Part shown: positions 1 through 64,000 of the stretch, one piece after another
Layout: every line of letters begins with the position of its first letter
Position numbering within the stretch: position 1 is the stretch's first letter
NCBI RefSeq assembly: GCF_026210795.1
Contig: NC_089445.1
Location: 558,001 to 622,000, forward strand
Length of the DNA stretch: 64,000 nucleotides
Direction of reading: 5' to 3'
Source of the DNA: Rhizophagus irregularis
Lineage: Eukaryota > Glomeromycota > Glomeromycetes > Glomerales > Glomeraceae
Notes under the pieces: model-generated
What the model was told of the DNA's origin: nothing
Databases searched by the model: none
The model's input: the letters and a program-made list of their open reading frames with translations, nothing else
Program-made: the position numbers and the translations under genes

Positions 1-1821
1 CACATGATTACTTATCTTTCCTTGGTGGAGAGTCGTTATCTAACAAACTAAGGCAAATCGTTTTTGATAGCTGTGGATATGGCATTTTTGTAGAATGTCA
101 GCGAACAAGTGACGATATTTCACTTCCATCCGAAATGGAGAGCCCTGCCCACCAAGTTGGTTGGATGTCTGCTTGCCAAATCGTGTCAGTACCTTCACCG
201 ACCGAACTTGGCGTATTCATATATGAAACTCAACCACAACTTTATAGCCTTATTGAAAACTTTACTCACCCTAAAAATGATGTTTGGGTGTATGTCCGCT
301 ACTTACAAACCGGCCAAATTGAAAAAAAACTTCTTTCCAAGAACGTGCGGATGTTTGGTGGGCTCCGTATTGGAATTACAATCGCTGTCTGCTACACTTT
401 GGAAAACGGTTCAAATGCTTGGAGTGATAATCTTTCAATTGTGGAACTCAAAGCATGTGCTGGTGGTCGTTATATTGTAACCGCTGGATCAGAAAGTAAT
501 GTTATCGAGTTTATAACAAAACCGCCAATCGGCTTTGACGATCGTGCGGTACGGATTGAGTATCAATCCGACGATTTAACCGATCTTTTGGAATTTGATT
601 ATTCCCTTTTGGGATCATCTACAGTCTTTACACAAGAACCTAAAATTGGTGAAAAAATTCAGGTGAGTGATTTATTCAATTTATTATCGTGGTACAAATT
701 TTCAATAAGGAATGGAATTGATTAAAAAAATGAGAATCGAACTATATAATCTTGGAAAATTGGTCTTCAGAGACGCAACCTCTAAGAAAAAGACAAGAAA
801 GTACTTATGTTAGAAACTTTGATTGATACAATTAGAAGATTAATACAGTTTCTAATTATTTTCTTCGCACGTTCTCAATGAGAAAGAATTGACTTGTGTC
901 TTGAAGAAATTTACGAATCGATCAAAAATCAAATAATTAATGCGTAATGCATTATTCAACGCCCAAATTCAAACTACGGTGTTCCTTATGGGCTATGCCA
1001 ATAGAATATGTAATAAAATGATGCGTATCATTGGCTGTTCATCTTATCAATACACGATCATCCGCGAACTTAATTTGCAATTAGAGATAGTTCATCGATC
1101 CCTTAAATTATAAAGAACACATGATTTAAATCACGTGGACAAATTTCAAAGTAATAATGATTAATCGATTCCCTACTTTTGGCAGATCAGGACGGACGGA
1201 TTATGGTATGATGTCAGAGTTTCCGCAGTAAATGGTGAACATGTAGAATACGTTGATTGGTCATCTACTCCTGACCCAACAGACGATGCTGAAAGCGACG
1301 ATTTTCAAATGGGTTTCTCAGATGACCAACTAACAACACTAGAAAAAGGCGAAAGTAAAATTTGGTGTCCGTGGACGCGTGGAGTGACGACTTCGGATAT
1401 TAGGCCTTATCGCTGCCTTCATGTTGGTGATCTTGTTGAAGTTCCCGTTACATACCCAGACTATCTTTTTCATTATTATGACCTGGAAGAGTCACAGCTT
1501 TACCTTCCAGCTCGCATCATTGATGTTCAGGATGACCAGTATCTGGTCAAGTTCAGTCCTGCTGTTATTGCTTATCACTGGTGGCCTGGTCGATCATCAA
1601 GCGAATTTCCACGTGAGCCAGATGCCAAGGAAACTGTTAAAAATCCATTTGTTGAGACACAGGTCACGGTAAACATGGATCGAGTTCGTCCTTATGCTGC
1701 TGGAATTAGCTCGCTCCCTGTTTTGGGCACACAATCAATAAGGCCACAGAGCTGGTCAGCGTTTCAGGGCATCCAATATACAGACCTGCAACAATTTGAC
1801 GAAAATATTCTGTGGAAATAA
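1..1821 (+). CDS. Hypothetical protein, 3' part, possible Tudor/agenet-like regions
   Basis: The frame is open from base 3 with no start, so the 5' end lies outside the window. Exon 1 ends at 662 (CAG|GTGAGT) and exon 2 runs from 1186 (GGCAG|ATC) to the TAA at 1819-1821. Both junctions are phase 0, which supports the model although the 523-bp intron is long. I do not recognise the family. Two stretches in exon 2, LWYDVRVSAVNGEHVEYVDW and YLPARIIDVQDDQYLVKF, have the alternating hydrophobic/aromatic pattern of small beta-barrel chromatin readers (Tudor/agenet). That is an inference from pattern only. There is no signal peptide or membrane segment in the visible part. The gene is convergent with the SET-MYND gene; their stops are 400 bp apart. 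Confidence 0.7.
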
Positions 1822-2221
1822 TAAATATTCATTATAAATTGCTAATCGACATGTAAAAAATCGTTTGCATATTTTGCATTTCGTCCCTATACAATATTTA
1901 ATATCTCATTATTTATCTACCCCGGTCTAATATTTAATTATGAAACTAAATAATTTTTTTTAGAATAGCAATATAATAATCACGGTGATTGGGCTAGAGA
2001 AGGTTTATCAATATGCTGATCAAGTAGTACTTTTTTGATGAAACGTAAACCAGAATCTAATATTCAAATGGATAAAACCTTCAAATTTAATAATTTTTGA
2101 AGTCCAATTTATTATTCAATAACATTTCAAAATAAATAAAAATCGAGAAACGCTAGCTAATTTTCTAATTATAATTACGCTTGAATAATTCTAATAAAAT
2201 TTCACTATAAAATTCCTGTTG

Positions 2222-3719
2222 TTAATCCGCGGTATACGTCCTGCATATAACTTTGTGCTCCTTATAGTTGCTTTTTTGGCAATCAGTCCCACAATACACC
2301 ACTCTTCGACATCTCCCGCAACGTTTATTATTCTCATTCGCTTTTCCACATTGAGCACAAATAACCAACGCAAGAAGTTCTCTTGTTTTCTGCAATGTCA
2401 TCTTTATAATTTTCTGTTCCCCAATACTGACATGTGCTGCTGCCCATTTATTGTCACTTTTCTGGTATACACTAGAGGCGATATTTGCTTCAAGTTTTTC
2501 AAGAGGAACGCTAAAACCATCTAAGAGACTCTCACATGCTTCGATCAGAGCCTTTAAAATTTCGGCTTCATTACGGGCACTAACTATATTTCTAGCTCCG
2601 CGCTTTGCTTCTACCGTGGAAATTTCTGAAGAAGATAAGCGCTGAATCCGCAAATAGCGAAGTACGTCTAATGGAAGGGGATCAGAGAGTGTGAGAGGAA
2701 AGGTGGCATTGACTTGTAAACCAGCCGACTCAAGTAGGGTGACTTTTTGAGCATACAAAGGTGCCAAAGGATGAGTAGTAAGAACAAGATCGTAAGTGTC
2801 ATAAGGATTGTTAGGGAGGACGAAACCATAGAGGCGAAGGAGTCGGTTGTTGGGGACAGATCCATAGTTAATGAAGACCTTTTTTAAATGCGAAAGTTAA
2901 AGATTAAAATATAATTGATTTTATAAGCTATAAGTAAATCAAAAAAGTAAAGAAGTACGTAACCTGTTCTCCTATTGTGTAGTCTTTTCCTGCCAGTATC
3001 TGTAAACTATCCGATTGGGGATTGTATGTATGGCAAAGTTGAACATCAGGAGAATGATTCAGCATGTCGGCGAAAGGTGCAATACATCGAAATTGCTTGC
3101 CAGGTAATTGGAAATCCATACCACGACTCCAGATAGCGCAAAGAGCCCACATATACTAGAAGACATAAAAGTTAGGTATATTCTATTATATATAATATGG
3201 ATCATATAAACTCACATCATTCTGTGTAAACTTTTCCAAAGGAAAAAGATCCGGATGCTTAGAAAACAAGTTATTGAGGAGCTGAAGGTAATCGTCTCTA
3301 ATTTGCTGTTTCAATTGTTTGGTAATGTGATAAAGTGACGAGCCAGAGCAAATTTCAAGCTCCTCGTCGGTAAAGCACACACTTGTTGTATAACTTGTTG
3401 GTAATAATTTTACGTGTGCTTGCCTTCCCTCATATCTTTCTATGCGTGATTTAATAAAAAGAAGAAACACTGCTAATGTATCCTCTACTGATAATGGTGG
3501 TTTTACAGAACTTATGATAGGTCCAAGGATAGGGTCATCAAATGCAGCATCTACCGTCCAGAGAAAAGATCCTGGTATTGTGAGGACTATATCGCCGGAT
3601 TTGAGAGGTCGAAGCGTTTTAACACCACGGCCAGTGTCAGGAAAGTCTTCAAGCTGTAGCCAGCTAAGGCCTTCAGCTCCACCATTCTCGAGCCATTCAC
3701 GTAACTTCGTTGTCTCCAT
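2222..3719 (-). CDS. SET-domain protein with C-terminal MYND zinc finger
   Basis: Three exons, all joined in phase 0: 3719-3216, 3155-2964 and 2878-2222, giving 450 residues. The start is the ATG at 3719 (METTKLREW), because an upstream in-frame ATG adds only a low-complexity leader. SET motifs are visible: TGRGVKTLRPLKSGDIVL near residues 30-50, WALCAIWSRG and PFADMLNH near 170-202, then INYGS near 235. This is the layout of SETD3/SETD6/RuBisCO-methyltransferase-like enzymes, which methylate lysine or histidine on non-histone proteins using S-adenosylmethionine. The C-terminus, residues 406-444, is a full MYND finger: C-x2-C-x8-C-x2-C-x5-C-x3-C-x7-H-x3-C, normally a protein-interaction module. 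Unlike SMYD proteins, the MYND here follows the SET domain and is not inserted in it. The substrate is unknown. Confidence 0.9.
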
Positions 3720-6034
3720 AGCAGATATACGATAAAACGAAGTTGTTTGTTTCACGTCAAAAAAAAAAGTGATGAAGGCCAAAGGATCATGACATCATAA
3801 ATAATAAACAGAAGAAAATTCATTGGCACAATAATATAATCATATGCTATCATGCTGGTATATAAGATCTCCCACGACTAGGGAGGGAAAATCAGTGATG
3901 CGGACATAATATTGTTAGTATCACCTTTAGTAGGTAACGGAATTATATAATGGTCCAAATTCAGAATTAGCTACTTCTATCCCAAAGTGGTGCATATTAA
4001 CAGAAAGCATTTCTAAATTTATTAAACTTCCTCGATTACGTTTCCTTTTTAAAAGTAAGGAGACAATATAGTAGTAAAATTTTTATCTTATCTACAAAGC
4101 AGTGCTTGGAGCCGCCAAAAAGATAATACTTTGATTTCTCAAATCTAAATAGAAAGAAATACCTTTGTTTCCGTTCTGTAGACCTAGATTTAGTCAAGGA
4201 ATACTTCTTGTGTATCGATAGGTGGACAGTGGTATTTTCAAGAAGCCGAAAAAGTATTTGTTTCGTAGGTGGATAATTTACGAGGACCCATATTATTATA
4301 CAAATTCTTTTAGCTATAGTTTTGCTCTTTTGTCTGCAGAAGTTAATAAGTCACTTTAGTGTAAATACTACTTGAATTTCGGGTTGATAATTAAAGATTA
4401 AACCAATTTACGGGCCAAAAGTATATTATCAAATTTCGTAACGATCAAGTTTAAGTGATCTATACTTCCTGAAAAGAAGTAGGTGACAACAATGGCTTTG
4501 TATACTACTGAGGTAATTAATTTTCAAATTTAAACCACTGTGATGTGTTTTCTGTTACAACAAATTCTTCATTCTTAAGAGGAATTTTATCTGATACCAG
4601 CTGACACAAGACAAAGAATCTTTTGGTTTTGTCAAGGAAACTACTCTGTTGACCAAACTGACATCTTAGATAGTTTCGTTTCCTCCCATGATTTCTAATA
4701 ATCTTCCCGAACAAGTTTTCCGCTGATCGAAAATTGATATTTCTGTAAACATGGAGAAACCTTGCGTATCTGGTAAGTGAAGAGAAAAATTTGTAATGTC
4801 TTTATGTTCGGAAAAACATTAATATTTGTGATGTATGAAACAATGTTCGGAATATCATTGTTAATATTTTAAGTGTGATATGTATGAAACTTTCGAATGA
4901 ATCTTTTTGATTATGACTCCGTTGACAGCAAAGGCTGGTGTAAAAAACAGTACCGCTTAACAAAATATTACAGCTGAATAATTAATACGTTATTTCACGA
5001 GTCAGAAGTGATTTAATAGCTTTTAATTTCCTTGACGATACGGGAAAGGAAATCAAAGAAATGCAGTTAATAAAGTTAATAACGAATTAATTGCTCATCC
5101 CAAGCGGTACTTCATGATATGAAACGATGCTATATCGCTCAGGTTGTGAGAAGCAATGGTTCTTTTAGGACAACATTTAAGACCGCTGGAACGATGTCAA
5201 TTTCTAAGAATCATGTTATCATTGAACTGACTTTACTTCGCTAAGTCAGCTTAATCCTTCATTTTCTTTTTAATAAATTTAGTTGCGCAGAGTTAATAGC
5301 TTTTATTTGAATTAAAAACGTAAGTTGCTGTTACATATAAGCAATATTTATTTACTCTGCTTAAATAATATTTACGTCGTTTTTACCCTCGTAAATTTTC
5401 AATGGTTACTTGCTTTATACAAATAATTACGTTTTTTTAGCAAAAGGACAATGTTTCACACGAATTCTGTGCTATTAATGATTATATTAGATACAATGAA
5501 ACTGTGGGCCTAGCGAGAAAATTTCTGTGTTATAATATCCTTATAGTAAACCTTTTTTGGAAGGTTGAATTTGAATGAATTATATTTAAAGCGGTAAAAT
5601 TGATGGGGGATCGACAACCTAAAAAGGAAGTCTTTTTTTTGCTTCGAAATCATTGAAACTATTTTGTTATAATATTTAAAGAATAATCGTTATAAATCAT
5701 TTTTAACTAAATCATCAAAAAGAAAAAATTAAATCACCATTTTGATTAAATAAATAAAATCTGAAATATTACGAGTTGCACAAATTAACGAAAAAAACGT
5801 AATGATTTCAATTAGTATATCGTTATTAACTAACTATTAAGGTAAGAATTTATTTATATCACAAAAACCATATTTTCATTAATATTTTTGAACCCAATAT
5901 TGTCTTATTACTACAATTTCATATGTTTTTATATATTCTACTACGCTTGCAATAGTATCTTCTTTAAAATGACTATCTTCTTTAATAAGTATCTTTTTGA
6001 AAAGTAATTTTGACCAGAGTTATTATTCTGTACA
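3720..6034. other. Gene-free AT-rich interval
   Basis: No convincing gene is visible. A 65-codon minus-strand frame at 4517-4714 has a less skewed composition than its surroundings but no recognisable domain or splice context, so it is left uncalled. Bases 4805-4900 hold two imperfect copies of a short motif around GTTCGGAAAAACATTAATAT. The 63-bp segment upstream of 3782 is the likely 5' leader of the SET-MYND gene. Confidence 0.6.
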
Positions 6035-6060
6035 GTAAGTAGTACAGTACTACTACTTAC
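6035..6060. repeat. Perfect short hairpin
   Basis: GTAAGTAGTA (6035-6044) is followed by a 6-base spacer and TACTACTTAC (6051-6060), a perfect 10-bp inverted repeat inside AT-rich DNA. Neighbouring bases 6062-6085 repeat AGTACC/GGTACT motifs. No function can be assigned; it may be a remnant of a transposon end. Confidence 0.6.
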
Positions 6061-6849
6061 GTCATAGTACCAGGGTACTACTCATTACTCGATTTTTGAC
6101 CGGGGATACTGTACGTTTACTGAAGTTATTTCTACATTCATGCATCTAAAACTTTACTAAAAAAAATTATAAAAACAAAAAAGTAATATCAAATTAACAA
6201 ATTTTCGATTTTAAATTTTATTTTTAACATTATATACCTTTAGATAGTAATACATATATATTGTTTAAAATGGTTAGTATATTAGTATTTTAAAATTTAA
6301 TTATTTATTACAATTAATGAAAACTAGCAAATTTAATTTATATAATTTTAGAAATTAGATATATATATAATTTCCAAAAGTAACTGGCCAAATTTTTTTA
6401 GAATTAATAATATTTTAATTTTTAATGTATTTTCAAATACCAATTTTTATTATAAACAAACTGTAAAGTAGCAGTAACACATTAAATTATAGTTTATTCA
6501 GATTTATAGATTTATATAAAATAAGAACAAATGTATGGAATATAAAAAAAAAGATAAAAACTATAACTAAAAAAAAAGATATAGAAAACTATAAAAAATA
6601 AAACAAAAAATAACAAATTTATTTACAAAATATATGAATTTAAATAGAGTTCTGAACAGATTAATTAAATTTAAATAAACTGACAGATTGATCTAAATTC
6701 AGGTTTAGCAATTGCAATTTGGTATCAATTCAGGTTGCAATATCAATATAATCTGAATAACCTATTAACCTGAAACTAATTAAAGAAAAATATTGCAATT
6801 TTAGTATTATGTTTAATGAAAATTTGACATTATAATGTTTATCAAAGCA

Positions 6850-7655
6850 TTTACTAAATATTCATAAATAGCACTTATTGAATACAAGATGCATTGAAAA
6901 AGTATCTATAAATGTTAAATTAAAGTAATAAAAAAATGCTTAAAAAATTAAATAATTAATAAATAATAAAATATTGCAGTATTTAAGTATTTTATTTTTT
7001 TATTACTTAATAAATGCAAATTTTTAATACAGTCAACTCTTGTTATAACGAACCCTAGATTCCAGTTCTCAACTTCACTATAGGGTTATAATGAAGATTT
7101 TAAGAGATTTGATTGGTTAATTCGTTATAGCAAGGGGAAATTTATTATAGTCATAGTTGTCTGAAAAATTCACTATATCAAAGGTTCGCTATATTAAGGT
7201 TTGACTGTACTTATCAAATACTGCCATTTGATAAATATAAGACTCCCATTTGGTTAAACTTCATGATAGAGATCATAAATTAAAACTTAAAATATTTGAA
7301 ATATTAATTATAATATAAATGCCAAATCTGAATTGATATAATCATAATTATTTTTACAAATATAACTGAATGTAATTTGTTGTATTATAATAGATATATT
7401 ATATTTTAACAACATCATAAAGTTTAAACAAATGGAGTCTTGTATTTACCAAATGGCAGTATTTAATAAGTATTAAAAATTTGCATTTATTAAGTAGTAA
7501 AATAATAAATACTTAAATACTGCATTATTTTATTATTTATTAAGTATTTAATTTAAGCATTTTTTTAATACTTTAATTTAACATTTATAGGTACTTTTTC
7601 AATATATATATCTTTTATTCAATAAGTGTTATTTATAAATATTTAATAAATATTT
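6850..7655. repeat. Large inverted repeat (fold-back element) with an insertion in its left arm
   Basis: The left arm (about 6850-7029 plus 7208-7270) and the right arm (about 7425-7655) are inverted copies of one another. For example, AAGTACCTATAAATGTTAAA and GCAAATTTTTAATACTTATT on the reverse of the right arm match the left arm with few differences. The spacer is about 150 bp. The left arm is interrupted by a 178-bp TA-flanked element at 7030-7207. Related motifs continue outward on both sides (6640-6790 and 7860-8040 share AATCTGA-type repeats), so the true ends may lie further out. Confidence 0.8.
7030..7207. mobile_element. Miniature TA-flanked DNA transposon (pogo/Tc1-mariner-like MITE)
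   Basis: The element starts CAGTCAACTCTTGTTATAAC and its reverse complement starts CAGTCAAACCTTAATATAGC, giving imperfect terminal inverted repeats of about 25 bp. It is flanked by TA on both sides (7028-7029 and 7208-7209), the target duplication of the Tc1-mariner/pogo superfamily. It has no coding capacity. The opposite arm of the surrounding inverted repeat (7425-7500) lacks this insert and preserves the uninterrupted sequence with one TA, so both boundaries are exact. Confidence 0.88.
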
Positions 7656-8967
7656 TAATAAATATTATGATGAAAATATATTATTAATAAATATAAATTT
7701 ATATGGCTTTTTATTATAAAAAAAAATCTATTTAGTAGTATTTATATTTGAAAGTTTATTTCTATTAAATATTACATTTCAGTTTCAAATTCCAGTTTAA
7801 AATTTACAAAAAAATAAAGTTAAAAAATAGTAGTGAATATTATTTTTTAATATAAAAATATATAAAATATCAGTTTTTAGATTAATTTAAAACAAATAAG
7901 TTTGGATCAATCTAAAATTTTTTTAAATTTCAAATCAGATTAAATAAATAATCTGATATAATCTGACCTAATCTAATTTGAAAAAAAATTTCAGATTAAG
8001 TTTATTAATTAACTTAATCTGATCTGACCTATTAAAATTTTAAATTTAAATAAAATTATTATATTTTAATAATGTATACAGAGTGGATTTTATAGTCTAC
8101 TTAACTAAACTAAGAAAGTAGGATATTTTTACTAAAATTGTCTATTATACATGTAACATATCTACTGAATTAATATAACTATTTAATAATATATATGTGA
8201 AGTTTAGTAATAAAATAATAAGTTAATAATATTAGAGTAGCATATAAATTGATCTTTTTGTATACTTTTTATCTTTTTTATTTTAACAAATTTGTGTAAA
8301 TAAAAAATAAAATAAAATATATAGATTAAGTTAATTAAAAATTAAAGTAACAATATTAATAGAAGTTTAATAATAAATCAAATATATATTAATTTATAAT
8401 CTGTAAGTTAATTGTAAAAAATTTTTGATGTAAATTTATATTGATTATTAGTAAATTTTTTTAATATTCAATTTCAATTTTTTAAATAATATATATAAAC
8501 CCATTTAACACTAATATATTTTAATATAATATTTATTTTAAAGTTACAAATAATTTGTTTTTTAACAATAATTTTTCACAATTTTTTACTTTTATCCATT
8601 TTTTGCAATTAGCTTATAAATTATAAATTAATATTAAAATATTTTACTTTAAAATTATTTAATATTATTACTTTTTTTTATTTGTTTTTATATAAGTTTT
8701 GCATTTTACTATTGTTTCTAATTTAAATATTTTAAAACAAAAATAAAAAGATTTTATACATAAAAATATATTATATATTGTAAAAAAATTATATATACTA
8801 CTCAAATTACAAAATCTAATTATAGCATTTCAAATTTACTTAATAAATTATATATAACTGATGGATTAACGAACGTTACACTAAATTATAGCAATTTAGT
8901 AAATTGGCGTCCGGTGATTGATATAATTTTTTAATTTCACTTCCAGATCTATTTAGTTTCTTAAACC
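7210..8967. other. Extremely AT-rich interval upstream of the TLDc gene
   Basis: Apart from the right arm of the inverted repeat, this DNA is dominated by A/T tracts and short AATCTGA/TAATCTG repeats (7920-8040). No gene or RNA gene is visible. The last 100 bases before 8968 are slightly more GC-rich and probably contain the promoter and 5' leader of the TLDc gene. Confidence 0.5.
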
Positions 8968-10721
8968 ATGGGGAATCATACAAGCAAAGCATCTAAAACA
9001 TTGTTTCATGACATTCTTTCACAATTTTCGGAAGAAGAAAGAGCTACTCTCTTGAAAGAATTTGAAGAATTCACTTCTGACAATGACTTGCATGACGAAC
9101 GAAAACATGGAAAACAACATGGAATCGGAGTAACAGATCTAAGTATTAAAGTAAACTGGCAGCTCATTTATTACCATTGTATTTTGCCTTCTTGAATATT
9201 GCTCAATATAATCCTTCTTTGTTGAATAGAAACAACTTCCTACCGTATTAGGAGAATATTTAAAAGATGGATTTACGCAGTATTTTCAAATACAATCAGC
9301 TTCAATTGAAAATAATCTTTCAGCGGAAAAAATAGAAAAGTTAACCTTACAATCTTCACCTTCTTTACTTATAACACAACTTGGGTTCGTTTCCTCAATT
9401 CATAATCTAACTAAAACAACACCTTCAGATCAATCTCAAGCAGTTTTTATCGTAAGTCGTTTATTTCAAGGATCATTAAAAGCCTTTATTCAAGAACTCG
9501 TAAGAGCCTCATTAGTTTATTGGTTTGAGGGTGCCTATATTCCTCAAACTGGTCAAACAAAAAATAGAGGTAAAGGAGGTGAAAAAGATATTTTTCTAAA
9601 TTCGGATAATACTGGCTTAGTTGATTATTTAATTTTATTTCCAAAATTAAAACATGATGAACCTGAAGAGGATTCACTTTTTAATTTAATTAAAGAAGCA
9701 GAAATTGAAGGGCATTTTAATCAAGGATCTTTTATGGATTGGTATATTAAAAATACACATTTTCAACATTTATTTAACATTTTGGTCACTCGTATATTCT
9801 TGCGTAGAAATTTACCTCAAAATTTTACAAATGCAATAAGAACTTTAAGATCCGCAAATTCAATTGCTCCAGAAATCCTTTCTACATATAAAGCTTTACC
9901 AAATTTTTCACGACTTTTAGCCCCTTCGGATTATTATATCTTAAATAGTCATCTGCCACCTGATTGTCGTATTACTACACATAAGTTATTATTTTCCTCA
10001 ACAAGAGATGGTGATAGTTGGAGCACATTTATTAATTATATATTATATCAGGGTTCAACTTTAATTGTAGTAAAGGATAAGGATGGTAATATATTTGGTG
10101 GATTTGCTTACGAAGATTGGGAACTTAAGCCAAATTGGTATGGAAATGAAAAGAATTTCTTATTTTCTATTAGACCTAAATTAAGAATATTTCCTTCTAC
10201 TGGCTATAATGATCATTACCAATATTTAAATTATGGAACAAAAACTTTGCCTAATGGTATTAAGTTCAATTCTGAAAATTATTGCTTTTATTTGATTGCG
10301 AAATAATACTAATTAATAATAAATACTATTCGAATTAGGTTTGGGAATGGGAGGACAATTTGATTTCTGTGGTTTATGGATTAATTCAGATATTATTAAT
10401 GGTAATTCAATGGCAACACCATTGTCATCAACTTATAGTAGTCCACAATTATCAAAGAAACAAGAATTTAAGGTGGATGAAATTGAAGGTATGTGGTAAA
10501 TTGGCAATAATATTTTTTGCAATTTATTAATTTAATTTTTTCTTTTAGTTTGGCTTGTCAAATTGACAGATAAAGATCCTGATGAAATACCAAAAGGGCC
10601 TAAATGTTCTGCATTAGATAAAAATCCAGCAGAATTAGAATTGTTAGAAATGGCTACAAATAAAAAAATGTATTCAAAGGAAGTTAGAGAGCCTAATTTA
10701 TTAATTGACGAAGAAGAATAA
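8968..10721 (+). CDS. TLDc-domain protein, MEAK7/Rtc5-like, probably N-myristoylated
   Basis: Four exons with consistent phases: 8968-9150, 9230-10256, 10339-10488 and 10549-10721, giving 510 residues. The N-terminus MGNHTSK fits the N-myristoylation pattern (Gly2, Ser6), as in human MEAK7 (TLDC1) and yeast Rtc5. The TLDc domain spans about residues 310-460: LLFSSTRDGDSW, FGGFAYEDWELKPNWYG, FLFSIRPKLRIFPSTGYNDH and the glycine-rich GLGMGGQFDFCGLW. A MEAK7-like tail follows (YSSPQLS...VDEIEVWLVK). Known relatives act at the lysosome or vacuole: MEAK7 in an mTOR-related pathway, Rtc5 in V-ATPase disassembly. Placement at vacuolar membranes is inferred from them. The order (acidic helical N-terminus, central helical region, TLDc) matches the family, and all junctions are GT-AG. 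Confidence 0.92.
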
Positions 10722-11847
10722 AAATTTGCAATATTATTTATAAATATTTTTATATCTACTGTATTATATTAACTGTAAACTTAAAAATATTATTATAATT
10801 TATCTAATTAATTAAATGAATTAGTAATCTGGTATATTAGCAATAAATTTAAAAATTAGAATAAAGGATTTTTAAAAATGTAAAGTAAAATTAATTAATA
10901 AAATTATTTATAAAAACTAGTAATTTATTATGTATTTTTCCTAAAGTTTTTAGGAATTTTACATAATTCCTAAAAATCATCCTTTTTCAAATTAAATAAC
11001 ATGTTAAATATTGGAAGAAAATGTTCTAAGTAAAATGCTAACCAATCAGATACCTACCTAATTGGTAACTTTTTTTTATCTGATTTATTCAATAATTAGA
11101 AATTGCTTGTATTTTAATTTTCAATTAAGTATCAATAAAATTAATATCTAATTAATAATTATCATTTAGTTTAAATTTACTAATTGTTCTGTATTTGATT
11201 AATTGGTATTTAAGTTTAACTATTTTTTAACTATAATAATATTGGCTGATTAAAATATGACATATAGGGTTGCAGACATATCTTTTGCTAAAAGTAGTTA
11301 CCTTATGATATACATCATATCAAGATACAATATATGCTGTAATACAAGAAAAAATTTTTTTTCATATTAAATCTACTTATAATAATCAATTACTACAATG
11401 ATTGTCACATTTAATTTTAGCTAAAAGTACAATTTGACCAGAATTAAAATTAAAATTACTACCATAGCAAAATATTTGAAAAGTAGTATTTCCTTACTAT
11501 ATTGATATATTGATATATAAGGTAACTACCTTAAGATATGTCTGCAATTTTAATGACATATACTATATTAAGTATAATGGTTTTAATTTCAAATTATCTT
11601 CTTTTAGATGAATATTTTGAAGTTAAAATTAGTTATCAAAATTTTTTTTTTAATTTGTTAATTTTAATACAAGGAAAAAAATTTCAACATTAGATTTTTC
11701 TTCAATTTTTATGTTCCAGTATAGGAAAAAACAATTTTAAAGTTTTTTCCTAATTTGCAAATTTTGGAACTTTAGTATATATAAAAAAAAAAAAAATTTT
11801 TTTTATTATCTAAAGATTTTTTATTTAGTATTAAGAATTCTGATATA
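10722..11847. other. AT-rich interval with one MITE
   Basis: This is the 3' flank of the TLDc gene. It holds no gene or RNA gene that I can support. The only organised feature is the inverted-repeat element at 11267-11552; the rest is A/T-rich with homopolymer runs at 11640-11810. Confidence 0.5.
11267..11552. mobile_element. Non-autonomous inverted-repeat element with 10-bp target duplication
   Basis: The direct repeat ATGACATATA flanks the element at 11257-11266 and 11553-11562. Inside, the ends are inverted: TTGCAGACATATCTT then GTAGTTACC on the left, and their complement at 11521-11547 on the right. A 286-bp body without coding capacity and a 10-bp duplication fit a Mutator-like (MULE-type) MITE. 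The superfamily assignment is inferred from duplication length only. Confidence 0.75.
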
Positions 11848-12029
11848 CAGTCAACTCCCTCTATAGTCACTCCCGTTATAGTCACATTCTACTATATAGT
11901 CACACCAGTTGAATGTTCAAAATATTTTATTATTAAAATCTATCCTATATAGTCACAATCTATCTATAGTCACTATCACACCTATCCTCAAAAATCTTAT
12001 ATTAAAAAGAACCGTTTATAATCACAGTT

Positions 12030-12143
12030 ATATAAAGAATATATTAAATAACTTGGCATCTAATAATCGTACAAAGATGTATCATATCTTGTTAGAATCA
12101 TCTCACTGAGACGAATCGAATGGTGGTAGTTTTATCCTTTTCC
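12030..12143. repeat. Left part of tandem-repeat unit U1, split by LINE-A
   Basis: The core GAGACGAATCGAATGGTGGT lies at about 12109-12128. The unit continues on the other side of LINE-A from 19999 (CGATTACTGGCTGACGAG). Rejoined across the 17-bp target duplication, it lines up with the units at 20110-20350 and with the copy at the end of the window. Confidence 0.7.
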
Positions 12144-12395
12144 TGTGCAAACAGTCTTATGACTTTATCTTTTATTTATACTTTAAATTTCGAAAAATAA
12201 TCGAACAATATTACAAAAATAAGAAAATAAACTAATAAAAAATAAAAGAGTAGCTTCACGACTCATACAAGTAAAGAAATCTAAACTAAAATAAAATTAA
12301 AGCAAAGAAAAACTGAACTATTACAGAATCGCATACCCCAACTTTACCCGAAGGCCAGTGTGAGTCAACTATCCAACGTCCAAAAATCCAATCCG

Positions 12396-15300
12396 TTACC
12401 AGAAAGAGACCCTAAGAGGTTGAACTGTTAAGCGGCGCAGAAAATCCAAGTGTGAGATCCATGATCCACCCCGAATTATAGAAGAGGATATCCAAGAAAT
12501 CCAGGTATCCTGAGAAACTGACGCCAAAGAAGAGTTGTGATGTTGTGGAGTGTTATTAGGGAAAGAATTTGTAGATGGGCCACGTAATTTGGAAGCAGCC
12601 GAGATACCCTGCGACTCTTCCCAAGCATGGAAAAGAACGTTCCGACACAGCCAAATTTCACCATATAATTCGACTTGGAAGTCATTAAGAAGGGGAGAAA
12701 TAATCTTGTATATAACAGAGAGAGGAAAGTATTGGTTCAAAAATGCCGTTAAATGCGCAGGCAATAATCCTCGAGTAAGCCAAAGACAAGATGAAGAGGG
12801 AGCTTCATAGTTCCAGCAATCCAAAGCAAAGAAATTGGTACAAAAGGAATTATCCAAAGATTTCAAGGATAGGAAGGAAGATAAACAAGAATCTCTAAAT
12901 TTAATGACTTCAGACCGGTGCGTTAAACAAGGATTCAATTCCGGTAAAATATAAGGGCAAGTCCAAAGATGATTCAAATCTTCAGGAGCAGAATTACACG
13001 CGACAAAGCCAGTCAGAGAATATAAGTAAGGTTTACGTTGTTGAAGAGTAGTTAAGGTAGGCAACATATCCAAAAGAAGTTTAATGCGGAAGATCCAAAA
13101 TTCAGGACGACCATTCCTATGTGAAGCAAAACCTTTAATTTGCGAAAGGCAAAAATATATACCAGCCCAATCAAAAAGTGAAGGAGCACCAAGAGCAGTA
13201 AAACGTGCTAGTGAACAGAAAGATAAAAGAGCACGAGCATCTGCAATAGAGCGGAGAAAATGTCGAATATTCGCATCAATAGGCAAGGAGTTAAAAGTCA
13301 ACAAGCCTGGAGCATAACAAAATGTTGAAAGTAGAGTAGTGGGTTGTAAAGACGAATGAGCATCTTTTGCCAAAGAATCCGCTTGTATATTGTAGATATC
13401 ATCGCCATGAGCAGGGACTTTAATCAATTCGACATTAAGATTACGATCCATGATAAGTTGTCGAATAGAAAGCCAAAGAAGATGATTAGGTTGGAAAAGC
13501 CAACTTCGGTGAGAAAGGAGCATTAACAAACCGTGTCCACAGTGAAATTAACTGACTACAATCAGTATGAATAGAGATTGATGAATCACGGGAAAGGGCG
13601 TTCAATCCTAAAAGTACAGCAGAAATTTCGGAACGCAAAGCTGAAGGAAAGTAAGAAGGGAGATGCATGGAAGAACATTCCAGAACAAGTCCATCATCAT
13701 CAAGAGCAATCCAAGCAGAAGTCATGGAAGAAGGCGAAGAATCATTGGCAGGATGGAACGAACCATCTGTGTACAAAGATTGCACCGAAAGTGGTAAAAT
13801 AGTGTCTTCAATTCTATCGATTCTATCCATAAAGAGAGGAGAAAGAGCGGGAGAAGCGTTGGAAAAATGAACAAGAGCCAAGGAAGTCGCATAACTCCAT
13901 GAAGTAGATAGAGTAATGGGAAGATAAGCCGCGAAAACTTTGGCATTTCTGGTAGGGTAGCCCACAGTTTCTGATAGGGTAACATTGAAAAAACACTTTT
14001 CGCTGTTGCGGCGCTGTTTAATGGCAGATTTCTTGGATAAGGCAGGAATGTTAACAGCACAACCAGGGACCAAGGGTTATAGGATCGTTCATCAGCCACA
14101 GTAGAAACAGGAAGCCAATGAGACATAATAGCCGAGTTTTGTTTCTTATAAGTGATACACACACGACCAACAGATAAAGTTTGAGTAGCAGAGTCAAAAT
14201 TAATAGCCCATTGAGGATAAAATTGATAATCTTTAACAGTATGATCTAATAAACAAATAGAAGCTAAAGTAAAAGAAGAATTAATAAAATATGAAGATAA
14301 AAGTAAAGAAGAAGAAGAAAAGGAAGAAAGAAATTTATTTTTAATAAATGTAAACCAATTAGGAATCCGTCCTTTACGACCAACGATGCCAAGGTACCGA
14401 AGGTCAGGCCAATTCATAAGATAACGTCCACAAGGCGAAACCAATTGAGCAAGCACAAATATATTCAGATTTTTCCAAAGTTTCCAACTTGTCTGAAAAA
14501 TGGAATGTGGTAGAATAGAACGGAGTGGTAAAGCAGGCTGTAGATCACGCCTCAGAGGCCGGAAGGAGAAAGACCACGTGATGTTCAAACGCGAAGAAAA
14601 CAAAAGCGAATTAAACAAGGTATGCGTTCGTAAAGAAACAATTTGCGACCATGGTTCTAGGTTAATAGTAGTCGGGCAACTTTCGGCACCCAAATATCCT
14701 TGAAGATAGGAAATAGCATAAAGGGCAAAATCTTTAAAATCAGGATGAGTGAAAATTTTTTGCCAAGATGCGATATGGGAAGAAAGGAATCGGTAAAAAG
14801 CATTCTGAAGCGAAAATGGAAGTTTGAGAAATAATAAGGCCAACGGGGTAGTCGCAGCAAGACCAGCTTTTCTTTGAAGTACGAAAACATAGGGCTTCAC
14901 TATTGATTGAATAGTACTTTCAGAGAAAAGGGTAGTTTGAAGACGAAATTCCAATCGCGGAAGAAGGACAGCATTATAGAGATAGGCCACATGTTGTGCT
15001 AATAATTTCTTCAGTCCCAAGAGAGCAGCCATATCTTTAACCATGGAGCGCGCTTGTTTCAGAACAAAATCAGAAGAGGCGGACAAAGAAAACCAAACTC
15101 CTAAAAAACGAAATGAAGTTTTAAGAGGTAAAGAAGAAAGGGAAAGAGATATATCGGAAATTAAAAGGGAAGGTGAAAGTTCAAAAGTAATCTCCGAAGA
15201 AGGCGAAGAGGATGAAAGAAGAACATATTTTGCTGAATTGGCTTGAACATTATTTAAAGTATAAAATTCAGCAGTAATAGAAAGACGGTCTTCTATTCCA

Positions 15301-17780
15301 GATTTTGAGGAAGCAATAAGTGTAGAATCATCCATAAACGTTAAATGTGAAATTGGTAAAGAATGTTGTTCAAATTCAAGTGGGGAGTAATTTAAAAGAG
15401 CTGAAGATTTTAAAATAAAAGGATCTCGTGCTTCTTGATTCAAAACAGTGAGTAAGGGATCCAAATAAATAACCCAAAGAAGAGGGGAAATGATTTCTCC
15501 TTGATCGATACCAACACGTACTCTATAAGCAGCTGTATCGCCATGACAAGTAATTATCTTATTATTGCGTCGTGTAAAAAGATTTAAAATAAAACGCACT
15601 AAAAGTGCAGGAATATGTAACCTATCTAAAGCTAATTTAAGCATATTTAAATCCATAGAATCAAAAGCTTTAGAGATATCTTGAGAAACGATCCATAGTT
15701 CCTGATCATCAGTAGAGTCATGTTTATGTTGATGGATAATCGCATCCAGCATTTTGATAGGGACATCAGTAGAACCACCAGGTAAGCCAGCAAAGTTACC
15801 ACCTTGGAGAATTTTATTATCAGCAAGAATGTTGGAGAGACGATTCGTGACGACCTTAACTACACATTTTCGAACTGTTTCCAGAAGAGTAATAGGTCGA
15901 GTGTTCTTAAGTTGAGCATCAAATTCATGAGGTTTAGGAATAGGATAAACCACAGCTTCACGCCAGTCAGCAGGAATATCACCACGAGAAAGGCAAGTAT
16001 TGGCAAGTAAGAGAGAAAAATCCAAGGCTTCACCGGACAGATGTTTAATCATCTCATAAGAAATTTTTGAAGGGCTGGAAGCTTTGTTATTTGGCATGGA
16101 GGAAATCACAGCAGACCATTCTTGTAGGGAAATAGGCGCCAAAACAGGATCATATAATGAAGCAGACACATTTGCAAGAGGAGTGTAAGCTTGTTGCCAT
16201 CGGGCGGGAAATGAAGTGATGGAAGAATAGTGGACCAACGGAGGAGAAACAATTGATTGAAAATGAGAGACAGCCGCATGTTTAATATCCGAAGGATCCG
16301 TTAATAAAGTAGGAGTTGAGTCCAAAACGACTAAAACACGGTCAAGAACAATTGAACGTCTTTCTACTGATAAGGCAGAATCGATAAAGGTGCTGAGCGA
16401 GTTCGAAAAGTGTTCATCACGTAGTGCAGTATAATATTCCACTGAGTCCGTAAGGTGTTGGGCGAATTTAGTAGATAAAAAGGCAGAAACTAAATTCTTC
16501 TGTGATCGTAAAAACGATTTAAATACAGATGCAGGGGTTGTAGAATAGATAGGAACTGAGTAATCAGGAAGTAAGGATGCAAGATTTTCAAGATGGGAGG
16601 GCAAAGCGGCAGTCATTTGCGCAATTTGAGTAGGCCGATTAGAACGACGAGTAGTAAGGCGATATAAAAATCGATCTAAAAACTTGTTAATAGCAATAAG
16701 TTTAGTTAATTCAGGAGAGTACGAATGTCGGTGTGTATTGGAGACTTTTTGAAAGGGTAAGGTTTCAATTGCAGCACTAATTATGGCAGCTTTCAATGCA
16801 TGCCACATACGATCAAGAGAAAGAGAGGAGAAATCAAAATTGGGGTGATATTGTCTATCTAAATATACTCCAAGAGAATCATCTACTTCAGTGGTAAAAT
16901 TATTCCATTGTTCAACTGAAGTAGAAGCGTAAGAGAAAATAGTACGCATTTCCTTTTTTTGTTTAAGACGAGATTTAGCCAAGATAGCCAGGCAAGAACT
17001 GAAGTCAAAAACAGTTGTGAGAACTTTGTGATCTGTAAAAGGACGATCAAGGAGATTGCAAGTAATCACTTGCGAAAAAAGACCAGGAGCAGGGAAAACC
17101 AGGTGAAGACCAGATATAATCCAGTCTCGAAGATCCATTATCATGAAAGAAGGTGGGATCAGGACCATTTGTAGAGGAGTGAGCTTGATGATCAGTAAAA
17201 AACCGAGAAGAAAGCAAGCGAAGAAGCTTAAAATGATTAGATGAATAATTAGAATGAGCGATTGCATCAACATTGAAGTCGCCAAGAATAACTACAAAAT
17301 AATTATTAGCTCGAGCATAATCGAGCCAAGAAAGAAGTTTGGCAATAAGATCATTGCAAATAGATTGATGAACAGAACCAGAGGGGGATAATATATGGAA
17401 ATAATAGAAATTTTTGTTTGATGAAAGAACAAGTCTAATTTAAGAAGTCGACCGTTCCAAGGATCAATCGTTTGAACATGTTTATGAAGGGGATTACGTA
17501 ACAAAATACCAACACCATCATGAGGGCGAGAAGAAGAAGATGAACAAGCCCAATAGGACTTAAAGTGATGTTGGGAGTGTTCATTTTTAAAAATAAATTT
17601 AGCATTTGAAGGGGAAAGACGCGTATCATTAATAGATAAAGCACCAAAAGAAGAGTGGAGAAAAAAATTAAGCAAATGTTGTTGTCGAACTGGGGAACAT
17701 AAACCATTAACATTTAATTGACCAAATTTAATGAGGGGAGAGGGGTGAGGGGAAAAATTATGTTTATTGTTGTCCATCAT
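12396..17780 (-). pseudogene. LINE-A ORF2: endonuclease, reverse transcriptase, RNase H (frameshifted)
   Basis: The start is ATG at 17780 (MMDNNKHNF). The endonuclease begins FGQLNVNGLCSP. A frameshift near 17400, after SIISIYYPP, shifts its second half, where GDFN and TDHKVL motifs are still readable. The longest frame (17285-13722) then carries reverse transcriptase: PIPKPHEFDAQLKNTRPITL, motif A SQDISKAFDSMD, motif B GIDQGEIISPLLWVIYLDPL and motif C FMDD. Another shift near 13800-14050 leads to RNase H (YTDGSF, SALRSEI, HTDCSQ), and one more near 13500 to KVPAHGDD and the C-terminus. The terminal knuckle has lost its first cysteine (FVACNSAP, where LINE-B has CPQCNSSP). RT catalytic residues are intact, so decay is by frameshift. 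Confidence 0.9.
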
Positions 17781-17830
17781 TATTACACACTGATAAATCG
17801 GTAATAAAGAAGGGGGAAAAAAGAGAACAA

Positions 17831-19845
17831 TTATTGATTAGCTTGGCCTTGTTGCCGAGCTAAGATGAGGTTGTTTTGTTGGATTCCTTCTTTAATCGAG
17901 CCAGCCAAAGAGGCAACAGTATCGGAAAGAGAGGAGAGACGCTGTTCCATATCAATAGGGGAGGAAGGAGCGACGTTGGAAGGTGGAATGGGAGCAAAAT
18001 GAGGAATCGGGGAAAAACCACTTGTTGATTGCAAAGGGGAGAATTAACATCAACGAGGATATTATTATCAGTTCGATTCACTGTATCATCCCATCCTTGC
18101 ATAGAGGAAGGGATGTAGGAAGGAGGTTTAGTGACAAAAGGTCCAGGAATAGGAGTACGAGCAGCCATAGCAGATTCCAAATTAGTGATGCGGCTGTTCA
18201 TGGTAGCAAATTGTGTGGTAAGAAGGGCTAATTCTTCAACTACTTTTTCAAGAGCAGCACCAATAGATTTCCAATCAGTAAGCACAGTAGGAGGAGCAGG
18301 ATATGTAACATTCATGCCATCAGCATAGTGATCAAGTTCATTTGCATCAGGAATACGACGACGTTGATTATTATTGTTGTTGTTAAGATTGTCGCGATTC
18401 CATGGTCGATGTTGAGAACGAGAACGAGATTGTTGTCGGTTATTAGGTCTGGATTTAGAACGATGGCGAGAAGCATTAGTACGGCTTTGTCCATCATTAT
18501 TGTTATCAGGGCGGGCAAAACGGTTATGTCGTTTAGCAGGATGAGAAGGAGGTAGATGCTTATTATATAAAGCACGTAATTTATCATTAGACTGCCAAGG
18601 GCGGGAAGGGCGATTAGGTCTAGATGAAGAACCACATCGATCAGGGTTACAATTAGGGCGACCACATCGATGACAAAGAGAAGTGACTTCATCCGGAGAA
18701 TGCCAGGTAAGGCCAATTTTCTTGAGGGCAGCATGAAATAGATTTAGCATTTTCCATAGCCGTTTCGGAGGCAAAATGGCAATAGGCGTAAGGCTTGGGA
18801 TTGTAAGAATTCATAGAGAAGGGAACATTGATAGATTTAGCGGAAATTTCTTCGGCAATTTCGAGCAAGATCGACCGCTATAGTACCACGCGGGGACCGG
18901 CAAGTAAAGCAACATAAGCACGTCTTTGCTGCGTTCAGGTGAGAAAGTAGCGGGGCAAATACGCAAACAATGTCCTCCACAAAGGACGCCCCAGATAGAG
19001 TCGAGGTTCTGTAAAGCACCAGTAGATTCAAAGGTAATGTATGCAGTACGATAAAGTTTAGATAAACGGGTATGGCAACGAGTAATATTGCCGTAACGAG
19101 AAAAGGTACCACGCAGAAGCGTCGGATAGAAAAAGGGGGATATCGGTAACCACCAGGGTACGCGCGTGTTCATCAGCCTTAATAGCCTGGGGATCATATG
19201 CATGGAAATGCAAGCCAAACAAAGATTCCATAGGGGAAGCTGTGGCGTGTCAAGATCATTCTTTTTCGGAAGTGGACGATGATCCTCTTCAAATCGTTGG
19301 ATCCACTACACGTGGCACGACTACCATAAGAGGAGAACAAGGAAAGTTGTCGATCAACCGCGCCGCACGCGTCGCGGTTCGAAGCGAAGTGATTCCAAAA
19401 GCCATCGACGTCAGTTAGGAGCGGCCGAGGCGTAGAAAAGTGTAGGTTGAGATTGTACTGCAGCTTGGGACGCGTCCGGAGAGGCAGCACGTTCAGGGAA
19501 AGAGACTGCGGGAGTAATTTCAGGGCTTTTGCCTTTATCGTTGTTGTTAGCAGGGGCGTGTTGCGAAGCATCGAGAGAGGAGGCATCGGGTTGAGAAGGT
19601 ATCTCAGGCGGAAGTTGTCTCAACAGGGCCAGGAGGCGTGAGAGGTTTATCGACATCATCGGCGAGTCTTCAGCACTGACTCTGGTACGTTTATTAGTAG
19701 AGGTGGTCGAAGGTGGAGTGTTCGAAGGGCCAGACATAGAGGAACCTTGACCAGAAACGTTGCCAGTTGGAGAGCTAGAGGCAGGACGTTTAGACGTAGT
19801 ATCTTTGTTAGACTGGTTATTTTTCTTTTTGTTATCTTTACCCAT
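17831..19845 (-). pseudogene. LINE-A ORF1: RNA-binding protein with zinc knuckle (frameshifted)
   Basis: It begins with a lysine/asparagine-rich leader (MGKDNKKKNNQSNK), then a Ser/Pro-rich linker. An RRM-like segment follows in a shifted frame (LTDVDGFWNHFASNRDACGA onward), then SLCHRCGRPNCNPDRCG (a cysteine knuckle), an Arg/Ser/Asn-rich stretch and a short coiled-coil-like tail ending at 17831. At least three frameshifts occur, near 19450, 19200-18800 and 18035. LINE ORF1 proteins bind the element RNA and form the ribonucleoprotein. The boundaries of each frame segment are approximate. Confidence 0.82.
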
Positions 19846-19998
19846 TTGTAAAGTGTCGTAGTAGTTATCTAAAATAAAGAAATTATAAAGAAAAAGTAAT
19901 AAAAAACTCTGAAAAAATTTTTTATTTTTTCGTAAATATTGTCAAGTGAGCAGAACGGGAGAGAGTTAGTTTTATCCTTTTTAGTTTTATCCTTTTCC

Positions 19999-20360
19999 GA
20001 TTACTGGCTGACGAGTTATTCAACAAAATGTTAAACATCGGCATTATAATATTTCTTGATTTACGTTTACTGCGCCATTTAACATTTTTCTAGATTTCTC
20101 GGTACCTAGTGATTGTAAAAAGACGATTTATAGCTCGTTGGAATCGCCTCATCGAGACGAATCGAATGGTAGTAAGATTGTCTTTCTAGGACCAATTTTG
20201 GCGGAGTTATTACACAAAAACCATTAATATTTTTTTAATTTCAGAAATTAATCTAGTGATTGGATTTCGACGTATTTTATACCATTGGAACCGTCTCATC
20301 AAAACAAATCAAATGGCGGTAAGATCATCTCTCTATGATTAATATTGGCGAAGTTATGAT
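19999..20360. repeat. Tandem units U1 (rest), U2 and U3 inside the DNA transposon
   Basis: Three diverged units of about 130-170 bp follow each other. Each contains a version of CTAGTGATTG, then GGAATCG/GAACCG, then GACGAATCGAATGGTAGTAA, then TTGGCGGAGTTATT or GACGAGTTATT. U1 is split by LINE-A, U2 spans about 20100-20245 and U3 about 20255-20360. A further copy in reverse orientation closes the window (63876-64000), so the unit is a dispersed repeat. Confidence 0.72.
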
Positions 20361-20477
20361 ACAATAAAGTTTTAAGTATAATTCTGGCTAAAATTATGTT
20401 AATTTTTGGCCGGAATTATGATATACAAATATAAGAAATTTTTTATATAGTCACATCTTTTTATAATCACCAAATAT

Positions 20478-22681
20478 TCACGTGGTCTTTACCATTCCGA
20501 CCTCCGAGAAAAGATCTGCGTCCGGTGATTCCACTCCGGTCGATTTTACCAAAAGATTTGTTTATTTCTATGAAAAATGGTCGGAAAAACTTTTGTACTC
20601 GTTTCCTTGCACAATTGATTACTCCATGTGGCTCTCGGCTTATCTCATGGAAAGACTTACGCTTTCTTAAACGAGTTTCGAACAAAGGATCTGTGCCTGC
20701 TTGGTTTACTTATTTATTTAATTTAGTTGTTATTTCTAATTCTTCTTCCTTTTTTCTTTTACCGCAATTTAGAATACCTAATTTCTATACTGTTGCTTCT
20801 ATCTGTTTTATAGATATTAGTCAAAATTATTTGTTTAATCCACAATGGGCTATTTTTTTTAATCGCGATACTAACTCTTTCCTTGTTGGCCGTGTGATCA
20901 TTACCTATCCTGCTCTGCGAAATGAAGCTCTTATTTCACATTGGATTGCGTTATCTGTCGATGACTTATTATCAGAATTCACTGTATGCCAAGGTTGTGC
21001 CTCTGCTATTCCACGATCCTCTACTTCCAAAACATTACTTAAACGATGTTCCTCTGAAAAGTGCTTCCCTTATGTGCCTTTATCAAGTCTTATCCGTTAC
21101 CCTACGAAGCCTCGTACTTATATACATGCGGATACTCATTCGGTTTTACTTTCCGCTTCGTTAGGCTATGCCAAATCTCTTTTACTATTTTATCTTTTTG
21201 CTCCAGTTCGGTTACCTCCTATGCTTAACCAAGTGTCTAGGATTTCTGATATCCAACTTCCTTCTTCGGTGTCTACACTGTATATTGATGGATCCTTCCT
21301 TCCTCCTTCTAGTCATCCGACACCTTCGATGGCTTATGCATGGACTGCTATCGATTCTGATGGTTTTATTCTTGAATCTCATTATAATACCATTCCTTCC
21401 CTTTTTCCCTCTGCATTGTGTTCCGAAATTTTTGCCTTATTGCATGGATTGGACTCCCTCCCTCGGTATTCCAAGATTACTGTCGCTACTGATTGTGCTC
21501 AATTAATTTCCTTATGGTCTACGTATGTGGATGTTCCGTTCATTCCTAAAATGCTTAAAGAATTCAACCACCTTCTATGGTCTTCAGCACGAGTTATTAT
21601 CTCACAAAAGAATCTGGAAGTTACTTTAATCAAGGTTCCTGCTCACGCTGACGATTCTTTGAATAATCATGTTGATGACTTAGCGAAAGCTGCTCATACA
21701 GACTTACGTCTTTCCTCTATTTCGCCTGCAATTTTGGCTCCTTGCATTTTACAATTTAATTCTTTACCTGTGGATATAAATATCCGGAAATTCCTTGGAG
21801 ATATTTTTGACGCCAAGAGTCTTTTGACTCTTGCTTTATTACCAAGATTCAATCTTAATTCTTCTATTTCAGATATTGATTGGGCTTGTACCAAATTTTG
21901 TTTTAATAATAAACAATTACAATCCTCCCATCGAAATGGCCGGTCTGAATTTTGTGCTTTCCGTATCAAGATTTTATTGGATATGCTTCTGACACTCACA
22001 ACTCTTCAAAGACGAAAGCCTCATATCTATTATCCGAGTTGGCTCTGTCCTCAATGCAACTCCTCTCCTGAGACTTTAGACCACTTATGGACTTGTTCTT
22101 ATATTTTACCTGAATTTAGTCTTTTTAATACTTTTAAAACACTTCTGCTGGACCTTAGTACCGTCTGTCTTGGAAAATTTCTCTCCGTGACTCCTTTAAA
22201 ATCTTTACCAGACTCCTTTGCTAAAGAATTTACGGCTATTGATTGTTGGGACTGTGACCCTCCTTCAAATTCTTGTCTGCGACTTGCACATGGACTTATA
22301 CCGATGTCTCTTACTAGTTTTCTTGGAACATATTTTTCATCATCCACTATTTGTTCTATTTTTGATACACCTTTACATGATTTTCATTTCGATCTCTATG
22401 TACAAATCTGGTTGTGCCGTTCCGTTTTCTTTCATCATTGGGAATCAGCTCAAGGCATTACCAATAAAGTGAAATCGTCCGCTATTGGACCTTCTCCTAC
22501 TTCTCATTCCTTCTCACAAATTTCTCCTGCAATTTCAACACCTTCCTTGGCGACAGCTTCCTTGGATTCCTGGGTTTCTTGGGTTTCCTCTTATATAATC
22601 CATGGGGGATCTTGGATTTCGCATTTGGATTTTTGGCGCCGCTTAACAGTTCAGCCTCTACTTAGGATTTCTTTTTGGTAA
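20478..22681 (+). pseudogene. LINE-B ORF2 C-terminal fragment with uninterrupted RNase H
   Basis: The frame is open from the truncation point (TWSLPFRPPRKDLRPV) to the stop at 22679-22681, so this part has no frameshift. It holds a CQGC...CSSEKC cysteine region, RNase H (YIDGSFLPP, CSEIFALLHGLD, ATDCAQLISLW, KVPAHADDSLNNHVDDLA) and a complete C-x2-C-x8-H-x4-C knuckle (CPQCNSSPETLDHLWTC). It lacks the endonuclease and reverse transcriptase, so it cannot mobilise itself, and no start codon context is present. The clean frame suggests it is the youngest of the LINE copies here. It is classed as a pseudogene because it is a truncated insertion. Confidence 0.88.
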
Positions 22682-22946
22682 CGGATTTGATCTTCGGATA
22701 TGCTGGATAGTTGACTCACACTGGCCTTTGGGTAAAGTTGGGGTATGCGTTTCTGTAATAGTTTAGTTTTTCTTTACTTAATTTTATTTTGTTTAGATTT
22801 CTTTACTTGTATGAATCGTGAAGCTAGTTCTTTTTATTTTTTATGTTTAATTTTCTATATTTTATTTGTAATATTGTTCGATTTGAGTTTTGTACTTTTC
22901 GTTTAAAAATTTATAATAAAATATAAAGTCATAAGACTGTTTGCTC
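20478..22946 (+). mobile_element. LINE-B, 5'-truncated LINE-A-type copy
   Basis: The 15-bp direct repeat ATAATCACCAAATAT flanks it at 20463-20477 and 22947-22961. The copy starts abruptly inside ORF2 at the position matching LINE-A 14578, a typical result of incomplete reverse transcription. The 3' end AAGTCATAAGACTGTTTGC is shared with LINE-A and LINE-C. It is close in sequence to the 3' half of LINE-C (28440-30906). Confidence 0.9.
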
Positions 22947-23072
22947 ATAATCACCAAATATGGAGGATTATCACAGCTCTTTCCTGAAAATTTTGAAAAA
23001 CATATTGTTCAAAATTTACAAGTTTAAAATATTCTTTCCTCGTTGCTTTCCTCTTATTAAACTTGCTTTACT

Positions 23073-25200
23073 ATGACAACACCCAAAGCTCCTTCGGTTA
23101 TTAACCCTGATATACCACCTCCGCCGCTTCCTGGACCTACTATTCCTCCTGGAAATCGCTCGTTATCTCCTGATAACTCTAGTGGCGCGTCTACCAAGCA
23201 TTTGCGTACTGTCTATGAAGACGCTATGGACATTGAAAAAACTTCTACTCCTGTCTCTGGTTTTAACCCTGGTCCTACTGTTCCAACCGGCCTTCCTGTC
23301 AATAAAGTTGCTGTAATTACGCAACCACCTGTTACTAATACACGCTCTCTAGACTTTTCTATCCACGCACATCCCATTCCTACTCTTACCACTGTTGCCC
23401 CACAGGACGACAAAGGTAAATCTATTGCCTTCGCTATTCTGGAACGTCAACCATTCCCTGATGGTAGTGCTACCACTATTAAATCCGCACCGTCTCATTA
23501 TCATGCTGCAGCCTATCTACGTGACGCGCCTGACGCGTTCAAAGCTAAATTCACCACCAATCGTTCTATGTGTGACGAAGTGGATTGTTCACTCTCTCGA
23601 TATCCTTCCTATGGCGCCCGCGCATGTTGCAATGGATCAGGCGATAACAAAAAGATCCTTGTCTTCTTCAATAATTAGGATGATCTTACCGATTGTATCA
23701 ACTTCCCACGTGCAGATCTTCTCGATTTGGCTTTCACCTATTATTCCCCTGCAGATGCCAAACTCAGTGACGAAGCGAAGTCTTTGTTTGTCACCGACAT
23801 CCCACTTTTCCTAAACGAGACGCAAATCCATCAGGCATTTTCCAGATATGTACTCGCGATCAAAGTTGCAAACTTACCCCAAGAAACATTACTATAATGG
23901 ACATATCCAGTTTTCCTCCGCAGATGCAATTACCCAATTCAATGATATCTGGGCGATTATCTGCCTAGGTAATTCTTTACATGTTTGCCTGGCATCCTTC
24001 TCAAAAGTCCAACGTGATAGCCAAAGAGAAATATGTCGCCATTCCGCGGCATCCCCAAAATATTAATACGACCTTTAGAAATTGCCACCAAGCTTAACGC
24101 TAAAGCTCTTAACGTCCCCCTTTCTGTCAATTCTTACAAGCCCAAACCTTATGTATATTTAAATTTCTCCTTGTTTGATACTCTTGAGGCCACAAAAGAT
24201 TTATCTGTGGCTTTCTGTGGCAAAGGTTTAACATGACACCTTCCCAATGAAGCTCACACTTTATGTCATGTTTGCGGACGTTTGGGTTGCTCCCCTTCTG
24301 TATGTAACCCTCGTCCCACACACAAAGTGGATGATCGCCTTAACAAACTATATTCACGCTTTAATGCTGGTCCTCGTCGTGGTCATCAGAATTTGCGCCA
24401 ATCACGTGATAAATCCAATTCCTGGTCAAGATCACGATCTACCTCTAGATCTCGCAATAATTCCTCCTCATCCAAACCTAACAATAACTATAATAATATT
24501 AACACTTCCCATCCTAATGTTCCTAACCGTAACAATCAGACCAATAACAATAACACCAACTCTAGGAACAATGTAACTTCTTCCGGTTCTACTCAATCTC
24601 CACATATGCTTCATCCTAATAGTTCTACATCTACTTTCCCGAGTAACAACCCTACTTACACGCTTCCTCAACACATCATTGATGATTTACGGACGCAGAT
24701 TAGCAAAATTGCTAATACCCTTAGTACTCTCGATGAAACTGTCTCCTGGATGCAGGATACTATTGCGCATTATGAGTATAGGCTAACAGAGCTTGAATCA
24801 ATGATGGGTTATGATAACCCTAACAACGCTAATTCATATTCGCCACCTGATGATACTGAACAATATCCCCAAGATGTTGGATGGGATAATGAACCATCCC
24901 ATAATACGAGTTCACGATCCAATCTTCTTCCCTATACTTCTTCTTCTCTTATGGACACTTCCCCGGATGCTTCCTTTTCAGCTTTGGATCCTAACTCCGT
25001 CTTGTCCAATAGACATGTCCCCTTGCCATCCTCCCGACCCAATACTAGTGTCCCCGATGCTACTGCTTCCCGCCTGCAATTGGAAATTTCTAATATTACT
25101 AACGTCTATAAAAATCTTTCTCCGCTCAACTTCATTTCAATAATGGAAAAATTGGACTCCTTCTCTCCCCCAAACCCTCCCCTTCTAATGATTGAACACC
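23073..25200 (+). pseudogene. LINE-C ORF1 (stop and frameshifts)
   Basis: The start is ATG at 23073 (MTTPKAPSVINPDIPPPP), a Pro-rich leader unlike the Lys-rich leader of LINE-A. A TAG at 23676-23678 interrupts the frame; the homologous sequence continues directly after it (DDLTDCINFPRADLLD, LFVTDIPLFLNETQ). Later frames carry GHIQFSSADAITQFNDIWAI and LNVPLSVNSYKPKPYVYLNF, equivalent to the RRM-like core of LINE-D ORF1, then an Arg/Ser-rich region. The ORF1 stop seen in LINE-A is missing: the last segment reads on in frame into ORF2 as far as 25568. Confidence 0.8.
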
Positions 25201-25239
25201 AATTTATATTAAGTGCATCACAGAGACCACCGAATAGCG

Positions 25240-28200
25240 CGATATTTAATAATAATATTCCTAATAATCATTCCTTTTCTCCTTTCCCTCTTATTAATTT
25301 TGGACAAATCAATGTTAATGGTTTATGCTCTCCTGTTCGACGATTACATTTGTTAAATTATTTCCTTCATTCCTCTTTTGGCGTTTTATCTTTAAATGAT
25401 ACTCATCTTACCCCTTCTAGTGCTAAATTTATTTATCAAAATGAACACTCCCAATATAATTTTAAGTCCTATTGGACTCCTTTCCCTTCTAATTCACGAC
25501 CTCATGATGGTGTTGGTCTTTTACTTCGCCATCCTTTACATAAACATGTTCAGAAGATTGATCCTTGAAATGGTCGTCTTTTAAAATTAGATCTTTTTTT
25601 TCATCAAACAAAAATTTCTATTATCTCTGTTTATATTCCTCCTTATCATTCTATTCACTATAAAGAACGTGATGCTATTTTTACACAACTTAATTTGTGG
25701 CTTGATAAAGCCCGTTCTAATAATTATCACGTAATCATCCTTGGTGACTTTAATGCAGATGAAATTTCTCATTCACATCTTCCTCAATATCATTTTGAAA
25801 ATTTTGCATCACTTTTTTCTCGGCTATTTTACGCATCATCAATCCCATATTTCTTTCGATTTCAGGTCCCAGTCCTACCTTTTATCATCAAAATGGTTCT
25901 TCAAGACTTGATTATATTTATTTACCCCTGGATTTCCTGCTCCCAGTCTTTCTCTTATGTTGAAACTTGTCCTAAGTTGAATGATAATCAATTTACCGAC
26001 CACTGTGTACTTATAACAGCATTTGACTTTAGCTCTTGTTTCGCTACTCTAGCTAAAGCTAGATTAAAACAAAAAAGTGAACAACGCACTATTTTTCTTT
26101 ACAAAAATTTAAAGGATGATATTTGGGATCGATTTTCCAATGAAGTCAATTTACGTCTTGAACTCTACTTAGCCACAAATCATCCTTCCATATCTTCACT
26201 CTCAGCTCTTTCTTTAGATAAACTTTGGCACGCTCTTAAACGCTCTATACTTGGTGGTGCCATAGACTCTTTACCGTTTCAACATGTATCCAATACCTAT
26301 CATCATAAATATCCTCCTGAGCTTACAATGCTTATTGCTATCAACAAATTCTTGAATAGATTATTGTTTAAATTGACCACGTCTCGACCTAGTCATCCCG
26401 CTCAAATTTCACAAATGCTTAATTCTTTACCTACACAGTTGACTCTTTTGAAATCTCTTTTAACTGATTATACTATACCTATTTATAGTACAACACCACT
26501 TTCCGCTTTTGTCAAATTTTTGCGTTCGCAAAAAGCTTTGGTCTCTGCTTATCTTTCCACACAATTTCATCAACATCGTATGGATTCCATTGAATATTAT
26601 ACTGCTCTTAGAGATGAACATTTCTTTACATCACCGGGATCTTTTATCTCTTCAGCTTTGTCAGTGGAACACGTTTCCATCGTTCTTGATAGAGTTTTGG
26701 TTGTAATTGACTCTAAACCTATTATTTACTTACCGATCCTTCAGATATCAAACAAGCTGCTATTAAACATTTCCAATCGGTTGTTACTCCTCCTTTGGTC
26801 CAGCATTCTTCTACTGCTTCATTTCCTCCTCGCTGGCAAAGAGCATATGCTCCTATCTCTGACATTGACTCATCCTTATATAACTCGGTCATGTCTCCTA
26901 TACTGGAGTTGCCAAATTGAGAACACCATCCAGTCTAGCGCCTAATAACAAAGCCTCTGGTCCTTCCAAGATCTCTTATGAGATGCTCAAACATTTAACT
27001 GGAGAAGCCTTTAATTTATCCCTTATATTAGCTAATGCTTGACTTACTCATGAAAATATTCCTGCTGATTGGCGTGAAGCGCTTGTTTATCCTATTCCGA
27101 AGCCTCATGAATTTGATGCACAATTAAAGAATACGCGACTTATTACTTTATTAGAAACTATACGAAAATGTTATTACAACTCGACTTTCAAAAATCCTAG
27201 CTGATAACCACAAGTACTTCAAGGTGGTAATTTTGCTGACTACCAGGCGGTTCTACAGACATTCCTATTAAGACTGCTTCGATGCTATTATTCATTAACG
27301 CCGCTTTGACAAACCGACGACCAAGAATTATGGGATTGCTTCCCAAGATATTTCTAAAGCCTTTGATTCGATTGATTTAAGTACGCTAAATTGGCTTTAA
27401 TTCGTTTGCATATCCCGTCCTTGTTGATTAAATTTATCATCAATCTTTTACATTACGTAACAACAAAATTATTACCCATTATTATTGATACTTCTAGATA
27501 TAGAGCTAGAATTGGTATTGACTCAGGTGAAATTATTTCTCCGTTATTATGGGTAATTTATTTAGATCCGCTTACAACACTTAATCGCAGAAGTTTGCGA
27601 TCCCTTTATTTTGAAATCCTCTGCGTTAATGGATTATTCTCCTTCGATGTATTACGAACAATATAATCTTCCTGTTTCTCATATTACATTCACGCATTTA
27701 TCTCTACTTTGATTGCTTCATCTAAACGAGGAATTAAAGATCGCCTCTCCATTACTGCTGAATTCTATACTTTGAATAATACTCAAGCAAATTCTGCAAA
27801 ATACATTCTTCTCTTCTTCTGAACAATTTCTTTCTCAAACCGTAGCGTTTGGATCTTTTTCCTTCTCCTTTAATTTCAACTAAGATTTTTACTTTAAAGC
27901 CATTGTCTACTTCTTTCCGTTTTAGGTGTTTGGTTTTGTCTTTCAGCTTCTTCTCGCTTTGTGTATAATCAAGCTATTTCTATGGTCAAAGACATGGCTG
28001 CTTTACTTAACCCTAAAAGCTTTGGCACAACATGTACTTTACCTTTATAATGTTATCCCATCTCCGGGCGCTTGAATTTCGCCTTCAAACCACATTATTT
28101 GCTGAATCGACCATTAATCGTATGGTTTTCCCAATGCTTTCCCTTATTCGACAGAAGGCTGTTTTTGCTTTAGTCACTCCTTTTGCTGCGCTTTTTACAT

Positions 28201-30642
28201 TGTTGCCGTTCTCAATCCAACAAGCATTTGGCCGATTTTTATCATCTCATGCGGCTTCCGCGGGCAACGAATTTTTTTCTCACCCATTACATGTCTCTTT
28301 GCCAATTATATAATTACTTATCTCCAAGGCTTTCTGGATTGTGATGCCTGTCCTTCTATTATTGACTTGGCACCATGGTCTCATTCCTTTTCTCTTCGAA
28401 CACATTCTTTATTTAATTCTTTATTGTTCTCTTCTCGATTGAATATCACGTGGTCATTATTGTTCTGACCTCTGAGGAAAGATCTACATCCGGCGATTCC
28501 ACTCCAGTCTATTTTATCTAAAGAATTATTTACTTCCATGAAAAATGTTCGAAAAAACTTCTGTACTCGTTTCTCTGCCCAATTGGTTATTCTGCGCGTT
28601 CTCGAATTTTCATTGAAAGATTTACGCTTTCTTAAACGAGTGCTTCGAACAAAGGATCTGTGCCTGCTTGGTTCATTTATTTATTTAATTTAGTTGTTAT
28701 TTCTAATTCTTCTTCTTTTTTTGTTTTACCGCAATTTAGAATACCTAATTCCCATACTGTAGCTTCTATTTCTTTTATTATATATTAGTTAAAATTATTT
28801 GTTTAATTCTGTCATTATTTTCAATCGTAATACTAACTCTTTCCTTGTTGGCCGTGTAATCATTACTTATCCTGCTCCGCGAAATGAAGCTCTTATTTCA
28901 CATTGGATTGCGTCATCTGTCGATGACTTATTGTCTGAATTTACTGCCACTGCTGCTACGCCCTGCTATTCCGCGATCCTCTACCTCTAAGACATTGATT
29001 AAATCACGTCCCTCTGAAGCGTGTTTTTCTTAGCGTGCCTTTATCAAATCTTATCCGTTACCCTACGAAGCTTCGTACTTATATACATGCGGACACTCCT
29101 TCGGTTTTACTTTCCACCTCGTTAGGCTATGCCAAATCTTTATTATTATTTCATCTTTTTGCCCCAGTTCGTCCACTTCTTATGAATAATCAAGTGGCTA
29201 GGATTTCTGATATTCAACTTCTTCCTTCGGTGTCTACACTCTATATTGATGGCTCTTTCCTTCCTCTCTCTAGTCATTCAACATCTTCGATGACTTATGC
29301 ATGGACTGCTATCGATTCTGATGGCTTTATTCTTGAATCTTCTTATAATATCATTCCTTCTCTTTTTCCTTTTGCATTGCGTTCAGAAATTTTTGCTTTA
29401 TTGCATGGACTGGACTCCCTCTTTCGAAATTCTACAATTACAGTCGCGACTGATTGTGCTCAATTAATTTCCTTATGGTCTTTGTACGTGGATGCTCCCT
29501 TTATTTCTAAATTGCTTAAAGAATCCAACCACCTTTTGTGGTCTTCAGTACGAGCTATTATTTCACAAAAGAATCTGGAAGTCACTTTAATCAAGGTTCC
29601 TGCTCACGCTGATGACTTTTTGAATAATCACGTAGATGATTTAGCAAAAGCTGCCCATACGGACTTGCATCTTCCCTTTCAGTCGCCTGAACTTCTGGCT
29701 CCTTGCATTTTACAATTTAATTCTTTATCTGTGAATATGAATATTCAGAAATTTATTAGAGAAATTTTTGATGCCAAGAATCTTTTAACTCTTGCTATAT
29801 TACCAAGATTTAATCCTAATTCCTCTCTTTCTGACATCGATTGGGCTTGTACCAAATTTTGTTTTAATAATAATCAATTAAATTTTTCCCATCGGAATGA
29901 CCGCTCTGAATTTTGTGCTTTCCGTATCAAGATCCTATTAGATATGCTTCCGACACTCACAACTCTTTAGCGATGAAAGCCTTATCTCTATGATCTGAGT
30001 TGGCTTTGTCTTCAGTGCAACTCCTCTCCTGAGACGTTAGACCACTTATGGACTTGTCCTTATATTTTACCTGAATTTAGTCCTTTTAATACTTTCAAAA
30101 CACTTCTACTGGACATTCGAACTGATTGTCTTGATAAACTCCTTTCTGCGACTCCTTTAACATCTTTACCAGATTCTTTTGTTGCTGAATTTACGGCTAT
30201 TGACTGTTGGGAATGTGACTCTCCTTCAAATTCTTGTCTGCGACTCGCACATGGACTTATACCGATGTCTCTTACAGGTTTTCTTAGAACCTATTTTTCA
30301 CCATCCATTATCTGGTCTATCTTAGATAAGCCTTTGCACAACTTTCATTTTGACCTTTATATTCAAATCTGGTTGTGCCGTTCAGTTTTCTTTCATAATT
30401 GGGAATCAGCTCAAGGCATTACTAATAAACTGAAATCGTCCGCCTTTGGACCCTTTCCTATTTCTTATTCTTCCTCTGAACTTTCTCCTGCTCTTTCGAC
30501 ACCTTCTCTGGCGACAGTTTCCTTGGATTCCTGGATTTCTTGGATATCCTCTTATGTAATCCGTGGTGGATCTTGGATTTCACACTTGGATTTTTGGCGC
30601 CACTTAACAGTTCAGCCTCTACTTAGGATTTCTTTTGGGTAA
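25240..30642 (+). pseudogene. LINE-C ORF2: endonuclease, reverse transcriptase, RNase H (multiply broken)
   Basis: Endonuclease motifs are readable (FGQINVNGLCSP, ILGDFNADE, TDHCVLITAFD) but a TGA at 25566-25568 replaces the Trp codon found in LINE-A. Reverse transcriptase remnants include PIPKPHEFDAQLKNTR, ISKAFDSID and GIDSGEIISPLLWVIYLDPL. The segment that should encode FMDD (about 27690-27715) is rearranged, so the catalytic aspartates are lost. RNase H lies at 29035-29970 (YIDGSFLPL, ATDCAQLISLW, KVPAHADDFLNNHVDDLA), then an in-frame TAG, and the C-terminus ends at 30642. Confidence 0.85.
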
Positions 30643-30960
30643 CGAATTGGATCTTAAGGCATGCTGGATAATTGACTCACACTGGCCTTCAGGTAAAGTT
30701 GGGGTATGCGTATTCTGTAATAGTTTAGTTTTTCTTTACTTAATTTTATTTTGTTTAGATTTCTTTACTTGTATGAATCGTGAAGCTAGTTTTTTTTATT
30801 TTTTATGTTTAATTTGTATTCTGGTTTTGTAATATTGTTCAATTTGATTACTTTCTTTTCGTTTAAAATTTAATAATAAAAGATAAAGTCATAAGACTGT
30901 TTGCTCATAATCACCAAATATGGACTGTCCCAAATGTGTGACTATAAAGAGAGTTGACCG

Positions 30961-31962
30961 TAAAAAAAAAATTAATCTTTTAATTTTTTTATTATTTATT
31001 CTGATTTGAAAAATAATTGTAGTTTTTTTATTTTATCAATTTATTCCATCTATTAATATTAAAAAAATGATTATAATACCATTTAAACCATTTTAATAAA
31101 AGAATTTTAATGAACTATTAATCATTTTTCTACAATTATTGGATGGCAAGTTATTGCACAAAATGGATTCTAATTAATTAGAAAAAATTAAAAAAAGAAA
31201 TTAAACTGAATTATTCAAAGTTTTAGGTATTATAGATGTAATTTAAATTGATCAAATAGATGATAAATTTGATGAATAACAGATTATCAGATTATAATCT
31301 TTTTTTTTATAAAAAAAAAATTTATTTTAAAATCTTTCTTCATAATGAAATATGCTTTAAATCTAATCAATCTAGATATCTAGTCATCTATCTGAATTTT
31401 GATCAGATTCAAATTGATTTATTTATATTATTAGATTAACTAGATGATTTATTGAATATCTGATCAATAACTAGTATTCCATACAAATTAAATTTTTCTT
31501 CTGAAATTCAATTTAATTTGGATTCAATTTAAATTCAATTTAACTTTTAAAATAATTATCTTAGAATTTAGTGATCCAATTTTAATATTTTTTTTTTTAA
31601 TCAATAGCTTTCATTATTCTAATTAAAATAAAAAAAAATCATCAAAATTGGACTGCTAGATCAAAAGTTATTTGTAAAATACATTTTTGCCTTTCAAAAG
31701 TAATTAAAGTCACATTATATTACAAATCAATTTATACGAAATATTATTAGATCAATCTGATAATCTATTAGTAATACCAGTTTAACCAGATATCTGATTA
31801 ATTTGATGAATAAAAAAATTTTTTTTTTTTACTTTTAACAATAACTTTATTTAATAAAAAATATTACAAATATAATTATACTATAAATCTATATTAATAT
31901 CAATATACTATTCTATTAACTTTATACATCTTTTTTTTTATAGTAACACAATATAAACTTAA
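30961..31962. other. AT-rich interval with one MITE copy
   Basis: No gene is visible. The interval contains the MITE at 31472-31749 and several ATCTGATTAGAT-like short repeats (31260-31460 and 31730-31810). Confidence 0.5.
31472..31749 (+). mobile_element. MITE family M1, copy 1
   Basis: The ends TAGTATTCCATACAAATTAA and, reversed, TAATATTTCGTATAAATTG are inverted. The body carries ATTGGACTGCTAGATCAAAA and AAAATACATTTTTGCC. The same body occurs in reverse at 44267-44544, which fixes the element limits. It is about 278 bp with no coding capacity. Confidence 0.72.
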
Positions 31963-31994
31963 TTCGTGATCCGCCAGTGAACCATAAAATTTGA

Positions 31995-32201
31995 CTATTA
32001 AAAGGCGGTGATAAGTTCATATATATTTTTATCAATAATTTAGAATCTGTGATTCCGGAGAAAAAATATGGGATAACACTTGTTATTGGTCGTAGTGACG
32101 TAAAATCATTACCATTAGAAGCGTCGCATGAGGCAGAATCCGATGAACCAAATTTTATTTTCCTACAACTACTAGATGATGAGTTATCTTTAAAATTTTA
32201 A
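31995..32201 (+). pseudogene. Coding-like fragment inside the TTAA element
   Basis: The frame is open for 68 codons from just after a TGA to the TAA at 32199-32201, with no ATG at its start. It contains YGITLVIGRSDVKSLPLEA and SDEPNFIFLQLLDDELSLKF. The amino-acid composition is balanced and unlike the Lys/Asn/Ile-rich noise around it. It could be a terminal exon, a fragment captured by the transposon, or a relic of a transposase. I do not recognise it. Confidence 0.35.
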
Positions 32202-32340
32202 AATACTAAATTTTTCTTTTTTTCAAATTCAAATTTTCAGCTCTTATGAAAGTGTCTTATGGTGCTTAAAATTTTTACCGGTCTTTTATTATTAAGATAG
32301 CCAAATGGCATATTTTTATGCCCATAATATTAGTTTTCAT

Positions 32341-32560
32341 TAAGGTTGCTTGCCAAAACCTCTCCAAAATCCTGCGATAAATTTCGGCAAGATTTTACTA
32401 TATGTTTACTATAGTTTCGGCAGGGTTTCGGCAGTTTCGGCAAATGGGAGTTTCAGCATTTCGGCAAAATTTCGGCAGGATTTTTAATATGATTTAATAT
32501 AGTTTCGGCATTTTCCGTATAGGTTTTGGCAGTTATTAAGAAGGTTTCGGCAAGCAACCT
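32341..32560. mobile_element. MITE with TTGCTTGCC ends and 10-bp target duplication
   Basis: The direct repeat TAGTTTTCAT lies at 32331-32340 and 32561-32570. The termini are inverted (AGGTTGCTTGCCAAAACCT left; AGGTTGCTTGCCGAAACCTT on the reverse of the right). The interior repeats TTTCGGCA many times in direct and inverted order. A diverged partial copy starts at 62656. The 10-bp duplication suggests a Mutator-like origin. Confidence 0.78.
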
Positions 32561-32904
32561 TAGTTTTCATATAATATTTTAGTAATTTGTACCTTGCATT
32601 GGCGGAACTGTAGATTCCGCACTATTAGTAAATATATATATAACTTTTACCGGAATTTAATAGCCAAGTTTTATGGTTCACTGGGAGATCACGAATTAAA
32701 TTTTAATTTAAAAATAATGTAAAATATATAAATTTCAAATCTTAGTTGCAAAAATCATATTTATTTTGACTTTTTATAACATATATTTTTTACACCTTAA
32801 ATTTTAATAGTATCTATAAATATTGCTATTATTAAATTACTATTGCTATTTTTATTTCCTTACTTATGCAATTTTTTACACTATAAAATTTTCTGATGTA
32901 TATA

Positions 32905-34900
32905 CAATCAGCTTTCTATAAATGCATTCTCTATAAATACATATCCTTTATAAATGGATTTGATACGAAATCCCAAAACTTGAAATTTTGAAGGTATATA
33001 ATATAATTCCAGTACTCTAAATCCTAAAATATCAAAATCTTGAATTACTATAATCCTAACATTTTTCATAGGCCCAATACTTTATAATCCTGAAATTCAA
33101 CTGAAATACTAAAAAGAAAAATTTTGAAATTTATTAATTAAAGAAAGACATATGTGCTGATTTTTGGAATTAGTCTAAATTAAGATTTTTATAAAAATTT
33201 AATATTTTAGTAAGATTAACATTACACAAATCTAAATTAAATATGTGTTACATATTTATGTAACTTAGATTTAATAAAAAATAAAAAAAATTTTTTTAAT
33301 AAATAACGGTAATAACCACTTCTTTTTCCCCATCACTGCCCATCACTTTTCCATCATTTTTCTATTCACTTTTATTAAATATGACAAAAAAGTTTATAAG
33401 CAAATATAGCAGTTATTTTTAAGTGGTAAGTAAAAGAAAAAATTTAATATTTTATATACATAAATAAGACATATTTTTTCATAATTTTTAGCTTTAATTT
33501 ATTGTTTTTTCTTTGTAAAAAATACATGCAAATAAAAAATAATTATGATGTAAAATAGTTGTAAAATGAATAATAAGATATTCTTTTTTTTTCAAAATAA
33601 CTAATTATGTATTTGTTTTTTATCTTTTAAAATTATTTTATTAGATTTATTCTACTAAAATCCTTAAATGGCAAATAAAATCTTTTAAATAAAGTAAAAG
33701 AATTTGGGATTCTCTTATGAAAGCATTTTTTGGTAAGAAATAAAATTTTTAGATCGGACTTTATGCAGGTGACAAAATCGTGCATTATTATTCCTAGAGA
33801 TATGCTAACGTCATCATTTTACATTCATTTGAAAGCTGAGAATTTGCTCTATCGTAAGAATCAAAGATCAGGAAAATTGGATCACTGAATGAGGCGTAAT
33901 TAACGATCAAAGTCAAATCAAATTTAAAAATTAAAAATAAATATATTAGACGTAATTATTCACAATCCAGTGATTCAATTCATTTGATTTTAGGCTTATT
34001 AGATAGACCTCAATTTTCTCTTTCAAATGAATATAATTTCATTCGTATAGCTTGCATCTACAGGTATTTAATAATTTTTTTTATATCAGATTTTATCAAA
34101 CTTATAAAATTTTATATTAATAATATAATTGATGATTTCTAAACATCTACATATATTAAACGAATTATTTTAAATTTATTTTAAAGATAAAAGTTGGTAT
34201 CACCTTAGGGAGCAAAGATCATTCAAATTGAATCACTACATGTGAAGTAATTAATGATCAAATTTAGATAAAATTCAATAAATATACTGAATGTGATTAC
34301 TGAACAACTAGTGATTCAATTTATTTGATTTTAGATTCATCAGATAGATCTCGATTTTCTCTTTCAAATGAATGTAAATTTATTTGTATAGCTTATTTCT
34401 ACGAAGAATTATCAATGATTTTGTCATGAGAGTTATATTTGATCTTTTAAATTTTAATGATATTTTATATTAAAAAAAAATTAAAAATTATATAATTAAT
34501 TAGTTTTTTTTGCATTATCTAGTATAAATTTATTATTCTTATATAAATGATAATTTATATTTGCTTTAATAAAATTATTTTTATGTAAAAAAATTAGATT
34601 CCAAGAATCGGCCTATATGAAAATCAATATTTATATAAAGATGCCAGAATTATAAAATTCAGAATTTTGACAATTTGGTATTTAAGTATTTTGGGATTTT
34701 GACATTTCAGGATTTAGAATGTCAAGATAATATACCTTCAGGATTTTGAGTTTCAGGATTTTAGACAGATTTCTTATAAATACACCTGTTATTTAGTTTC
34801 AATTTAAGTCTTAATACTAAATGCATAATTTATATATATATATATTTTAATTATAAATGCACCTTTTAATAGTATACCAGAAATTACATAATTATATTCA
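32905..34900. repeat. Inverted-repeat region around a diverged direct duplication
   Basis: Bases 32905-33100 (CTATAAATACAT, AAATCCTAAAATATCAAAATC) and about 34615-34800 (reverse: AAATCCTGAAATGTCAAAATC, TGAAGGTATATTATCTTGAC) are inverted copies. Between them two diverged direct copies of about 200 bp occur (33840-34065 and 34205-34415), sharing ATTTTCTCTTTCAAATGAAT and GTGATTCAATT near their right ends. The left end CAATCAGCTTTCTATAAATG resembles the CAGTCAAC ends of the pogo-like elements. No gene is seen here. Confidence 0.6.
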
Positions 34901-34992
34901 ATTATATATCTGACCTTCTACCTTCATGTGATTTGATTCTGATTGGCTAAAAAAATATATATAATATATAATATTATATTAAAAGATATATA

Positions 34993-35170
34993 TATATATT
35001 ATAATACAATTAATTTGCTATCTAATAATTTAATTTGCATAAACTTTTTTTTTGTTTTGTAACCCTATTTATGCTTTATAAACCAAAAAAAAATTCATAA
35101 AATTGAACTGCTAAATGGTAAGATAATTGTTTTAATAAATAAATTACTATATATTATATATATTATAATA
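34993..35170. repeat. AT-rich repeat unit, copy 1
   Basis: The unit runs AATTTGCATAAAC, a T tract, TTTTGTAA, TTTATGCTTTATAAACC, an A tract, then TTGAACTGCTAAATGGTAAG. Two further copies follow in tandem at 43965-44266, beyond the LINE-D-bearing element, so that element probably sits within an ancestral tandem array. Confidence 0.6.
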
Positions 35171-35306
35171 TACACTGGTAAAAAAATGGTCTATCCTACA
35201 CATATCCTACACATATCTTACATATATCGGATACTTAAAATGTAGAAAATCATACACAAATAATACACATATCATACACATATCGAGTACTTATATATAT
35301 AGTATA

Positions 35307-35600
35307 CACTGGTCAAAAACCAATATATCAGGTAGCAGATATGTATCAGATATGTACCCGATATGTGTAGTATTAATGCAGAAAATCGGGTACCCGATAT
35401 GTGTAAGATATATGTAAATATATATATCATATACATATCGGGTACTGATATGTATATGATATATATATAATATGTAGACGATATATATATTTACACATAT
35501 CTTACATATATCGGGTACCCGATTTTCTGCATTAATACTACACATATCGGGTACATATCTGATACATATCTGCTACCCGATATATTGGTTTTCGACTAGT
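35307..35600. repeat. Near-perfect fold-back palindrome
   Basis: Bases from about 35316 to 35430 and from about 35470 to 35593 are near-exact reverse complements, with ACCAATATATCAGGTAGCAG on the left and its complement on the right. The arms are rich in GGGTACCCGATATGTGTA-like units. The outer ends (CACTGGTCAAAAACC) resemble those of the surrounding CACTGGT element, so this may be a second copy nested or duplicated inside it. Confidence 0.78.
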
Positions 35601-35736
35601 AGTAGTAACTCTCTCCTGAATTTTTCAAAAAACGAAAATTTCGGACGAAAAATATTTTTTTATTATTTTTAAAAAATAATACAAGCTACTAATAAAATTT
35701 TATATTTTATATATTCCCAACTCAAAGCCCTCTACT

Positions 35737-37864
35737 ATGTCTGGTAATTATGCCAAGAGAGGCCGTGTCATAACCCTAACAGTAGGAAAGCTTCCCGTCC
35801 AAGCAACGAAAAAATAATAACAACTCCGATAATTCAAGCCTTCCGACGGCGAAAACACTATCCAGCAGAAACGTAATCGCACGATTACTGAAAATTTCAT
35901 AAGGAAGGCGAACTTACGTTGCCGACGCCCGACGGCTGACGTTGGAGTAGATGGACCTTCCTCTTCTCCTCAACAAAATATCTCTGGCGAAAATACTTTG
36001 GCCTCCTCCCCAAAAAAATCTGCTGCGCCAACTGCGCCCAGTCACGTCGCGTCTTCTGGAAATGTGGACGCGTCCATGCATGCACCTTCAAACAAAGACT
36101 TGCAACAACCCCCTAACGCGTCGCCCAATTTGGATACTAATGGCGCTCCCGATGGCGATCAAACCCCAGATCCAGTGGCGACCTTTGCCATAACCAGAGA
36201 TGATTTTCAGGCTGCAGCTGCGCGCGACGTGCCCCCTGAATCACTCAAGAAATTCCCTACCAATAAAGCCCTTATTGAGGCTGTGAATAACCTTTTCTTA
36301 GAAACGTACGAGTCATTCACTGGAAAAGCTCGTATGACAGGTTCTGGTGAGGCTAAACGCCTCGTTATCCACTTCCATACCGCTGAAGCACGCGATTTGT
36401 GCGTTGGTTCCACCCATCCTGAGTTCCCTGACTTAATCTTTCATGCACATGACCCTCGCCAACTCCGATCCAATGAAGATCTCCGGGCTATCCAAGTTAC
36501 CGATATCCCTTTCTTCATTAAAAAAGACAACCTCATGGCCTATTTCAAAAAATTTGGTAATATTACCTCTTGTCGCCTTTTCTCCAGGCCTAATGCTAAA
36601 GTCCAGCAAGCCCGTATTGTGTATGATCACGCCGATTCAATTGCTCGTTTTACCGACCAATGGGCTGTTTACTGTTTCTCCACCTGTCTCCGAATTACTC
36701 CATGTTTCTATACTGTGGATCAAAAGGCTGCGCGCCGTCAATACGTTGCCACCCTCACTCAACTTCCTCCCAATGTTAAGGATATCAACTTGGCTCCTCT
36801 TACACGCGAACTTGGTGCAAAAGCTGTCAATGTTCCTCTTTCTTTAAATTCCTACAAACCCAAAAGATGGGCTTATGTCACCTTCAACTCCCAAGAAACC
36901 ATGGATGCTGCTATGGAACAGACTGTTAGCTTCCAAGGCAAAGTGCTTTTCTGGTCCTCCCCCGATAATACTAATAAACTTTGTCACAGATGTGGCAAAC
37001 TAGGTTGCGCTCCTAATTTTCGTCCCACTCAAACAAACCAGAGGTAGAAGCCGCACTCGCGACCCCGTTGCAAAACTCAAAGAACGATTCAATGTTAATC
37101 AACCTCGCTCCAATTCTAATATTGCCAACGCACGTTCTCGCTCTCGATCTCGCTCCAAATCTAAAGATCGATCTGCTCCCAATTCTGGACGAACCAATAA
37201 CGCTCCCTACGACCGCACTAATAATGATAATAGTAATCATAACAAACCCCCTCCCAATACTTCTCAACGTGCCCGCCATAATAGTAAAGAACGATCTGTC
37301 TCCTTTTCTTCCTCCTCTCGTTCTACAGCACGTCCCTTACCCCGACAAACTCCTAACTCTGCATTATCTCCTGATGATGCTAACAACATTCTAAACCTTT
37401 TACGAGAATTACAATGCGAAGTTGCTAACTTTCACAAACGAATCTCCGCTCTTGAACTTGCCGACCAACGGATGACTCGTATTGAATCACACCTTGGCCT
37501 TGATCCACTCCCTATACCCAATGAACCTGAACCGGACCTCATGCAAGAAGATGCCCCTGTAACTCATGTTCCTCTTAATATTCTGTCTTCCGCTAAATCT
37601 TCGCTGCCTCCCAAAAGTATTTTAACGCGACCTTTGCCTACATTCACTATTGTTCCTGACACATCACCTCCTTCTTCTCACCTTTCTCCAAATGCTCCTC
37701 CTTTTACTCCCATCTCCTCCACGCAAGAAGAAATTAATGATCTCAAAAATAGTCGTGTCGCTATTGAAAGTAAATTGGACCAACTTACTGGTCATATCAA
37801 GCAATTCATTGGCTCCCTTGGTGGTGCTCCCCTGGAACAAGCTGATTCAGCTTCTTCCAATTAA
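35737..37864 (+). pseudogene. LINE-D ORF1: RRM-like protein with zinc knuckle
   Basis: The likely start is ATG at 35737 (MSGNYAKRGR). Small frameshifts before 35830 break the first 40 codons. The frame is then open from about 35833 to 37047. It encodes AIQVTDIPFFIKKDNLMAYF, FGNITSCRLF and QARIVYDHADS (RRM-like beta-alpha-beta), a second similar half (VPLSLNSYKPKRWAYVTFNS), and the knuckle LCHRCGKLGCAPNF. A frameshift near 37020 moves the Arg/Ser-rich and coiled-coil tail to the frame ending at 37864. The order matches ORF1 of LINE-A and LINE-C, so the architecture is conserved between subfamilies. Confidence 0.85.
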
Positions 37865-37914
37865 TTTCTTCCTTCAAATTTTAACTTCCCGACTGTTTAT
37901 ATCATTGTGTTTTA

Positions 37915-40900
37915 ATGTCGGACAATAATTTTAATTATGACACCTTTGTACGAAACCCTCCCAACCCTGACAATGTTACTGAAATTTTTTCGCATGAATC
38001 GTTATTTTCCTCTTCCAGTAACACTTCCCCTATCCCCAATTCATTTAATATTTCTTCCTTTAATGTTAATGGCCTTAAAATGTATGGTCAGACCAAATTA
38101 GAAGAAATTTCTACTTTCTTTTCCTTAAAACATATTTCCTTTGGTGGTATCGTGGATACCCATCTTCACCCTAAACAAATGAAGTTTTTATCCAAACGTA
38201 TTTCTAATTATACTGTGTTCTCTTCTAATTTGGATACTTCTAAACAAATTCTCTCTTCTGGTGGTGTTTCTCTTTTCATAGAAAATTCCCTTGCTTCACA
38301 TGTTCAAGATTTTAAATCCCATTCTTCACGGTTACTTTCTGTTGATTTATATTTCAAAGGCAATATTAAATTGCGTATATTTGTTATTTATATCCCTCCC
38401 CCTGCTGAAAGCGTTCTGCGCACTGATACTATTGATTTGCTCATTCAACAACTTACCCTTACTAAACATGCTGGCTTTTACCATGCTGTTTGTGGCGATT
38501 TTAATATGCATTTAGACAAATATTACCCTATTTACTTCAATCAACCTCAAGTTGCTTCAAAACATATTCACCGATTATTTTTTCATCTCCTTTCTCACGG
38601 ATATGAAGACTATACTCCTATTAATCTTTCCGACTCCTTAGGTACCTTTCATCGCAATGACCACATTACTCGAGTTGATTATGTATGGTCCTGCCCTCTT
38701 CTCAAAGGATTTGCTCTTACTGCTTGCATTTTTAATGCTCAAGATGTTTGCACATCTGATCATAACCCCGTCATAACATACTATGATATGTCTTTACTTT
38801 TGCCTCTACCAAATTGGCTCGCGCTCGACAACTTAAGCGCCGAACCCGTCGCGTCTTCAAATTTGATTCTGTAACTGAAATTCAATGGACGGAATTTGCT
38901 GATAAAGCTGATGCTTTATGTGACGTCTCACCTTCAACCTTTTCCTCCTGGCATATCAATCAAATGTGCGAATATCTCCAATCACGAATTCTTAAAGCTG
39001 CTAACGCTACACTACCTTCTTCCACTGTTGGCAATAATTATACTCCTAAGGTTCCTAAAGATCTGGAAATTTTAACCCAACATTATCGGTTTTTAAATCG
39101 CCTTATGCATTCAATACGTTTATTGCGCAAATATCCTTTAACTTATTCTGCCGCTCATGAACATAAGTGGTCTATTCATTTAATCAGACTTCAAAACATT
39201 TTGCAATTATATAAGAAAGTATTTACTTTCGTTCCTACTTTGCCCTCTTCTCTTTCATCATGTCGTCAAGATGATTTCAAGTCACTTCTTGATGATTTAT
39301 CCAATATTTCAAAATCCTTACGGGGATTTCATTTACTTCAAGAAAAAGAATTCCAAGACTCCTCCATTCGTGCTCATTTGGACGATAGGAACAATAATTT
39401 TGAAACTGACCTTTCCTCTTTCATTGATTCAGCGCTTTCTCGCACCCGCCGCCGTATCACTTTGGATCGTGTCTTTGTTGATCATCCTACTCACCCTCAG
39501 TTATTAACTGCTCCCAAGGATATAGACGATGCTGTTGTTAACCATTTCCAAAACTTTGTACCTATAAAATCCACTCCTCCTGTATCTGTAGATACATTAC
39601 CTGATAAATGGTCTTCTGTTTACCAACCTATGGATGATGTGCCCTCCTCCATCTATGATTCTTTGATGAATCCCCCTACCCTTGACGAATGGTTAACCAC
39701 CGTTTCTTCTACTCCTAACGGTAAAGCCTCAGGTCCTTCCATGATCACTTATGAAATGCTCAAACACCTTGGATCTTGTTCCTCGGCTCTACTCCTTATT
39801 TTAATTCAAGCTTGCCTTTCCAAAGCTGATATTCCTGACTTATGGCGACAGGCAATGGTTTTTCCCATTCCCAAACCTCACGAATGGAAATGTCAATTGA
39901 AAAATACTCGTTTTATTACTTTACTTGAAGTGATTAGAAAATCTCTTGTCAAACTCTTTTATAATCGCCTTTCTACTATTATGGCTACACATGATGTTCT
40001 TAAAGGTGGTAACTTCGCTGGTCTTCCTGGTGGTTCTTGCCGCGACCCTATTATTACTCTAGAATCTATTATCCATGATGCTGATGTCAAACAAAAACCC
40101 ACTTTGGATTCTCTCTCAAGACATTTCTAAAGCTTTTTGATTCGGTTGATTTGACAATGTTACGTTTCGCTTTAGAACGAATACGTCTTCCAGCTTCTGC
40201 TATTAAGTTTATTCTTTCCCTTTTCACAAAACGCATTAATAGCGTTTTCACTGCTCATGGATCCACGCCTGCTTATAGGGTTCGCATTGGTATTGACCAA
40301 GGCGAAGTTATTTCTCCTCTCTTATGGGTTATTTATATTGATCCCTTCTTACTGTCTTGAAGCATGAAATGATGGACCCTTATGTTCTTTCTACACCATC
40401 CTTAATTGATTCTCCCAATCCTTCTTCCGATTTGATGATTAATAATTTAGTATTTATGGATGACTCTACTCTTATTTCCTTGTCGAAGACTGGCATGGAA
40501 TTTATGTTATCCATTACAGAAGAATTCTATCAAATTAATAACACTTCTGCCAATCATAACAAATATGTGTTAATTACTAATTCGTTGCCTTTGACTTCGA
40601 ATTCCACTTTATCTCCTATTACTTTTAATTTAGATCTATCCTCATTAAATAATGTTCCTTCCATTACCATTACCCCAATTTCTATGACAACTTCTTTTCG
40701 TTTTTTAGGTGTTTGGTTTAACATTAAAAGCTCCCGGGATTTTGTCAAGAAACAACTCAAACGTGAATGCTGCTCCTTCGCTGCAACCATCCGCCCTGCA
40801 AAGCTCTCATCCAAACAAGTTGTTTATTTACACAATGCTGTCCTTATACCGAAACTTGAATACCGGATGCAAGTTACTACCTTGTCTGAATCTGACTGCC

Positions 40901-43428
40901 ACCTAATAACGAGAAGTATACGATCTGTTGTAAAGCACAAAGCAAATTTTTCTCGCTCTTTACCAAATCCCATTTTATTTTTATCTCAAGCCTTGGGCTT
41001 GATAAATTTATTTGCTCATCAACGACAATGTCATATTACTAATTTATTTTTAATGGCTAATTCTTCCTTTTCTTTTATTCAATCTCTTTTTATTTATAGA
41101 TTGAGTTTGATTCAATATAATTTTTTAATTCCTATTTCTCCCCTTTTAATTAAGGATTGGTCTATATGGTCTTCTCTTTTTTCTTTTAAGAAAGATTATA
41201 TCGCATGCACTATTGCTCTCTTATCCTCTACTCCTTTTCGTTTGCTTCATACTCAACTTTCGAAGCTTCCGAACCTGACTTTGATGGATGGACGCGTTCC
41301 CTTATTTGAATGCACTGACACCTAAAGCGTTTAAAGCCTATTTCCCTATTTTGCGAAAACGGCATTTGTTTTATTTATCTCAGCTTGTTACTCCCCAAGG
41401 GACTCATTTAATTTCTTGGAAAGCCTACTATGACAATTTGGTTGGACGACGTGGCCCTGGCTGTATCCCTTATTGGTATAAAGATATCCAGCAAGCTACT
41501 ACCATTCCTGACACCAACAATCGTTTGCTGAGCCAGTTCATTACTACGCCTACGATTGACTCTTCATTTTATGAATTGACTCCTTGCCTGTCCTCTCCTA
41601 CCACTATGAAAAATTGGATTGTCACGTTAGACGACTACGGTTCTCCCATCTTTGGCAAACAACTTTTAGTTCAAGCAAGTCGTGGTACTTGTTCTATTGT
41701 TCACTGGGTCTCTCCTGATTGCGACCTCGCCTCGGCGATCTCATTAGACTCTCTCCTTGCCCTGGTTGTGCTGCTCATACTCCTTTGCCTCCTTCCAAAA
41801 AACGGAATGCTGATTTAACCCTTTGTACGCCTACGGTTTCTCTACAACATTCGCTTATTCTGCCCACCATCAATGAGCGCATTAGACGTAATACTTCTGC
41901 AGTATCCTCTCCTTTTACCTGGGCTGATATCGAAGATGGTGTCCGTCTTTATTACAGTCGATTGGATTTTGATTTTGACTCTCCTCCTGATGATATTGTT
42001 GAAGTTTCCGCTCCTCTTATCACTATTGAATCCTCAGCTGCTGCTGTTTTTGCAAATTCGCCGTTGGTTGTGTCTTCAGACTCACGTTATATCTTTTTCA
42101 CTGATGGGTCTCTTATTAATCTAGGCACTCCTAATGTTTCTATGGGCTGGTCTTGGATGCAAATCGTACCTGATGCTGGTTTTCCTAATTCCATTGCTAC
42201 TTATGCACATGGCATCATTCGAGATAATCCTTCTTCTTCTCGTGCTGAAGCTGCCGCTATTTACGCAGTTTTAACCATTTCTCCTCGAGACTCAGAAGTT
42301 ACTATTTATACTGACTCGCAAACTGCCATTGATGGCCTTCGAAGTTGCTCTTCCTATGTCTACTCAAATAGCCGTCTTTACTACAAAACAACAAATTTTG
42401 AGCTTTGGGCCATTATTGAACGAACTATCCTTACCAAGAATTTGACAGTTCTTCCTGTTAAAGTTAAAGCTCATTCTGGCAATTATTTGAACGATTTTGC
42501 TGACTCCCTGGCCAATACTGCCCATACCGCATCATCCAGCATTTTGATTTCTGGAATGGACCTTGCCTCTGCCCATGATTTCGTCTTGACTTACGACAAT
42601 GACGCCGTTTGTGAATCTAATCCACGACACCTTCTTAAACAGTATTATCAAACGCAGTTAATGCGTGATTTGTTAAATTTAACGCAATTTCACTTTATTT
42701 CTTTATTATTATTTAATATAGAATATATTGTCGACTGGGAACTTACTTGGTTTACCTTGAATTTCATGCCTTCTCATGATGCATCTTTTACTCTTGAGCA
42801 TGCTTCAAGACACTTATCCTTTAAATTCAAACTTTTCTTGGACGACTTACCTACATTGGAAAAGCTTAAGCAGACTCGACCAGACTTATACATGGACGAA
42901 TTAACTTGCCGTTCTTGTATCGATCGCATGGAAGATCTAATGCACCTTTTTATGTGCAAAAAACGTCGTCTACCTATGCAACAAATTCTCCAATCTTATC
43001 AAAATCATTTGATTTCTAAAATTCAAGAAGCTGGAAAATTGGCTGATATTGATCCTACTCCCTTTATTGCTAAACTCACTTCCCTTTCATGCTGGACCCT
43101 TTTCTTCACAAATTGGTCCTCTTACGCCCTCGTCCGTGGTTGTTTACCTACACTTTTTATTGACATCTTAGTCGATTTGTCTATTCCAAGAATCTCTGCG
43201 ATTAAGGTTATCGCTGCTATTCATAATAATTTTGTTCAAAAATTCAGAAAACGAATTTGGAATCCGCGTTCTTATGAGAAAAGTAGATGGGAAAACGCGA
43301 TGAATATTACTTATAAGTTGAAAACTACTCCGAAGCCTTCTAATTTGCCATTGTCATCGTATATACCTTACTCATCTTTACCACCTCCGACCCTACACGA
43401 TTTACGTGACTCGGAACCGATTGGTTGA
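37915..43428 (+). pseudogene. LINE-D ORF2: endonuclease, reverse transcriptase, RNase H (frameshifted)
   Basis: The start is ATG at 37915, 50 bp after the ORF1 stop. The APE-type endonuclease is complete to 38800 (SFNVNGLKMYG, VCGDFNMH, DYVWSCPLL, SDHNPV). Frameshifts follow near 38795, 40110-40140 (inside motif A, QDISKAF/DSVD), 40350, 41290 and 41730. Reverse transcriptase motifs B (GIDQGEVISPLLWVIYIDP) and C (VFMDD) are intact. RNase H is FFTDGSLINLG, SRAEAAAIYA, YTDSQTAIDGL and KVKAHSGNYLNDFADSLA, closer to a standard RNase H than that of LINE-A. A knuckle CRSCIDRMEDLMHLFMC lies near the end. Confidence 0.9.
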
Positions 43429-43964
43429 AGAAGCTCGATGAAATACGGTTTTTGCCTCGTTTAATCATTTTTCGGGTTTTATGGGTCGTCTAACGGTGCT
43501 ACTTAATAACAGCTTTTGCAGGATGGATGTCGATTTTTATAGTGGGCGCGCTATTCGTTATTTTGTTAGCATAGTTGCTTCTACTTTGGTTGGAATATAT
43601 CGGGGGAAGATCTGGGGAAATTTAGTGTAATGCGATTTTTCTTTTTTTTAGATTAATTTTTTTTACTTTATTTTTTCTTAGGAGACTATATAGCTTTGTT
43701 TTTAGTTAGTTTTATTTTTATATTTTCTTTTTATTTTTTTTGTAAATTGTAAAGTTCGAATAAATTTAATAAAGATAAAGGCTACTATGCCACGTTTGCC
43801 TGGTTTTTGACTAGTGATACCTATCAGGTACCTGATATATGTATGATATATATATTAGTACCCAATATGTGTATGATATGTGTATTATTTATGTATGATT
43901 TTCTATATTTTGAGTACCCAATATGTGTAAGATATGTGTAGGATAAATCATTTTTTTACCAGTG

Positions 43965-44266
43965 ACAATTATTTTATTATCCAATAATCCAACTTTTTTT
44001 TGTTTTGTAGATCTCTTTATGCTTTATAAACCAAAAAAAAAATTTTATTGAAATTGAATTGTTAAATAATAAGTTAATTGCAAAAAAAACTTTATTAATT
44101 ACTATTTTATATATATGTTATAATACAATTATTTTACTATTCAATAATTCAATTTGCATAAACTTTTTTTTTATTTTGTAATCCTTCTTTATACTTTATA
44201 AAACAAAAAAAAAATTTATTGAAATTGGACTTTTAGATGGTAAAATAATTGCAAAAATAACTTCTT
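43965..44266. repeat. AT-rich repeat unit, copies 2 and 3 in tandem
   Basis: Two consecutive units of about 140 bp, each with AATAATTCAA or AATAATCCAA, a T tract, TTTTGTA, CTTTATAAA, an A tract, then ATTGAAATTG. They match 34993-35170 on the other side of the LINE-D-bearing element. Confidence 0.65.
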
Positions 44267-44544
44267 TAGTGTTCCGCATGAATCGATTTGTGACACAATG
44301 TAACACTGATTGCTCCCGAATAATAAAAATGTATTTTGTGAATATCTTTTGATCTAGCAGTCCGATTTCAATGATATTTTTTTATTTTGATCGAGCAGAC
44401 AAAGACCTATTGATTTAAAAAAATCATCGAATTGGATGGTCATTTGGATTATGAGATAATAATTTTTAGAAGTCGAATTGAGTCTGAATTGAGTCTGAAT
44501 CGAATCGAATTTCAGAGGAGAAATTTGATTCGTGCAGAACATTA
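44267..44544 (-). mobile_element. MITE family M1, copy 2
   Basis: The ends AGTGTTCCGCATGAATCGAT and, reversed, AATGTTCTGCACGAATCAAA are inverted. Read on the minus strand, the body (ATCGGACTGCTAGATCAAAA, AAAATACATTTTTATT) aligns along its length with the copy at 31472-31749. It has no coding capacity. Confidence 0.75.
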
Positions 44545-47500
44545 AACTTTTTAATAAATAAATTATATATTATTTACTATAAAAGATATATTATTATTAT
44601 AAAAGTACATTGTAACACCTAATTGCAGTATCTGACCTCCACTCACCTACTAAATTACATAATTTCTGGCATGCTCCTTATAAAAAAATTTTATATAGTT
44701 TACTTTTAAAATTTTTTGTATTATCTTAATTTTAGATTAATATCATATAGATTTAGATTTATATGTATTTTATAAATATACACCTTTTTTAAATGTATTC
44801 TTATACCTGATCCTAAAGGGAGATGCATTTATAAAAAGTTGACTATATATAACATAAATATCTTTTTTAGATATATTTTTAGAAAAATAGTTGAGAATCT
44901 TATTTATTGATTCAATATTTATTTTTTTTAAGATCAATTCTTCTATTTAAATTCATAAATAATATTTAAATACTATTTATATAATTAATCAAATAGAGTT
45001 TAAATTTAATAAGTAAAATATTATTAAATAGAAAAGGGCTTTATTTATTATACAAGATTCCTTGTTATAATATTTTTTTTTTATTATAATTTCTAATAAA
45101 GATTATCAGAATTATAAGGTAAAATTTATATATAAAAAATTTTAAAGATCTTACTATACAGTATATATAGATAAATAAATTAAAAACAAAAAAAAAATAT
45201 TTTGATTTTTTTTTAAAATTAGTTAATTAATAAAATAACTAATAAATTTGTAAAAATCTTTATTATAGATAAGCTGTATTTTAATAAAAATATATATTTT
45301 GATGAAGAAGTTTAAACTGAGTTTTTAAAGATGATAGTTTATAGTTCTTTTAAGGGACATTTAAAAGAGTTTATAACAATATGTTGAATTCTAATATTTC
45401 TAATCAAATTACTAAAAATAGCAAAACAATTATATAGAATTCTAGCATTTTTTTTTTCTAAATATAAATACCTATAGTAAATGAAATTTTATTTGTATGG
45501 ATGCAAAGAAATTTTTGAAATATTTTTTTTAACAAAATATTATGTTTATATTTTATTTAATTTTACATGGAAAGGTTGAGCAAATTTCTACCAGTTTAGT
45601 ACTTTATATTTCATTGCAGTTTATGGAAAATAAAAGATTGAATTAATCAAAAAATTAATTTATTTATTTTTATATTATTTTTAAAGTTAAATATAAATAA
45701 TAATATTTAGTAATTATAATAAAACTTTTGCTTAATTAATACTAAAACTTTTAGTAGTTATCTTTCTTTTGAGATCTTATAATACTTATTAAGAAATTAA
45801 ATAATTTTATTAGTTATTTTTTTTTAAATCCAATCAAATCAAATTAGATATAATTAAATAAACCGAATTTGATTTGTAATTTAAATTAAATTAGGTTAAT
45901 AATTTTGGATAACCCAAAATTTGGGTTTAATTTATAAAATCAATTTTTATAATAAAAGAATACCTTTTTTTTATTATACTGTTACATGAAAGATTGAAAG
46001 ATGTAATATTGCAGAATTTAGAAAAAAAAATTTCGGAGTTATCAAAAGTGGGAATTACGTCAATCTTGATATTAGAAAAATTCATTTTAATATTCCAATA
46101 TGAAGATCACAAAAAAAAAAGGTAAATTTTATTATATGGCTAGATTTAGTTTTGTTAAACCATGCTTGATCAGATCAATTGTAACGTTTACTAATCAAAA
46201 AAAAAAAAAAAGGAAAGAAAAAAAAGAAAAAAAAAGAAAAAATTTCAAAATTTTGATTTATTAAATTTCGTAGATCGGACCATATGAATAATATGTAAAA
46301 TTATATAATTTTCGGAGAGTACCATTTTCAGCATATTCGAATATTCTTTTGATTTTCTACAAATTAATTAATTTAAATTAATTAATCTCAAATTATTATT
46401 AAAATGAATAATAATAGAACTAATATATAATCGCAAAGTTAGGTTAGAATAATTGTTAATCAATCATGATTTCCAGATGATAAATACTTCAATTTATTAA
46501 TTATTATACATTTAATACATTTAACCATATTTGTCATTTATATACGTATATATCATATATTGAATTCAAGATTTAAATAAACAGGTTTTAATTTCTCGTA
46601 TTTTATATTAATACTAATAAGGATAGTAACAAGGGCAAAACCTAAAATGGATAATAAGCAGGGAGTGGGGAATGTCAAATTGTCATTATAATGATGATGA
46701 GTCAATCCAGTCATTCGAGTCATTCTTTAATGGTTAAGATGAATCATAATGATGTGCATCTCCTAAAAGAAAAATTATTCTATATTAAATCACAACCATT
46801 TTGTTGCCATTTTTCAATATTATATAATCATATTACAAACTTACTAAAAATAAATTAAGTATACATTTTCTCGTAATTACTATATAAAAAGTTACATTCG
46901 CTTAAATAATAATCCTAAAATTTCATCTCATTGTTTATCAATCACTTTATTTCCAATTTTGGGGTTGAATCTTAAATTTAACGGTTCAATAATTTGACCG
47001 AATTATGAACGAACAAAAGATGATTAATCTAGCAGCTTATGTATATAAAATAAAAAAATTTCTTGGCGATTATTAAAAAAAAAAAGTAAAAGATTTTCCC
47101 AAGTAAAAAAAAAAAAAAAAAGATATTATTTCAAATATTTTTGAATATCAAATATTTCAGAATTTCGAAAAGAAGCTCTTTTTTTTTTTAACCAGTACAT
47201 GTGATTGTCATCCAGCGTGTTGAAAATAACTTATTTTCATTGGAAGTTCAAAGATAAGACTATTAAAAATTGTTGACATCATCATGAACTCAATAATATA
47301 TATTTGTTACACGAGAAAATTCTTACAATCACAAATTTTACTAACTATACCAATTTTAAGCAAGTTATTATATAATTATCACAAGGTGTGTTTGTTTGTA
47401 TTAGATTTTCACTTAACATTTTATCATGTGATGATTTTTAAATACAAACAAAAAAAAGCCTTTCTTCTTTTTTAAATTAAAAATTCAAAGATTTTTTGAA

Positions 47501-48799
47501 ACTAATCCCAAAGAAAAATAAAAAGTAAAAAAAAAATTCATTATTAAATCGTTTATTCATTTCATTATTCATTTTTAAAATAGTTTTAATAATATATTTT
47601 AATTATCAATGCATCATCTCACTGCATCTTTTTTACTATCATAAAATTATTATAAATATTTTTAATAAAACCAAACGGGTAATCCTACACGGCCATCTTG
47701 GCATATATTGGAATAGTTGACCAATTTATAAGCAAAGCCAAACAAAGGCAAAGCTTTAGGCAAAACATAAATAGAAGAATAAACTTGAAATATTACGTGA
47801 AATTTTTATACCGGATAATATTTTTTTGTTATCCGTGTTATTCATCACCTTTTTCACTCCCCGGAATCAATCGGATTAATGTATTACAATTTTTTAGTCT
47901 TATAATTTTCGGTAAATACATTTAATCAATCAGTAACTTAATATTATACCTCATTGTTATTATTATAAAAATATTGTTTTCTGCTTAACAACCTGGTTCC
48001 ATAAACAGGTAAAATTGATTTTGTGGCTAAAAAGTGTTGCATTATACAATATTTAAAAAAGGAACCGAACACCTAAGCATGGCTTTCTTTTGAATTGTGT
48101 AACATACCATTTTTTTTTGAACTCGTGTTACTCTTTTTTTTCGATATCAAAATCTTTTGGTGTACAAAACTTAATAATACCCCCCATATTTTTTTCTCCA
48201 CTATATTTTTTTCTCTTTCCGGTTTCCCTTTCCTTTCTCTTGATAGTTGACCTTTTGGGACCGTCACCGCCCAAAATTAGTTTTATTTACAAAAAGTTCT
48301 TTGTTCTTTCAACTTCAACTTTCACGCTTTTTTAACGTTATAAAATTAAATAAATAAGGGAACAAATTTGTGAGTAATAATTATTCTCGTGTTTTCTTCT
48401 TATCATTTTCCTTTTTTTTTTTTTTCTTTGCGTAATATAAATTAAATTTTTTGTTTATATATTTTGTTTCAATAGACTTATATGAGAACTTTTTCGCTTC
48501 ACGTAATACCGGTTTTTGTTGTTGAACTACTCCTTCTATATAATTTATGATATTATTATAATATAATTGTTTCACTTCTTTAATCGATATTCCTTTTTTT
48601 ATGATAAAAATCTCCTGAATGATCTCATTCTTGCTCTGACGTTATCGAGAATCATAAAAAAGATTCTCTAAACCACACAAAACTGATTAATTTATCTCTT
48701 CAACGTATCAGCAAAATATATATAAAGTATATATATATATATATATATTTCTTTCGGTCAGCTAATAATAAATACAAAAAAAAAAAAAATTATTAAGAT
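44545..48799. other. Gene-free AT-rich interval
   Basis: No gene or RNA gene is supported. Frames of 60-80 codons at 47284, 47698 and 48090 are A/T-driven noise. A CAGTCAAC-like end (TAGTCAACTTTTTATAAATG on the minus strand) sits at 44826-44845 and could pair with 32905. Polypurine A/G runs occur at 46196-46243 and 47083-47122. A (TA)n microsatellite at 48727-48750 lies just upstream of the glycosyltransferase start. Confidence 0.5.
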
Positions 48800-50748
48800 A
48801 TGGGAATACGACATTTACTACACCATGTTTTCGAGTTAGTAGCTCCAACTACAGCATTAAGTGCTATATTAATCCTCTTTTTGGGACCTTTAATCTTTCC
48901 TCGTGCATATATTTGGTTCTTGTTAATATACTATGTATCGTATTTGTTCATATCTGTAAATCATTTTTTTAAATTTTGCCATACTGTGCGAAATATTAAG
49001 AGAACAATTCGAAATTGGAACGCGTCTCAAGAACAATCGCCAGCGCGGCATAATTATTCTAAAGAGATAGTTAAAAGTACTGCTACAAGTAATGGAAGGA
49101 TAACTCCAACGAGAAAAAATGGTTATTCATCCGTATCTACGAGTGATGATCTCGATAGCGATATCAGAGCTAGTGAAATGGAGAAAGCAGAAAGGTTGAA
49201 TGATGCTTATTACATTCATGCTTTTGTTATTCCAAATTATGATGAACCTGAACCTTTATTAAGAGATACTATTAAGAGATTAGAAAACCATAGGTTTATA
49301 TATATTTTTTATTTCATTTAAATAACTTCATTTTGCATTTGAAATTACTTACATATGTTTTTTTTTTAAAAAAGGAATGCAACCACAAATTATGTCATTA
49401 TATTGGCTATGGAAGCATCAGAAGTTGATCATAAAACAAAAGCTGATAATCTTAAAAGAAATTTTGATGGTTCTTTTTTTGATTTTATAATTACAGTTCA
49501 TCCAAAAGATTTACCTGGTGAAAGTCGAGGCAAAGGAAGCAATGTAGCATATGCAGCTAGAACTGCTTGTGACGAATTGGCTCGTAAAAGGATCGATAAA
49601 AGACGCGTCATTTTTACAATCACGGATTCTGATTCTGCCATTCCAGAACTTTATATTCGTCATGTGGAAAAGGCTTTCTCTGAATCTGATGATCCTTTCG
49701 CGACAATTTGTTCACCTCCAATCTTTTTCTCGAGAAATGCTCTTAATGTACCTGCCGCTGTACGTGTAACGGACATCATGTGGTCTATTATGGTCATGCA
49801 AAATTTGAGTAATCGTAAAGGATTAGCATTTCCTTGTTCAACATATAGTTTAAGCATGGTAAAAAAAAAAAAAATTAATTTTTTATTAAAATTTTTTGTT
49901 TATTTTTTTATTTTATTTAGAAATGATATTAATTTTTTTTTTAATTAATAATGATAAAGGTTCTCGCTGAGCAAGTTGGATTCTGGGATACCAATGGAGA
50001 TGCAATCGGTGAAGATTTACACATGTGGCTCAAATGTTTTTTCAAAACCGGAGGGGTTGCAAGGACAATTCCTATATATGTTCCTATAAATCTTACGAAT
50101 GTTCAAACAACTGGTTATATGTCAAACATTTATGCGCGTTGGGTTCAAGCAAAACGTCATTATAATGGGGTTGCTGATGTTGCTTATTCGCTGAAATTCG
50201 CTTTCGGGAACCACGATCACCATTCAGATTCAAAATCACTTTTGGGATCTCCGATGACAACGTGTCTTATGTCATGTTCATTTGTTGATAAACTTACCGT
50301 TGTATTTCACGTCTTAGAAGCCCACATGATTCCTGCGACTTCAGGATGGATCATGTTTGCGGCCGTTCCTTTTACACAATTACTTATATCCGCTTATTCA
50401 CCTATATTATATTATTATCCAAGTTTTCAGAATCCAATTGTCACATCAGAATTTTATGCTTATATGTTTTATCTTATACAAACAGTTAGTATATTTCTAC
50501 CTATGCCTTTATTAATGTGTGCTGTATTATATGAAGGTTTACATAAGACAATAGATCTTGATTTACTCAAGAAGAGTTCCAGCGAAACTAGAACATGGAG
50601 ATATTATATGGACTATGCTTGGCTCCCCGTGAGCGCTTGGCTATTCCTAACTTTGCCAAGTACAATGGCTTGTGTAAGAAGGTTAACAAAAAGTGAGGAA
50701 AAATATGTGGTGGCAGAAAAAATATTTTCGGAAGAACTAACGCGTTAA
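48800..50748 (+). CDS. Family 2 membrane glycosyltransferase
   Basis: Three exons, 48800-49293, 49375-49858 and 49960-50748, with matching phases, give 588 residues. Hydrophobic helices lie at about residues 12-55 and three more after residue 440 (SGWIMFAAVPFTQLLISAY, FYLIQTVSIFLPMPLLMCAV, WLPVSAWLFLTLPSTMACV). The central region is GT2-like: HAFVIPNYDEPEPLL, YVIILAMEAS, RGKGSNVAYAAR, TITDSDSAIP (Asp249 and Asp251) and GEDLHMW (Glu344, Asp345), followed by the RW-containing ARWVQAKRHY. This layout resembles processive chitin/cellulose/hyaluronan synthase relatives (Glyco_trans_2_3 type). The sugar donor and product cannot be told. A role in wall or membrane polysaccharide synthesis is inferred. 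The ATG at 48800 directly follows an A-rich leader. Confidence 0.88.
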
Positions 50749-52394
50749 CGAAAAAAAAATGATTTTTTTAATGAAATATTAAAATAATATGTAATGTAAA
50801 ATGCAAATTGAAAATTTGGCTATTTCTTTTTCATGAAAAATAGAATGGTACATATTTGAAGAGCAAATAAATGGGACTTTGATTATTTATTTATAATTTG
50901 CTTGGTATTAAATTTTTTTTTTTTTTTTTTTATATATATATATATATTTCTCTAAATAACTAAATATTTACTACCACACCATTTCGTACGTGCTTTATTT
51001 TAATGATTAATTTTTTCAATTCACGTAATTTGGTGATGACTGTAGAATTTTTTTTTCTTTCCCTCATTTTAATTTGTAACTTTTTTTTTCTTTTGTATCA
51101 TATATTATATACATCTTTTATTTAATTTATTTGTTTATTTAATTTTTTTTTTTCGTGTTAAATTGTTTTCATTTTTTTTTAAATTAGTTTTTTTTAGAGG
51201 ATAAAATTTTTGATTTTTGTTAAAAAAAGAAAGATTTTTTCCTGACAAAAAAAAAAAAAAAGACCTACCAGCTCTCGCAATATATTATACTTTTTTCGAA
51301 TATATACCTTTTTCCGGTCCGAATTTTCCTTTCGGCAAATTCGGGAATAAATTTACATTATATTTTAGTAATAAAATTTAGGGCGCAAAAAAAAAATTGC
51401 TTGCCTTTTAAAAGCTAACATTAAAAAGAAATACATTTTTTAATCAGTTTTTTTTTTTTTTAAAGATAAGAATTAATGAATCAAATTTGAATTAGATGAA
51501 AATGTATCATATGTCATATGTCATCATATCTCTCTTTTTTTTTTAAAAAAAAAAACCTAAATTATCAATCAATCAACTTTCAAATCCATTGTTCCTCTTT
51601 ATAATACTAAAGATAATCATTAAAGTAGATGATTGCTCGGTCATTTTTTTAATTACAAGGTAAACAAGATGTAGATGTACAATATTACCGATATTGTGAA
51701 AAAAAAAACCATTAATTTCTCATCCCCGTGAGGCGAGGCAGGAGTGAATTTATTTTTCTGTCTTTAAATTATTAATTGAAAAGTAACATATTTTATTAAT
51801 AACAAAAAAAAAATTAAATGTACTTTTTTTTTAAAAGAGAAGAAACCTTTTTGATATTAAAATTCATTGATTAGATTTTGAAATAAGAATAATTTTATAC
51901 ATTTTTTTATATTATTATTATACATAAAATATATAGATATAAAATATATTATTATTTTTTTTTTAAAAAAAAAGTATATTAAAAAAAAAATTTACCTACA
52001 AAGTTAGAAACATTATGACTAATTATAATATCCGGGGTCCAGTATCCCTCTCCCTTCTTGATCTACACATATTCAGGGTACTATACATAGATATCGCTAT
52101 TGTTCGCATTGTTGCAAGAATAGTACCCCCTGAAATTTTATATAATACATTGTACTCCAGGTACCATACTTCCTAAGTAGTGTGCTTCATAGTGATTAAT
52201 AATATATGGCATTATTGCTATTAAATAATAATTTTTTTTTTTTTACTTTTTGTACTGTATATTGTTCATATACAATACAAGATATATGTTTTTGATTCAG
52301 AGTATATACAAATTTTTTTTTCTTTTTTTTTTAACGCTATATACTTCTATAATAAGGTATATGATCTTATCATCACAACAGTACTCGCTATACT
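50749..52394. other. Gene-free interval between convergent genes
   Basis: Poly-T/poly-A tracts dominate, as expected for the 3' flanks of two convergent genes. Bases 52074-52127 contain GGGTACTAT and ATAGTACCC as a short inverted repeat. No coding or RNA gene is seen. Confidence 0.5.
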
Positions 52395-54141
52395 CTATTT
52401 AATATCTCTAATTGTTTCAAAAGTTTTGTTATTGTCCTGATGTATCTTAATATTCTTTTTTTCAACATTTTCTAGTAATTCAAGAACTTGTTCATAAATA
52501 ACAAACATTAATCCACTTTGCATAGAAGTCCATGCTACACGCGGTCCAATCCCCCTGAATAGTCCTCCAATTCCTTGATTTTTATAATTCCATAACAAGC
52601 CTTCCCATATTCCTGAATAATAATGATGAGTTAATTTTGAAGCATTTGAAGGTGCAGGCGAAGGTTGTTTTGCTGCTTTTGTCGTTGGTCTTTTCTGTGT
52701 TTGTAATAATGTTTTCATTACATCCAATGGTGTTGTTAATGCTCCCGCTAATCCGCCTGCAAAAGCTCCTGTGGTGATCTCCCATTCTAAACTTAAATTA
52801 TTACTATTTTTATACAACATTGCCCATAATTTAAATCTCTCTACGTAAATTTATAAAAAATTATAAACGTTAGTGATCTACTAAATAAAAAGGCAAAACA
52901 AAAATGATAAATAAACAAACTTTTTATAGAAATATTTTTTTAAAAAAAACTACCATAAAATGCAAATTGTAATGCTGAGAATGGTACATCTCTTAACAAA
53001 GTTGCTTTAAATCCGTGATAAAATGCACCAAACCCTTCCAATTTATATATCTAAAAGAAAAAAAGGAAATAGAATTAATGACAAATACTTGATCATAAAA
53101 TAAAATAAGTTATAACGTAAAATCAAATAAAGTAGCCCATGGCAAACGAACCACCAAGGCGCAAACGAACCATCTGCGCAGCGTGCCAGGTGTTTTTATA
53201 ATTATATCCACTAACAACATGTGGATTATTATATCGTCCCTGTAGTTGCAATCTTGTTTTTAATACCTAAATTAATAATGATACATTTATTTATTAATCA
53301 TATGACATGAAAATGAATACTGTAAGTTACAGGACAAACCTCAGAAGGCACATATACAATAGATGCCATGATATCGCCGATAGATCCTGATAAAATAATA
53401 ATTTTAAAAATGTAAATATAATAAAAAGAATTATAAAAATTAAAGAAATGAACGGCTGTTTTCTCACCAGCAGTTAAATGCACAACTGTATCTGGAATTC
53501 CAATTTTAAGTCCAATCATCTTACGTTTCACAAACTCATATGTTCCAAAATATATTGTAGTGGCTGGTACTAAAAAAATTTACATTGTCAATAACCTTTA
53601 ATTTTTATAATATTGCACGCAAGAAAATTTAAGATTTTTAAAATATGTAAATTACTTGATCCTAACATTGCAGGAGCAATACCACCATATAATCCATGCG
53701 CTATACCTTCTTGTTTAACTATTGTGATATAAGCGTGCAACATATTTTGGTATTTTGGAGGTTTGGCTAGTTTTTGACCTTGTAGTCGAGTTTTTACTGT
53801 ATCGATACTATTAAATAAAGATCGGAATTGAATAGATGTTTACAAATTTCTACGCGAATAAAAAAAATATGAATGTTTTCTAATAAATTACCTATGCATC
53901 AAGAAATCGGCAGTTGAACCACCAAGCCCTCCGGCTAACATTACCTAACACAAATAAAATCGATCAATTGATTAATCCATTCAAAACGAGATAAAAATTT
54001 TTTAAAACATACGTATTTAAGTGGCTTGAATTCTGTAGTATGGCCTTCCAATAATACCACCGATTCACTCGTTGAAGTGACGGAAAAGTTATTTGTCGAT
54101 TGAAGACGTGAAGTATCATATTGATTTGGAAGTTCTATCAT
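52395..54141 (-). CDS. MME1: Mitochondrial carrier (SLC25 family), Mme1/YMR166C-like
   Basis: Eight exons (54141-54013, 53944-53892, 53807-53656, 53569-53468, 53386-53340, 53266-53171, 53050-52954, 52840-52395) splice in phase to 373 residues. All three carrier signatures are present: [24 protein letters not shown] and [13 protein letters not shown], each preceded by a membrane helix. Distinctive matches to yeast Mme1 are GGLGG...[46 protein letters not shown] and [14 protein letters not shown]. Mme1 is an inner-membrane magnesium exporter; transport of Mg2+ here is inferred from similarity. The first signature has Ser instead of Pro, as in Mme1. Exon 6 ends at an unusual donor (ATG|GTTCGT) next to a direct repeat. 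The C-terminus carries a Lys/Thr-rich insert (about residues 276-300). It is divergent from the gene at 54388. Confidence 0.9.
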
Positions 54142-54387
54142 GGTACTGTCATTAAACTATAAATTATCCCTTCTTCACTCACAACACTTAACGCTTTTCT
54201 TAGCCTACCTCAAAAGAAGTTGTTATCAAAGTGGCATCACGATCAAGATCTAATTAAAGCTGTGCGACTTTACTCAAGAACCGCAGCATGTCTATAATCG
54301 GTGTTACGTTACCTTAAATCTGATTTTGTTTATCATTTATTAGGAATTTTGCTCAAAAAAAAAAGTTAAGAAATTTGTCAAAAAATA
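54142..54387. promoter_or_regulatory. Shared intergenic region of a divergent gene pair
   Basis: Only 246 bp separate the starts of the carrier gene (-) and the small protein gene (+). Both promoters must lie here or overlap the first exons. The sequence is less AT-rich than other intergenic DNA. No specific binding motif can be named. Confidence 0.5.
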
Positions 54388-54828
54388 ATGTCCAAATCTC
54401 CTGCTATTCCGGTATCACTACCAACTGAAGAAACAATTACTCCCAACATAATTATAGAAGAATTACCCGATAATTTTGTTTTGGATAAAAAGAAACAGGA
54501 TGTTATTGCTGACTATGAAATTTTATCTAAATCATCAGAAGGCAATGCCTCAGATTATACTACTGAAGACGAATCTCAAAATGATCGTAAAAAACGTACT
54601 GCTGATGATGATCTTGCAGAAGTCGCAACGCCACCTCATGTTAATAGTGAAGGAGGATTAATCATTAAAGAAATCCATGAGACTGAGAGTATAGAAAAAG
54701 AGAAGGTTGAACGTGCTGCTATTATTGAAGAAGAGGAGAGCAATCAGGAGAAAGGGAATACTTCTAAATTCAAAAAGAGTAAAAAAAGGAAGACTAATGA
54801 TAAAAGATATGAACCAACCGCATTGTAG
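54388..54828 (+). CDS. Small charged protein, unknown function
   Basis: A single 146-codon exon from ATG 54388 to TAG 54826-54828, preceded by an A-rich leader. The protein is acidic in the middle (TTEDESQND, IIEEEESNQEKG) and ends in a Lys/Arg-rich segment (KFKKSKKRKTNDKRYEP) that could be a nuclear localisation signal. There are no membrane helices or recognised domains; it is probably largely disordered. Its close, divergent placement to a conserved carrier gene and its non-AT-biased codon use suggest a real gene. The family is not recognised. Confidence 0.65.
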   Translation: MSKSPAIPVSLPTEETITPNIIIEELPDNFVLDKKKQDVIADYEILSKSSEGNASDYTTEDESQNDRKKRTADDDLAEVATPPHVNSEGGLIIKEIHETESIEKEKVERAAIIEEEESNQEKGNTSKFKKSKKRKTNDKRYEPTAL

Positions 54829-55014
54829 ATAATACAATACATGTTATATTTAGATTATTTTGAATATGTAGTTTTTGATTATAGGCGCGCTTTCTAAAGT
54901 TAGTCACGTGTTTATGTTCAATAAATAAATTGTCATTATTACATTATTACGTACAAGCCACATTGAATCTATAAATGTCCAGTTCGTGCAACCATCCAAA
55001 ATTTGATTTTAATT

Positions 55015-55847
55015 ATGTCGGATAAAGCTCTCAAAGTTCTTTACATTCATGGTCGTGAAAGGTAATAATGTTACCCAAGTTATTTGCTTTTATGATTGGA
55101 ACCTAATAGATTCGACCATTGTTATAGTTCTTCTCAAACAGGAAAATGTCAATTTTTAAAGCAACATTTTAATGTTTATGCCGCTGATATGGTAAAATGT
55201 TTATTTTTATTATAAAAATGGAATTTCGTACGGTGAGAATTAAATTATATCTTTGATCTCTCATCAATATTATATGATTGCTGAATGCATGACATACAGC
55301 CAACACAAGATTTTGATGCAGATCTCAGACTGCAAGAGAAATTTGTTAAAGAAATTCAACCTGATGTTATAGTTGGAAGTTCTTATGGTGGTGCGATTGC
55401 TGTTACAATGCTTCAAAAAGGTTTTTACTTAAATATTTTTTAGAATTAATTTTTCTCTTATATTAATGATTTTCTTGGTTTGGTATATTAGGAACATGGA
55501 AAGGACCAACAATTTTACTTGCGCAAGCGTTCGTTCGTTATCAAAGCTATGACCCATCAAAATTATGGTTACCAGAAGGAGGTAAAATTGGAGAATTTTT
55601 TATTCGTTCCTTCACAATATAATTTCTCATTCCTCTTTATATAGTTGCAATTACATTGATCCATGGAACAAAGGATAAAATAGTTGAAATAGAAGGTAGT
55701 AGATTATTAGCTACGAAAGGGACTCCGCAGTTAGTTGAAATGATTGAAGTATCTGACGAACACCAATTACATTCTTTGATTGACAGTCAAATGTTCTTGG
55801 ATTCGGTTAGAGAGGTTTATGAGAAACAAAAGGGATATCAGGATTAA
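55015..55847 (+). CDS. Small alpha/beta-hydrolase (YqiA/UPF0227-like esterase)
   Basis: Five short exons (55015-55061, 55128-55191, 55300-55420, 55492-55581, 55645-55847) join in phase to 174 residues. The start MSDKALKVLYIHGRES provides the first strand and an HG oxyanion turn. The nucleophile elbow is VGSSYGGAIA (Ser65). The acid is Asp118 in HGTKDKIVEI and the base His147 or His150 in SDEHQLHSL. The protein lacks a lid and is short, like bacterial YqiA esterases and single-domain serine hydrolases. No signal peptide is visible, so it is probably cytosolic. The substrate is unknown. It lies 186 bp downstream of the small charged protein gene in the same orientation. Confidence 0.85.
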
Positions 55848-56941
55848 AAAAACGCATGCATGATTTACAAAATAGGTTTTTTATTATTAATTTAAATTCG
55901 TTAATAAGATTGAATAAAATAAGTAATGTTATATTACGTAATTTTGATTTTACTCGCATCTAATCACTTTAAATGGCAATAAGACATCGAGATATCTTTT
56001 AGAAAATATAAAATTTTTGGTGAATTTGTGATTACAAAACAAAGTTACTGCACTGTTTAGTTATTTTACAATCTATTGAAAATTGGGCCGAGAACTAATT
56101 TATTGGATCCGATTAAAGTATTTTTATATTATGTGCAAATACCTGAATTCGCGTAAATTTCTTTTTTTTTTTGCTATATTGCATAGAATTCATAGATATT
56201 AACCAATATCGCCACTTAGCCCGGATTAAGAATAATTTACGCGAATAAAACGAATGGTTCACAAATTTATATACGAGGAAATGGTATACATATATTATTA
56301 AGAGCAAGTGAGCAACTATTATTAAAGATTAGAAATTCGCTTTGATTTATTACATATAAATCTTTCTTACACGTGTTTGTCTCCCATAAATCCTGGTGGC
56401 TAGTTAATATATCTATCGGGCCATTTTTTGAGTTTTCGTAGTCCTTCGGAAGGCCAGAATAACGTGATATAAAATGAGTAAATGTGAAAATGAAATAACA
56501 TTAACTTTATAAAATATGATACTTTACATCTCAAAATAAAATATAAATTGTAACGACTCTTCGAATATTAGGAACGTGGTATCACAAATCACACGTTTTA
56601 CCGATTCGTGCTACTGATTTCTCCTTAGATGATGCATTGAAAGAAAACTGTCATAAGCTTTATACTTTCGAGTTATCAATAGATACAATTATAGCTTAAT
56701 GATGAATGGCAGATATGCGGGCTGTGTATAAAAAAGGGATGTGGTCACCTTCCCATTCTTGTTTACTAGTAACTAGTTCTGAAGTGCTCACTTGATTCAA
56801 ATAGGGACTTAACAACAAGCACATTTACCACAAGCAAATCTCCAGCTTTACCTCCTAGCGAAACATAACCTAAAAAATCCATCCTCTCTTCTCAATTCAT
56901 AAATTACTGTATACTTTCATATACCAAATATACTTTTCAAA
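55848..56941. other. Intergenic region upstream of the E2 enzyme gene
   Basis: No gene is supported. A 64-codon minus-strand frame at 56113-56307 is A/T-driven. Bases 56640-56941 become more GC- and pyrimidine-rich and include a CA-rich leader (CAACAAGCACATTTACCACA), probably the promoter and 5' untranslated region of the following gene. Confidence 0.5.
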
Positions 56942-58072
<1,131 letters not shown>

Positions 58073-58757
58073 TTGGTGTAGATTTCGCGTCAAGGTTGGT
58101 GTTTTTTATTTTAAATCTAGACTTAATTGATAAATAAATGTATTGTTAGATGTATCCTGAACCGAAATCAAAAAAAAAAATTTATTCTTAATTTTCTCTT
58201 TAAATAATAAATAAATATTGTGCACTTATAACAAAGAGTAATAATTTACTGTCAATTTTTTTTCTTGAATTTACTTTTTTTGATGATCATACTTATTATT
58301 TCTTCTTTTTATTTGTTTGTTCTATCTTATTATATTTAACATTTGTTGTTTAGAGTACCATAAATGCCTAACACATCGAACCACAAGTGTTGAAAATATG
58401 AACTTTTATAGAACTATCGCTTGCATAAGGAATTAAGAGATGTTTACAATTATGTGCTTTTAGTATATTTCTTATTTGTAATAATACCCATTTGAGGTTT
58501 ATTCTGGTTTTATGGTTCGTTTTTCCTTCTCTTCTCTTTCTTTCTTTCTTTCCTTTTTCTTACTGGTTTTTTTAATAATTAAAACTTTGCCGTAAGTGAT
58601 AGTAAAAGAAACCTTTTTAAAAATTTAAATAAACGATAATCGATGATCTAAGATCATGTACATGTTACACTACATGAAAATTTTCCAGATCTTCGATTTA
58701 CATTGCCAGTTTTTGCATTGTTTCAATCAGTTAAATAATTTTTTTTCAATTTTTGAG

Positions 58758-60522
58758 ATGTGTGCACTTTTGTCCCAACAAGATCGTATACCCAATAAAC
58801 GAAAAATCGATCTCGATGATGAGTTCGACTCAACAAAAAATTACGATCATGTTCGGCAAAAGAAAAAGAGTAACGTTCTTATGATGCAACATCCACTTGG
58901 CATCAAACCTTGGGGAAATTATTACTTAGATCAAAGTAACAACAATTTTAAAGGAGATTGTAGAGGATCTAGTTTAGGAAATTTAGCAATTTTAACAGAT
59001 GATTTAATCTTAGAGATCTTAGGAATCTTTGATGCTAGAGATCTATTATCCTTAGGATTAACAAGCAAGGTATTATATTGTTTTTCAACATTTGACGATT
59101 TATGGAAACAACTTATTATAAAAAAATATAATGGAGATTGGTATTGGCAAGGAACTTGGAAATTAACTTTTTTAAAGAGATCTTGCAAGGAATATTATTT
59201 AGAGCCAGTTTCAAATTATAAGAAATCTACAATAAAATTATCTAATTTTTATAGTGATACTTTATTTCAACCTTTTCTATGTAGCTCTACGGGAATGGAA
59301 GCGTACTTGGGAGTTGAGAACATAGATCGACGGTCAAATTTAGAGTTAAGCGACTTTATTAGAGAGTATGCTATACCTAATAAGCCTGTTATTATAACAG
59401 ATGTTGTAACTAAGTGGCCTGCGTCAAAAAAATGGAATATGGAATATCTTGTAGAAAAATATGGAAATGTTTTATTTCGTGCTGAAGCTATTGATATTAA
59501 ATTAAACAATTATGCTAGTTATTATAAAAATACAATGGATGAAAGTCCTTTATATCTATTTGACAAAGAATTTTGTAAAAAGTGTGATGGGATTGATGAT
59601 GATTTTAGTGTACCTGAATATTTTGAAGAAGATTTTTTTAGTGTTCTTGGAGAGAATAGGCCTGATTATAGGTAAGAAAAAAACCAAACAGATTTTCTTA
59701 TTTCATTAATGCTAATTTAATTGTTTTAAAAGATGGTTAATTATTGGGCCAGCACATTCAGGATCTACGTTTCATAAAGATCCAAATTCCACCTCTGCTT
59801 GGAACGCTGTTATAACAGGTTCTAAGAAATGGATAATGTACCCACCTGACATATTACCTCCAGGAGTTTTTACTAGCGCCGGTATTTTATTATAAATGTA
59901 GTTTTATTAAAATTATTATTTATCGCATAATTATGATTTATGAATTATAAAAATTAGATGAGGCCGAAGTAACATCACCAGTGTCGATAATGGAATGGCA
60001 CTTAAATTTTTATAAAGAAACTCAAAAATCAAAACCGCGTCCATTAGAAGGAATATGTAAAGAAGGAGAAATTATTTTTGTACCGAATGGATGGTGGCAT
60101 ATGGTTATTAATCTAGAGGATTCTATTGCTATAGTATGAGTTTTAATTATACGATTTGTGATTACATGTAATGGATTTATGTTAATGCATTTGTTTTTTT
60201 ATTTTTATTTAAATAGACACAAAATTTTGTTGGAACATGGAATCTTAAGAATGTACTCTTATTTCTTCGTGATAAACCACATCAGATATCCGGATTTTCT
60301 AATTTAGTGTGGCCTAATAGTAAGGACATTTATAATGATTTTTGTGTAAAATTTAAGAAATTTTATCCAGGGATTTTAGAAAAGTTGGAATTGGATAATA
60401 ATGAAGATGAGAAAAGAGAGAAGAATAAAAAGCGATCTTCATTGTGGGAACAATTAAAAAGAAGGGATGGCCAGGAAGAAAGAAAGGGATTTACTTTTGG
60501 AATTTTGGTTGATAATGAATAA
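58758..60522 (+). CDS. F-box and JmjC-domain oxygenase, JMJD6-like
   Basis: Four exons (58758-59671, 59733-59881, 59958-60133, 60217-60522) join in phase to 514 residues. The ATG at 58758 (MCALLSQQD) is preferred over one at 58656, which adds a hydrophobic stretch not expected for a nuclear protein. An F-box lies at about residues 75-125 (LAILTDDLILEILGIFDARDLL). The JmjC region runs from about 205 to 430: KPVIITDVVTKWPASKKW, TFHKDPNSTSAWN with His319 and Asp321, WIMYPP, and [22 protein letters not shown] with His402. These form the Fe(II) triad, and the lysine of GSKKW fits 2-oxoglutarate binding. JMJD6 relatives hydroxylate lysines of splicing factors and histones; plant JMJ21 also pairs F-box with JmjC. 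A link to an SCF ligase is inferred. Confidence 0.92.
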
Positions 60523-61072
60523 TGTTATGATGGTAAATAAATTGATAATTAATTTGATAAATATATCACACGTGAATAAAAATGGCAATCAAACTGCAGC
60601 AAAACGAACAGATGAGCATTGGACGGACTGGTCAAATTGGCAATCTAATCAAACACGAATTTTTTTTATTCCATTGCACTTTATTAATAACACGGATATG
60701 TAAGCCCCTTTAAACGTGACTTTCAAGATTCTTTCTCCGTGATCATATTTATAAAAAGAACAATAATATTCAATATTCATAAAATGAATGGAAATTGTTT
60801 TATAAAGGTCCTAATACTAAAGAAGAGCGTTGGTTATATCAATATATCGACTATAATCTTGATAAAGATGATATTCATAAGGAAAATTTTGTTCCTAGAG
60901 TTCATTCCGGACTTCCAGTATTATTACTCAAGTATTACGTTGTGAGATTACTTGTGGTTTGCGCAGATTCCTTCCAAATACGAAAATTTTGTTGCAGCGG
61001 TTTCCTATGGCTCACAATTTTAAAGTAACTTAATGATCTTGAAGCTATTCGCGGACACCTAATTCATTTTTC
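60523..61072. other. Interval with an orphan coding-like fragment
   Basis: Bases 60786-60947 read on the plus strand as EWKLFYKGPNTKEERWLYQY then IDYNLDKDDIHKENFVPRVH and SGLPVLLLKYY, a well-mixed composition unlike noise. There is a stop just before it (TAA at 60780-60782) and no clear start. A second short piece, EHWTDWSNWQSNQTR, lies at about 60613-60657. These may be exons of an unrecognised gene or remnants of one. No domain is identified. Confidence 0.3.
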
Positions 61073-61423
61073 GACTGCGCATGAAATTTTCATACGCAGT
61101 CATACACATGGTAATATCTGCCCGGAACGTTATGCAGTCATCCGCAGTACTATGCTGAACTGCCCCTATGACACCCGAAAATCTGCCCAAAAAATTCCGC
61201 ACAGGGCCGGCACTATGCAGTAACACGTGAATAAACAGTGACGACTAAGGGAGTGACAAATAGGATTTTGACGAATCGAAAAAAACTGTCCCTCAGATAC
61301 TTAAACACAGAGGGACGTGACACATGTGATGAATAAATTTACTATTGTGGAATTTTTTCGGGTGTCACTGGAGTTAATTGTAATGACTGCGTATGTCTGC
61401 ATATGAAAATTTCATACACAGTC
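61073..61423. mobile_element. Non-autonomous inverted-repeat element with GACTGCG ends
   Basis: The left end GACTGCGCATGAAATTTTCA and the reverse of the right end GACTGTGTATGAAATTTTCA match. Inversion continues further in (TGACACCCGAAAA at about 61170-61182, with its complement at about 61347-61359). Each end is itself a small palindrome (CATGAAATTTTCATA). It is about 350 bp with no coding capacity. The base composition is less AT-rich than the neighbourhood. Confidence 0.72.
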
Positions 61424-61552
61424 AAATCGAATTAGATGGTCCAATTTAATAATGACAATATTAGCATTATTTTTGAAAGTAATGAAATGGAAAATAAAAT
61501 GGAAAATAAAATGTTAATAGAACATTTCATTGGAATTAAAATAATTATATTT

Positions 61553-62639
61553 TTATTTTTCTGAGCTTTTTTGTTTTGAGTTCCTCCTCTTCCTCCTTCT
61601 CTTCCTCCACTTATTCCTTAAATTCCTTAAATTCCATTCCCGAATTTTGACTAATGATATCAAAACATTTTGTCTTCCATTTGGTTGAGCGAGATTATAA
61701 CTGGTCTTTGCACCATTCCTATTTGGCCATCTTAGAATCTCAATCTTCTGTTCTTGCAGTAAGCCTTCATCAAGTTCTTCCAAATATTTTGAAGGGATCT
61801 CAGCTTTATAAAACGTGACATATGTAGATATTACACGAATTGCAAATATCGTCTGATTTATATATTGATCCTCTTGACCCTTTTGAATATGAACATCATA
61901 ATCTAAAAAACGTATATTCTGATAAGCACAAGCGAGAATTTTTGCAGCAATCTGCACTTCCCCAAAGTTAGAGTGTGGTCTGACATTTTGCAGGTGTATG
62001 CCCTGCTAAAAAAAGTATTATTAGTTGGCGAAAATAAAAATTTAGACAATTAATGATATCAGACTTCTATAGCAATAAGAGCAATGTTTTTATCTTCGTT
62101 CATTACCATGAATTTAGGTATTGTCACATAAGCATTATTCTTGATATATATGTTGAATGATGTGTGATTCCTAGATTGAGAGAAAACTATTTAGTAAAAT
62201 CACAGAAATACATAATAGCAATTATAATCAAAGTTTTCCTATAAAAGCTAACCTAATTACAAGAGGCCAGTCATTTAAATCAACAATGCGAAGTAAATCA
62301 TCCATTAATGAGTCTGTGGTAGTTTCTCTCATTCCTATCTTCAAATCTGAATATTCTACAGCACGATACAGTTTACTAATAAATGATAAAACACGTTTAT
62401 CTTTAATTGGATTTTTCTTCCGCTTCTGAAGCTTTCTAATACTGAAATCTGGCTTTCTCAGAAAAGCTCTGTCAATTTCGTTGAGATAATAGACTTCTGG
62501 AAAGTTTTTGACTTTGGAGACTAGACAATATCTAAATTATAAGTATTGGGTTTACTGAGAAGAATGATAATATAGCGTGATACGTACCATCAATATTAGG
62601 TATAACATCATTAATGTTTTTAGCCAGTTTGAAGCTCAT
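61553..62639 (-). CDS. Unrecognised protein, possible PD-(D/E)XK nuclease-like fold, basic C-terminus
   Basis: Four exons, 62639-62588, 62520-62253, 62170-62065 and 62002-61553, splice in phase to 291 residues beginning MSFKLAKNINDVIP. The exon 4 acceptor could be three bases earlier (one extra Gln). Pattern: ETTTDSLMDDLLRIVDL (helix with an acidic residue), VTIPKFMVMNEDKNIALIAIE (two strands ending in Glu), then NFGEVQIAAKILACAYQN (a helix with E-x-Q-x-A). This spacing recalls restriction-endonuclease-like folds found in fungal and oomycete Crinkler-type and related proteins. The expected Lys after the core Glu is absent (IE followed by G), so catalysis would be doubtful. The tail WRKRRRKRRNSKQK is a likely nuclear localisation signal. 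Fold assignment is inference. Confidence 0.6.
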
Positions 62640-63412
62640 ATTTAATGCCTTTACTAAGGTTGCTTATTTAAACTTCTTCAAAATCCTACGATTAGTTTCA
62701 TCAAAATTTTACTATAGATTTATTATAGTTTTGGCAGAGTTTCAGCAGTTTCGGCATTTATAATAAGTTTCGGCACAGGTATATCAAATGTAAGTTGCAC
62801 CTGCGAAAACTACTACTACATCATAAGTTGGGAAACTTGATAATAAATGTACTGGCTTAGGATACCATGTAGTGAATGAATAGTGAGTAAAAAAAACAAC
62901 GTATCGTGTTGAAATTTGACCCATGATGGTTTCAGGTTATGCAATGTGACCATACAAATACTACCACTAAAACATTCCGCCGATATGGGGGATGTGATAG
63001 CGTAGGGTTGTGAGATACAAACTGGGTGGCATATTGTTATTCCTTCCTTTCAAGAGCAAGCGCAAGCAACCTCAAATGTGAGTTGTATCAATATTGTTTG
63101 GAGTCCTATCTGGATTATACATAAAACTGAAATTGGTTAATTTCAACCTCCAAAATGGTTAAAATAGTCAAAATGATTTTGATTTAGACCTCTCCGAAAA
63201 TTAAAATGGTCAAAATTATGTCATAGTCATATGATTTTATAGTAAACAATAATATTAAAATTCAAAGTTAACAAACTCTACATCCAGTAATTCAATTTTT
63301 ATGATCTTTATACAGTTGGATTCAGCTCATCAAAAAAATTTCAATGATATGTATTTCATATTTGTAATATTAATATTTACAAAATTATTCACGTTTAAAA
63401 TTTGGTATTAAA
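62640..63412. other. Intergenic region with a decayed MITE copy
   Basis: Bases 62656-62775 (AGGTTGCTTATTTAAACTTC and repeated TTTCGGCA) are a diverged partial copy of the element at 32341-32560. A matching end GCAAGCAACCT lies at 63063-63073, so the copy may be split by about 280 bp of unrelated, less AT-rich DNA. That inserted part holds no recognisable gene. The sequence ATCAAATGTAAGTTG recurs as CTCAAATGTGAGTTG near its two ends. Confidence 0.45.
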
Positions 63413-63625
63413 TTTTTTTTTTTTGGCTGCAGCACATTTGGGACCTTTATTAGATATATAACTGAACTATTACATTGAGATACATAAAATAGAAAAAAAT
63501 AACTAATATTATTAGGAATCGAAACCATCGCATTATTCTTCAGGACAATAGTATGCGCTGTTAGATTAGAACTCTGGACTAGTAGAGTAAATCTGCTTTC
63601 TAAAGCGTCTTTTTTTAGAGGGATA
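63413..63625 (-). mobile_element. Possible tRNA-derived SINE
   Basis: On the minus strand a B-box-like GGTTTCGATTCC (63526-63515) follows a hairpin whose arms are GCAT and ATGC, resembling a decayed tRNA anticodon arm. A-box-like sequence lies about 40-55 bp upstream. About 90 bp downstream the copy ends in GCTGCAGCC and a run of A (63424-63413). A tRNA-like head, an unrelated body and a poly(A) end fit a SINE. The D-arm is poorly preserved and no target duplication was found. Confidence 0.35.
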
Positions 63626-63875
63626 CCCTCCTCCAGGTTTTTGTTCTACTTTACAGAAACTTTAAGTTTTCAAGTGATATCATTTCAATATTAAATCAAT
63701 ATTGAAATAATATCAAAATTATACTTGTGTCCGAAATTATTTTAGTATTACGGAAATACGTAATTATGTAATTCTGTAATTATTAAGTAATTCATTAGAA
63801 AAACTCTGTATTCCGTAATTAATTTCGGACACCGTAATTAATTTCGTATTACGAAAATATTTGGCCAGAATTAGC
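63626..63875. other. Short palindromic AATTACGGAATTC-like repeats
   Basis: Bases 63735-63860 contain several inverted and direct versions of TTTCGGACACCGTAATTAAT and TACGTAATTA motifs, probably transposon debris. No gene is visible. Confidence 0.4.
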
Positions 63876-64000
63876 CTTAATTTTGGCCGATTTATATATA
63901 AAAACTTTAACAAATAATAACTCGGCACCCAGTAATCCGTTTTGGATGATCTTACTACCATTTGATTCGTCTCGATAAGACGATTCTAATGGTAGTAAGA
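63876..64000 (-). repeat. Dispersed repeat, reverse copy of units U1-U3
   Basis: Read on the minus strand it gives CATTAGAATCGTCTTATCGA, GACGAATCAAATGGTAGTAA, then GGATTACTGGGTGCCGAGTT, aligning along its length with U1 as rejoined across LINE-A (12060-12143 plus 19999-20050). It is cut by the window end. Confidence 0.7.

Follow-up and report, generated by a model that had tools for sequence, protein, structure and literature searches.

The locus at 11848-30960 of the window (the whole 64-kb stretch of DNA that was analysed) raises the question of whether it is a small DNA transposon enlarged by retrotransposons and, if so, in which order its parts arrived. The initial annotation described it as a 0.8-kb DNA transposon with inverted ends and TA flanks, interrupted by three LINEs that each carry their own target duplication.

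Ends and size of the DNA element

The terminal inverted repeats of the element (Table 1) agree at 20 of 23 positions. Among 300,000 pairs of 23-mers drawn at random from the window, with pairs less than 50 bases apart dropped, the best agreement was 18 and it was reached once. If as many as 3 mismatches are allowed, the end pattern has two occurrences in the window, which are the two ends of the element (referred to as CAGTCAAC-ended or CRGTCRACTCYCTNTATAGTCAC-ended), and 0 are expected from shuffles. When the LINEs are taken out together with one copy of each duplication, 814 bp are left. Both the coordinates and the size proposed at first were right. All seven TATAGTCAC/GTGACTATA motifs of the 64-kb window fall within these 814 bp, with 0.35 expected in the whole window under a first-order model.

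The longest stop-free frame of the 814-bp element is 69 aa, and no transposase-sized frame is found in it. Since no stop-free frame exceeds this length, the element would have relied on a transposase supplied from elsewhere for its movement. No uninterrupted full copy was seen: exact matches to the end pattern numbered 0 in collections of viral and of bacterial/archaeal contigs, and those to the internal-unit pattern 0 in the viral contigs, which is uninformative because these collections are not expected to contain this organism. The window has no match to Rfam models at gathering scores, and scanning it for tRNAs was likewise negative.

Table 1. Features of the nested locus and of the neighbouring LINE-D (positions in the window).
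Feature	Position	Strand	Remarks
Left TA flank	11846-11847		target duplication of DNA element
Left terminal inverted repeat	11848-11870	+	20/23 bases equal to right one
DNA element, left piece, 279 bp	11848-12126	+	five TATAGTCAC motifs and start of U1
LINE-A target duplication, left copy, 17 bp	12127-12143		TAGTTTTATCCTTTTCC, 17/17
LINE-A, near full length	12144-19981	-	RT (Pfam RVT_1, 63.9 bits); frames interrupted
Extra partial copy of LINE-A target	19966-19981		at LINE-A 5' junction
LINE-A target duplication, right copy, 17 bp	19982-19998		TAGTTTTATCCTTTTCC, 17/17
DNA element, middle piece, 481 bp	19982-20462	+	rest of U1, U2, U3, GGCC-type palindrome, one TATAGTCAC
LINE-B target duplication, left copy, 15 bp	20463-20477		15/15
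LINE-B, 5'-truncated	20478-22946	+	RNase H 29.2 bits; remaining frame open
Shared target copy	22947-22964		right duplication of LINE-B (15 bp) and left one of LINE-C (18 bp; 20 bp from 22945)
LINE-C, near full length	22965-30906	+	frames broken; RNase H 31.3 bits; endonuclease-like 25.9 bits, below cut-off
LINE-C target duplication, right copy	30907-30924		18/18; 20/20 counted from 30905
DNA element, right piece, 54 bp	30907-30960	+	one GTGACTATA
Right terminal inverted repeat	30938-30960	-	reverse complement against left end, 20/23
Right TA flank	30961-30962		target duplication of DNA element
LINE-D target duplication, 14 bp	35587-35600 / 43802-43815		1 mismatch
LINE-D	35601-43801	+	RRM in ORF1 39.1 bits; RNase H 45.3 bits; endonuclease and RT matches below cut-off
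LINE-A 3' end	12144-12172	-	
LINE-B 3' end	22920-22946		
LINE-C 3' end	30880-30906		
LINE-D 3' end	43770-43801		

Target duplications and domains of the LINEs

LINE-A sits in the internal unit U1 of the DNA element, and LINE-B and LINE-C sit near its right end. Their target duplications of 17, 15 and 18-20 bp exceed the longest duplication found by chance, which was 12 bp among 3755 random position pairs (from 4000 drawn, pairs closer than 2 kb were discarded, and the borders could shift by 8 bases); each of the three LINEs does have a duplication of its own, as had been claimed. The duplications of variable length are accompanied by other features of LINEs, namely the absence of LTRs and 5' truncation. 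No terminal direct repeats of at least 60 bp bounding a single LINE were found in the self-comparison of the window.

The RT of LINE-A is of LINE type. Its protein has eight distinct PDB matches up to E 0.01: four to LINE-1 ORF2p, three to R2 and one to an entry named 'RNA-directed DNA polymerase'. LINE-A and LINE-C share 68% DNA identity over 3300 columns, the RT of LINE-A included, and it is by this identity and not by a family search that the RT stretch of LINE-C is recognised. LINE-B is truncated ahead of the RT core and is 86% identical in DNA to LINE-C over 2500 columns. It lies in a 748-aa open frame (20435-22681) that starts just upstream of the LINE. The RNase H scores of LINE-B and LINE-C lie above the cut-off of 25.8 bits, while the Exo_endo_phos_2 matches of LINE-C (25.9 bits) and LINE-D (24.0 bits) are both under the curated cut-off of 27.4. 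Pfam reported no endonuclease in the frames of LINE-A. At a threshold of 0.001, four of the eight LINE frames (nine frames were submitted) had no Pfam match, the C-terminal frame of LINE-A among them; the upstream frames of LINE-A had no match at 0.001 either and are called putative ORF1 from their position and by eye. Only in LINE-D does ORF1 contain a domain that can be recognised, an RRM.

All four LINEs end with TTTGC followed by two or three bases and have no poly(A) tail. A short possible hairpin precedes these 3' ends (GTCATAAGAC; GGCTACTATGCC in LINE-D); the predicted folds of three sequences are weak and not significant (z of -1.03, -1.90 and -0.76). At the 5' junctions of the near full-length LINEs A, C and D the end of the target copy is repeated (19966-19981, 22965-22972 and 35601-35606, respectively). 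This repeat is long in LINE-A and comprises about 3 bases in LINE-C and LINE-D, where it may be due to chance. In contig collections not expected to contain this organism, the 3'-end pattern gave 0 matches (viral contigs), and neither the seven stretches matched by the LINE-A RT protein (viral contigs) nor the four matched by the LINE-B protein (bacterial/archaeal contigs) were confirmed.

Continuity of the DNA element

Unit U1 is split by LINE-A. Once rejoined, it can be aligned with U2 and U3 both left and right of the joint, the right-hand part with gaps. At 63.9 kb, on the minus strand, lies a diverged unit that is identical to the rejoined U1 in 57 of 74 columns and runs without a gap across the LINE-A site; the score of this alignment is 80, the maximum among 300 shuffles being 35. 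Counted by hand, identical columns in the same alignment number 29 of 35 to the left of the 17-bp LINE-A target, 8 of 17 in the target itself and 20 of 22 to the right. Since the 63.9-kb unit matches U2 and U3 as well, and agrees so little within the LINE-A target, it is a paralogous unit rather than an empty allele of the site, and what it demonstrates is the uninterrupted layout of a unit. Next to this diverged copy (63878-63994) there is a small stretch of inverted repeat with GTGTCCGAAATTA ends (63727-63832).

The recurrence of an internal unit at 63.9 kb in another context means that the 814 bp may themselves be composite. In that case an independent repeat, made up of the internal units (12045-20420 or so, LINE-A excluded), would have inserted into a smaller CAGTCAAC-ended element. 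The copy at 63878-63994 indeed comprises, amid different sequence, the unit together with part of the neighbouring GGCC palindrome. Against this, no clear duplication bordering the block of units could be seen by eye, and related non-autonomous elements that share internal modules would produce the same picture. A composite origin is considered unlikely.

Two LINEs at one target

LINE-B and LINE-C have the same orientation and a common target within 2 bp, and the homology between them starts where the left duplication of LINE-B ends. They differ at 327 of 2456 aligned bases (13%). The 299 coding differences, found in 723 codons, are distributed as 85, 72 and 142 over codon positions 1, 2 and 3, and dN/dS is 0.295. 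The observed third-position share of 0.475 was reached in 0 of 2000 neutral simulations (mean 0.318, maximum 0.411), which used the observed substitution spectrum without sequence context and placed all changes on one branch and are therefore a simple null. LINE-C has four stops in the frame of LINE-B, compared with a simulation mean of 11.7; four or fewer were obtained in 14 of 2000 simulations. These four stops indicate that some of the differences arose after insertion. The excess of third-position changes makes the two copies look separately inserted, and LINE-B and LINE-C are most likely separate insertions which diverged in source lineages under selection.

The same arrangement could be produced from one insertion by tandem duplication, i.e. 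by unequal exchange between the duplications of the target, after which the left copy would have lost its 5' part and decay would have set in. Such an exchange would yield exactly the order target-LINE-target-LINE-target, and the two LINEs are co-oriented and their 3' junctions are the same down to the two extra bases and the 18-bp target. However, copies decaying as dead DNA would have their differences spread over the codon positions, which is not compatible with 142 of 299 at the third, a share that none of the simulations attained. The dN/dS value is that expected of lineages diverging under selection, and no differences are seen among the three copies of the target over the length they have in common, despite the 13% divergence of the LINEs. 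Tandem duplication is therefore regarded as very improbable.

Long repeats are often assembly breakpoints, and the sequence of the junction is identical in LINE-B and LINE-C; the junction, or even the whole nest, might thus be an artefact in which, for example, two haplotypes or loci were joined end to end. Such a misjoin is very improbable in view of the precise duplications that LINE-A and LINE-C each possess, of the matching inverted repeats and TA at the element ends and of the confinement of all seven end-type motifs to the non-LINE pieces. A single event of target-primed reverse transcription (TPRT) with a template jump between two LINE RNAs is rejected, because it would leave no target copy between LINE-B and LINE-C and such a copy is present.

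Order of insertions and proposed mechanism

As read from the DNA, the DNA element was demonstrably there first and the LINEs came later, because every LINE is bracketed, within the element, by a target duplication of its own, because the pieces outside the LINEs fit together as one coherent element and because the 63.9-kb unit is uninterrupted at the LINE-A site. The initial annotation had proposed this order. It had also held that removal of the LINEs restores a continuous element, and this is borne out by the alignment of the units across the LINE-A joint (with the gaps to its right) and by the motifs gathered in the 814 bp.

The order of LINE-B and LINE-C cannot be read directly, as they share one target and either order leaves nearly the same sequence. 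TTTGC is separated from the duplication by ACA in LINE-A, by CT in LINE-D and by TC in both LINE-B and LINE-C. The common TC fits a LINE-C duplication that copied the LINE-B junction, so this one dinucleotide weakly suggests that LINE-B preceded LINE-C; tandem duplication accounts for it equally well.

The following scheme is proposed for the whole locus, with a probability of about 0.9. A non-autonomous, TA-flanked inverted-repeat DNA transposon of ~814 bp, presumably mobilised by a transposase encoded elsewhere, would have inserted first. Three non-LTR retrotransposons would have inserted afterwards, probably by TPRT, in which, as described in passages of PMC2881922, a first nick is followed by cDNA synthesis starting at the 3' end, and the duplication results from a second, downstream nick. 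LINE-A would have entered U1 on the minus strand, and LINE-B and LINE-C one target near the right end on the plus strand, perhaps LINE-B before LINE-C, as two insertions sourced from separately evolving lineages of one LINE family. A template jump to the target strand, likewise described in passages of PMC2881922, would be in keeping with the extra partial target copy of LINE-A. The scheme is based on the inverted ends, the target duplications, the restored continuity, the 5' truncation of LINE-B and the codon-position signature, all of them read from the sequence. It makes the nest a clean case of a small DNA element grown ~23-fold by LINE insertion, from 814 bp to 19,113 bp.

Possible target preference

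Under a uniform model, the chance that a second insertion falls within 2 bp of the first and on the same strand in 814 bp is ~0.003, or ~0.01 if three possible pairs of LINEs are allowed for, the pair having been chosen after it was seen. The low uniform chance of insertion at the same site makes a target preference of the LINE-B/LINE-C lineage likely, as far as two insertions in one copy can tell. The targets of LINE-A and LINE-D have no visible resemblance to that of LINE-B and LINE-C. A stronger form of this idea, in which the lineage is target-specific, with an endonuclease directed at the DNA transposon's subterminal ATAATCACC (TATARTCAC-like) motif, is speculative and improbable. If it were true, the DNA transposon would be a repeatable landing pad gathering LINEs at its end, comparable to Tx1L, in a genome that seems fungal by its base composition and gene style. 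The same-site pair makes it testable in the source genome whether these LINEs favour the end motif of the DNA transposon.

Neighbouring features

A second nest (35165-43972) is situated ~4 kb away, where the fourth LINE, LINE-D, interrupts another inverted-repeat element. The host of LINE-D is a palindromic element with CACTGGT/CACTAGT ends, which itself lies inside an inverted-repeat element with CACTGGTAAAAA ends. Tandem-like units of ~130-145 bp are found on both sides (34989-35129, 43965-44092 and 44108-44251), so this second nest sits in yet another repeat. An open frame with a TLDc domain (9230-10306, 94.8 bits) is located ~1.5 kb to the left of the 11848-30960 nest.

Comparison with known systems

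Nested transposons are commonplace. Taken by itself the present nest is ordinary; its only slightly unusual aspect is that one site was hit more than once. Among the titles and abstract openings covered in the literature search, no description of the nest or of a LINE specific for such an element was found.

TA flanks together with CAGT-type ends are the signature of Tc1/mariner. The DNA element is, by its ends, a candidate Tc1/mariner-like element: it resembles non-autonomous Tc1/mariner (pogo/Fot1-like) elements and MITEs in its TA target duplication, in its terminal inverted repeats (20/23) starting with CAGT/CGGT, in its length of less than 1 kb and in having no transposase-sized frame. 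It differs from them in its internal tandem units and its many subterminal TATAGTCAC motifs. According to excerpts of PMC11075540, TIR sequences that measure between 50 bp and 1 kb and lack a transposase are classed as MITEs, and in Rhizophagus irregularis Tc1-Mariner is listed, the genomes consist of about one half of repeats and LINE families are present. LINE R1 and Tc1 are named for R. irregularis in an excerpt of PMC8647823.

The LINEs of the nest resemble APE-type LINEs with RNase H (I-factor-like), with which they share RT and RNase H, target duplications and 5' truncation. In the I factor, as given in passages of PMC2881922, ORF2 is composed of APE, RT and RNH domains. In contrast to I-factor-like LINEs, the present copies have the TTTGC-type end in place of poly(A), and their endonuclease matches in Pfam stay below the curated cut-off.

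The target of Tx1L of Xenopus is the Tx1D transposon, which makes Tx1L a precedent for a LINE targeting a site in another transposable element. Passages of PMC8869645 state that some LINEs target other transposable elements and cite work on the Tx1L endonuclease. The present locus differs from the Tx1L case in that a single copy with one site hit twice is known, in that LINE-A and the neighbouring LINE-D went into other sequences and in having RNase H.
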